A stretch of DNA of 64,000 bases, from positions 6,068,966 to 6,132,965 of the forward strand of contig NC_049989.1 of assembly GCF_000003815.2 (NCBI RefSeq), in the 5' to 3' direction. A model generated the notes under the pieces. It was not told where the DNA came from. It ran no database searches and worked only from the letters and a program-made list of their open reading frames with translations. Positions 1-64,000 of the stretch are shown here, in pieces (position 1 is the stretch's first letter; each line of letters starts with the position of its first letter). The stretch comes from Branchiostoma floridae. Its lineage: Eukaryota > Chordata > Leptocardii > Amphioxiformes > Branchiostomatidae. The position numbers and the translations under genes are program-made.

Positions 1-313
1 ATCCGATGTAAATTTTGCTTGGTGAATCTTTTTCCAAATGCTATGCAGTTTGAAGTTGCGGCCTAAACCTCATAAAGTGGGATGATCACTGAAGAAACAT
101 ATTGAATGACTCTATGTAAAAGTATAGTATGCTTAAAGGTTACTTGTATGCTCAGTTCTACATACTGTTGACTAGAAAACCGATCTATCACGCCAATTAA
201 GTACAACAAAACATTCGAAAGCTGTTCTGCCTGCAGCCAGAAATAGACTTTGACACTCAGCAGTCTAGTATCAGCTGTGCTGTGTTTTTTTAATGCCTGA
301 GTTTCACAACATA

Positions 314-1318
314 TTAAACCACTGCTGACAGGACTAGTAGTACCGCAGTAGACATAGACGATGTAGTCCTCGCCATATTGGTAATGACAGCGCACGTGAC
401 TCTTTCTTGGTCGCCGCCTGTCGGGCAAGTGCCGTAACTGAAACCTTCAGCTGTCTGTAGAAAAGAAATGAAAAACAAAACACGAAAATCTATATCTGTA
501 CTACTGGCTTTGAATCTGCAACATAACACCTTTATGACAAGTATACCCAGATGTAGGCGGTTTATTATCTTTGATATCAAGCTTAAGATTCATCTTAGAT
601 ATATCTTTCACCATTTCGAAAATAGAGTATTTCAAATCAGCCCTCTGTGCCCACCATTTGTTCTTTCTGGCTCCTCTCTTCTTTAGTGCCCAGCATCGGG
701 TCTAACGCTTCCTTCCACTCCTACATGTTAAACTGTCGCATCGTCCCGTCTGCCGATGTCGTCACCGGGATCACCATCATGCCGTTGACAAAATATGCGG
801 GAGATGAAGCAACGCCTCCTACCGAGAGGAACATGTAGTTGCGTTACGGTAGACCGCTGCACAACATAAACATGTTTGGTCTGCGGAAGAGATTTGGAAA
901 TTATTCTATTCATTCATTCGTTTGGCTGATATTACAGTCAGCCAAGGTCGCCCAACTAGCCGTTTCTATTACAAAGGGCTGGCTTTGTAATACATATAGA
1001 ATACAACACGGTTTATCCGTATCACCCGAGGTACAAGCCCGACCGCGGGAAGGATCGCCCGAAGGCCGGAGGGTGATCCGACCCACGGGAGGGCTGGGAC
1101 CGTATATACCGTGTTGTATTTCATTTATGTCATACCCGCCTGTAAAAACATATGTTTCGATGCGAAATGCACCAGAAGTTGAAAAAATGTTGTGTCCTCG
1201 AACAAAAGATTGTAAATAGAATAGCAACAGCGATTCTAACGTCCGAATCCGGTATCTGGGATCGTCCACACAGCGTACAAGCGTACAGCAGCAAAACTAC
1301 ATGAGCTGAGCCGCCCAT
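314..1318 (-). pseudogene. truncated DsbA-like pseudogene copy
   Basis: This is a degenerate tandem copy of the intact DsbA-like gene at 2010-4725. Three pieces are recognisable on the minus strand: the signal-peptide start (ATG at 1318), an exon-4 equivalent (818 down to about 655, containing AYFVNGMMV and EWKEALDPMLG) and the C-terminal exon (454 down to 314, FSYGTCP then a hydrophobic tail). Exons 2 and 3 and the thioredoxin core of exon 1 are absent. Two further lesions are visible. An 8-bp tandem duplication (1273-1288) shifts the signal-peptide frame. A TAG codon (721-723) stands where the intact copy has Gln before WKE. Upstream sequence at about 1330-1430 also resembles that at 4920-5010, so the duplication included promoter DNA. 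Confidence 0.8.
1000..1120. mobile_element. small fold-back element with 13-bp inverted ends
   Basis: AATACAACACGGT at 1000-1012 is the exact reverse complement of ACCGTGTTGTATT at 1108-1120. A nested inverted pair, ATCACCC (1021-1027) and GGGTGAT (1071-1077), makes the 121-bp segment a long imperfect hairpin. It lies inside the pseudogene between its signal-peptide remnant and exon-4 remnant. It looks like a MITE; no target-site duplication is clear. Confidence 0.6.
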
Positions 1319-1568
1319 GTTCGGCTTGGAAGTATGGCATGCACTGACCAAGCTACACACGAGCTAATGTTTGACATATCAACACCCTTTCTCTGTACCT
1401 TTGACCTTGGAGTGTCGCACTGGAATTGGACCTCCTATTGACCCCGGATCTATAACCGTATTCTTGGCGAAAATACATTTCCTTTCAAAAGAGATTCTGA
1501 AAGTCATATTTATTCCAGGAGTCCAGCGTTAGCTTACAAATGGATGATATTTTGCTATCTATCGTTTC

Positions 1569-1786
1569 CCAAAACATTGTCTTCAATACATTTATGTTAC
1601 ATGTCCGGCGTCTGGTCCCGAACAGATCAGAAGACAGATCTAGAGTCGAGTAAGAACACGAGTTTCTTTTTAGCTATAAGAGCACTTATAGATGTATAAT
1701 TACTGGGACGAAGAGACCATTGGAAACACTCACTCAGCCTCATAGCCAGTAAGCCGAAGGGGCAGTCTGTAAAACTGTCTATAAAA
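1569..1786. repeat. dispersed repeat unit, copy A
   Basis: About 218 bp are nearly identical to 5527-5751, starting at CCAAAACATTGTC and ending at GTCTATAAAA. Copy B has eight extra bases (GGGGTCTT) near its left end. Copy A lacks the 139-bp direct repeats that flank copy B. The unit carries no recognisable protein. The rest of 1380-2009 shows nothing else I can support. Confidence 0.75.
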
Positions 1787-2009
1787 CAGTCTGTAGACAT
1801 GAAAAACACATGTATGAACTCATGGGACTTTTCAAGTACTAGTATATAGTTGTTTTACATGCAGGAATACTAGTAATGGGTTGACTTATTTATCTCTTCT
1901 TGTTTTATGCGTCCAATTCATTATTGCGGAAAAAGGGTAAGAACAAGAAAATCTTCAAAAGCTTTCCGAAGGTAAAGATTATCCATGCCTTTACATATCT
2001 TTTATATGT

Positions 2010-4725
2010 TTACATATGGGGCCCGTACAACAGCAGGGACACAGCGGACAAGATAAGCACTGCAGCAAGCAGGGAGGATGGCGTTGTCGCTGAGCTGGTC
2101 CCGTCGGTGATACCGGGGCACGTGACGTGGGCTTGAGCGCTCTGGGTCGGGCAGGTGCCGTAGCTGAACCCGTCAGCTGCCTGCGGACACGGAACAGAAA
2201 AATTGAAATGAAAATAGGAGTAAAATATGATAAGGACTATACACTCAACCACTGAAAAAAACCCCACAGCAAATAAGTGTAGTCAAATAACATGTTGCGA
2301 CGGCAATGTACTTTTAGATGATACCAAATCCACGTGTATAACCAACGAATAGCAGGTCATGTATACCTTTCAATTTTTTTCTGGAGGTTATCTCTAAACC
2401 ATTTGTAAACGTATTATTCACTGTGCAACTTTCGGTACCCACCAGTTGTTCATTCTCTTGTCTCTGTTCTGCAGTGCCCAACATTGAGTCCAATGTTTCT
2501 TTCCACTGCTCCAAGCCGAACGATCCGCCTACAGTTGCAGGTACGGGGTTCACCATGATGCCGTTAACGAAATATGTAGGTGTTGCGGCCACGCTCCCTA
2601 TCATGGAGCAATGGTATTGTCATTGGGGTCTACTATGCTGAAACAAGGACGTTACATATAACGTAACGTAGTGACGTTACATATAACGTCCTTGGTTGAA
2701 AAAAGTACCGAACGATCCATACTAGGTATTTTCTACTATCTAGGCTTTTCAGCAAAAAATATTGCAGCGAATGCGCAAGTAGATAGACTATTGGGAATGT
2801 TTCGTTAAAATCATTTTAGACTCCACTCTACTCTTCAACTACCCAATGTATTTCCACTTTGAATGTGCATTTTTTGCAGCACTGGTGTACAGAACGATTG
2901 TCCACTTACGGTGACAGGCGTACTTGAACTCGACCCTAGCTCTGTGGTTTGGGGAACTCTCGTCCAGCCCCGTCCAGTACTGGTCAGCGGTCACTCCAAG
3001 AGTCTGGACAATACCCAACAGCTTACTGCAAAATTACATTCATTTAGTTTGTCTTCATTATTTCCTTAATTCATTTCTGTTTCGTCCTTACTTCTTTATC
3101 TACTAGTAGTACTTTAGTACTGCTAGAAGGCTTGGATTGTTATGTTCATTCAGCAACTTGTTGGAGCGAATTTATAACCAAACCGGCAAACGTGCATTGT
3201 ATTGCTTGAAATACCAAGGACGTTATCTCATATATAACGTCCTTGATCAAATCAATCTTTTGTACTCCCTTCTGATAACGGTATGATTTTGAAGATAAGT
3301 TAGCTAAAAAGAACAAAATTGCCCGGTAACTTTGAATTAGATAGAAAATATTTTAAGTCCTGATATAACATTAAGATTTCCAAACGTAAACGTACAGGTA
3401 TGTAAGGCCTAGGAAAAAAAATGTTGTGTTTCCTGTTTCCCTACCTACCCTAAAAAAACCTGCCGACCCTAGACTTTTTTGGGGTGGGCAGAGGAGTCAC
3501 AGTTTCCAGTTAGAATTTTTGTTCAGCCTGCTTCCTATTGAAGCAGAAACACTGCTTGTCCTATCTAATGAAGGATAAATGTATCTATTGTGCACAAAAT
3601 TAAAGTTTGACATTAAAAGAGAAGTGTCCTCATGCACTTCAGTTTACTTTGTTCGACTGTATTGCAATATGTATTGTTTTGGCCAGCCTAAAAACAATTA
3701 CAAGAAAAAAAAAGAAGATAATCCCTACCTACCGACCCTAATTGTTTCAGGACAGAAACAGGAAACACAACATTTTTTTCCTAGGCCTAAGGAATCAGAC
3801 CTACCTGTACACCTGTCCCTCCGTCCTGTTCATAACCGCCCCAGAAAACGCCTCCAAGTCAGCCAAGACGCGGTCCATGTAGTCGAACGTGCCGTTGATG
3901 CCGATGATAGGCTCAATGATATGTAGAACCTGTAAAACGTTAATGTTACATGTGTTCATAGCTAACACTTTGAAACCCTGGCTCAGGCTCAGCATAGCTA
4001 GGATGTGACATGTTGGCACGGCGTTTTCTCTCGACTTGGATGTCGACAGCACCAATACCACTTGTCATTGTTTTGCTTCGTGTCAACAACAGCGTCGCTG
4101 TGTTGTTTACTGTGGTTAAAAGTTTTTTTCAAAGACCCATAAATTCCAGAATTCGAAATGTAACGTTAGATCTACATCCCTTTGTTGTTCATGTATATGT
4201 TTTGTCTGGCATTCCCAAGAACGCGTCGCTACCTAAAACGACTCGCAAACCAATATAGATGGCACCGAAAACAATTATAGCCTCCTTAGTATTGACTAAG
4301 TGGAACAGTACCCCTAACTGGCCTGAGTCTTCCCAACTTTTCCTATTCTTTAAGTGCGAAGGAAAGACCTGTAGTTGTCAATCAGAGGGTAACGTTATTT
4401 CCTCGGTACCAACCTGGTGAGTCAAGAAGGCGTACTTGTGGTACGGTAGCGGGAAGAGGTGGATCTTCAGACACACGAGGTTCGGTCCGTACCAGTCCGC
4501 TACTTCCTTCAAGATAGGAAAAGCGGCCCTGAAGTCAGGACAGACCAGATCCCCGAATGTCTCGATCTGAATGGGCGCCAGCGGGTTGCCGTTCTTGTAG
4601 ACATACCCCGTGGGGATGTCGGGTAGGGGGAGGCCGAGGGACGACAAGCTGGCGGCCCCGTCAGCTGAGACGGGGATCGTCCACACAGCGTACAGCAACA
4701 AAACTACACGAGCCGAGCCGTCCAT
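2010..4725 (-). CDS. secreted DsbA-like thioredoxin-fold protein
   Basis: Five minus-strand exons, 4725-4414, 3929-3805, 3025-2910, 2597-2443 and 2180-2010, join in frame at GT-AG sites to give 292 residues. Residues 1-20 are a signal peptide (MDGSARVVLLLYAVWTIPVS). The fold resembles the DsbA-like thioredoxin family (strand-Cys-helix at 52-70, VNGIMV and WKETLDSMLG near residues 190-220). The motif at the CXXC position reads C-P-D-F, so the second catalytic Cys is missing. Two N-glycosylation sequons (NGT, NRT) lie in exon 2. The last exon ends in a Ser/Thr-rich linker and a hydrophobic tail (LLAAVLILSAVSLLL) with six residues after it, like a GPI signal or single membrane anchor. An upstream in-frame ATG at 4770 exists, but the signal peptide favours 4725. 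Substrate unknown; disulfide oxidoreductase activity is doubtful. Confidence 0.8.
2644..2694. repeat. perfect-ended palindrome, intron 3 of DsbA-like gene
   Basis: CAAGGACGTTA (2644-2654) is inverted as TAACGTCCTTG (2684-2694), with an internal repeat of GTTACATATAACGT. It lies about 45 bp upstream of the exon 4 acceptor. TGAAA occurs just outside both ends and could be a target-site duplication. Confidence 0.6.
3215..3245. repeat. second palindrome with the same ends, intron 2
   Basis: CAAGGACGTTA (3215-3225) and TAACGTCCTTG (3235-3245) repeat the 11-bp arms of the palindrome at 2644-2694, with a shorter loop. Sharing the same arms suggests one small fold-back element family. Confidence 0.6.
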
Positions 4726-5390
4726 GTTCTCATAGAAGATTAGAAATGTCGCACGCAACCAATCACACACTCAGTGGCGTCAACACTCTTGAACTCTTGA
4801 ACCTATAATCCTAAACACCTTTCCGTCAACAATTTCCCAACCTTGACCTGAGAAATTAAGGAGACCGCACGAGAACTGCTGACCCGAGCTGACCCGTCCA
4901 AGGTGCAGTAAGGAAGAATGGCACTGACCAAACTACACACCAGCTAATGTTTGTCACCGTGAGTCAGCATCCTTTTTCTAGACTGTTGACCAGTGTCGCA
5001 CTGGAATGTACATAAGGCGGTGCTTTCTTCCAATATTGAGATGAATGGACAAGGAGGCTTGGCAACCTTTAGCTCCAACTTCTTTGAGTTTTGGCAGCTG
5101 CAGAGGCAACTGATTCCAATCTGTCTGTTCAATATGTCTTCACATATAAAGTTGGGCCTGTCCATAGAAAAAAAGGAGGGACACCAATGATAAAAGCTAA
5201 TTGATTTCTGAGTAGTAGCTGCCTTCCAAATATTGCCATAAAATGTCTTTACAAATATCTCCAATACAACGTTAGTATTTTGCCTGTTTTATATAGTTTT
5301 ATAAGATTTGTAAACTGTTCATAAGTTATGCTTTTCCCCTCACTGCATACACATATAGTGCTTGAAAGACAAAGGCACAAAACAAAGCCG

Positions 5391-5889
5391 AGGTGGTAAC
5401 GTTATATCTTTTTTGTTTGCCATACCTTTTTGTGTGCAAAGAGATTCTTTTTTACTAAGCCACAGCCGCCTTCCTTAGGGCAATGGTTAAATGGTGTAAA
5501 AAGAGTCTCTTTATTCAGTGACGTACCAAAACATTGTCTTCAATACATTTATGTTGGGGTCTTACATGTCCGGTGTCTGGTCCCTAACAGATAAGGAGAC
5601 AGATCTAGAGTCGAGTAAGAACACGAGTTTCTTTTTAGCTATAAGAGCACTTATAGATGTATAATTACTGGGACGAAGAGACCATTGGAAACACTCACTC
5701 AGCCTCATAGCTAGTAAGCCGAAGGGGCAGTCTGTAAAACTGTCTATAAAAGGTGGTAACGTTATATCTTTTGTGTTTGCCATCCCTTTTTGTGTGCAAA
5801 GAGATTCTTTTTTACTAAGCCACAGCCGCCTTCCTTAGGGCAATGGTTAAATGGTGTAAAAAGAGTCTCTTTATTCTGTGACGTACCAA
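5391..5889. repeat. 139-bp direct repeats flanking a 221-bp unit
   Basis: The direct repeats are 5391-5529 and 5751-5889. I see three mismatches between them, and the offset is exactly 360 bp. Between them lies copy B of the dispersed unit also found at 1569-1786. The arrangement resembles a terminal-repeat retrotransposon in miniature, but I see no convincing primer-binding site or polypurine tract. A partial tandem duplication is the alternative. Confidence 0.7.
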
Positions 5890-5970
5890 CCTAATGAAAC
5901 TATTCATTGCTATGCGCTTCACAAAGTGTCCAACAGAGGTCGCTGTTTAGGGTAAGGGAAGAGTCATCGA

Positions 5971-6000
5971 TCACGTGACCTGCTAGGCAGCAGCCATCTT
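5971..6000 (+). promoter_or_regulatory. flotillin-2 proximal promoter motifs
   Basis: TCACGTGAC (5971-5979) is an E-box palindrome of the USF/MITF/TFEB type. GCCATCTT (5993-6000) is the reverse complement of the YY1 core AAGATGGC. They lie about 120-150 bp upstream of the flotillin-2 ATG. Identification is by motif only. Confidence 0.4.
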
Positions 6001-6118
6001 GAATGTTTTTTGTGGGCGGAGGAAAACAAGACGCTTCGGACATCTGCATAGTTGTAGTGTAGTTCGCTTGGCCTGTGGACGCTAAAACCCAACGTTTGTC
6101 CTCCTAAAGGGACCAAAG

Positions 6119-9100
6119 ATGGGAAACATAAACACAGTGGGGCCGAACGAAGCCCTGGTGGTGTCAGGTGAGTGTGGTTTTCGTGCGTAAATGTCTTCTA
6201 TCTCTGGTAAACACGCGCAGATGTGCGCTGGTACTGATGCGACCCGGCCCACACAGGGTCGACGATTTACATTTTTTTCGCGATAAAAGGAAGGAAATTC
6301 CAGCGTTATCAGTACAAACCTACGTTGTGTGGTAGGCATAACACGCCAGTGAATTTATGTGAAGGGAAAACCAGGCGAATATGTTCTGTAAATGTTGCAA
6401 TTTTGTAATAAATTTTTTAGGGAAGTGAGGTGGGAAATACAGTATGTCTTTCAGGACAGAAGGGAACAAAAGGTATCATGACAGGGGTGTGGCGTGGGGA
6501 GGGGCTAAACGGGCATTGCTCAGGAACTCCGACAGAAATCTTCCATATTAAACACATCATAATTCACATAGTAGTATTTTGTAAGGAGGAACATTGCTAC
6601 ACCACATGTGAGTCGTGACAAATTCTTCTGGCAACACTGTTGCATAATTTAACAACTACCAAATTGTCCATCACAATTATCTAGATTTGTTGCCATGGGA
6701 AGTTGTGACATCATTGTGATCATGTCGACAGAACTGTGACACATCTCTGAACATTCTAGTTAAGAAGGACTAATATCATGCTTGTGAGATGTCTCCCTGA
6801 TCCGTCCACTGGGGATTTGGTGCTCATAAAAATTTGATAGCGACAGTACTAAATTGTGTTTGGGAAGAGATTTCAGTGGAGCTTCCGTTATGATTCTACT
6901 CTACACGTACAATCATAGCAGATGGAGGAATGGAAGGTTGTTGTCAGTACATTTTGTATATCATTTCAGAACAATTCACAGATGGACTGTAAAATCTTGT
7001 CCAAAGTCGTGCTTTTCAACCCATCTAATCTACATTATAAATGTGTGTGGGCTCGCAAATGATATGGCAAATTTTGAAAAGAAAACTGATCAAATGTTTG
7101 TCACACCTCGAAGAAACATGAGAATCATATTTCATGACCTAAGATAGCCGTCATTTCTAGGGCAGTTGTTGACCTATCAAAATGTTGAACATTTTTTTTT
7201 TGTTACTAGGGTAACATTTGAAGGCCATTTGATAGGAATTGGTATGATAGTATATAAGTGCAAGTGAGTATGATATATGAGTGCCTGTCAGCAAGGGAAC
7301 CATAAATATTTTATTTTTGTACTCACATGCACTCTCATTTGTATGTGTGGAACACCCATAACCTCTGCTATATGTAAACATTACTGCCAGAAACATATGC
7401 CAATGTCACACGTTAAGTTCATGTATCGTGAAGGACGTATCTAGTGAAAGCCGTCTCCGTTTGTGAATCATATGCTATGCACAGACCAAGCGAATTCATG
7501 TCACAGCGCCATGAATATTTGTGAGGGTGACCGTTTCTCTCTTCATTAGAATTTCAAAGCAGCTCAGATTATGGTTCACTTGTGCTGACAATAACACAGA
7601 CTGCTAACACAAAGAGTGTATTTCCACTATTCAGTAAGTAGGTTACACTTACAGTGGTAACTACACATGCCTTCCATGTATTCCATATCTCATGAGGTAA
7701 CATTCTAGCTTGGAGGCATGGCTAAAATGTGATGCCTGCTTGTTTATTTAGTACTGTCGTAAGTGCGTTGATCACAGGAAAGATTACTGTGAATGAAAAA
7801 CTCATTGCATGTAATTACACTTTTATGTGGATCATTTGTATGCCCCAAAATACTGCTGTCGGGGTCTAGATAAATTTTGAACCTCTTCCACAGAACTGTA
7901 CATGTATTTTGTTCAGTTTAGTTGTAATACTCTGAAGTTGACAGAAGCCATAGCAGGTTGACTTTCAAAAAATGTTTATCACACATGTAGATTTTGTGTA
8001 CATTTGGTAATAGAGTTTTATGACCTCTTGATTACACATAGAGAAAGATAGGAGCTTAGTGTAGTTGTGGCCACATATGTGTGATAATCTATATATATAT
8101 AGGTAACATCAGTTGTAAAGCATTTCAAGAGACTGTTCATGCATGCTCAATGGCGAACGCTATGCATGCATGTACAGTTGGTATGCGTGACGGCAAGCAT
8201 GTACATGGTCATTACGGCTTCAGGGTGTTTTGCAGTCAGCGTTGAGTGCCCAGTGTGACCGATGCAGAGAATACGGTCTTGATTGCCCAGATTGTTGCCA
8301 AATTGCATCTGTAGAGGGCACTTGTAGACTCTACTGGAGACTCTAGGGCCACTTTTCGGTGGGATTTTGGTGACACAGGCGGAAAGAAAGTCAATTAAAG
8401 AACCATTGACTTGTCGTTAGCATATGCAAACACTGTATACATTGTTGCAGCATACTGTACAGTCAATGTATGACAATACTATCACCTGGTATCCTGGTGA
8501 TTTTCAAATGCTAGGGAGCTGAACAACAGTGTTTCTTCTATACTATTACCTACAGAAATAAAAGAGCCATAAGGCCTACCACTGCTAAGAAGCCTGGAAA
8601 GTCTCTAAAAGATTACCTAAATAGAAACTGTTATGCCCTAACCCAGGACTGGAAGAAAAGTTAGGTATGTTGGAGGGCAATCGCTTAAGGATGAAGTCAA
8701 AGTGTTAGATTGTAATCTTAACAAGTTCAAGGACACCTGGCAGAATTGCTAGTCACTTAGGAATCCAAGTATGTACTGTATAGGTAGGAAAATCCTGTAC
8801 AGGGAATGAACACACGTTACACACCTGAGCATTGTTCTATCTGTGGTATGTATTTTCACTATTTGTGTTGTTGGGTAAACTGAGCCGCTGTAGCTAGGGT
8901 TATGATAATGGTGATAGGGAGTGTTGATAAGGGTATATGGCATATCATGACAGCCGATTATAGATATATGGCAAAAAAACAAATTGGCATGCATAGAAAA
9001 CCAGCCTTTGGTTGAGAAGTGGTTGTTCAACAGAACTTCAGTCTTGTGTTGTAAATAAGATCTCTCTTAAGATTCAAGAATTCAAGAGAGGAAGCAAACC

Positions 9101-12100
9101 TAAAACAAAGAATGCTAAGAATTTTGCTTTAAGGCATCTATGTTCTTTAAGGCTCACATCCATGCTGTTGTCAGTGTATCATGCATGATCTGTTTTTATA
9201 AACATAAACATGTAGAAAGTGTGCAAATTTAGTATTTAAGTTCCATGTTCTATGGGTCTACAGTAATTGTTTAAAGAGCACAGAAAGATTGTCCATGCCC
9301 TGAAAATAGATCACTGTTTAGGAAATTTTCCATGCTAAAATTTTCCATGAGGAAATAAAAGACCAAGCGGTCATTGAGGCAAGGTAATGTGAGCGTGAGT
9401 CATTGTTTGGCAACCTACAGGACGTTGACCCTAGACAATGGGCCATGTATTGCAATTGCGCACACAATGCAGGTATAATCTGTGTCAGTTTACTGATGTC
9501 ACATATGTTTAATGTCATGTGAAATTATTGTGACTTGACTAAGACTTGTCACCTTACGTCTCCATGTTGAAAAAAAGTCACACTGAAAGAATTAACAAAA
9601 AATAACTAGTTATTTGTAGATCTTACAAAACACATTACTATATGTAATTATAATCAGAATAGATCCATGTACAGCTTGGACATTTTTTTTTAATCGTGAA
9701 GTTGCTGTTTATAAATATGATACTGAAATTGAAGGATGCACATTTAACAAACTCTGATTTGAACAGATTGCAAAAATTGTTTTCAGGGTTGTAAGCCAGC
9801 AGTGTTGTAGAAAAGAGATAGTATGTATCAATGCTTGGGCAGCTTGAATATAAAACAATGGAAAGATCATTCAATTGTCCATGTCTGTATATTTACATAG
9901 CTAGTTAGTACTAGTATTGTGGTCATCATTGTTGGAGAATATAACCAATCATATTTTGTATTACGCAGGTGGTTGTTGTGGTGCAGATACAAGGAAGACT
10001 GTGATTGGTGGATGGGCCTGGGCATGGTGGTTGGTTACTGATGTGCAAAGGTAAGGATCAACCAATTAGTGGTTGTTATGATACCACTCATGTTTTTGAT
10101 TTTTAGGAAATCAGTATACCTTTTGCGCTACAGAGTACATGGCACACTGTACACAGCACTGTATAATTTCTTTCCAGAAGGTATTTCCAAGTTCTTAGAT
10201 CGCAGAAGTTAATCAGAAAAAACATTACATTGATAACTCTCTTTATGAATAATAAAGCTAAATTTGATGAAATATGAAGTATACTGTATCTCTCCACAGC
10301 CACACCCCAAAGTTAATTTGAAAGATGCACATGTATTAGGTTATAATCAGATCATGGCTATGCGAGGTATCTTGATTGATCAAGTCAAACAAAATAACAT
10401 AGATTATTAAAAAATGGGACCTACACTACCAGTCGAACCAGGTATTCATAGTAAATATTTAATCTTATTTTAAAAACCCAGAATTCAAGACGATTCCTGA
10501 TTGATGTATACGTTACTGTCATTCAGGCCCCAGTTCTTCACTTAGCTCAGCTTCCATTTCGTCATTGGCCACCTTTATGCACCAAGAAGTCCCTTCGTGG
10601 TGTAATCGTGTTAGAAAGGGAATTACAGGAACTGAGCCCGCTGTATTGCGTTTCCGGCCCTCCGGGAAATCGATAATGCGGCCTGGACTGTTTCAAGGAG
10701 CGATAGTGCGTGAAATGCAAACTCTTCATATAACGGGCACCATAAACCCTTCAATATTTAAGTGTTATTTTAGGTTAACTACGTAGTACCAGTATGCAAT
10801 AATAGTCTTGATCTCTGAACTCTTAGTCTTTATTTATATAATACGGCAGCAAAGTTATGAAAATATTGCAATTATGATACCTGTCTTTACAGTTGGTAGC
10901 AGATTTTTTCGCATATACCGCATTTCTTCTCAGAAGCTTTTGTAATAATAGTATTCCAAGCCAGTTCGAGAGTAAAATTATTCAGTAATGCAACCCTATC
11001 AAAACCGAAGGTAGATTTTATGAGAGCAGAGCTGTTTTCCCAGAGGCCTTGTATCCTCTGCTGCAGTCATTAGCCTGCATGGGGGACGACCTGCTGCACT
11101 GACATGCTGCTTTGATGTGACATGAATAACAGACATCCTTCATGCATGCCCTCGTACGATTAGAGTCATACCTCAATGAAGAGTGCGAAATCTTAGTACA
11201 GTCAAACCTGTATTAGGGGCCACCTCTACAGAGGGGCCACCTGTCCATAGTGGCCACTTTTTGTCGGTCCCTTGGGTATTTCATCTACAAGTTGCCACCT
11301 CTATACAGAGGCCACCTGTCTATAGTGGCCATATTTGTCCGGTCCCTTGAGTGGCCACTATAGACAGGTTTGACTGTAGCTATTTGTGCAAAAAGCTGGT
11401 ACAAGAATACTGTATTTTACTGTTGTAATGCTAGAAATACATTTGTAGAAATGTATATAATCATGTGGATCATACAAGTAATAATCCCATATAAAATGTA
11501 TAGCTGCTTTCATGCTAGATTGTTTTATGTTGTGTATTGAATAATGACATTTTCAGTTTGGCTTTCTTGTAGAATCGTTAACTGAAACTAACTTTTTCTC
11601 CTCCCCTTCCCCAGGCTGTCTCTTGAGGTCATGACCCTTAACCCGACCTGTGAGAGTGTGGAGACAGCGGAGGGCGTGCCCTTGACCGTGACAGGCGTGG
11701 CACAGGTCAAGGTCATGACGGAGCCGGAGCTGCTGAGCACAGCCTGTGAACAGTTCCTGGGGAAATCTGTGTCACACATCGAGTCTGTCATCCTGCAGAC
11801 ACTGGAGGGGCATCTCAGGGCTATCCTGGGTAGGTAATGGGACAGGGGGGTCGTCTCAGGGCTATCCTGGGTAGGTAACGGGACATGGGGGTCGTGATGG
11901 GACACGCAAGCTGGGTAGGTGATGGGACACGTGGGTCATTTCAGGGCTATCCTGGGTAGGAAATCGGACATGGGGGTCGTCTTGGCTATCCTGGGGAGGT
12001 AGTATAACACATGGGTTCTCTCATGGCTATCCTGGATTGGCATTAGGACACGTGGGTCATTTCAGGGCAATCCTGGGTCGTTAATGAGACATGTGGGTTA

Positions 12101-15100
12101 TCTCAGGACCATCCCGGGTAGGTAGTGGGGCCCAGGATTCAGGAATATCTTTAGTATGTGTTTGAGACATGTGGGTCATCTTCCTGTTCTAACTTATAAT
12201 ATGCTACATGTCTTTTTCTCCAGGCACACTGACTGTGGAGGCAGTCTACAAGGACAGGGACCAGTTTGCCCAGCTGGTACGAGAGGTGGCCTCCCCCGAC
12301 GTCGGTCGCATGGGCATCGAGATTCTGTCCTTCACCATCAAGGACGTCTTCGACCGCGTGGAGTACCTGTCGTCTCTCGGCAGATCGCAGACGGCCGCCG
12401 TGAAGAGAGATGCCGACATCGGTGTGGCTGAGGCAGAGAGAGACGCAGGAATCAGGGTGAGTCTGGAGACGTTTGCTATAGTCTTAAATTGTGCAGTCAA
12501 GGCTGTGAACATTATTAATGTAAGACATGTGAGCTGAAGTCATAAGTGCCTTGCTGAATTTGAGGACTGTAACACTGTTTACTTCTCTCCACAATAGCAG
12601 AAGGCTTTTCTAAAGGTTGTCTCGGAACAGCGTTCCCGCCAGGTTCTTGAAAGTATGCGTCCAAATATTGGGGAGGGGGGTAATGAGCGCCGGAGGCGCG
12701 AGACGAGCGCCGCAGGCGCTCGCTTTCTAGGGGGGTCCGGGGGCCTGCTCCCCCGGGAAAATTTGGATTTTCAAACCCTCTAAAACACAATTTCCTGCAA
12801 TTTGAGAGGAAAATCATGCGCTTGGGATTGGATGTCGGTTGCATCTTTTACTCCGGTTATTCAGTAATCGACGACCGCCCTCTCGAACCCCAAAAATACG
12901 TTATATGAAAAACAAAAACTATAAGCACAGGGAATCAGCCTTCCGTGATCTGGCCAGGGTATAATTTGTCCAGACATGAAAATTTTTGATGCTTCGCAAC
13001 AGGGCTCTAGCCAGTTCGTCAGCCCATGGAAAAATTTTGCCAATTTTTTCCGTCATTGAATCAAAAAAGGTCTAACGTTACCGAGTCGTGCGATCGATGT
13101 TGCGCCCTCCCGCATCAAATAGTTTTCCGAGACGATAAAATAACGACGCCATCACGCACATTTTGTGGTTTTTTTCTATTTTTCCCGATGATTTTACTCA
13201 AAATTTTCGTATCGGTGGGTTTTTACAAGGCCGTGCCGTCATTTTCCACGAGCGTGCGAAATCTTTGGCTGGATTTCTTTTTAAATAGACCAAGAACGTT
13301 ATACATTACTCGAAGGAGGACGATATGCTGCCTCTTTGGTAGTGATCAGTGCCGGTGTAGCCTTGAAGCAGTAGCCAGAAAGACGTCCAAACGTGCTGGG
13401 CGTTGCGATCGACGATCCGTCTGGGGAGGGGGGCGTGCCGCGCCATGTGCCACGGAGGCCAGTGCCAGTGCACAGCCGACTCGATCGACGCTTGACAACA
13501 ATATTGCGGCCCCTTTTCTGCCACAAATTTTGTCTTTTTGAAACATAAGAAATTTTGCAAATAACAAATAAAGTGTACAGTTTTGGATTCTTCACTTATT
13601 TACCGCGCACCGCTTTTTTAACTTGGATAAATGGGGAAACTTTAATAGTAAATTGTTAGCAGCTAGGGAAGAAACTTGCCAGGCGACACGGTCGGCTACC
13701 AATATCACAAAACAACGTCACGTGCGCCTAATACTCCGTAACTTTTGTTTTTTTTCCCGGTGACCAATGACAGAGTACAACATTACATTTATCAAACGCT
13801 GATTGGTTACTAAGATGATTGGATTTGGACCTGGTGGCCAATCTAGACTGCTTGGCGCCGGTGGCCTGCTGCCAAAGATACCGACTGCCAATCAATTGCC
13901 CACAGCGTGAGAACTTTTGTTAAGATGTGCAGCACTCGCACAGAACAGTTTGTTTGCTCAATACTAGTTTTACCCACACATCTTTAACAAATACGTGAAA
14001 ATGAGGATAAGTAAGTATCATGTTAAAATCAGAATATAAAATCTATATAAGATTTCTTCCAGACGAGTGTTAGAGAATGCTGACTGTCAGATGTATGTCA
14101 CGGACTACAAAAAATTACATTGCGCAACGGACAGCTCAGACTGGCGCGTGGCTGGGTGTGTCGCACGTGGGTCCGCTAGTTGTAAAACGTGCGGCGCTCC
14201 GCCCCATGCCCAGACTACTGGGATGACCGGAAAGTGAACAATTTGAAGTTTAAATTGTAAAGGTAGGATTCCTTCTTATAAACACAGATTTTTTGAAAGA
14301 TTCCAGATACATTTTGTACACTGGTGGTACAGGTCAGCCTTTCTTTCAGATTTTTTTATGGACGCATTCAGCCGAGCCGAATGCGTCTTTCCAGAAAAAA
14401 ATGCGTCCAAAGACGTAAAGACGTATGCCTGGCGGGAACGCTGTCTCGGAACTTATATATCTTCATTTGTGATGGATTGAATCGAGTAATTTTACATTGT
14501 AAGTACTAGTAGACCAATGCATCTACATCGGCTTTAATAGAACAAACCTTGCACAAGAAAGATTATCGCATTGTACAGCTGTCTCGTGTACATGCTCTAC
14601 TTAAACCTGCTGAATTCTGTACCCACCAGGAAGCTGAATGTGAGAAGGCAAGGATGGACGTTCGATACGACGCGGACACGCTGATCGCTGACCACGACAG
14701 AATGTTCAAACTGAAGAAGTCGGAGTATGAGATGGAAGTGCAGGCCAAGGTTAGTTTAAATTGAAAGTTGCTTTGTAATACCTTGTTGTATTCACATTCT
14801 TAGGCTGCATCTAGCCAAACATGTTGTATCTATGTGTGACACTGATGTATTGACAGGAACTTGACATTTTGTTGTTTCATGAAAACAGAAAGCCGAGGCC
14901 AACCTGGCCTACGAGCTGCAGGCTGCAAAAGTTCGACAGAAGATCCGTAACGAGGAGATTGAGATTGAGGTTGTGGAGCGCCGTAAGCAGATCGACATTG
15001 AGGAGAAGGAGATCCAGCGTAAGGACAAGGAACTGATCGCCATTGTGAGGCGCCCAGCCGAGGCAGAGGCCTACAAGGTGCAGACAATAGCAGAGGGCAA

Positions 15101-16835
15101 GAGGTAGGAACTGCTAGGTTGTTAGGTTTTCCTATAAAGTAGCATAGGATTTCTGTAGTAGCTGTACTGTAGTGGCGCCAAATGACCAAGTGGCCATACA
15201 GTGGACAATGATCCAGGGGTAACGTATTCAATTCCTAGAATTCCTGGTCTGGATGTAGTTGTCCTTGGGAAAGGCACTTTAACCAGCTTTTCCCCCTAAA
15301 TTCAATTGTAGAAATGAGTACCTGACTTCAGTTAGGAAGGTAAAACTTGGTGGAAAAAGAGGGATGGGCTCTGCGCTCCAATACTATACCCTAGACACAG
15401 TGGATAACAACCCACTGACCCTTTGGCCTCAAGAAGGCTATAGGACAACCTTAGGCATTACCTTTTAGCTCTTGTAAGATTCTTTGTACAGATTATGAGA
15501 AATGAAAAGCAAACACTGCAAAGTCTATCCCTCCTTCCTGAGATGTATGTTATTTGTTGTTTCCAGGACACAGACCGTCAAGGTGGCCCAGGCTGACTCA
15601 GGTAAGATCAAGCTGATCGGAGAGGCTGACGCCAGTGCAATCGAAGCCATCGGAAAGGCGGAGGCAGAGCGCATGAGACAGAAGGCCGCGGCGTACAAGA
15701 TGTACGGAGATGCCGCCATGATGGCTCTGGTGTTGGAGTCCCTGCCTAAGGTGGGGGCATTTCATGTGTTTTTTATTTCTATTGATTTCCACACACAAGT
15801 CAGGGAAAGTGTATCTTCTATGTTAGACCTCACATGGTATTTTCTATCAGTCAGGTAGATATTTTTGATTTTCAACAACACCGTTCATTGTACATTATAT
15901 TGTTCTTCACCAAATCAATGAAACAAATCCCGAAGCATTTGCCATCACATATTAGGAGCTTTAGCACTTCCAAAAGTAATTTCATCAGGTTGGCAAAATG
16001 TAGGATATAGGAGAATTCGTGTACACAACCAGGATGTACTTACTTTGCTTACGTTACGGTGTCTATCAGACACCTTTCTCAGAACTTCTGACTGGAGTTC
16101 TGCTTCTTGCTGCTATATATATTGCTGATGTAGGTGGCGCTTTTGTTGCGAGAACACAATCCCAAACGTGGCGAAGTTTGTATACCCCCCCTCGTCCTGG
16201 TTTATCACTGGGGTTGACTTTCTTATCCAGAGCTTAAGCACTTTAAAAACCCACTGTTCATGTCCCATCCCCAGATTGCTGCAGAAGCGTCTGCTCCATT
16301 GGCTAGGACCGAGGAGATCGTGCTGCTGGGCGGAGAAGGCAGCCGCAGCACACAGGAGATCACCAAGCTGATCAGCGAGCTCCCGCCGGCTGTGCAAGCC
16401 CTCACCGGAGTCGACCTGTCCAAGGTGAGCATGGGATATTAGCTACCAAATGACAAATATTTCCTCTCCTCATTTTCTTAAAACGTATGTTTGCCTGCTT
16501 GCAACTTAACCGTCCAAGGCGAACATGGCTCGAGCTCGTAAAAGTAGATATTAGCTACCAAATGCCAAATATTTCCCCTCCTCATCTTCTCAAAAAGTAC
16601 AGTCCACTGCTTGCAACTTGAACTGTCCATGGAGAGCATGCTTGGAAAAGTGGATATTAGCTAGCAGATGCTTTACCGATGGATGCATGCGTTATCAATT
16701 TGACAGATGTAATGTTTCTAATTACTACAAGAATGTACAAGAATGGCATTGTCATCTCTACAATAATCTTTGTGAATAATATTTTTTCTTCTGCTTGTTT
16801 TTCAGGTGTTGACTAAGGTGCCCGGAGCAAAGTAG
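6119..16835 (+). CDS. FLOT2: flotillin-2 (reggie-1)
   Basis: Nine coding exons join in frame to give 425 residues (human: 428): 6119-6167, 9969-10050, 11615-11829, 12224-12456, 14630-14749, 14889-15103, 15567-15750, 16275-16424 and 16806-16835. Flotillins are membrane-microdomain scaffolds of the plasma membrane and endosomes. The protein opens MGNINTVGPNEALVVSGGCC: Gly2 fits N-myristoylation and Cys19/Cys20 are kept, but the main palmitoylation site of mammals, Cys4, is Ile. The SPFH/PHB domain follows (GGWAWAWW, then LTVTGVAQVK, then DVGRMGIEILSFTIKDV). The Glu/Ala-rich flotillin coiled coil begins near residue 190 (AEAERDAGIR; RRPAEAEAYK; AEAERMRQKA). The C-terminus reads LTGVDLSK and then VLTKVPGAK. 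Introns 3 and 4 carry repeats listed separately. A TFEB-like E-box and YY1-like site lie upstream. Confidence 0.97.
11199..11376. mobile_element. TA-flanked small TIR element (Tc1/mariner-pogo-like)
   Basis: The ends CAGTCAAACCTGT and ACAGGTTTGACTG are inverted repeats, with TA on both outer sides (11197-11198 and 11377-11378). Inside, GGCCACCTCTA and CTATAGTGGCCA blocks repeat in both orientations. The 178-bp, non-coding, TA-duplicating structure fits a MITE of the Tc1/mariner-pogo group. It lies in flotillin-2 intron 2. Confidence 0.65.
11811..12130 (+). repeat. minisatellite derived from the exon 3 splice donor
   Basis: The exon 3 end and donor (CTCAGGGCTATCCTGG then GTAGGTAATGGGAC) is repeated as about eight imperfect units of roughly 30-60 bp through the intron. 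Further units can be seen near 11855, 11910, 11938, 11980, 12022, 12060 and 12100. Several retain CTGGGTAGGT, so they look like usable 5' splice sites. Confidence 0.75.
12628..14443. mobile_element. hAT-like DNA transposon, non-autonomous
   Basis: This 1816-bp insertion in flotillin-2 intron 4 starts CAGCGTTCCCGCCAGG and ends with the exact inverse, CCTGGCGGGAACGCTG. The 8-bp TCTCGGAA is duplicated on both sides (12620-12627 and 14444-14451). CAG...CTG ends with 8-bp duplications are the signature of the hAT superfamily. The ends also carry GCGTCC subterminal repeats on both sides. The interior shows a GC-rich left part. Its longest open frame (13026-13541) has no recognisable transposase, so it was presumably moved in trans. 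Confidence 0.85.
15170..15470 (+). mobile_element. degenerate SINE-like sequence
   Basis: TCCTTGGGAAAGGCACTTTA near 15262-15281 matches the body of the SINE at 32197-32677 (CCCTTGGGAAAGGCACTTTA), followed in both by a pyrimidine-rich stretch and ATGAGT. The upstream part has only a decayed box-B-like TATTCAATTCC. Boundaries are approximate. It lies in flotillin-2 intron 6. Confidence 0.45.
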
Positions 16836-19582
16836 GCCTGTATGCACAAACACAGGCAGATTTCTTCTTCCTAGTTCTCATCAGTAGTTTGTATAATACC
16901 CTACACCAGACCTACTGTTTTAGTGGTACCCCTGATTGTGCTAGAATGTTAGGCTCTAGACTTTCATTTGTCTTTGTTCACATATAGTAATAGCTAATGT
17001 ACAGTACAATTTTGCCAGTAGACAGTATGTTGCTGTTACTGTTAGAACAATTGCTAACCCAAGATACTTTAGACGGTATTGTATAAACAGCTGAAGGCAA
17101 CTTAGATATAATGCATGTTTTACACATTTGTACAACTTGACAGTCTTTTCTAATGCAGTTTAACTCTGCTTGTATCACAAGCGAGGCTATCCCCTATCTT
17201 TTTCTGTACATTGCCCATTATCTACAGTGTATGTGCACTACAAGGAAATCCAAATGTATGAAGTTAAACTGAATGTAATGTTAGGAAAGTTTATCTGTTT
17301 GATTTTAACAATTTCTTTAGGAACAGAGGCATGTATGTGTGCGTAGATATTTCAAGACTTTGAAGGATCTAGTCATTTCAGCCTTTCATGGCTTAGTGTT
17401 GTAGCAAAGTGGATTTTGTTGTACACAGGAAAGCTCATATTCAACAAACGGGTTAAGTTATTCTGGCATGTCAATGGTAGCTTGCACCACAGTTGGTAGA
17501 TGTTAGCATTGTAGTGCCTAGATCTACTCTAGAACATATCCATCAAATAATGCAGGCACCCGAGTATAGATAGACCAGGCGGACCTGTTTTCAGATGTAT
17601 ATAATCTGTGTGTATTGTTTTTAGGTAATGTTGGACATGGGATGAGATTCTTCCTGATTCTGTCTTGTTGTTCACTTTTGAAACTTGGCTTGGAAGTAAT
17701 GTTAACATGTTTTGCAACGTAAATTGGCGCATATGTTTTCTTTATGTGCAAGGGTTTACGATGTGTGTTTGTGGACATGATGATACAGTAAAAACAACTT
17801 CTGGCAGCAGTGATAGACAACTTACTAAAGCATCATCAAGCTACAACTACTTTGGTAAATAACCTCTAACACTTTTTTTATGGATGATGATTTTAACTCA
17901 TTGATTTTATTGAATTTTCTTATTTGAAGGAAATATCCTGTGGTTATTTTACTACCTCTATACCTCAAATGAAGCACTTTCTGAAGGCCTTTTCTATTAA
18001 AAGCTTTGAAACAAACATGCATCTTAGATGCTAACTGTACGAGTCTTAATTAAAAGCCAGCCAATTGGGTGGTTAGAAGGAATTCCTGATTTTCAAGGAA
18101 ATACCCTTTGCCCTGTTTTGCATTGCTTCGTACCTGAAGCTGCATTTACCCTCAGATTCATCCGGTCGTCAATGTTGGTCACCAAATCTTGAAGACTTTT
18201 GTACACGTGAAACTCTTGTAAATAATTGTATGGTATTTAACAGTAGACAAACAACAGTAAAAGCTCTGATAGTGTCCATCACATCTCCATGTTCACCTAA
18301 ACAGCTATAAAACGGATGAAGGATTCTTTCAACGAATGCCAAATACATGTCTTCAGCCAAATGTGTCCTGTTTTCTACAGTCCCAATACATAAGCTGGAG
18401 CAAACACATGTTGGGTAATGAATTGTATGGAAGCCTACACATGTACATGCAAAAGTTCATGCCTTATGATATCCACAAGGCAGCTCTGGAACTAAATAAG
18501 TTGCCTTCCTGGCCAACAGCAAGAAAAATGAAAAAGTTAGGTTGATGTCGGTACATCGTGCATGTACATCACCTGTACTAGTGAAGCCACATCAACTTTT
18601 GTTTGTTGTTGGATTTTTTAAGGTCAACATGTAGGAAGTGCACTTTGTAGAGCAAACTGTGAAAAGTGCATTTTTGAAACAAGAGTTCAAGCAAGTCACA
18701 GACTGTAGCTATGCCTGTTGAAAGGGTGTGTCTCTGAACTTAATTCTAAGGGTGCCGTACTATCCTCTTAGGTTAAATGAATCAAGATACAACTGTAATT
18801 TTGTTTATATAGTCGACATGGCATGCTCTATGCTTGTATGTGTTAGGCAAACTTCCTTTTTTTTGTAGTGGCCAGTCCTGTGGAAAGTTGTGTGCAATGT
18901 GACAGGTCTGCTGTTAACATTGGGCCTAATGTAAATAGTTCTGTAACAACGTGGTACAAGATGGCAATGGCATTGAAAGTAAAAAGAACGTTATAGTAAA
19001 AGGGAAAGACAGCCAATTCTCAGGTATTTCAGAAGCAAAAATAGGATTCATCTAAAACAGTCCCCAAACTCATTTAGACCACAAAAAGACTAAATGAAAA
19101 ATGTGTTAACAGAGAGTTGCTCAAAGTTGTCTCGAAGTCATCTTTGCCATTTTGTCCCACTTGCTGTACCCGAGCACAGTTAATGATTTTTCATTTGATA
19201 TGTAAGATTGATTTTGTACTCAAGAAATTACAATGCAAAAAACAAGATATTTGTAACACTACATGAAGTCGATTCTGTACTTTCTAGTAAGAGGTATGGA
19301 GGTACAGTTGATCCACTCATATGCTGCAGATGTACAAACAGAGCTTGCTCTAAGGAACTTTCTTTTAAGGGCCATGGCTACACAACTTGAATTTGTCATC
19401 AAAGACCCCCAAAATGCCCAAAGCCAATTTGTGCAAGTCTGCACTTTTAGGGGCAGCAGTACTTCCACTACCCCTAGTGAGTTGATTTTTGTAATGACGG
19501 CTGGAGTGTGTCTTGATTCTCACTCTTATCTTTGGGTCTTGACAAGAGTAACACAATATTGTAGTATTAGCCAACATGTAAC

Positions 19583-19588
19583 AATAAA
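19583..19588 (+). terminator. poly(A) signal, flotillin-2
   Basis: AATAAA followed by a GT-rich stretch (CTTGTGTCATTTGCTGTACT) is the best polyadenylation signal downstream of the flotillin-2 stop. It implies a 3' UTR of about 2.75 kb (16836 to about 19605). I found no other gene in that stretch. Confidence 0.5.
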
Positions 19589-19678
19589 CTTGTGTCATTT
19601 GCTGTACTCTTGTGCATTATCACTTGTGTTATAAAGGAAACAAGACAAAGTGTTAGTTACAGTGGGGGGATTTGTAGG

Positions 19679-19697
19679 TTTATTTGTAACTTTTATT
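19679..19697 (-). terminator. poly(A) signals for the HDDL gene
   Basis: Two minus-strand AATAAA hexamers (19684-19679 and 19697-19692) lie downstream of the convergent minus-strand gene. They are about 90-115 bp from the flotillin-2 signal, so the two transcripts would end almost back to back. Between 19700 and 20661 I see only presumed 3' UTR. Confidence 0.4.
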
Positions 19698-20661
19698 GCA
19701 ACACTCCAGCAAGCCAGAACATAGCTACAACACAAAAGGAAAAGCAGACAAAAATCGATCATTACATAAAAGCCATATGTACCTACATTTACCTACAAGT
19801 ATATTGGATAAAGTACTGCCTCACAGTACCCTTTCTTTGCTACATGAACAAGATATATTGCACATGTGATTTCTTGCTACATATACAACCATAGTACTAT
19901 TTTCTCTGGCCACAAATGTATAAAGAAAATGCCAGAATGCTCAGACACAAGTGAGTGTTGGCTGCACTTCCCTGGCACATCACAAGAGGTCTCTTTTTAC
20001 CAGTCCATGAAGAATACAGTACTCCACAGGAGAATGCATGTAAATACTTCACTAGGGATCCAAAACACTATTTCTACAGTCTACAATACTCTACCTGACC
20101 TTTCTTGGCACATTTCTTTCACTTAATGGCTGTGTATAAACAACATGTATTAACGTTACAATATACCTAACATGACTACTCCACACTGAACTCTGCTTGC
20201 TGCAATATCTAACTGGAATATCAAGACAGTATACCCTACTCACAGACAATTTCTATCTAGTCCAAAATCCTATAAATTTTTAACACCTCATGTACAACAC
20301 TAATACAACAATATTGTGAATTGTAGATTAAATGCAACACATAGAAGCAGTTGACACCAAATGCTACTAACGTTACTAACATTACTAATAAGTTATGGAA
20401 GTACTTTGAGAGAACCTTGTACATAAACAATAAATATTTGGTCCCCAAACCTTTTAACACAGTGGCTTTGACAGCATTGGCACTCCATCATCAGTCAGCA
20501 CGTTGACTTGATTCTCAAATCCTATCATTTGTGAGATATTTTTTTTCCTTCAAAAAGAATAATCAAATAGGAAATCCCTAACAATCATTTTTAAAAAGCC
20601 CTTTTTCGATAGAGAAAATTAGATACAACAGAAGATAATGGCATCCAGTTCTATGGCACAT

Positions 20662-22138
20662 TCACAGATCGTCGTGCATGAAGTCGAAATCTTCAGCGCT
20701 GTACGTGTGTCTCCTGACGGGCGCGTCCGTCACCCAGATCTTGGTGTCCTCCATGATGGTGATGGTTTCATCCAGGGGTGACCTGGTGTCCCAGTCCAGC
20801 ACATCCACCACCTCAAAACCAAGCTGAAGCAAAATAGATTAGACAAGATACTGTAAATACATTTAAGTTCGCTGGGATTTAATTTCGTGGTAGAGGGAAA
20901 AAGGACTTTTTGTGGTGGTTTTAAGTTCACGGTAGCACCTTGCAGTGTAGTCTCTTACTGCCATGGAAAAATGTTCGTGGTGGTTTTAAGTTCGAGGTAA
21001 AGCGGCCACCGCAAAAAAGTTTCTGCATTTACAGTATTTTGGTGTGTAACAGAGAAGATTGTGCCCTGGTCGGAATGTACCCGCACATATGCTGGCCTGG
21101 AATATCACCCCCTGGAACCATATGTTACCACACACTCTGATCTATAGCCCCAGAACCCCCACCCCCATGGAATCCTAACTTGATACATAACCATATAGAC
21201 CATATAGACCACAGTGGCTATACTTTGAGATGAATCCTGCGTGAAAACGTACAATTTTGGAGGACAGAGACCAGAATGGAATTTGACAGCAATTTAGGAA
21301 GATCCCCTGTAGACATGTAACATTACAACTTTGCAAGGAGATTGCCATTTCAGCACCAAGGACAGACATAATAGAACACCATGAAAAAGGCAGTATTTCA
21401 GCTGTTGGTATTGACTGTGTCAGACACATCTATCAAGAAATGTTTTTTGAATTTTATTCAAAACCAGGGATCCATAATGAATATTGCTACTTTGATTCTG
21501 GTTATCCATTTCTATTCAATAAATTTCCCTAGTGACAATAACAACTGTGACCCTCTCATACATACAGATTGCCAATATTTCAAAAATGGTTCATTTAATA
21601 GCAAATCACCTTCATACCATCAACCTATGTGACCACAAAAAGTGTCCAATAACAAATATGAAATGTCTATCATTTCCGTGTTTGCTAACCAACATAGAGG
21701 GCATTATTCCTGATGCAGATTTCCTGATTATCCAACGTACTGGTCACGATCTATGAGGTGATAGACAAAGACGAGGAGCCAATACAGTTCAAATACGCAT
21801 GGTTAGGAAATGCAGAGACGATTTTTCAGAGCAAAATCGTGTTTTTGAGCCAATGTAGTCTCTGAAAGAAGAAACCATCTGCAATCCAGTCCAGCACCTA
21901 CCTTCTCTGACGCCACAACCCGAATGCTATCCAGGGTGATCTGTTCCCCACACTTCACCCGGTGCACAGTGCTGCACGGCCCACCCGGGTTCTGCACCTT
22001 CGGCTGCACCCGCTCCACCTGCACGTGGCACTCCCGGTCCTTGTTGAAGAAGTACTCCTTACAGCAGGTGTGGCGCACCAGGAGGAGGAGGGTGATGGGG
22101 AGGAGGAGGAGGAGGGAGGCGGACCGCACGGAAGCCAT
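20662..22138 (-). CDS. small secretory-pathway protein ending in HDDL
   Basis: Two exons (22138-21902 and 20823-20662) join in phase 0 at GT-AG sites and encode 132 residues. I do not recognise the family. Residues 1-25 form a strong signal peptide (MASVRSASLLLLLPITLLLL). The mature part is about 107 residues with Cys near its start (CCK, REC, PCS, VKC) and an acidic second half (VVDVLDWDTRSPLDE; YSAEDFDFMHDDL). The last four residues, HDDL, resemble the KDEL/HDEL ER-retrieval signal, so a soluble ER-lumen protein is plausible. No membrane span follows the signal peptide. The 5' end faces the PPP4C promoter region (head to head), and the 3' end abuts flotillin-2 (tail to tail). The clean splice junctions and codon-biased exons support a real gene; function unknown. 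Confidence 0.75.
20849..21036. mobile_element. TACTGTAAAT fold-back MITE, copy 1
   Basis: The ends TACTGTAAAT and ATTTACAGTA are inverted. The interior repeats GTGGTGGTTTTAAGTTC and CCACCGCAAAAA in opposed orientation. It sits in the single intron of the HDDL gene. A related element is at 26616-26827. Confidence 0.55.
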
Positions 22139-24956
22139 ACTGGATCACTGAGGAAAAGGTCAAAGGTCATGCATCAACACGATCGATCTCACAGCATTCA
22201 TATGCATGTCTGGCTGGTTTTTGCGGCTCTATATTTGCATTTGGCTTTGCGTCTTTCTCTGACGAGACAAACGGAGAAAAGTGTAACTCCACGAGAAATG
22301 TGTACACAATACAAAGCATCACAAAAGACCTATACATTAGAGATTTATATGCATTTTTTTTCACAAGTAGAGTAGCAGAAGAAGAGTAGCGGAGTAATCA
22401 ATGTGATACAAACGCGAGATACCGATTCGGAAGTAAACCAAAGTGTACGTGCAGTACAGTCCTAAACGATGCGCCACTTTTAATAGCTTAGGCCAATTAG
22501 GACCTGGTTAAAAGAACCTCCTTGAATAGAGATAGATGAAACCGGGATTTTCCTCAACCGTTCAACGGATAAACGGTTCCTATCTTTTTGATGGCCACGC
22601 ACTGGATCTTACTGGTTTTATCTCGCGTTTTACAGCTGCACGTATGACATGTATGACACGTTCAAATATCCAAAAATATCCAAAACGGATCAAGGACTAT
22701 ATAACGCCCTTGAATAGATATTGGGAGGAAAGACCAAAGTATCGTTGGTAAAAAGTTGTGTCCTCATTATAGACCTCATTACGCAAAAAAAAAAAAATCC
22801 AATGCGTTGTTGCAGTAGGTAAGATCGTTTGCACTTCCCGCGAATGTGACACTAAATTCACATTGCATTGAATGCAATATAAACGTTACACTGTTTACAA
22901 ATGACATGGAGAAGTTTTCGCGCCACGTGAACAGGGGCCTGACCATATATGGAAAAAACAGTTTTATTCATCAGTGCGTCATTTCCGGTAGAGAAACAGA
23001 GCTGAGGCCCGGCGAGCACGGAGTGACAGAGTGCGCGAGCGCTAGCCGCAATTTTCTACTCAAAACCGTAAGTATACTTCTAAAACTCTGCGTTGTGTGG
23101 TTCAAGTGGCATGATTTGATATACACAGCTATGAATATTATAGACATGTTGTCGAAAAGACGAGAGTTTGGGTGATTTGTAGGGTTCCCGCGCCGGGACC
23201 TGTAGAGACAAACCAACATGGCGGCTCACCGGTGCTAGCCGGTACTATTTGCATGCTTTCCATGCAAACGATCACGGGATTTATCGCCCTTTCCTACCAC
23301 TTAACCGCGGTTTTGTAAACACAGGCAAAATCTACGTAACACATGGGTATCGCTGAGTTTCTCTCAATTTATAACATTGTAGTCAGAATCGTCAAACTCC
23401 CCAACTGCACTGTTCAAATCGTCACATGATTGAACAAGGTGGTTCGACAAAAATCACACACTTTTGTTCTCTCTCTCACACACAAGTTAACTCACAACCA
23501 ATTCATCATTGATCATCAGTCTCTGAAGACTTTTGAGGACTTCTTTCTTTTGTCTAGAGACGCATAATCATATTATGGCTTCGCTGTTTTAGATTCTTCC
23601 TGTAGTGTAAAAGTTGTGTTAAAGCTTCAGAAGATCTTCGAATTTGTAACGCCCAATTGTTAATGTTATGTAAAGATGTTTGTTAGAAATTATCACAAGT
23701 ATATACTAGTAACTAAAATGTTTAAAACATTTCTATAGACTAAAGCATATTCCTTGTGTATTTCTCAATTATACATGTACCTCTTTTGGCAAAGATTTGA
23801 GCTAGGCCTTAGGGTAAGACCTAAACAAGGAACTGATTCACGATTACCCAATTTGTGAGTGTCTGACTCAGCTCTTAAAATAATTACCTTAGTCTTGTTG
23901 CCATTTTTACTTCATCACAGTGGTTATAAATTTACTGTGAGATACAAAACTCATACATTTGGCCGTGTCTTTGGTGAACAACAGGTAAAATGTAATCTGT
24001 GCACATTTAGGTTTGGTTATACTTTCCTTTGTTAACAACAGTCAAACATTTGCTCACAGCATTGAAAATGACAAAGTTAAATATGTAAGGAAGTGGTGTT
24101 GTAAATTTGTTTGATGATGAAAATTGTGAAAATTTTTGTTTCCATATTTTCAGACGTCATTTACTCCTTTTCATTCATACTAGTTATGCCATGCTTTGTT
24201 TACGCCGTTACTGCCTAAACAAATCTGCATAAGCTGGCGGCACGCCAACGATCACAGTATTGTGTTTCCGCTCAGACGAAACACCTGTACGCATCTTTAA
24301 AAGAAGCTCATAATATAGTCATATATGTACCAAGCCTAGTGTGTGAAGAATATGATTGCCAATGATTTCTAATGGCTGGCCATTGGTTTAGTCCGCTTTT
24401 TGGAGGATGAAAATCCAGCTTATGCTGGATTAGACTGACCAGTACTGCACTACATTTAAACGTACATGTAACGTTACAGTGGTGTAACATTATCCGAGTT
24501 TGTGTTCATGTGATACCATGGTAGTACCGGAGTCTAGACCTTACCTCATATTTAAGTAGTCTAACATCTAGTCTTACAAGAGTAACTTGTTTACACCAAC
24601 CGTCGTTGTGTATTTGTTTGTGAGAATTGTGACGTTATGTCCAGTACTCTATATTATTCAATCAATGCACATGGAGTGTACCTTATTGATTTCAATCAGT
24701 TAATATCTTGGATTGATTAACACAAAGCTGAGTACAGTTTTTTAATTTATTTTTATTGGCTGGTTATTGATAAAATACAGAGCTAAAGCCAACATACATG
24801 TAACCAAGGTTCTGTGCCATTCTAATTTGATTGTTATTGACAAGTATGTCGTTTCTGTTTTCCCTTCACAGTAACCAGCTGAGATCCATTTTTGTTTTTT
24901 TACGGAGATATATCTACGACTCGTGAAGAATATTCCAGTGACTTCTCACCATTGCC
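22139..24956. promoter_or_regulatory. divergent promoter region and PPP4C 5' UTR intron
   Basis: No coding exon is supported here. The stretch separates the divergent HDDL gene and PPP4C. A GC-richer block at about 22980-23067 ends in AAAACC/GTAAGT, a good donor for a non-coding first exon of PPP4C. Its acceptor (CCCTTCACAG) is at 24871, so the 5' UTR resumes at 24872, 85 bp before the ATG. A YY1-like AACATGGCGGC occurs at 23216-23226. The first-exon assignment is inference. Confidence 0.4.
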
Positions 24957-27900
24957 ATGACTGACTGCAGTGATTTGGACAGGTCTGTTGGTGTTTGTTT
25001 GTCCTTGGTACTAGTATCTTGATTGGCACTTGTTTTCACTTGAAGGTATTTATCACCATGTTCTGATGTCCCACAACCAGTTTATATACATGTGTAAGTC
25101 ACGAGATGCTTGGGCTAGTCCATATTAAAAGGTTAAAGAGATTATGAAAACATGTATGGTTTCCATAGTCACAAGACAGAAGGTCACTAGTCAAATACAA
25201 GTCAGGATTATTAACTTGCACAGATTTTTGCAGGTGACTGTTATTGAATAAAAAGATCTACAACATTGATTCTATCTTACAATGTTTTGTAGCCTTGGTG
25301 GTTTGTGCCTGAGGCCTGTCTGGGCAGAAACATTCTAGCCTTGTCAAACTGTGTATCCATGAGGAAGTGTTTCCTATCTATAGCCATGTCACCTGGGTGT
25401 CAGATGGGTTTGGGAACGTTATGAAATGGTACCGTACAGGTCAATGACTTGTAGTATAGGCCATGTCATCTGCAGAGGCCTGGAGGGTGAGGGACCAGCA
25501 TGATAAAGCAGATATATGTTGAAATTGTGCTGGAATCTCTGTTAAAAATAGAAAATAGGACAAATTTGGTCAAAGTGCGTGTGGTAATCATGAGGGCCAT
25601 ATGAAGTGTGCAAAAGATGCATATGGGGACAAACGTGATTTTTGTTTTGGTTGACCTCATTCTCACTATTCAGCAAATTAACTTAAGTTGAAACTTTCAA
25701 CCTTAATTCAGTCACTCTTATTGCAAACATTGTAGTCAATTTGGTAAATTTTTCATTCAAAATTTCATCATGCAATGTTGTAAGACATTACTTTTCACTG
25801 CCTCACATTTGTATTTATGATGGAGTAAGTCTACACATATCCCCCAGTATAGTACCATGCCAGATTGCACCAAATTATACCTACAATTTCCCAGCTAAGA
25901 AAATCAAGCCCTTTCACCCCCCTGACACTCCCAGAAGTAAGTGTTTTAGAATTGAATTTTGTTTTGCCATCTACTGTAATGGATGTTTTAACGATATCTG
26001 TTCAATCTTTTCCCCTAACAGACAAATAGAGCAGCTTCGACGCTGCGAAATCATCAAGGAGGGAGAGGTAAAAGCTCTCTGTGGCAAGGCCAGGTAACTA
26101 GGCTTTTTCTATTTCTAGGATTGACATTGTAAGGGGCCCCTATCTGTGTAAAGGTTTTTTTTACATGGGTGTAGCTAAGTGTTGTGTTTTGTTTGCTGTA
26201 AAATGTTGTTACAGTTGTTGTTTATTGTAACTATGTTGTTTTGACTTGTGATATTTTGATACAAGCTTCTAAAGAAACAAATTCAGTTGGCCTGTTTAGT
26301 GTTGAGTGTCAATGCACTTCTATGGAAAAATGCATGCCAAATACAGTGCACAGTTTATCAGTACCAATGTGTGAGTGATGTCGTTTAATGTTGTATGAAT
26401 CTCTCTTTTCGCAGAGAAATCCTTATAGAAGAAAGCAATGTCCAGAGGGTCGACTCGCCAGTTACAGTGTGTGGGGACATCCACGGGCAGTTCTATGACC
26501 TTAAGGAACTTTTCAAGGTAAGAAACAGCAAGAGACATCCTTTTACCCTCATCATTGATGCAATATGAAGTATTCTTTAGTCCACAGGTAAAACGTTTAG
26601 ACAGTCCCGGTAACAACTGTAAATGCAGAAATGTTTGTTGGTTTAATTTTCGTTGGTTTACTGTTCATAGTTTTTGCGGTGAATATTTTTCGATTATAGT
26701 ATAAGACTATTCCATTATACTTTATAGTATGCAGTCTATGGTGCTACCGCAAAATTAAAACCACCGCAAACACTCCATTTTCCCGTTACCACGAAAGTAA
26801 ATCCCCGCAAACTGAAATGCATTCACAGCAGTTTTTTAAGCATTTGGAAGACATGGGGTCGTCTTTCTCTAATCCATTTGTCGAGCTTGCCCATGCAAGT
26901 CAGAGCGCTAGAGAAAGTAGAGAAATGCAGGACACAAAGCTACGGTTACTGTCTACCATCAGCAGCTGTAGAAGAGATCCCTGCTACAGATTATGGACAC
27001 CAAACGTTTTGATCCCTTGAAATATTTAATGGTTCAAAAGTATCTTTTTGTGATGTAGGTTTAATGGTCAATTTGATGAGTGCAAACATTTTCTCAGATG
27101 ATGATAGAAAAATGAAACTGGTCAATATCATGTTAAGTGCAGGTAATTTTACACATAAGGTACAGAGCTATATGCAGAAAAATAATCAGTCAAGCTTTGA
27201 TTTTAAACTGTATGTTTACAATGAGATGTACCAACTGACATGTTACTATTTTCGTTTATGTCTAGGTTGGGGGGGACGTGCCAGACACAAACTACCTGTT
27301 CATGGGGGATTTTGTAGACAGAGGGTTTTACAGTGTGGAGACATTCCTGTTGCTACTTGCTCTTAAGGTAAGTTCTGACTTTTTCCTTCTTTTTTTTATG
27401 GTCAAATGATGCTAATCATTTTAAGCATGGGAGAATTCTTTTCTAGGACTTTGGGGATCAACTTGACATCAATTAAGATGGAAGAGACGTCTTTCTCAAA
27501 GCTATTTGATGAGCTGCTCCATGCAACCCATGCAGCTTGAGAAAGTAGATATTTGCAGGACACAAAGCTATGGTTACTGTCTACCGTAAGTAACTGTAGA
27601 AGAGATCTCTGCAACAAATAGTATGCACCAAATGTTAACTTGTAAGTTCATAAACGTAGTCAAATAGTGCAATGTCTATAATCTACTGTCTTTTGCCCAT
27701 AGGTTCGTTATCCAGACCGTATTACGCTGATCAGAGGCAACCACGAGAGTCGACAGATCACACAGGTGTACGGGTTCTACGACGAGTGCCTGAGGAAGTA
27801 TGGGTCCATCACGGTCTGGAGATACTGCACCGAGATCTTCGACTACCTCAGCTTGTCAGCCATTATAGACGGGAAGGTGAGTTGTTTTATGACATCTTTG

Positions 27901-29685
27901 CAAGAATTAAACTTAGTGGTTTTGGGGTTCGCAAAGGAAGCGATAGCGTATTCATCTTTACAGGTGCCTTTGATTTATGTACGTCATGATACTATACAAT
28001 GTACAGTGCATAGTACTTAGACAAGGGATAGACAGGTAGAAGTTAAGTTTTTCTGGTGGATAGCAGAAAACAGCGAAACTAGGTTTACATTATAATCCTT
28101 ATTTTAAGTGGAGATTTGGCAGCAAGACTGTTGAGAGACCACTGGACATCCAGATACTTGAAAGATTGGTTATTAAGCCATGAATATTTGTGAATCCGGA
28201 GTAACAGTTGTTTTATTGTTTGTTTCAGATTTTCTGTGTACACGGAGGCCTGTCCCCATCCATCCAGACATTAGACCAGGTACGTTAAGCCACTGATACA
28301 ATGGATGAACACCAGGCTTTTAGCTAGGATTTTATAATAGGGTGTCCAAACTTATTGGTGAGTCGCGGTAAGTGACTTTTGTAGGGGGGTCTGGGGGCAT
28401 CCACCTTCCATGGTGCAGAGTTTTTGATGATTTTAAGTTAAAATAGTGCATTCTAAGGTATCCCAAGAGGCAAAAATACTGTTACAGATGTCACAGTAGA
28501 AGACTGTGACCACAGATGACCTTGTAGCATCCCTGGTCAATCAGAATTTCATGCTTGTCAGAGGATTTTCTCTCCAGTATAGGGCGTCCAGGGGCATCAA
28601 ATTTCTTGTTATTCTAAGAAAAGGGCGTCCAGATGACGCCTTGACGCATGCCTGGCTAAAAGCCTGATGAACACTTAGTTAATTTTGACTGGATAAAGGA
28701 TGTAATGTATTTGCCCATGCAAGTCAGATCACTAAAGAAAGTGAAGGAAAGCAGGGCACAATGCTATGGTCAATGCCATGACTAGAGATGCTCGCAATAG
28801 ATCCTCACAAATATATTGAACCATGAAGTAGGAGCAGTCCACAGTCTTGTTTCTGTAGATGATGTATTATGAGAAGGAGAAACTTGTACTGCATCATGAT
28901 ACATTGTGTGATGTACCTGTTTGTTGAAGCTGAATGATTCTTACCTCTCTCCGTATCTACCCCCACAGATTCGCACAATAGATAGAAAACAAGAGGTTCC
29001 TCATGACGGCCCCATGTGTGACCTGCTGTGGTCCGATCCAGAGGACACGCAGGGGTGGGGGGTCAGCCCCAGGGGGGCGGGGTACCTGTTTGGCAGCGAC
29101 GTGGTCGCACAGTTTAACGCTGCTAACAACATTGACATGATCTGCCGAGCACATCAGCTGGTGATGGAAGGGTACAAGTGGCACTTCAACGAGACAGTCC
29201 TGACAGTGTGGTCAGCTCCTAACTACTGCTATAGGTGAGAAGCTTTCTCATGTACACATTCTCCATATGCATGAACATAGAGTAGCTGCTTTAGTAAATT
29301 CTGACATCTTGGTTTTGTTTCGGGTAGGAGAGAAAAGGAGGTTTTTCCTGTGTTATAATTTTGAGGTTGAAACGATTCTGTTGTACAAGTCGTACAAGGG
29401 AGACGTGTACACAGCGCCATACATTTGCAGTGTGACTGCTGTGAAAACCTTGCAACTAAAAACACCATTAAATTTTTTCTTGATTTACTGTATGTAATTT
29501 TCATATGTCAAAAAAGAAAGTGAAGCATCATGTCAATGCTGTTCCTTCTCCACAGGTGTGGAAATGTAGCGGCCATACTAGAACTAGACGAACACTTGCA
29601 GAAGGACTTTACCATCTTTGAAGCAGCACCTCAAGAAGCCAGAGGCATTCCTTCCAAGAAACCTCAGGCAGACTACTTCTTGTAA
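24957..29685 (+). CDS. PPP4C: protein phosphatase 4 catalytic subunit
   Basis: Eight coding exons, 24957-24982, 26022-26093, 26415-26517, 27266-27367, 27703-27876, 28229-28279, 28969-29234 and 29556-29685, give 307 residues, the same length as human PPP4C. PP4 is a PP2A-like Ser/Thr phosphatase acting in DNA repair, centrosome and splicing-related complexes. All PPP-family active-site motifs are intact: GDIHGQ (Asp54, His56), GDFVDRG, RGNHES, HGGLSP, SPRGAG (Arg211) and RAHQ. The C-terminus ends DYFL, the carboxymethylation tail of PP2A-like enzymes. PP4 rather than PP2A is indicated by [13 protein letters not shown] and [13 protein letters not shown]. An inverted paralogue lies at 33839-37914. 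Confidence 0.98.
26616..26827. mobile_element. ACTGTAAATGCAG fold-back MITE, copy 2
   Basis: It starts ACTGTAAATGCAGAAAT and ends with the imperfect inverse GCATTCACAG. Like the element at 20849-21036, it contains TTTTGCGGTG in one half and CCACCGCAAA in the other. It lies in PPP4C intron 3. Confidence 0.5.
26855..28825. repeat. three related intronic repeats in PPP4C introns 3, 4 and 6
   Basis: Segments near 26855-27015, 27455-27635 and 28705-28825 share the order CCCATGCAAGTCAGA or CCATGCAACCCATGCA, AGAAAGTAGA, GCAGGACACAAAGCTA, GGTTACTGTCTACC and GAAGAGATC. A fourth, inverted piece is near 35855-35915 in the paralogue. They are not coding. Confidence 0.55.
28313..28666. mobile_element. 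hAT-like MITE
   Basis: This 354-bp insertion in PPP4C intron 6 starts CAGGCTTTTAGCTAGG and ends CCTGGCTAAAAGCCTG (one mismatch when inverted). It is flanked by the 8-bp duplication ATGAACAC (28305-28312 and 28667-28674). Its right end shares GACGCATGCCTGGC-type sequence with the 1.8-kb hAT-like element in flotillin-2, so the two appear related. Confidence 0.85.
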
Positions 29686-32076
29686 TTCCTCTTAAGATGT
29701 TATCGACTGCAGCCCTGTTCCCTAAGACACTGTGACGTCTTGTGCTGAGATTTTAAGACTCAGAAGGATACTTATTCCTTCTTCTGGGGATCATGACAAG
29801 AGTTTTGGGACCTTACTGAAAAATTTTAGGATAACATTTAACTTTGTTGCAGTTGAAACAGGACAAACATTAAATATAGTAAGTTGGCAAAAAAAAAGCA
29901 AACCTCACATCCTGACACTTACAAAAATACAGTACTCACCTCAGTTGAAGGTCTCTGTTTTCTATGCTTTCCTTCACTGACAACCAATGTTAGTAGCAAG
30001 CAAGGAAAGAAGGATAAGACTGAAACAGGAAGTTAAGTATATTTTATGCCATACTTTGTCTCTAGGAGGTGGTTTTTAAGTGTGACAAACTCAACTTCTT
30101 GGAGAGCAGTTGTAGTCTTTCCAAAAACACATGGATAAGTGAAATGCTCTGATTGTTTCTACTTAATCTTGGCCACTTACTAGTTTACATTTAACAAAAT
30201 TTTAGACCAAATAGATGACACAAAAAAAGAGTCCTTTAACTTTTAAGCCTACCATTTGTACATGGATGTGCTTATAGGACAGGGTAGCGGGGTGAAGTTC
30301 CATTGGATTAGCGTTTCAGGCCTCACTTAGCTTTCAGGTATCTGTTTCATATGTCAGTGGCACAGACGATATCTAATGTAGGACCAGAATTCCAAAGAAT
30401 TATCCAAATCATGTTCACATCTCTCTTTCTTTGTACCCCACCCTGTTTATATATGTATATGTTAGTATCTGTGATATGTATTGTTAGGTCTGAGCATACG
30501 TGCAACATTTTGAAGTCTTCGCCTCAGACCTTCAGTCCAGCCACTACAAAAAGCTCCTTCCTTTCTTGACTCCCCAAGTACAGACAAGACCCAGGCACCA
30601 CTGACAATCCTACTGCAAGGAAAGACACAAGAGGGAAAATCTATTTTAGTCTTTGATGTCAGCTGTGCAGGGTTAGGAGGAAATATTTTCTGAAAATGTC
30701 ACTCAATTTGTCAATGGTACCATTTCTAATTATGTTGATTTTGTGGGTATTAGAATGGCGTAGGGGGAATTTAGTGAAAAAGAATTAGTTTTTACTTGTA
30801 TATAAAGCTGAGAAATAGTGTCCTATCATGTCTACTGCACATTAGAGAATCAAGGAAACTTTAGAATATAATGCACTGTAATTATTCTTTTTCACTGCCA
30901 TGTTACTTTCCTGTGTGTGGTAAGTCTTATATTATTGAGCCACAAAAAATGCCATGTATGAAAGGTGATGAATAACTTTCGTATCAGTTGATGTTATATA
31001 TGCAGTTACCTTGTCATTTTTCATGCTTAACTGTGACTTCTTGATATGATTTTATGTCACATGGTAATATTGCATTGCTAGAACAGTCAGAACTCATTGT
31101 TATGAAATTATGTGTCGTAACGCAAAAATGCAAAAAAGTCAAATATGAACATAGGGACAGTCATCAAACTTCATTGCAAATTACTAATTGAAAGTGCTGC
31201 TGTGTTGATTCGTTTTCACATCAGCAACTGGCAACAGGCATTGCTTTCGTACAACATTTAAAAGCCTGTTGGTTGCTGAATGGCATTTTTGAAAAAGGCT
31301 TCACCAAACACCTTTTCAATCAGACAGTGGTGGCATCAAAAGACCTACAGTGAAGATTCCTAACATTTTGAGAAATACAGAGCAGTCTTGTGAGAATAGC
31401 AAATAGGTGGTGTTCTACAAATAATCTAAAACATGGGTAGTTCACAAATGACTTGAAAAATATTTCAGTTGAGTTGGGGACTTATTGGGCAAGTTTATAT
31501 TTGTCATAAAAAGATATCTATCAACAATGTTTTAAACAGGCATACTATTATCCATTGTAATGACTTGTTTATGAGTAGTTACCATGTATTTTTCAGTATC
31601 TGGATAACTATGTTCCTTGGTTGTTGACTATGTATTTTGTTTGTGTAATACAAGCTGAGGTATAGCTGTCCTTCCTGTAGCTGCTAACTACAAGATATAG
31701 ACAATGACTTTTCTCTGGGTGATTCCATTCAGAAAGTAGGATGGGGGTGGGGATAAAATTGGAGTCAAAAGAAAGACCTGGCTTTGAAATGGGTAGTCCA
31801 AAATATGAAAGCGTTTGAAAAAAAAGACTCCTCCCTCACCCTCTAAACTTTCTAAATGGATTTGTGTATCTATTATTGTTACCATTACTACTTGCCTGTA
31901 ATCTACCTACTCTGCCAAATGTTAATACTAGTATTTAATGTACATTTGTTCATTTTCTGCAGTTGCCCCACCTTATATTTTTACCACTCAAGAAAGATCC
32001 TTACAAAATGTGTAGCGGTGCAGATGTTAGTTCATAGGGAGATGTGACTTTTTATTTGTGAAGAACCAAGTGTCCA

Positions 32077-32082
32077 AATAAA
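32077..32082 (+). terminator. poly(A) signal, PPP4C
   Basis: AATAAA followed by a GT-rich region (CACGTGTGTTTTGTAAC) suggests a PPP4C 3' UTR of about 2.4 kb from 29686. I saw no protein-coding exon between the PPP4C stop and this point. Confidence 0.45.
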
Positions 32083-32196
32083 CCGAGAAACAGTTTCTAT
32101 CAGCCATTGCCACGTGTGTTTTGTAACAAGTTCTCAGGTTGTCCTTGTGTATGGGTGTGTGGAGCTTGTATATTTGCAGTCTGTCTTAAAGACTGT

Positions 32197-32677
32197 GGGG
32201 CCGCGTAGCTCAGTGGTGGTGTATTCGGCCCGTGACCGAGAGGTCGCCGGTTCGAATCCGCCTGCCGTGTTGCCGGTCTTGTGCCCTTGGGAAAGGCACT
32301 TTACACGACTTTCCTCACTTTACTCAAGTGAAAAATGAGTCGTCCCTCGGATAGGACGTTAAATGGAGGTCCCGTGTATGGGGAGAGCCATACCCCATGC
32401 ACGTTAAAGAACCCGCCACATGTGCGAACATCCACCCGAGCGGATCAAACCATTCCGGCCAAAATAGGGGTAGGGAATCTCCCGAGCAGCCCTCGTAACC
32501 CCTGCTTCGCCTATTGGGTCAGTTAGTCCTCACTCATAGTGAGCAATTGGGCTGGTCTCAATCACGATGTTTCTGACCTAGGGCGAAGAGTTGCTGTTAC
32601 AGTTCCAATCATGTAACCCGTAACATTGAGTGGCCTTCAGGCCTTGTTACGTGATGACCATTGAGTAAAAAAAAAAA
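32197..32677 (+). mobile_element. tRNA-derived SINE with poly(A) tail
   Basis: The head looks like a tRNA gene: box A TAGCTCAGTGGT (32206-32217) and box B GGTTCGAATCC (32249-32259), spaced as in RNA polymerase III promoters. A roughly 400-bp body follows (CCCTTGGGAAAGGCACTTTA near 32282), ending in A11 at 32667-32677. The total of about 480 bp fits a tRNA-head SINE. A free tRNA is unlikely because the acceptor stem does not close after box B. Confidence 0.8.
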
Positions 32678-33206
32678 GGGGCATTCCACCCCTGAAGGGG
32701 GTGGTGTTTTCCAATAGATAATGTGTCAATGAATACATAATCAGCCGAATTTTGGGGAATTCACATTGGGATGAATTGCGCGATGTGTGTTTTGTAAAAC
32801 AATATGACACTCACTGAACCCATGCAGGCCCTACCCATGCATTCTCTATACGAATAGACAATTTGTTTATCGTGCATATTTTCGGAATACAAATGTAAAT
32901 GATCGCTGAGCACACCGATAAGGCAAATTGCTCGTAAGATAGCAAATAACACGTAACGACGAGATTTCTTAGCGATCCTGAAATTAGTTATGTAACCTTA
33001 CCCAAAAATTTTGAATTGTATTCAGCCATAGGATTAATTCAATTAAGAGGGTACTTGGGCCATGGGGAGTTTAGTAGAACTCTGAATGCTTTTGAGGCCC
33101 GTGGGGCAACTGGGTACTTTATCGTATAATGCGTAGTAGTATGCATTTACCGAAAATTAGTATTCATCGGAAAATAACACTCCCGTGTGGAGTGGAATGC
33201 CCCTTT
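32675..33206. mobile_element. non-autonomous TIR element abutting the SINE
   Basis: AAAGGGGCATTCCAC (32675-32689) is inverted exactly as GTGGAATGCCCCTTT (33192-33206). The 532-bp interior is AT-rich and non-coding. The left end coincides with the SINE poly(A) tail, so one inserted beside or into the other. A target-site duplication is not clear. Confidence 0.6.
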
Positions 33207-33838
33207 AATGTGTTATGAGATCTTAGGATGGGATGAATGGAAAATGTGTAAATTGTCATAGACTCTAACAACAGTCGTACCAATGATACATTTTCATATA
33301 CATGTACAACACTTTCTTGGTTTCATACAACAATCGTTATTTACAAAAAAAATACAGCAATGTTCTTAAAGTCCTATACACAAACAAGCAAGTGTATACG
33401 AATAGATGAACCTACCTATAAGTAAATGAATAAATGACCATGTTGAGATTAACATAATTTACAATACTGGTTCTAAGGTCTAAATATTCTCAGATATATC
33501 TAGCTTATTATACACAGTTAATGATATCTCCTTGTTTATTGTTTATATACATTCAAATAATTCCCATTTTTCGTTGTTTCCACTTTACTATTCAAATTCA
33601 AACTACTGCCATATATGCATAAATTGTGATCGTAAGTTCCCAGGAGGTGATTTTTTTGGAACAGTTGAAAATTAATGAGCGCTGATGTCATCCGTAACAT
33701 TAGATAAGTGTAGCCCAAGGTCCCAAAACTTTCTTCATGATCCTCCGAAGATGGAATAACTATCCTTAAGGTTTCTTATTCTTAAAGATGCCACGCTTAG
33801 ATGGCGCAGTTCATAACATCTTAATTAATAAGGAGGAA

Positions 33839-36800
33839 TTACAAGAAGTACTCTGATTTAGGTTTCTCAGGGGGAACATCGCCTCTGACTTCTTGAGGTG
33901 CTGCTTCAAAGATGGTTAATTCCTTCTGCAAGTCTTCGTCTAGTTCTAGTATGGCCGCTACATTTCCACACCTGGGGAGAAGGAACAGCATTAAAATCAT
34001 GCTTCACTTCTTTTCTTACATGTATTATGTATAGGCAACCTCCTTGGTATATGTTACACATAGACGTATCAATAGACTATATCCAAAATCCTATACTCTT
34101 AACCCCTAGCTGGTCGCAAACGGAATACCAGATGGCACATAGCAGTTTGTGGAGAATGTGTACGCCGGTAAGAAAGCTCCTCACCTATAGCAGTAGTTAG
34201 GAGCTGACCACACCGTCAGGACTGTCTCGTTGAAGTGCCACTTGTACCCTTCCATCACCAGCTGATGTGCTCGACAGATCATGTCAATGTTGTTAGCGGC
34301 GTTAAACTGTGCGACCACGTCGCTGCCAAACAGGTACCCCGCCCCCCCGGGGCTGACCCCCCACCCCTGCATGTCCTCTGGATCGGACCACAGCAGGTCA
34401 CACATGGGGCCGCCCGCTGGAATCTCTTGTTTTCTATCTATTGTGTGAATCTGTGGGGGAAATATGGGGAGATATTACACATTTAACAGGTGTATCATAC
34501 AATAACGCATGACGATAATACCCGTTCATCGAAGAGGTATCAATTATCACTTTGGCTTGAACAACAAGACATTTTTCACAAACTTCGTCTTTTTATTGCA
34601 TTTTATTTTGTGTCTGTTGCAAGGATCTCTTCAACAGCCACATACGATAGACAGTTTTGTGTTCTCTAGCGATCTGACATCAAATGGATTGGAGGAAGGT
34701 AAACGTGGACCTCTATACAAAGTACGTATCTCATTTGGAAGGTTGATCTCATGGTTGTAACGGGCTCATAACGTACCTGGTCTAATGTCTGGATGGATGG
34801 GGACAGGCCTCCGTGTACACAGAAAATCTGAAACATGACAAAAACAACCTGTTACTCCAAATTCACAAAGATACATGTTTGATTACCGGTCTGTCAAATT
34901 TCCGGATCCTCAGTGGTACAACTTGGCATCCAGTTTAACGTGGACTGCCCAGGCTTTCTTCGGGGCAGGGAAAGATTTCTTCCGCATCGGTAATTTTCAG
35001 CATCTGGAAGATAGTAGTTTAATCTGCCTCGAAGACCAGGCAATCCACAGTAAACTGGATGCCAGGTTTTCATATCCGTGATATGCAGTCCACACATAGT
35101 TTCCTAGACAGAAGAAACGCAAGATGGCCACACTGAAACCATTTACCGTTAACGACTTGATTTTGGCGATTTTAACGGTCACTATTCGTCCGCTAAATGA
35201 TGAAATTTTCATCGTCGCAACTTTTTGATAACGCGAATCCACCCCACCCCCTTCCCGCGGCACTACTTACTAGACTAGTACATGTACTAGTAAACTGTAT
35301 ATGCTGGTTAACCGGTTATGTTACGTTCACAATTATGCTCCATTTCTGCACCACAACATGCACACATATATACTAGTGATTCACACTGAACAACAAGCAA
35401 AAGTCAGTATTCAAAAAGATAGATTTTCACACCTTTCCATCAACAATGGCTGACAAGCTGAGGTAGTCGAAGATCTCGGTGCAGTATCTCCAGACTGTGA
35501 TGGACCCATACTTCCTCAGGCACTCGTCGTAGAACCCGTACACCTGTGTGATCTGCCGACTCTCGTGGTTGCCTCTGATCAGCGTAATACGGTCCGGATA
35601 ACGAACCTACGGATAAGGCAATTAGGTCGTGCATGATAGAATCTGTACTAACACTAAGCAGCTTGTAGTTACTAGTAGATACCTTTACAACTGTAAACCA
35701 ACACAAAACAGTAACATACAGCCAAATGGTTGCTTCCAAATACAAACAAGAAATAATTTCAACGTTTGTGTGGTATGGGGTGCGTCTTCATAGCCTTTAC
35801 CAGCAAATAAACCTATGCAACGTCCGTAATCTGTTGTTCGGAACCTTTTCTATATGTACTTTGCAGCTTTGTGTTCTGCATTTTTAAGCATTCTCAAATT
35901 CTCAACCGATCTGGTTTGAACTTGTATGTGGCATTCAAGCGTATCAAATGGAGTAAAGAAAGACCAGATGGTTACTGATATCCAATTGATTACGAATTCC
36001 TGGAGCACCTCCACGCTTAAATTGCTTAAACTGATCAGAATTTAATCCGTTAAAGAAACAAATAATAACGTACCTTAAGAGCAAGTAGCAACAGGAATGT
36101 CTCCACACTGTAAAACCCTCTGTCTACAAAATCCCCCATGAACAGGTAGTTTGTGCCTGGCATGTCCCCTCCAATCTAGAGTATAGGATGTAAAAAGGTA
36201 AACTATTCAGCAACGTGACAGCTGGAAAAGTCTATCAGAAAAGAGAAATATGAGGTTTGAACCAGTGTTAAAAATATTTTTTTCTGTGTACCGTGCATTT
36301 AACATACGCCAGGCAGATGACACCTGTACATTGGTCATTTATTATGCATGTACAAACCATCTGGTACACAGTGCCCACAGTCTGTTGCAGGCAGGGGTGT
36401 TTCTTTATAATTAGGGTATGTTTATTGTATTGTTTCTTACCTCGAAGAGTTTCTTAAGATCATAGAACTGCCCATGGATGTTCCCACACACTGTAACGGG
36501 TGAGCCTATCGTTTTGATATTGCCTTCTTCTATGAGGGTTTCTCTGTGAAGGGAGAGATTCAGAGAACTTTAAGAAAACAACACGGTAAATTGTAAATTG
36601 TGTTCTGTACTTGGCACCTGCGTTTCCAACAGACCAATTGAGAAGCTTGTCTCAAAATGTGACAGGATTCAAATATAACAAGATTCCGTAGGACAGAATC
36701 CTCCATGAAGTAATTATATATGGTGTTTTCGGCATGGCTAAGGTGTTTCATACCCTCTTTAACAACCGACATGCTAAATGTCAGACTAATCCATTAAAAA

Positions 36801-37914
36801 GATATTGATCGATTGATTGATTGTTTCGTAGGTGCAAATATACAGGCCTAGACAAAAACAAGTTGTTCAAAGTATGAAAGTCTTATCTTAGCAAAGACTA
36901 CTATTGTAGCATTTGCTCAAAAATCATATAAGTAAGCATCTATTTTGCATCATTTATTTATACAAATGCAGTGAAGGAATTGCGAGATACAGCTGCGAAC
37001 AACCCTAACTACAATACTCCGTCAGGCCCCTCCTTCCTGGAGTAACAAATTAAAACTAAACTGCAACAACTTTTTACAGCAACCAATTGCAAAACACAAC
37101 AAGTAGCTACGTACATACACGTAATATCTTTTATTTATTTAGTAAACCCATGACAAATGCCATGTAACTATTGCATCGGAAATAGAAGAAGACTTGTTAC
37201 CTTGCCTTCGCGCAGAGCTCTTTTACCTCTCCCTCTGTGATGATTTCGCAGCGTCGAAGCTGCTCTATTTGTCTGTTAGATGAACAGATGGAACGGACAT
37301 CGTTAAAGCAATGATTGAAGTTATACGTCCACATGAATACAAATCTAAACACTGTCAGAGGGAGGGGCGGTTGTGTGAGTAGAGTAGTTGTACTACAACT
37401 TGTAGTCATGTGTTTTGTATTACCTGGCATTGTGTTATTTTGACCAATCTACGTGTACATTTTCCATTGGAAATAGAAGAATTGTAAGGCAATGAAAATT
37501 GAAGTTTAACAACATCGACATATTTCGACAATATCCACATTTTTGCCTAGTCTAGCCTCAGGCCCCTATCATCAAGGCTACAATGTTGTAGATATTTTTT
37601 ATACTATATATTGAAACGATCACCTGAAACAAATCTGTACAAGTTACTAGTAATAATCCTGAAACTGAATATTGACCTTTGTCATGTAATTATATGGAAA
37701 CCTCGTGCACATGCACATATGTTCATAATCCATATACCTTAACATGCACTAGCCCAAGCAACTTGTGACTTACACATGTACATAAACTGGTTGTGGGACA
37801 TCAGAACTTCGTGCTAAATACCTCTAAGTAAGCAAAAACAAGTGTCAATCAAGATACTAGTACCAAGGACAAACAAACACCAACAGACCTGTCCAAATCA
37901 CTGTAGTCAGTCAT
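33839..37914 (-). CDS. PPP4C-like paralogue, predicted pseudophosphatase
   Basis: Eight minus-strand coding exons, 37914-37889, 37272-37201, 36543-36441, 36175-36074, 35606-35433, 34827-34777, 34450-34185 and 33971-33839, match the PPP4C exon phases and give 308 residues with no stop or frameshift. The fold and motifs GDFVDRG, RGNHES, HGGLSP and RAHQ are kept. Two key residues have changed. GDIHG is GNIHG (Asp54 to Asn, a metal ligand of PPP enzymes). SPRGAG is SPGGAG (Arg211 to Gly, equivalent to PP2A Arg214, which contacts phosphate). Exon 3 is the most diverged; exons 5-7 are nearly identical to PPP4C. The tail ends EYFL. The gene lies tail to tail with PPP4C. Intron 1 and the 5' UTR also match, so duplication was genomic. 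Expression is not known. Confidence 0.9.
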
Positions 37915-39762
37915 GGCAATGGTGAGAAGTCACTGGAATATCTTCACTAGTCGTAGATATACTCCGTAAAAAACAAAACTGGATCTCAGCAGGTTACTGT
38001 GGAGGTGTAACAGACATGTATCTTGGTTCAATGTAACGGATGTTACTGTGGCAGAATCACGGTATCATGTTTAGTAGTATCAGATCAAAGTTAAGGTACG
38101 TCACAATTCTCATGAACAAAAATACGTTTAGTATAAGAATGTAGTCAAGAAACGGAATGTAAGATTATCATTGAACACATACTCCGGCCGCTAACATGTA
38201 TGTAAGCCTCTAACATAGGTCAGTATTGTGAAGCAGAAGGCCTGTAGACTAAAAAGATTTAACGGAGATCTAGAAATTGTAAATTTGATAAATACATTCC
38301 CACCTGTGAGGCACAGATCGGAGACATTTCTGTGCTGATCCGCCACGGAATTATTTCTGCATGGATTGAAGTCTAACCTGTCTGTCTGCCTATTGTGGCT
38401 CAAACTATATTGAAATGTCAATGTTTCACCTTTGACACTTTAACATGTGGAGAATGGTAAACACAGCTTGCTGATAGCAGTTTTCAATGGTGCAAAATTT
38501 CAATTTTTGTGGATTTTGGTAGCATCATATGTAGCCTACAGTTTAGGCCACAGCAAGTAAATTTATGGATAAGATCAGCGCGCTCATTAATTTTGGCCTG
38601 ATGTATGCGCAAAAAAATAATTGTTTTTTCCTTTGGAGACACATGACGACACATTACCAAAATGAGCAAATATAATGTCTTGAAGCCTGATAATTGTACT
38701 AGTAGTAGGGGCACTAGAATGAATGCCTTGTTGGCTGTGATCATGACATGTGTTGTCCTTTTGATTCTTATTACACCATCACATATCTATTTTTCAAATT
38801 TATTACATCTTGTTTTTCCCATCTTGTTTTTCGCCCTATCTCACTATTTTTGCAGTCTTCAAAGGATGTTATCCCTAACATTTTCTTACCGTGGCCGTAT
38901 ACAATTGGAAATGGCCTCAAGCTAACATCACTGACAATACGTGCTCAAAAGCAACCTCTATCAGTAGGCTGCAGTACTGCAGTGCAAATATGACCTGGTG
39001 CTGCAATGATATCACAAACAGCTAAATGTGACCATACATACATACATACATATTCATACTTGTGACCAGGTGACCAGAAATACTGCAAACGCCATTGATT
39101 AACCTCTAGACTTGATTGGAAATTACCAGTGACAACTTTGGCAAAACCAATTGCGTACGCAATGGTCTTTATTTCTTATTGCTTCCTCAGAATGTTACAC
39201 TTTCTATGTTCAAAAAACTATTAGTATCAAAGGACTTATGTTATTCGATTGTTTTGTAATTGTAAATGGACTCCAATAAGAATAGATTTTGTGTTTGTAA
39301 AGTCTAATTGGAGATCGAAATAAATAACAACAACAAACTGTGGCATATCTCAACAAATAAGTTATAACCCTATAGCACGTCAACAGACCGGCCTTGCAGA
39401 ACGGTAGCCGTCCTGTTTTCCTCGAGACATACATCACTGTTGTCATGCCCAGTTTTGAGTCTGCACGGGGGCCTGGGGACGTCCCATTGCAAGTTCTAGG
39501 CAACTCTACAAAGGATAACTCTGCAATTCGTGCCAACAAGTTAAACCCTTTAGTCCAAAAGTATTTGTTTTGCGTTCGTGACCCGAGTCGTCTGTCATCA
39601 CGGTCACCGTGAAGTCATTTAGACGCTGCATAGATCGTGCCGTGAAGAGGAAGTGGGCACAGGAACTGTTGGGTAGGCGTTTTGGCAGCCAATATATCAC
39701 AGCGTTCCTCTTCACTACACAAGTTAAACACATCATCCCGCTGCAGCATAGGAATCTGTGGG

Positions 39763-39901
39763 GTCTCCAAGCAGAAGTTAGACTCCGGCTTTTTTGACGT
39801 TTTTTAGGCGAGACATCAATAAAACATTACAAAAATGAAAGCCCGATAAAACGCCTAAAAAACGTCAAAAACAGCCGGTGCCTAACCCCTGCTCGGCGAG
39901 T
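39763..39901. mobile_element. CTCCAAGCAGA fold-back element 1
   Basis: Left end CTCCAAGCAGAAGTTAGACT; right end GCCTAACCCCTGCTCGGCGAG. An internal perfect inverted pair, GACGTTTTTTAGGCG (39796-39810) and CGCCTAAAAAACGTC (39852-39866), forms the arms. Confidence 0.6.
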
Positions 39902-40296
39902 ATCTATGGGAGTTATTTCTAATGGTGCACGCTTTCTTTGCGCTTAGTCTTGGAACTGGGATAATCAAAATGGCATTTAATTCGCTCGTATTGGGAAGGA
40001 AAGATTGCAACGCTCATGGGTCGCCCTAGTATCTGAGCTGATATCGATGACATAAAAGACCGCAATCTTACCTCCCAAAATCTGCTTGGAGATTACACTG
40101 CCTAGAGTATGTTACTCTAATCTAAATATACGCGATGACATTGCATGTGTCTGGATACATGTTTTCATAATCCGAGTATAACTCACATGTTCGTATCTAG
40201 ATGTAATATTTATCAATGGACCCTTGTCTCCTTGTTTAAGCTGGAATGGTAGTCACTTCCAAAAAATATATTTCTTTGATGAAATAATAATAGAGC

Positions 40297-40410
40297 GATC
40301 TCCAAACAGCTGTTGAGGTTGAACACCCTACAGTTTCCTGGCCAACAGAACAGCCGGTCAGTCCTTGGTCAGTCATAAAACGATTTCCATCCCAACATCT
40401 GCTTGGAGAT
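40297..40410. mobile_element. CTCCAAGCAGA fold-back element 2
   Basis: GATCTCCAAACAGCTGTTGA at the left is an imperfect inverse of CCAACATCTGCTTGGAGAT at the right, about 114 bp apart. It is the same family as the elements at 39763 and 43143, but more decayed. Another right end lies at about 40066-40094. Confidence 0.45.
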
Positions 40411-40706
40411 ATGGAGCTAAAATAACATTGAGGTATACACTTTCCAAGCTACGTGTGAGGATATAGGATAGTATCTGTGTAAATACGCACGTACGTGGCA
40501 TACAAACCTGTTTTATCTGTGAATGTAATTCTAGTCACGGTTAGCATGAGGGTGGGGATATTGAGTACATGCTAACCTGTACATATATAAATCGGACCTG
40601 TCAGTAAGTGCCCAAAGGGTCATGAATGCTAGCCCTCTGCCAAAACGGGTCGCTTCAGGATGCATATATATGTGTATATGTACGGGTGTATTAAAAGGGT
40701 AGAGTG

Positions 40707-40809
40707 ATTTCCAAGCAGATGTTGGGGTGGAAAATCGTAAGGTTTTCGGTCACCGTAGGTGAACCTGCCAGAACTGAAGGTCAGATTTTCCACCCAAACG
40801 TCTGCTTAG
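40707..40809. mobile_element. CTCCAAGCAGA fold-back element 3
   Basis: TTTCCAAGCAGATGTTGGGG with GTGGAAAATC at the left, and GATTTTCCACCCAAACGTCT then GCTTA at the right, form an imperfect hairpin of about 103 bp. A solitary left end (TACTCTCCAAGCAGGGG) lies at 40898-40914. Confidence 0.5.
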
Positions 40810-42076
40810 CTTGTGTAGAGATTATGTGTGGCAATATTGCTGCAAAGTGTTCTTTTCTATGCTGATTTTTTTTTTTTCATATTCTGACTACATCTTCTAC
40901 TCTCCAAGCAGGGGTTTATACAGTGTTTTATCATTTGGTGACTTTGTGTCTGATCTGTTTTCTTTCCACCGGCCCAGGTGATTCCCGCAAAGTAAACATC
41001 TTCCACAAATCACATCATTTCCTCAACAACTCCCAGTGAAATATTTCAACCAAACCGTTGCCAAGACATGCCAGGCTCCTTTGGTCGATGAAAATATAGA
41101 TATTGCCAGAGGGGTGCAAATGTGTAGCTGTAGGATTGGCTAACTCCACCCCGGCCTATTGCTTTTCCAGCGGCAAAGCCGTCTGGTCGGGACTACCCCA
41201 GAGAAACCAGGCGCGGAAGTTTTGCCAGTGATCCTGATTGCGCTGTTGATATAAACAAAGTCAAACTTTGGTCTGGCCCGCAGGCCTGTGTCTGACGGGG
41301 AAGCGGTCGGACAACTCTGCCGGTTCACACACAGATCAACACCGAGGGGGGCACGCCACTCATTTGTCGTGGGAAACACGTCATCGTTGGACGACAATAG
41401 TACATCAAACTGGGAGGGGAACTACGTCACAGAGAGGGAGCGCGGCGCATCCTGTACAGCGTGAATGTCAGGTATTTGTGATCATTTGTCGGACTGGGTG
41501 ACCCGACCACCCCACCCACAGCGGGATTCGCGTGGTTTCGTAACACAGCACAGCATACCGGGACAGGTCGCCGTGTGAAGACGTGAGGGGATCTGTGATT
41601 CGTCCTCTCGGGGTTGTACTTTGAACTGTGGCGCAGGATTTCTAAACCCGACCCGTGTCAAGAGGTAAACACAACCGCGGAGAAGCTATTCACCATTTAC
41701 AGGATCACCTGCGTGCTGCAGATTCGTCACTTCCGGCAGACTGCGTTCCGTGCCATACGGATTTTAGAGGCCTGGAGTGCGGACTGTATCGTCCTCTGTG
41801 TACATTGTTATTGATTGTTAGCGGCATAATTGGTTTAATTGTACGGCAGGAAGATCGAGAGGCGGCCAATAATACGGAGTAAACCTCCTGGGAATTCACA
41901 GATTGAGCCGCAGTTACGCCGTGTGACCGGGTTTGCCCTCTAACCTGTTGTTCCGCCTAGCTTGTTTTGGGTCTCGTTTGAGGAAGGAGGTGGTCGTCAA
42001 ATAAAGGCCGTAATATTAGTCTCCGCGGGGCGGCTGGCCGGGCCAGGCTGGGACGGAGAAAAACAGACGCCTCGCC

Positions 42077-45000
42077 ATGTCTATTATCGGGGATCTGGCC
42101 TTGAGCCGTGTGGTGTTGGAGTCCGAGGGACGGCGGTCGCGACGCGAGACGTCCGGATTCTCCACCATGCGTCGTTCCCGCGCGTCCAGGGAGATCATCA
42201 AGGTGGACGTGGAGGACACGTCTCACGTGCCGTTTGGCACCAAGCACAAGGACGTGGTGAAAGTAGCGGTGGAGATGCAGGGACAGACGACTCAGCTCGT
42301 GGACCTGGACCAGAAGGAGTCTCTGGAGGTGATCGTGGAGAAGCTGTGTGAGGGGTGGGGCGTGGAGAACCCACACTACTACTCCCTGTCGCTGATTTCG
42401 CACGAAGGAGCCCGAGGGGTCTACATTACAGAAAAGAATCGCCACCAGATAAAAAATGGCAGCTACCTGAGAGTCAGCACGGCGCCGTCTAAAGCGGCCA
42501 GGGACATTATAACCAAGATCAAGAACAGGAACAGACCCATGGCGGAGAAGAAGCCGGTTATGCAGAGACTAGCCCAGATGTCGTCGGACGAGACCTTCGC
42601 TGTCGAGTTCATTACCTCAGACGGAGTCACACTGTTGATGGATTTGGTGGTGTCTGGTGTGACGACAGGGGAGAACTTGGGGCTTGTCTTGGCAGCTTTC
42701 CTAGCCCTGATGGACCACGGCATCGTCTCCTGGAACTCTCTCAACCCCAGATTTGTACAGAGGGTCGCCAGCTTCGTCAACAAGAGCACGGTGGCGGAGG
42801 CCATCATTGTCCAGCGGGCCCTCGCGATCCTGGAGAGCATCGTGTTGCTAAGCGACGCGTTCGGCCAGGTGGTGTCCGGCCAGGTCAGCCTTCAAGTGTT
42901 GACGGAACATTTCAAGAGCCCGGCGGCGGAGATCCAGCTTAACTCTGTTACACTAATCAACGCGCTGCTGATCAAGGCCACCCCGGCCAAGGCCAAGGAG
43001 ATTCTAGACATCATCAACTCCCGTCACGTGCAGGGGCTGATCCTACAGGGCATCATAGACGGGCGCAGAACGGTGGGGGCGGAGATGGCACACCAGCTGC
43101 ACGTATTACAGGTCAGAGTTATATAGCTGTAAATACAGTACCTACTCTCCAAGCAGATGTTAGGCTCCGGCTGTTGACATCAAGAAAACAGTGCAAAATG
43201 AAAATAAAACGTAAAAAAAAAAAACAGCCGGAGCCTAACCTCTGCTTGGAGAGTAGCATAAATACCGTATCACAATTTGGTGATGCTGTCTGTATGCCGC
43301 AGTATTTAGAGGGTCGCTAGTGATTGTAACAGTGCACAATTTTACACAGAGGCAATTTGTTTGACTAGTTGAGCCTAAAATGTTACAGTTAGACTGTTGC
43401 CAAATCGTGCGATAGTAATTGGTTCAAAGATTTTCACAGGGAGTGAATACCAACGAAGCACAAACGCCAGGTTATGTTTAGATGGGGCTGTGAGTGTGCG
43501 CAGAAAAGTTTACTCCCCAAGCAGAGGTTTGGGGCGAACTTTCTATTTTGTCCTGTTTCTTCGCGTCGTGTCCGCCACACAGACACCCCCCTGTTCGGGA
43601 TGGGGAAAAACGAATGCTTCCGAATGCTTGTGAAAGGAGTTTCGATCCTTTGTACCTCCTCGACAAATCTGATTTATCGTCTGACAGCCATTTGTGTACA
43701 TGCCATGAAGGGATCATTGACCCAGTTATATTTGCAAGTTCCCTTTACAGAAAGATTCGCTTTGTATCTTGGTCACATTTCCTCTTTATACAAACTATGG
43801 ATTGTTTGGAAAATTTAATTTCCTGTTTCGTTTTTAATCGTGACCAAATGGAAAAAAATAGGGGTACTGATCTGAAAAATACAGAAATTGTAGAAACGTT
43901 TGTGAGGAAAATTAGTTTTGCACCTTATTTTTCAACTTTCAAACGGTGAAAGTTACCGTGAAATAGCAGCTCATGGGTTCGATTTCGGGCTCACGTAAAA
44001 GCTTAGCAAGCAGTAATAGAAATGGCGAAACACATGTGCTAATGGTATTATATATTGGGCTTCTCATTTTCTGTCTCGTGGTTTTCCTTTTTGCGATGGT
44101 AATCACGTTTCCGGAGTAATGTGTAGGCCTCTGGGGACTATAAATGTGTGGTTCCATCAACATCAATCTGCTCTCTCCCGGTAATTGGCCATGGGGAGCA
44201 CTTGATAGCAATTTAAATTGCCAGAATGTAATGATTTCAATCATTGACATTGCACGTGACTATCGTCTCTCTATTTCTCTCTTTCCCTCTCTCTGTCTCT
44301 CTCTCTGTCTGTCTCTCTCTCTCTCTCTCAATCAGAGGGAAACACGTATACTCATGTTTTCTCGTTCCCGGTTTGACTTTCCAGGTGTTGCTGTTCTGTT
44401 GCCTTGACGACCGAATCCAGACCGAACTTGACCCCGGTGACCCAGAGCAACTGAACAAGGTTCGCAAGCTGTACGCCCTCGCCTTTGACCGTGACCTCAG
44501 TGCGCAAGGCAGCGCTTTATTCGCCGAGAACAAGGGAGCCATCCGCAGGTCAAAAGTCGAGTATATGGAAAACTACAAGAAGCTGGGTTTCACCAACTAC
44601 ACAAGCCCCATCCTGGACTTTGAAGAAACGCCCCCTGGCCTGCTCGCCCTGGATTGCATGTTGTTCTTCGCGGAGAATCACACAGAAAGTTACAACAAGC
44701 TAGTGTTTGAGAACTCCTGCAGGGATGACCAATATGTCTGTCCATTCGCAAGGTAAGTTGCTACATCGAGACAAAAGGAAGTCGAAAATGTATTCTTCGA
44801 TTCAACGTTTACATGTTTTCAACCTGACCGATTTCTTTACTGGCGAAATCATTTCAAAATCTTATTTTTCTTTCCTTCATCCACAGGTGTGCCATTGCCC
44901 TCACCCTTTTGCTCTGCAAAATACTCCAGGTAGGAGAGCCCCCTTCTGAGACGGGGCAGGACTACCATCCCATGTTCTTCGCCACCCCAAATGCATTCGA

Positions 45001-46239
45001 GGAGGTCTTCTGTGTCTGTATACAGTCACTCAACAAGGTATATCACGTTTTGTCACGACAAGAAAAGAGTAACTAGTACAGAATGACCAAATGTAATGAC
45101 AGAGGTATATAAGGGGGCAGAGCTATCTCCGGACAGACATGTGTATCACACCCTTTCATAATCCCCAACAAGCAAATGTAGAAAAACATAATCGTAACGT
45201 ATCTCCAGCTCCCGGTTTCTCGGAACACCAGCCTTTCTACAGATGTTGTCGGGAGTAGAAATGTCGCTGGTCCGGGTATACGGGAGTTTGAGAAACGTGA
45301 CGTTCTGGTCTTTCTACATCTGGTTAAATGGATAACTCATCTTTATCTTTTGGTGGTGGGTATTACTTGAGTGGGGACCATTGATTGAACGAGGGAAAAG
45401 ATGCACAGAAACAAGATGTACCTGCAGATTAACTTGAAACGTACATTGGTGTGTTTCAGACTTGGCGGGAAATGCGCGCCATTCACGAGGATTTTGACAA
45501 GGTGATGGACGTGTGCCGGGAGCAGATCGGCATGGCCCTGTCCCACCGCCCGCGCAGCCCAGCCATCTTCGGCACCAAGCTGCAGGACTACAGCTACCAC
45601 GAGATCATCCGACAGATCCAGGACAGCCGCGTGTCCAAGCTGCCTCTGGACGGGGACGTGGAACCGTTCTGCGGCCTGAGGAACACCATCACCCCCGGAG
45701 TCGTCCAACTCATCAAGGCACACCGCCTCTCGCACCTCGTCAAGGGCGGGCTGTTCCAGAAGTTCAACAAGAGGAGAGTCAAGGACAAGTTCTGGTTCTG
45801 TCGCCTCGCGCCGAACTTCAAGGCGTTCCACTACGGAGACGCAGGGGAGGGGACAACTCCCGACATCGACCAACTGAGCGGGAAGCTAGACCTCGCCGAC
45901 ATCAAGCAGCTGGTGACAGGAAAGCAGTGCCCCCACATGAAGGAGTCCCGGAGTCAGAAGGACAGCGTCACACCATACGCGTTCTCAATCCTGTACTACC
46001 CCGACAATTCGCTAGACTTCGTGGCGCCTACCAAGGAGATGTACGACCTGTGGACGGACGGTATCAGCGCACTGCTGGACCAGGAGATGACGAGTAAAAC
46101 CACCAAGAAAGAGATGGAGATGTTGTTGTCCATGGAGATGAGACTAGCTCTGTTAGACACGGAGGGACTGCAGCTTCCGTCAGAACCACCTCCACTGCCG
46201 CCAGAACCCGACAACTACGACTTCGCTGTGAAGCTGTAG
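42077..46239 (+). CDS. ELMO: ELMO engulfment and cell motility protein
   Basis: Four coding exons, 42077-43111, 44385-44752, 44887-45037 and 45460-46239, join in frame to give 777 residues (human ELMO1: 727). ELMO binds DOCK-family exchange factors to activate Rac during engulfment and migration. After a roughly 60-residue basic N-terminal extension come the Ras-binding-like domain and ELMO armadillo region ([56 protein letters not shown]), the ELMO domain ([44 protein letters not shown]), a PH domain near 610-740 ([41 protein letters not shown]) and a Pro-rich tail ([13 protein letters not shown]) for the DOCK SH3 domain. Which vertebrate ELMO it matches is not resolved. Exon 1 alone encodes 345 residues, which is intron-poor for this family. 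Confidence 0.93.
43143..43255. mobile_element. CTCCAAGCAGA fold-back element 4
   Basis: This is the best-preserved member, in ELMO intron 1. TACTCTCCAAGCAGATGTTA plus GGCTCCGGCTGTT at the left inverts at the right with one mismatch across 33 bp. Only about 47 bp separate the arms. A solitary half end (CTCCCCAAGCAGAGGTTTGG) is at about 43512-43531. Confidence 0.75.
44255..44332 (+). repeat. CT-rich microsatellite
   Basis: A low-complexity run of CTCTCT/CTGTCT/CTTT lies in ELMO intron 1, about 50 bp upstream of the exon 2 acceptor. It may contribute to, or compete with, the polypyrimidine tract. Apparent open frames across it are low-complexity artefacts. Confidence 0.8.
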
Positions 46240-46403
46240 ATCACAAACTCAGACCAATGCGAATCTTCAAGGGTTTTTTAAAGTTCTGTTTTGAAAGGAT
46301 TGTACATGTGTGCTGATTAAGGTTGTTGTTCCTGGTGATTTGTTGCAGTATTATACTATCGGTGTATATGTTTGATGGACATTAAGACGATGTTTGGTTA
46401 CTC

Positions 46404-46409
46404 AATAAA
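46404..46409 (+). terminator. poly(A) signal, ELMO
   Basis: AATAAA lies 165 bp after the ELMO stop codon. ELMO and SIRT4 are convergent, with 316 bp between stop codons. The minus-strand counterpart for SIRT4 is a TTTATT near 46456, so the two 3' ends may overlap or nearly touch. Confidence 0.5.
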
Positions 46410-46555
46410 GAAAGAAAGTTTTGGCTCTGCTAGAGCAGCATCTGATATCATAATTGTTTTTATTGTTATTTTCCCCATTTCTTAGTATAACTGCTATAAC
46501 ACTCTATGTAAACATAAAAATTTAAACAATAATAACGATCTACGAGTCTCCAACA

Positions 46556-47448
46556 TTAGACTTTTAGCTTTGTCAGGACGTCCCCGCATCTACTGTTGAT
46601 CTTCAGCGCCGCTAGATTGTCCGCTCGTGTGGGTCCGATGTTCAGGATGGCCACGGGTTTGTTCTGTTTGTGAGCGGCGGACACAAACCTGTAGGCCGAA
46701 TACACCTGGAGGTAGGGAAACAGAGATGAATGCGTGATCGAGAGGGGAACAGAAACGCCATGGCAGGAGAAATACAAACCATTAACAGTGACAATGGGAC
46801 AGTAGGGAACATGCAGTACAAAAGATTGAAACTTAGAGACTATATTGACCTTTCAACTAAACCGTATACATATACATGGTGTATAGAAGGCCGTCGGATC
46901 GACACCAACAACCTAAGGACAGAGCATGATGAAAGGGGAAGAGATTGAAGAAGTGTCATACTGCATGGCTCTGTTTTGCTACCCATTTTTTTTATATCAT
47001 AGCTTGAATAATGTGTACCAAAAACATCACAAGCCATATTTATGTACATGCTTCCCTACGGCAGCACCGAAACTCGTCAATGGTTCATATTTCATAATCA
47101 TAAATCACACAACGAGATTCATATTTACTGACCTGTAGTGAAGACCCTGCCACCAGTATACTGTCAGACTCCTCCAGTTTTTCAAAGACCAGTTGGACCG
47201 TGTCCTTGGGCACGCACTCCCCGAAGTACACCATGTCAGGCTTCAGGGGTCCGCCACATTTTCTGCAGATACATATAGTCCATGGGCCAGGTCCCCAACA
47301 ATGGCAATTAGCAATTGATACCAAACATAATAGGCCAGTAGGAATCGAAGGATCAGAAAAAAATGATGGATATGTGTGAGTAGCTATAAAGCTGCCGATA
47401 GTAAATAATTTTTTCACGTCAACAGTATGGTTGAGTTTTTACGTCGAC

Positions 47449-47534
<86 letters not shown>

Positions 47535-48333
47535 GCGTGTGCATGTGCGTGTGTGTTCATATGTGTGTGTGTGTGCATGTCTGTATGTCTGCGTCTACAA
47601 CAAGTGTCTACACCACATCTACATCTACGTACCCGCAGTGCGGCGCTCTAAACCCCTCTATCTGTTCCGGAGTCAGGGCGACGTCGGCGTCCGGCCTGAT
47701 CTCGAACGGCACCGCCTCCCAGTGCGGGTTCATGTTCGATATCACCTGTTGTAACCCGGACCTCGGTACCACGTGCTTACAGGACAGACATGCCGCCCTA
47801 AACGCGCTTCCATGGAGCTCTGTCATCCGCTCACTCCCGGCTTTCCTGTGTAGATCGTCCACATTCTGTGTCACCAGCCAGTGGAGTTTACCCTGCCGCT
47901 CCCACTGCACAAGTGCCCGGTGAGAAACGTTAGGCCGGTGTGACGAGAACCCGGGCCATCCTACGTAGTTTCTAGCCCAGTTCCCCTGCCGAACGTGTGT
48001 GTCCTTCACGAAATCTTGGTACATAACAGGCCCGATGACGGGTCTGTCTTTGCCGGCCCGAGGCGGGCTCTTGACAGAACGATAGTCTGGGAGACCGGAC
48101 TCAGTGGACAGTCCGGCTCCTGTGATCACCAACAGCCGTTTGGAAGCGTGGACGAACTCCTGGAGCCTGCTGATGTCGTCAGAGGTAGCCGAGTCGGTTG
48201 GAGGAACGAAATTCAAGTCTTCGACGAAAACAACATTAGCAGACGACGTTGTATAACACTTCCGGGTTGGACCGAGAATGGTCCTCACGTGGTCTATGGT
48301 GCCTTTGCCAAGTATCAAACGCATTTTGGACAC
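46556..48333 (-). CDS. SIRT4: mitochondrial sirtuin SIRT4
   Basis: Three exons (48333-47633, 47262-47133 and 46705-46556) encode 326 residues. SIRT4 is a mitochondrial NAD+-dependent class II sirtuin with lipoamidase, deacylase and ADP-ribosyltransferase activities reported. The N-terminal ~45 residues are basic and hydroxylated, as in a matrix-targeting peptide. NAD-binding and catalytic motifs are intact: [29 protein letters not shown] and ELHG with the catalytic His. The zinc site is CLSC plus CGKC; the second Cys pair is assembled across the exon 1/2 junction. [19 protein letters not shown] and [23 protein letters not shown] are SIRT4-type signatures. The start could instead be the second Met at 48324. 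Intron 1 contains a (GT)n tract. Confidence 0.95.
47451..47580 (+). repeat. (GT)n microsatellite in SIRT4 intron 1
   Basis: About 78 bp of pure GT (47451-47528) is followed by interrupted GTGCGTGTGCAT. The whole tract is about one third of the 370-bp intron. On the SIRT4 transcript it reads as a CA repeat between donor and acceptor. The long Cys-Val open frames through it are artefacts. Confidence 0.95.
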
Positions 48334-49252
48334 CAGCAGAAGTAACTAAAATGACACAGGGAATGATAGAGTGAGTGATAAGTAACTGAAAGGATGACTG
48401 ACACGACAAGTCGTTCCCTGAGACATTACATCATTACACAGCAGCCATTTTGGATCTTATTTATGTCACTATATCTGATTGGCTGTAGGGAATGACCACC
48501 CACCCGACTGGCCAATAGCAACCCATGTAACATAGATCGATAATTGTCGGTGTGAAGTTACGCAATTTGATTTTCCGCTGCAATTTGAATTTACTTCGCT
48601 AGATGGCAAAGTAGACTTAGAAGGGGGCATTGAATACTTCAGCAGATAAAACCCTTTTGAATACAGTACACTTGTTTTCCAATACAAAACAAATACAGTT
48701 TTGGGGAAAGACAAACAGAAGAGTTAATGTAGTTTGTCATTGAAGTAAAATTCATGTACTGCTTCTTGTCCATTGCCGGAATTATACTGATATCATGGAG
48801 ATCCATTTATTTCTGATGTCAACATAGCTGCATTTGGTGTGCAATGTCTGTGCTATGGAAGAGAACACTGTATACTAAGTACAGATTTTCTACATAAGAC
48901 AACAAATCCTACTCGATGGCAAACTTATGCTTCATAGAAATCAACAAAACAAGGAATCTTTCACATTCTGACAGAGGAAAAAAAAAGTTTTATTCTATTT
49001 TCCAACTGATTGCTTTAACCTCACAATACATGAATAAATGATGATACATGTTGGATAAAGATGTGCAACTGGTCAGAGCTTCCTTTTAAGCTCTGACAAA
49101 AATTATACTACATTTGTACCATGGTAGTAGTTCTTAAGTCTACATACAGTCCTGGTGACTAAAAAAAAAAATGTTACATTAACAATGCTTTGATGATTTT
49201 TATGAAATTCAATACATTTGTACCATAACACATTTCAGTCTATGAATCTAAG
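48334..49252. other. SIRT4 upstream and MRPS23 3' region
   Basis: No coding exon is supported. A YY1-like core (GCCATTTT, 48443-48450, reading AAAATGGC on the SIRT4 strand) lies about 110 bp upstream of the SIRT4 ATG. A minus-strand AATAAA (48993-48988) is a candidate MRPS23 poly(A) signal, about 260 bp past its stop. Confidence 0.4.
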
Positions 49253-50089
49253 TCACAATTTTTCTGTCTCTGTTTTCTGTAGCGCTTCCTTTATCATGTC
49301 ACTAATGCGAATGTTCAGTGCAGGGTCTCTCTGACTCTCCTGTGGCTCCTCTACAGTATCAGTCACTTGTTTCAACTGTCTCTTTTTCAGGACGACCCCG
49401 TCCCTCTGTAGTGCCCTTGCTGCTGCCTCAAAGAGTTCAGCATCTTCTTGGTACTTTCCCAGTCTCTCCAGTTGTTGGTACTTCAGGATGAACTTCTGAC
49501 ACTCCGACACAGAGTCCGGGTCACTCAGGTCCATGGGGCGGGGGGTGCCGTAGGTCTTGTAAAAAGCTGAAAGTATGGAAGAAAAAGGGGTTAAATACAA
49601 GCACAGCCGAGCAGTGTAATGGAAAAAGTGAAAACATGTATAAATTCATACTGTGACTCTTGTAATTTGTGAGAGATGTAAAACTAAACTGACATGCAAC
49701 TAGCAACTAAATATTAATGTGTAGCAACAATTCTATTAAAGTATTGTATGGGGCTTCAGTTTATTAATATCATTTCCCTCATTTTCACTGTCGATCTAAA
49801 GCCAAAGTTATCAGTGTTTTATGAATTGATTCTTTATACATATAACATTAACGTTATATAAAATTTGTGCATAATTTTTACCTGCTCGAATCTTGTCCTC
49901 AGGATACAGGATTCGCCTGACCGGTTTGATATCGTAACTCCTCTCCGCCAGTGGTGGGTCTCGGGGCGGAAACGCCGCGTACACGTCGTACCAAAGCGGC
50001 CTTTCCTCGTACTTCATCACTCCCCCGCGTATCAAGTCACGAACGCGGGTAAAAATCGTGCCAAACTTCTCCAAACGACTCCCAGCCAT
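49253..50089 (-). CDS. MRPS23: mitochondrial ribosomal protein S23
   Basis: Two exons (50089-49882 and 49566-49253) encode 173 residues; human MRPS23 has 190. It is a small-subunit (mS23) mitoribosome protein. The start MAGSRLEKFGTIFTRVRDLI and the following EERPLWYDVYAAFPP match the conserved N-terminal block of the family. RAAFYKTYG bridges the exon junction, followed by FILKYQQLERLG and the Leu-rich LFEAAARALQRDGVVLKKR. The C-terminal third is charged and poorly conserved, as is usual. It is divergently arranged with MRPL37 across 383 bp. Confidence 0.92.
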
Positions 50090-50472
50090 GTTGGACCGAC
50101 TGGATGACCTCTCTTCTTGTTACTGACCTCCGACCTCTGGTGATTTAGAGGTTTAATGTGAACAATATAGTGCCTGACTATTTATCTTTCTTTGAAAAAA
50201 GTTAATGACAAGCTGTATCAAAATAATCACAAAGAAGTAATACTAATATTAATACATTTATATTTTATATCAGATAAACATAATATATTGAATAAATCGT
50301 ACCAAAAAGTATTTTGATTGGGTATTTTTCAAGGCATATACAAAGGACAGTCTTATCGTAAAGAATGATGGGACTGAAGCAAGATGGCAGCTCGTGGTAG
50401 AATTTTGGGCATGGCATAGCATGACAGTTTAGAACGGTTTTATCTCTCTGATTCCGTGCTAGGAAGTAGAAA
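50090..50472. promoter_or_regulatory. bidirectional promoter, MRPS23/MRPL37
   Basis: The 383 bp between two divergent ATGs must contain both promoters. CAAGATGGCAG (50380-50390), a YY1-type element, lies about 85 bp upstream of the MRPL37 ATG. No TATA box is obvious. Both genes encode mitoribosomal proteins. Confidence 0.6.
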
Positions 50473-52731
50473 ATGTTAACTATGAATGCTTCACGGCCTT
50501 CTGGCTTGCTTCTGAAGTCAGGTTTACGCTTAGCAGTTTGTCCCAGGCCTGTGAGCACGAGCGTCGTGCTGTGGAAAGGCGAGGAGCGGGTAGTCCGCAA
50601 GGACATCCGAGACCACCCCTCCAACCACCCGTACAGATCCGACTGGCAGTCCGGACAGTATTACGACCCCAGGAAGTTCAAGAGCGAATTCCTCAAGCCG
50701 AAGAGGACCAAGGTTTGGGAAAAACTTATCAAAATTGACAATACGAAAAACGACAAACGAAAAGATCATCATGTCTTGAAAAAACTAGGACATAGGACAT
50801 ATGAGCAGGGAGCTTTTGATATGACTTTAATATACATTAAGCTCCTTGTATACATGAGGAAATAGTTTGAATAAATTTTAATGATCTTTATCTTATGATT
50901 TTTAGAATATTATATATGGAAGACCTTCCTCTCCACGTGATATTTAATGTAACAAAAATATATATTGATTAACATGCCATTCTGTTTGCTATCAATATCA
51001 TATTTGTCATTCACAAAAACACCATAAATGCTTGGGGGAATTTACATAGTCACATTGTAAAAAGAAAAGACAAAATATTGTCATGAAACTTTCAAAGTTT
51101 CATTAACCGTTCCCATCTCTTCTTCTCCCTCAGTATGACTATGAAGATATCGAGTGCCGTTTCGGAACCTGGTTTGACCCAGAGAACATTGGCTGGTCCA
51201 CTTGGCAATTCAAGTAAGTATTTTGTGTCGCGGTTGGTGTCAAAATGTTTTTTTGCTTCGTATTAACTGTATTTAAATGTAGCAACATTATTGTAGTTGT
51301 GTATATCTTAACTTAAGTAAGTGCATTTTGTTGTGCATATGACAGACGGCCATTTGATTGGAACAACAATCCACTGAGAGACAAACAGAAAGAACCTGGA
51401 CCTGAGGACAAGAACTGGCACGACAAACCTGCCCACGTTTTCCATCCTTTCACAAAGGTACGCTTTGACAAGAATATATATACTTGGTATCAATAATCAT
51501 GTTACCATCATGCACAATGCCGAAAAGGTCTGAAGCAAGCCAGTTGTGTTGTAGTTTTAATCCTAAATTTCTTACCACCCTAGCTTACTTCTGGTAAGAA
51601 TTACACTATAATTTATAGTCATAACAGGCAATGTTGTAAGTTAGGAATGTTGAGAAGCTGTCACAAGATATCACAGGCAGCTGAAGTCTAGACTTCTCTT
51701 CTATCTGTTCCATGTAGGTGCTGGAGGGTGAGAAACAGGGTCTGTTGCTGACCAAGTCCAAGTGGATGCAGAAGGAAGGCAACAATGGAACCCTTCCTCA
51801 GCACATCATGGTCCTCGGTAACAACATCACCGTTCCTGATTACGAGCAGCGCGTACGGGAAGCCATCTTGTACGCACACGAACACGACACCCAGGACGCC
51901 ATGGTAAGCAGGAACCAGTCTGCACAGTACATTATGTCCCAGCTCCTGTACATGTGCTCCACTCTTACAGGACAATACCCACAGCTGCTCGACAGGCGTG
52001 TCGTAGACGGGATGGATGTCACCGCCAACTGGCATCGCGGGGAGGATCTGGTCCAGACCAAAGGAAAGATCGGGACAATGATGCTGTCCAAGTCACCACT
52101 GCCTCCGTTTGCTAATCCTGACGACATTGCAGAAACCGCTGAACACGAGTTAGAGTCCATCTTCCCTGTGGCTCCCATCATCGATCTGCAAGTCGCCAAC
52201 ATATACACCCCAGAGGATCACATGGGTTTCTTGGATGGGTACTCCTTCCCACACATGCACACCTTGTTTCTGCTGAACATCGACAGAGCGGCGCGACGGA
52301 GGCACATGACTGTCAAAATGATGATGTTTGCTCATGCTAATTGTTTGGCTCGTGCAAGAAAGCTGTACGGAGATGCCGAGATGGACCTACCAGAACCAAT
52401 CACAGCACAGGGCGTCGCCATGGAGGATGGAGTCTTCCACTTTCTAGTGTACCAACTGAACACGACAAAGTTACGAGAAGATGGTGGGGTGAAGAACATG
52501 GTATGGATCGACTGCGACAACCGTCTGTACAACTACATGTACCTCATGGATCATGCTGCAAACTTGTGGCCGGTAAAGAAACGTAAGCGCTGGGTGAAGA
52601 TCAACAAGAAAAGACTGGAGGTTGGACTGCTTGAGTACAATCCCGATGTCTTTAAGAAGTTTGTAGGCATGTACATGAATGGGGTGACTTCTGCTCATCA
52701 GGCACAGAGTGGGCAACATGGAAGTACATGA
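50473..52731 (+). CDS. MRPL37: mitochondrial ribosomal protein L37
   Basis: Four exons (50473-50712, 51134-51213, 51346-51457 and 51718-52731) encode 481 residues; human MRPL37 has 423. It is a large-subunit mitoribosome protein (mL37) related to MRPS30/mL65. An arginine-rich, acid-poor N-terminus (LLLKSGLRLAVCPRPVSTS) is a likely matrix-targeting peptide. Family blocks are VLEGEKQGLLLTKSKW, FPVAPIIDLQVANIYTPED, GFLDGYSFPHMHTLFLLN, VFHFLVYQLNTTKL and GVKNMVWIDCD. A TATTATGACCCC-type linker region in exons 1-3 is more variable. The extra length lies in the N-terminal part and in a Lys/Arg-rich insert near LWPVKKRKRWVKINKKR. AATAAA at 52931-52936 is the likely poly(A) signal. Confidence 0.92.
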
Positions 52732-53636
52732 TCATGTGAAGGAGAAAATTGCACCACTTTTTTTTTTTTAAGACCCCATGTTACATACAGTGAATTACTT
52801 GGTAACTGTGACATGATCTTTATTGGTGTTTGAAATGTAATGGATTATGGATCATAAAGTGTGCCTGACTTTGGCAGGCAGTAACAAAAGATGATACTGA
52901 GATAACGATGTGTTTCCATTTTTGGAAAGTAATAAATTCAAATTCCAGCATATCTGGCTGTTCTTTTCATTGTGCTGTTTATCCTTAGATTATGTTAGAC
53001 AGAACTTATAAGTTTAAATAGTGAAGTAATTAAAATACAGCATCGTTAAAAGCAATTTGGTATACTCAAACTGATAAAACTAAAAGTTGATATGTCAATC
53101 CAGTAAAAAGACCCATATTGTACCACAGAACTGAAAGGGAATGATGAAGAAAAATGGGACAACATTTCAAGCATGTTGTTTCTGGTAGCTTTTTTATTGT
53201 GGGAGAAGTGAGACAACACTTAAGTCAACTTAAAATGGTCCTAAACTTAGTGGCTGTACAGCATAAAGAAATTCCATGTTATATCATAGCTGCAATATTT
53301 ACATGTTGAGCAGACAACAACACCATTAAGAACAGTTAAAATGTGTTCTGATTTTGACATTCCCTCTTTATACATACAACTGTTTGAATTCAGTGTGATA
53401 TCAAATTCAATGGCAATGGTAAATGTCATGATTTTCTAGTTAAAAGTAGAATCTTGGCACCCTAAGATGTTTATTTTATTATGTCTACTTGATTTTATTC
53501 TGTACAACAAACACTTCATATGTACACTTAGGAAGTATCTAGAGGTACAACTAGGCAACCTGCCTACATCTAGAAATAAAATGTTGGTGTGGAGTATTCT
53601 AAGGAAACCATGAAAACTAGCGCTAAGGGTGAGTTC
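52732..53636. other. 3' UTRs of convergent MRPL37 and RSPH14
   Basis: No coding exon is supported. A plus-strand AATAAA at 52931-52936 would end MRPL37. Minus-strand AATAAA hexamers at 53475-53470 and 53480-53475 would end RSPH14. The middle is AT-rich, without a recognised repeat. Confidence 0.45.
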
Positions 53637-55817
53637 CTATGGTTTCCATGTGATGACCCTAACGGCAATAGTCGCGGCTTTCACCACCGCCTCGCTCTCG
53701 TCTTCCATCCTCTTCTTGATGAGATCTACATGATTCAGTAGCTCCTTCCTCCCCTCGGGAGCCTCCGACAAGGTGGTCAGGGCTTTCAGACTATTCAGGC
53801 GCACCTCACTGTTCTTGTCTTCTACAAGTTCTACAAGATGAGGAATTGCTCCAGCCTCCAAGGCCAGGTACTTCCCCTGGGTTGTTATGGTGATGGTCGC
53901 TATGGCTCCTGCCGCCATGGATCGGACGTACGTGTCTCCATCCTTCAGCAGCCCGACCAATGGTGGCAGAGCCTTCACCTCGCAGGCCTTGTTCTTGCCG
54001 TCGAGCGGAACGCTGAGGTCCATGATGTCGCGTGCGGCCTTGGCGCGGATGATGGCCTGGTTGTGGCCGAGGAGCTCGGTGAAGACCTCCATTGCCCCGG
54101 CAACGAGAGCATGCATGGTTTCCACGCGGAGACAGAAGTGTAACGTGTCCAGGATCAGTTCCTTGATCTCGTTTAGCTCGTCACGCAGTTTTCCGACAAG
54201 CTTGGGGACAAGTTGAGCCTCCACTACACCTGCAGCACCTGCAGATACGACAGAAAGGGAATATCTAAACCTGAGCATCAAGAATTGTGTTCATTAGATC
54301 CTGTACACAACCCATTACTAGAGTCGACACTGTCATTCTGTCAATGTAATACTTCAAAGGTACATGTAAAGGTCAAGTGAGAAATAGATGGTGAATAGAT
54401 AAAACATGAAAACGTACTTATGTAGCGATTAAATATTGATGAACAAAAGAAAGGGGCCAAAGCTTTCTGTCCAATGACATTAACTGTGTAACGTTAAGTA
54501 TTTACTGAAGAATGTCCAAAAGAAAAAAATGAGATGACTGCCTGGGACAAACTTAGTAACTACAATAGTCTGAAAATCTAGAATGGGAAAAGTAGAAGTA
54601 GTAGTACATGCACATGCAATTGTTTATATCATATCTTTACATCAAATTAAATATTTACTGTTATCTACATCAAATTATACTCATTCACAACATATACAAA
54701 TGTCTAAAATCATTAAGATAGAGAATTTTTCTTTTAACGTATCAATAATAAGCAGGTAAAAAAAGGAAGGATACATACTATTTATACTGAACATATGCTT
54801 CAAACTAGGTTTTTTTCACAATCACAGTCGCTGAATTCATCCATCACAAAGACTTACCATATGGAATCTCAGACATCATCTCCATGGCCATGTGTGCATT
54901 CTTCCTGGCAAGGTCCACACTGTCATCAAACAGCTTGGACAGAGGCACAATAATGCCATAGTCCAGGAAGGCATCTCTGCCCTTGTTGTGGGTGGCAATA
55001 ACATACAGCACCTGGAGAGGATGGAAAATATTGGTATCTGTCAGATAAAAAAGAGGTAGTCTTCATCATTTGATAAGAATAAGATTATTACTACATTGAG
55101 GCCTGAGTAAGCCTCATAATAACCTCAGTCTTAACATATAGAATAAGACATGATCACTTTCTGCTGCTAAAATTATTACAGTATCTCGCAAAAACGACAC
55201 ATAATGATAATGTTGAAACTATGACTATGAGCACAAAGTATAAGCTTCTATATTCCAAGATTCTTAATGCCTCTCTTTGCATTCAGACCTGTGTTATATC
55301 TTTTCAGAATTTATGGTCTTACTTCTGTTGTCTTGTGCCTCACTGTCGGGTCCTTGTCACTCAGCAGCTTCTTAAGACTCTCAGCCACACCCACCTGTAG
55401 AGAGGAATAACAGATCTGTTATTTGAATGCGGATGAAATAGCATCATACAACATGGCTATAAATGTACATGGGGTGATGGGAAGAGCAAGACACAAACTC
55501 GGGAAGTGGATGTGAAGTTGGAAGGAAAACATGACTTAGTTTGTACGGTAACTTGATAGACAGCAAGGTAAAATTATCTCGCTCAAAAAAGTTTCAAGGA
55601 GAGAACAGGACACAGTACTAACTCTCAACGCCTCTGCGATGTGTTCCGGATCGTGGAGGTAGTCGCAGAGAGTCATCAAGGCCCGCTGCCGTGTGATCAG
55701 CTCTTTATCGTTCAGCTCCCGGTTGAGCCTGGGGAGGGCCCGGTCTCCGTACGCCAGCGGAGCCTTGGTCGGGTCGATGTCCGGCGGAAGCTTCTGCGAG
55801 ATCACCGTCTTCGCCAT
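53637..55817 (-). CDS. RSPH14: radial spoke head 14 armadillo protein
   Basis: Four exons (55817-55623, 55394-55323, 55011-54858 and 54238-53637) encode 340 residues, close to human RSPH14/RTDR1 in length and sequence. It is a HEAT/armadillo-repeat protein of the ciliary radial spoke. Conserved N-terminus: LPPDIDPTKAPLAYGDRALP, then TRQRALMTLCDYLHDPEHI. Repeats continue through KTTEVLYVIATHNKGRDAF, AKAARDIMDLSVPLDGK, AAGAIATITITTQGKYLAL and LNSLKALTTLSEAPEGRK, ending RVITWKP as in the human protein. Its 5' end faces STK36, another motile-cilium gene. It was earlier named RTDR1 in human. Confidence 0.94.
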
Positions 55818-56528
55818 GGCTTAAGTTGTACTCAACCAGTAGAGAATAAAGTTGAACGTCTATGGGTATGCGGTGGAAGCACCGGGCTTAAACTGTTCTT
55901 GGCACGAAAATCGCGAATCGATATTTGCCAGGACAGCCAGACCGCAAACCTTTTGTTTAATTTGTTGTCATGGTAACCACATCAAAACGCCACGAACCAA
56001 ATTGGCCAAAACATGATTGAATGACAACAAATAGTAAAAATGTCCTTACTATCATTTATAATATTTTACATTGTACCTGTAGTGAGTTTTAAAGGCGCTT
56101 ATTGATCATAAAGTTGAATTTGGTAGTTTTCAAAGTTTCTGATTGTGTCGAGTTTCGCTGCTGTCATCCACTCTCGTTCACGTCTCGCGAGACTGCGGCA
56201 GGGCGAGATTTGAGACAAGATGGCGGGCCGTTTCGAAGTTCAGTAATTATCTCAAGAAAATTGCAGAAAATTAGTGTCACAAAGATATATACTTGAAAAA
56301 TGTTGGAAGGGAGAATTACTTAATTGTATAAAGAATCAAGCCAGTCATTTGGATATTCCGTTCTATGCAGGTAAGGCGATATATTCGACGTTGTATTTGA
56401 TTGTTTACACCTGTCGGCATTTTTCTCTTGATAATCATTTTCACTCTTTCACCAGGGAATATCTTATCATTCATACCTTGATACCTTCATTCATCCTGCA
56501 GGAATCGATCTTAGGCAGCTAAAAAGTT
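55818..56528. promoter_or_regulatory. bidirectional promoter, RSPH14/STK36
   Basis: The 711 bp between the divergent ATGs hold TCTCGCGAGA (56183-56192), a palindromic core-promoter element common in TATA-less divergent vertebrate promoters. An AAGATGGCG YY1-type site (56217-56225) lies 24 bp further on. The latter probably marks the STK36 transcription start region. A donor-like CAGGTAAGGC near 56368 and a CAG at about 56501 suggest a short 5' UTR intron. Confidence 0.55.
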
Positions 56529-59500
56529 ATGGACCGCTACCATGTCCTGGAGTGCATCGGTGAAGGGTCATTTGGGAAAGTATACAAGGGGAGAAAGAAG
56601 TATACTGGGCAGGTAAGTCAATAAATTATTTGTTGTTGTTGTTATAATTTGCTGGTACAATTTTTGCACACTTACACAGATAACGTTACTAGTAGCTCAT
56701 GCTTTCATAACAAGTTGTAAATCACGATCCCTGCACCAAAGTGGGGTGTTGTATAAACTTGAGTTGTTTGTGAGAAAAACAAACAAACATGCAATTGATT
56801 TTATTACAGGTAATTTCAAATACATTGTGTCCATCCAAAAGCACCACATCCATTTTGTAGAGAAGACCTCCAGAAGGAAGATATTTTCTGTAGTCATAAA
56901 GAACAATGTTTATCTCTGCCTCTGGACCCGATGTCTGACACACTTTTGACATCCCTCATCATACAGGTGGTAGCCTTGAAGTTCATCCCCAAGGTGGGCC
57001 GTCCTGAGAAAGAGCTGCGGAACCTCCGGCGTGAGATAGAGATCATGCAGCACCTCCACCACCCCAACATCATCGAGATGCTCGACAGCTTTGAAACTCC
57101 AAAGGAGGTGAAAATCAAAAGTTCATTACATTTTTTAAAGGAAAATTAACATTTGCTAAATTGTAGTTGTGCTTTAAGCTGTGAATACTAGTATTTTGAT
57201 AATCTCTTGAATTAGCTGATTACTAGCCTGTGTTTACACAATCTCTTGCTGGCTGGGATTTATGGCCCGAGGGGGGGTGGCCACTGTCGGGCTGGCCGCT
57301 AGGAGCACAACTTTAGTCAGGCTAGCTGATTATCTTTGCCAGGAAGGTTATGTTTCTGGTGTGTGAGTGTTTGTGTGTGTGTGTTTGTGAAAATCACAAC
57401 TTGAGAAGCCTTGGATGGATCCAGATGATACATGTGGGATGGGAGAACAAAGGTCAAGTTTGATAATGGGCCTCCCTGTGGCTCTATAAAGTACTGCAGC
57501 CAAACTCCCATTTTTGATATCTTGTTTCAAGGTACTGCTACATGCCAACTTGCAGACGCAAAGATTACAGGATTTGGGGAATGTAGTCATGATTTTTAGC
57601 AATTTTTAAAAATCATTTGATTATCTTTTGACTTTCCTTTCTGAGTTAAAAGAAAGCGATCATCCTCTACAAATTGAAGCCGGTAGATACACCCGAACTC
57701 CTCCAAATGATAGATTATGTATGTTTTGTGATAAGAACTATAGGTATATAGAAGATGAAACGCACTTTCTTCTAGAATGCTCACTGTATAAAGATATACG
57801 CAATACCTTTGTTAATAGTACTACGCTTGCAAAACAGAAATATGCACAACTAACAAAAGAAGACTTTTTCAAATATATAATGACATCAGTTAACTATGAT
57901 TTGATAGAAGAACTCTGTAAGTTCGTCTTCACATGTTTTAAGAAGAGGGAGGAAGCATGTAGAAATATAGTCGTAAGTAGAACATAGAATAGCTTACTTA
58001 TCAGACTCTTTGTATGCGACTTACTGCATTTAGCCCTAGGAGGGCATGAATATGCAATAAACTTCATTGTCATTGTCATTGTCATTGTCATTGTCATTGT
58101 TAAAAGATCTATGAACAAAATTTCTAACATATCCAACTTATCAAAAATCAAAGCTTTATTGAAATGAAGGCAAAATTGTGACTCAGATTATGAATCTCTG
58201 AACACACAAAAAAACACCCCATCAAAAAGAGGGGTCAAGCTTTGGGCGTGGGTTCGTGATAGCAGCCATTACAGGATAAGCCTATCTGATGTCAACACAA
58301 CACAGTTAGGTTTTTATATTGAAGTGAACGTCTATCGCTAATCATCAGCCACGATTAGACACCACACGCCCTCCGGACCCCTCCGACTATCCATTGCTTT
58401 CAAACAGTCTTTTATACACAAGAAAAGATCAGGCAACAGGGTTTATGGTATTATGGCATGTGTGTCAAACAGCTGATATCACTTCCAATTTTAATATCTA
58501 TATCTTGCAGATGTTATAAATGCATAATAGTTGTTGTTAAGAACATTTTAAGTTAATGATTTGATGGTAGGAAGTAAGAAAACTCACGTGAAACAGGAAC
58601 TTCAAAGGGAACATTGCCTAATGCATAAATTATGGCATGAAATTGGCATACACTGTAAGTCTGCTTACTTTTGCAAGGTCAAATTCAATGTTCCAAGTAA
58701 CTGTTGACAAATAATTCAAAGAAAGATACCCTGTATACACAATCAGGCAAATCTTCTCATAGGTTTTTGAAAATTGATGTTCAAAATATAATTGTATACA
58801 ATAATGTACTGTTCATCTTTTATGCAGATAAGATGCATACTACTTACAACTCACTACTTATTCAATATTTCTACTGTTAGTGTTACAATTTTCCCATATA
58901 CAATGTACATGTATCAGGTACAAAAGATGCTTAATGGTATATACCTATTACTGAACAGTGATAAGAGTGAGTATTTGCAGGAGGTAGTCATAGACTAAGC
59001 CTGATAGACTCCTCTGCCAAAGATAACAGTGCAGTTTGTGAGGGCCTGAATGCCTGACTACCATATTTGCATGAGCAGTAGTCCCTAGTTACAGTTAAAC
59101 ATGCCTGGTTTGGATTCCTGTAAGTCTACCCCTGCTCCCCATCTGCTCGGGGTTAGTAAAGATCAACCTTATCTCTATATACTGCACAACTGTTAACATG
59201 TTGGGCTGCCACAGTGTTATGTGTACCAGAGAAGGTTTTAAAACTATTGCCTACATGTAGAAAGGTGTTAGATATTTTCGATTTTGTTTAGAATACATTG
59301 ATGACTTGAAACTAGTGATGAATTTTGGTAAAGCTTTTTTAACAGATCTAACATTCTAAGTCATCTGTCTCTAGTAATACTGCACAAAGCAGATTTATCA
59401 GTTCAAAGTTTGGAATATGTGAGTCAGTGTGTGCCATATTTTAGCCATGTAATAGTAGAATTGTTTTGTCAGCATTTAAAAAGAATATTTTATGATTTTG

Positions 59501-62500
59501 TGGTTTTCAGGTGGTAGCTGTCACAGAGTATGCAGAGGGAGAGCTGTTCCAAATCCTAGAGGATGATGGGAACTTACCAGAGGAACAAGTTAGTGTTTTT
59601 CGTACCTAAAAAGTATATGAAACCTACTTAGAAAGAAAAATGGTTACCGTAATGATTTCAAAATCATGAATTTTTTATTTGCATAGCAACTAATATATTC
59701 AAAAATTGATGAAGGAAGAGTTAGTACCAAGGAAGTTGTAAATCCCTTTTCCCCTGTGCAGGTCCAGTCCATTGCGAGTCAGCTCATCTCAGCCCTGTAC
59801 TACCTGCATGCACACCGTATCTTACACAGGGACATGAAGCCTCAGAACATTCTACTGGGGAAGGGAGGGGTGGTCAAACTCTGTGACTTTGGGTAAGTAA
59901 TACTAGTACATTTGTAGTATCTCTTGGTCAGCTGAGATGTGTTGAGAGTGATACTAATATTACTATGTGTTATCTGACTGGAAAACCTTGTGATGCAAAA
60001 TAATATTGTCTGTTCTGTTGTTATAGATTTGCAAGAGCCATGAGTATCAACACACTTGTTCTGACTTCAATAAAGGTAACATTTTCATAATATGTCCATC
60101 CCACTGACAGTTATTTCCTGGGTATCATTGCCCAGAATAATTATTTTAGATGCCTTACACATAGTTCTTTATTCTTCATTTACACAAGCTGTTCTACTGT
60201 CAATTGATGGAGGTTGGACACCTAGGTAGTAAGACGCACAGTACAGAAGATACCAAAGCAACTAGGTTTTGTTAGTGGTCAGTCAGAGGTCGCATCCACT
60301 ATCTTTTGCTAGTCACTAACGAACTTTTTACTGTCAGAATCTAAATACAATGTGGGTTTTCCTCAATTTGTTTTGCACTAAATTGAAGATCCTAAGGTTA
60401 GGGTTGAGTAAGGAACGTATCTGACGAATTTTATTTGTTCCAGGGCACACCACTGTACATGTCTCCTGAACTTGTAGAAGAGAAGCCATACGACCACAAT
60501 GCTGACTTATGGTAAGGAAGTACCAAGAACAGTACAGCAATTCTTGATGTCCTATTCAGTACCAAGGACAGTGTAGTATCGTTACTACAGTGACGCTAAT
60601 ATTTTAGTAGATAACATTGACTCCCAATTTTAACATAGATTTTTTTGTTTGTTACTAGCGGGTATTGGTGTAACTAACATCATGGTCTTGTCCGTCTCTT
60701 CCAGGGCTCTTGGCTGTATCCTGTATGAGTTGTTTGTGGGCCAACCCCCCTTCTACACAAATAGTATCTTCCAGCTTGTCAGTCTCATCATCAAGGATCC
60801 CGTCAAGTGGCCCAAAAACATGAGCCCTGAGTTCAAGGTCAACATCAAATGTTTTTTCTGACTTGTCTCTGTGTCTATCATGTTTTTGCAGTGCAGTTTC
60901 TGTATGTTCTGCCAGAGGGCACTTACTGTCTGTATGAGTCTACTGTCTCTAAATGCTCTGTGATTGAACATGCTGCAGCTTTGTTACATTTCATGCCACA
61001 TAAGAAAAGAATCCTCTTGTAGGTATTGAAGTAATATATATTATTCACACTCATCATCATCGTCATCTTCACTGCGATGCAGTGTTCGCTAAGGACACTG
61101 AGCGGTCCTAAGTCTGATATCAGTATGGTATAGTGACTCAACTTTAATACATTCAAAAGCTCAACATTGAGCAATTCTTATTTGTCACAATGTAGTATGT
61201 CATTATTTTCTTTGGTACTACAGGGATTTTAATATTTTACAATTTTTTCCCCCAGAATTTTCTGCAGGGACTCCTTGTAAAGGACCCCAAGAAGCGGCTG
61301 ACCTGGCCTGCACTACTGCACCATCCCTTTGTGAAGGAGGGAGTTGTTGGTATGACAGGAGAAAATGAATCTCAAGTTCATTGGAATATATCTCCATTTT
61401 GCAGCAGAATTTTAAGACTACTGCTCATGAGATTTCTTGCTCGGAGTTTAAATTTCTGTCAAATAAAGCAAAAAAAACTGCAGCTCAATAATTTTAGGGG
61501 CTTGTAAGTTGTAGATGTCCAAATTTTTCTTCTTTTCTGCACCAACTAAACACCAACTTTACACATTAGCACTTAACAAGTTCACATACATTTTATACCT
61601 AGTAGTGGCACACATTTATCTGTCAATCTGTAGAGGCAATGGCTACTGATCAATCATAGGTAATACAACATGTAGATGCAAATCTAACTTTTTGGAAGAA
61701 CAAGACCCTGACTTTAAAACCCACTTGTTCAGTTCTTGAGGAAACCAAGAAGCTGACAGCTGCTGAGATGCCCTTTACGGAGGAGCCTCCTCCCGAGGTG
61801 CAGGCTGCCAAGGCCAAGGCTGTGAAGGAGCAGACCAAAAAGACTGGACAGTCTAAGATCCTCAGCAAGGCCAGGGAGAAACGCAGAGAGGAGAAGGCTA
61901 AACCTGTCTCTGTAAGTCATGATGGCTGAGGGTATCAGGTTCTTCTCCTATTTAACACTGGTGTAGCATGATAGCAAGGATGAAAGAAATTAAGGATGAG
62001 GGGGTTTTGATTATCTTTGATAGCAGAGGTACATATATATCAAATACTGTCAGTAACTGAACATTTATTATAAATCTTTTTGATTTGTACACTTAGTAAT
62101 CTCATTTGAATGCTCATTCTCGGTTTCTATCTCAGTGGCTCTTTATTCAATAAAGAAAAGAAACATACTGTCAAGCAAAAGCAAAGACCTTTTTTCCATT
62201 TTTGTTCAATCTCGCTCATAAATGGTGAGGCTCTTAAAAATCATTATGGATATTTTATGTCAGTGTTTTTAAAAAAAATTTTCAGGACAAGCCTGATGGA
62301 TATTTTTTTGTACGTGTTTTTTTTTCAGGACAAGCCTGATGGGAAGGGAGAGGCCTGGTCCAAACAGCAGGGCCCTGAGAAGGGTGCAGGAAGCACTCCA
62401 ACAAAGGCTCCACGTGTTACCCCTGCTAACCCTGCATTGGGGGCAAAGGTGAAAGGTCAGCCAGCAGCAGAAGACGACTGGGAAACTGGTAGTAAAGGCA

Positions 62501-63852
62501 AACCTGTCACCCCAAGGTCAGTGTCATAGACACACAAATACAGATGTTTTACAATAATTGACTATTTTTGTATTGCCAATACTTTTACATCATTATCTAA
62601 ACATTCTCCCTCCCTAGCTTTCAATATCCAATGTCATTATTACAAGCTGGTCCAGAAAATCTGTGGAACTAGTCACTACCTATACAATATTAACTTCCTA
62701 ATAAAGAAGTCCTGAATGTGTTCCATGTCTCAACAGGGCAGACCGAATCAGCCATGACTATGCCAGAGAGGAGGACATCGCTGCACAGAAGGCTGCGGCA
62801 GCGGCCAAGGAGAAGGAAAAGAAGGCTAAGAAGAGCTTCGAGAATGTCAACTTGGAGAGCGAGGTGAGATACTATTCCTCGTTTGTTGTAAGAGTGGAAT
62901 ACCGATGTAGTCAATAATCACAAGGCACCAAATTGAATGTGGTCAGTAGGTTGTGGGTAATATAGTATGGTTTACATGTAGATGAAATCTGTATCTAGTC
63001 TAATATGTTAAATATTGGATTCACCCATTCAGATGCCTGCTATCTTTGCACATTATGGAGTCATTACATCAACCTTACCTTCAAATATCCTGGCTTAATA
63101 CTTACATTTTACTGCATATGTATCTGTATTTGTATTCTTGTCTTGTATGTTTTAATATTTTTGCTGACCATTGATTTGGGCTGAGTGCCTGAAATAAAGC
63201 TGAAATAAATTTTCCAGGAGCTGGACAGTGATGATGAGTGGCAGCAGTTCATCGAGGCGACGGAGCCGTCCAACATGCAGCTGACCGCGCCCATGACTCT
63301 GCTGCAGGACGACAACTTCGCCTCCAGGATCTCTGCACGGCTGCAGGCGTCTGGACAACAGGTGTGGGGATTAACGCTAGCTCACCTTTATTTGTGGGAT
63401 AATCTATATCTGTTGTTTTTAAAATAAAGATTATTTAGGAATATCAAGTGGATGGACTCAATTACTATTTATTTCAATTTGCAGTATTTTCAAAATATAG
63501 CAGTTTCAAACCGCCGTCCGCCAATGTGATATCCCCAAATGTTTTAAAAACAATGGATTTAGGTAACAGATTAAAGTGAATTCACATTACATTTAACTGT
63601 TCTGTATCTGTCTTGTATAGCCTTTATAACCGACCTTCAGTATAACACACCAGCTTCACAGGCACTCCACAGGAGCTGATTAAATAACATGTACATCAAT
63701 CAGTGTGTCACATATTTAAATCTTTGGTCATCAAACTCCAGGAGTAATTACATTAATGATGTTCCCTGCCAGGTGTTGGAAGGGATGTTGGAGGGAGCGT
63801 CCAGACTCAGGCCTGTCCTCAGGGTCATCTGTAACCTACTGGCCACTAAATG
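56529..63852 (+). CDS. STK36: serine/threonine kinase 36 (Fused), 5' part
   Basis: Thirteen exons are seen: 56529-56612, 56967-57107, 59511-59588, 59762-59892, 60027-60075, 60444-60511, 60705-60837, 61256-61349, 61733-61911, 62329-62516, 62737-62863, 63218-63361 and 63773-63852. They give 498 codons plus two bases before the gene leaves the window; human STK36 has 1315 residues. The kinase domain (1-~255) is complete: [11 protein letters not shown] loop, VALKF with the catalytic Lys, [41 protein letters not shown] and a final [27 protein letters not shown] is typical of Fused. Next comes a Lys/Glu/Pro-rich linker and [15 protein letters not shown] before the start of the helical region. Fused kinases act in Hedgehog signalling in flies and in central-pair assembly of motile cilia in mouse. 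Confidence 0.95.
57340..57530. repeat. GT-rich low-complexity and possible dispersed repeat
   Basis: GGAAGGTTATGTTTCTGGTG is followed by an imperfect GT run and then a non-coding stretch ending near CTCTATAAAGTACTGC. It lies in STK36 intron 2 beside the LINE fragment. Repeat status is a guess from its layout. Confidence 0.3.
57628..58101 (+). mobile_element. 5'-truncated LINE 3' end with (ATTGTC)n tail
   Basis: The open frame at 57628-57987 carries the C-terminal zinc-finger pattern of non-LTR reverse transcriptases: [23 protein letters not shown], then [13 protein letters not shown]. Downstream lie AATAAA and a tandem CATTGT/ATTGTC array (58065-58101), a microsatellite tail of the kind some LINE clades end with. 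The remainder of the element is absent. It sits in sense orientation in STK36 intron 2. Confidence 0.8.
62286..62349 (+). repeat. duplicated 3' splice site at STK36 exon 10
   Basis: TTTTCAG/GACAAGCCTGATGG occurs twice, with exon starts at 62286 and 62329, 43 bp apart. The downstream copy keeps the reading frame ([10 protein letters not shown]). The upstream one shifts frame and meets TGA within the second copy. Confidence 0.75.
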
Positions 63853-64000
63853 GTAAGTTATCAGTGTATAACATGTAACAAACATTGGTTTATATTTATG
63901 AAGATATAGCATACTTTTATTCAACAACAATGATAAGACAACCTGTCTTGCACATAGCTATTATAACTTGTCTTATTCTGTATAAGTATGACTGTGAATA

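Follow-up and report, generated by a model that had tools for sequence, protein, structure and literature searches.

The window analyzed here, a 64,000-nucleotide stretch of the Branchiostoma floridae genome (contig C11, 6068966-6132965), contains two copies of PPP4C. They lie on one contig in inverted, tail-to-tail orientation with approximately 4 kb between them (Table 1), and we refer to the forward copy as FWD and to the inverted copy as INV. FWD is presumed to be the copy of ancestral type. Neighboring open reading frames resemble ELMO and a SIRT4-like sirtuin, and others in the window resemble a flotillin gene.

Table 1. Features of the duplicated PPP4C locus, in window positions.
Feature	Position	Strand	Description
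FWD, forward PPP4C	24957..29685	+	8 exons, 307 aa; 10 of 10 checked active-site residues present
INV, inverted PPP4C duplicate	33839..37914	-	8 exons, 308 aa; from exon assembly and translation
INV exons 1 to 8	37914-37889, 37272-37201, 36543-36441, 36175-36074, 35606-35433, 34827-34777, 34450-34185, 33971-33839	-	
Alignable duplicated segment, forward side	24608..29814	+	From inverted repeats and local alignments
Alignable counterpart on the INV side	38125-33717	-	From inverted repeats and local alignments
INV exon 3	36441..36543	-	Highest dN and dS of all exons (0.137 and 0.49); carries N54
INV exon 7	34185..34450	-	Carries H178, I186, A188, G189, M203 and G211
INV exon 8	33839..33971	-	C-terminal tail diverged and longer by a single in-frame insertion of 3 bases; terminal YFL retained
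INV codon 54	36480..36482	-	AAC, Asn for the metal-ligand Asp of GDIHG; from the reassembled CDS
INV codon 211	34346..34348	-	GGG, Gly for the phosphate-contacting Arg of SPRGAG; from the reassembled CDS
INV R178H	34447-34445	-	Exon 7 cluster
INV codons 186-189	34423-34412	-	Exon 7 cluster: V186I, H188A, D189G
Stretches in INV introns 2 and 5	36969-36665, 35408-35155		Probable old mobile-element remnants
ELMO-like open reading frames	41950-46240	+	By eye, ordinary animal gene
SIRT4-like sirtuin open reading frames	47085-48345	-	By eye, ordinary animal gene
Flotillin-like open reading frames	12193-15858		By eye

The initial annotation had described INV as an inverted PPP4C duplicate with an intact open reading frame, eight exons and sound splice sites, and reassembly of the gene bore this out. 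INV has a single open frame of 308 codons followed by TAA, all seven introns are bounded by GT-AG, and its eight exons have the same lengths as those of FWD except for 3 bases in exon 8. No stop, frameshift, broken splice site or intron loss was seen across the reassembled eight-exon gene, and the features of a processed or decayed pseudogene were absent. The Metallophos domain (PF00149) was recognized in both products, with 148.7 bits for INV and 165.8 for FWD against a curated cut-off of 21.5.

From the alignable extents of the two segments, the duplication included at least approximately 100 bases ahead of the start codon as well as the 3' end; farthest upstream, the match extends over just 28 bases. 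The introns of INV align poorly, which the probable mobile-element remnants in introns 2 and 5 help to explain. These two stretches accounted for 37 of the 47 matches in a genome DNA search, at 68-90% identity.

To look for further copies we used a human PPP4C sequence, entered by hand for this and all other comparisons. Searched at the protein level with it, the genome (513 Mb, 431 contigs) gave 38 exon-level matches. Those at 6094976-6106254 (contig C11) correspond to FWD and INV and have 61-96% identity, while the remaining matches have 32-74%; on two other contigs (C3 and C8) one short exon each exceeds 70%, the remaining exons of these loci being at 47-64%. No third PPP4C-like gene was found in this search, in which all 57 candidates were scored, and the 47 matches of the DNA search, in which 40 of 348 candidates were scored, included no nearly identical copy on a different contig. 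No amphioxus PPP4C duplicate appeared among the open-licence PMC papers listed for amphioxus PPP4C, protein phosphatase 4 and pseudophosphatases; by title and abstract, those on pseudophosphatases deal with PRL phosphatases.

At the protein level INV and FWD are 88.6% identical (308 aligned positions), and they differ at 53 aligned codons. Against human PPP4C, INV has 86.0% and FWD 95.1% identity, while INV and PP2A (2ie4) have 63.8%. INV is therefore PPP4C by descent, being closer in sequence to PPP4C than to PP2A. Among the best 60 of 92 solved-structure matches, PPP4C was not named. Up to residue 294 the two copies differ at 28 sites, where the human sequence matches FWD at 23, INV at one and neither at four. 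Two of the 28 sites have no PP2A letter; FWD agrees with both human PPP4C and PP2A at 12, and INV does so at none. These matches identify INV as the copy with most of the change. The two copies are alike in their eight-exon structure, their C-terminal YFL and eight of ten active-site residues; INV differs in D54N, R211G, a diverged exon 3, the stretch 178-211 and the C-terminal tail.

As the PPP active site we checked ten residues that we take to be D54, H56, D82, R86, N114, H115, H164, R211, H238 and Y262. INV keeps eight of them (H56, D82, R86, N114, H115, H164, H238, and Y262), as the initial annotation had stated for the remaining motifs, so that the metal and phosphate ligand set of active PPP4C is incomplete. 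The two replacements named there, Asp54 to Asn and Arg211 to Gly, were found again as AAC and GGG on the minus strand, 3 to 12 bases from the positions first given. D54N requires one G-to-A change (GAC to AAC) and R211G one A-to-G change (AGG to GGG). Both original residues are present in FWD (GAC and AGG), in human PPP4C and in PP2A (2ie4); both changes thus arose on the INV lineage. INV has therefore lost essential catalytic residues within a retained domain, as PPP-family pseudophosphatases do. A motif scan for GDxHGQ or GNxHGQ, which covered the PPP-like loci examined in the amphioxus genome, yielded seven different motifs. Six carry Asp (named by resemblance, three PP1-like, one PP2A-like, FWD and one calcineurin-like) and INV alone carries Asn.

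By count, the losses did not appear to be selective, contrary to what had been proposed from the sequence at the outset. With 34 of 307 aligned codons changed (the one-codon insertion being left out), 1.1 hits among the ten active-site residues are expected by chance and two were observed (P 0.31). Exon 7 also contains a cluster of replacements consisting of R178H, V186I, H188A, and D189G. Position 188 corresponds to PP2A H191, a residue of the active-site rim, and H188A is a possible third change at the rim in INV.

For the expected effect of the two replacements we take PP1 D64 and R221 to be the equivalents of D54 and R211. According to PMC7599070, the attacking water in PP1 is presumably activated by D64 and D92 together with the metals, while the substrate is contacted by R221, and PMC10765524 describes R89 and R214 of PP2A as coordinating the substrate phosphate. 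Laboratory mutants of PP1 carry the same change at the same residue as D54N. One report used PP1-gamma D64N as a catalytically dead, dominant negative form with a normal protein level (PMC3930702), while another assayed PP1 D64N as an enzyme at its own optimum pH and gives a pKa of 9.8 compared to 7.2 for the wild type (PMC4741303). Unlike INV, these are engineered single changes in PP1 rather than PP4. A phosphatase-dead form of PP4 in use is R236L (PMC6748143). Since the loss of Arg in INV comes on top of D54N, strong catalytic impairment of its product is likely. The initial annotation had suggested a dead or impaired enzyme: the loss of both residues argues for impaired, while the treatment of PP1 D64N as dead in one source (PMC3930702) and as an assayable enzyme in the other (PMC4741303) leaves dead too strong a word.

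Pairwise comparison of INV with FWD (NG86) gave a dN of 0.053 and a dS of 0.139, a pairwise dN/dS of 0.38. The dN/dS of INV is 0.38 when all synonymous changes are placed on INV and approximately 0.76 when they are split equally between the copies, and with values in this range the substitution counts alone are compatible with drift. Nor do missing stops decide the matter, as the probability of acquiring none under neutral substitution is 0.13 for 50 changes and 0.29 for 30, which makes their absence weak evidence on its own. In contrast, the reading frame has been kept far better than the aligned non-coding DNA. The alignable non-coding flanks, 974 bases in the alignment, have diverged by 0.156 (K80) and contain 42 gap openings, while the 924 aligned bases of the CDS contain a single in-frame 3-base insertion (the aligner opened two gaps). 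Neutral drift at the indel rate of the flanks would be expected to produce many frameshifts, even with half of the events on INV. As dS (0.139) is close to the non-coding divergence (0.156), the frame appears to have been maintained for most of the age of the duplication. The initial annotation had reasoned that decay would normally bring stops or frameshifts. The frame is kept better than drift would predict (one indel against 42 gap openings), the missing stops count for little by themselves, and the dN/dS against PPP4C proposed there points to weak amino-acid constraint.

We obtained a fairer test of amino-acid constraint by dividing positions 5-291, the range covered by the PP2A letters used (1-4 and everything from 292 on fall outside it), according to agreement with PP2A. 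INV has changed at 13 of the 194 positions common to FWD and PP2A and at 13 of the 93 others (Fisher P 0.050); in simulation, 17.5 changes are expected at the shared positions (P ~0.04). The outcome is marginal, and amino-acid constraint on INV is weak. We conclude from these comparisons of sequence that during much of its history the frame of INV was probably under constraint, and that the protein itself is now less constrained.

The replacements are distributed unevenly. Codons 1-33 contain 4, 34-74 contain 13, 156-177 contain 1, 178-211 contain 6 and 278-307 contain 10, while 75-155 and 212-277 contain none; in exon 7, every amino-acid change lies at or upstream of codon 211. A largest-gap test gave P 0.0006 for replacements and P 0.82 for synonymous changes. 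FWD shows a similar pattern against human PPP4C, with 2 differences in 75-155 and 212-277 and 13 elsewhere. In these two segments there are six codons with synonymous changes and no replacement (core test, P 0.0035 at equal shares and 0.019 if INV carries 30% of the synonymous changes). Since we chose these segments with the changes already known, we do not count the core test among the principal evidence.

Synonymous divergence also varies along the gene, with a dS of 0.49 in exon 3, 0 in exon 6 and 0.08 in exon 7; partial gene conversion, constraint on synonymous sites or the small numbers involved may account for this. In exon 8, dN is 0.11 and dS 0.113. Exons 1-3 differ at 12 of 43 synonymous sites compared to 15 of 170 in exons 4-8 (P 0.003), which suggests gene conversion. 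We rejected conversion as the cause of the intact core, however, as the aligned non-coding flanks resemble each other no more closely around exons 4-8 (54 differences in 347 bases) than around exons 1-3 (83 in 627).

The initial annotation had suggested that INV could bind PP4 regulatory subunits and compete with PPP4C. The genome has matches to PPP4R2 and PPP4R3, each at one locus, and potential PP4 partners therefore exist. According to the table in PMC9707111, neither methylation nor B55 binding survives in the PP2A mutants H59Q, D85N, R89A and H118Q; the same mutants apparently still bind polyoma middle T, and H59Q also binds striatin. With B55 binding lost in these mutants, binding of regulatory subunits by INV cannot be presumed, and by analogy INV may have lost it too.

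The explanation that we favor, and to which we give about an even chance, is that INV is a PP4-like paralog with impaired catalysis on which selection has relaxed, and a candidate pseudophosphatase. PPP4C would have been duplicated in inverted orientation in the amphioxus lineage. FWD would have remained an ordinary PP4 catalytic subunit. INV, as seen above, has retained its exons, splice sites and frame, has gathered most of the amino-acid changes, and has lost the metal-ligand Asp and the phosphate-binding Arg. Its product is predicted to fold as a PP4-like phosphatase domain with activity strongly reduced at cellular pH. Weak selection may have kept it, either for some activity that remains and matters in a limited context or for a putative non-catalytic role, namely binding PP4 partners or substrates without turnover. 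The main and serious rival is that INV is a dying duplicate, long constrained and recently freed, in which damaging replacements came before stops or frameshifts and which has no present function. The chance level of active-site hits, the near equality of dN and dS in exon 8 and the slight sparing of PP2A-shared sites (13 changes against 17.5) all agree with such a gene. Its intact splice sites and lone in-frame indel do not, given the 42 gap openings in the flanks, nor do the codons of 75-155 and 212-277 with their synonymous changes only, a division made post hoc. We consider this rival doubtful but well worth keeping in view.

It could be speculated that the two codon differences come from assembly or sequencing error or from an unmerged allele. 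Codon 211 does lie within a G-run. Homopolymer errors are usually indels, however, and here each codon shows a simple substitution with the frame undisturbed. An allele would hardly differ from FWD at so many aligned codons, with much of the introns unalignable, or lie on the same contig in the opposite orientation; the candidates scored in the DNA search (40 of 348) and the protein search (57 of 57) included no additional near-identical copy. We regard such an artifact as very improbable. Another possibility is that INV is an active but altered phosphatase, in which Asn shifts the pH dependence and loss of Arg alters substrate handling. Such a PP4 would be slow or work at alkaline pH and would serve a specialized role, for instance in germ cells. 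The shifted pKa of PP1 D64N (PMC4741303) and the eight retained residues are consistent with this. On the other hand, the Arg that coordinates the substrate in PP2A (PMC10765524) and contacts it in PP1 (PMC7599070) has also gone, so activity should drop, and PP1 D64N has been treated as catalytically dead (PMC3930702); we find this reading improbable. Returning to the impaired paralog, a bolder version would make INV a chordate PPP-family pseudophosphatase beside a still active parent, a natural dominant negative that damps PP4 signaling. INV would then occupy PP4 partners or phosphorylated substrates. We think this rather unlikely.

The catalytic subunits of PPP phosphatases rank with the most highly conserved enzymes. 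Few natural inactive members of the family are described in the sources consulted (PMC10317984, PMC2175518). The authors of PMC10317984 present PfPPP8 of Plasmodium falciparum as the first PPP-family pseudophosphatase to be identified and also the first to be characterized by experiment. Like INV, it is of PPP type and has Asp-to-Asn changes at metal ligands, but in PfPPP8 both Asp of GDXXDRG are gone (GNLINRG) and the motifs are spaced differently (PMC10317984), while INV, which closely copies an active-type gene, lacks the GDxHG Asp and an Arg. Kinetoplastid pseudophosphatases, kPPP and a second cluster in the PP2A/PP2B section, had been predicted earlier (PMC2175518). As with INV, these predictions came from catalytic-residue substitutions, here in kinetoplastid sequences and by sequence only (PMC2175518). 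As a candidate, INV belongs to the known class of duplicate-derived pseudoenzymes. The adjacent pair of an active-type and an impaired-type gene would offer a system for asking whether a dead catalytic subunit persists and regulates its parent; if INV is simply a decaying duplicate, it would show such a gene in the course of dying.
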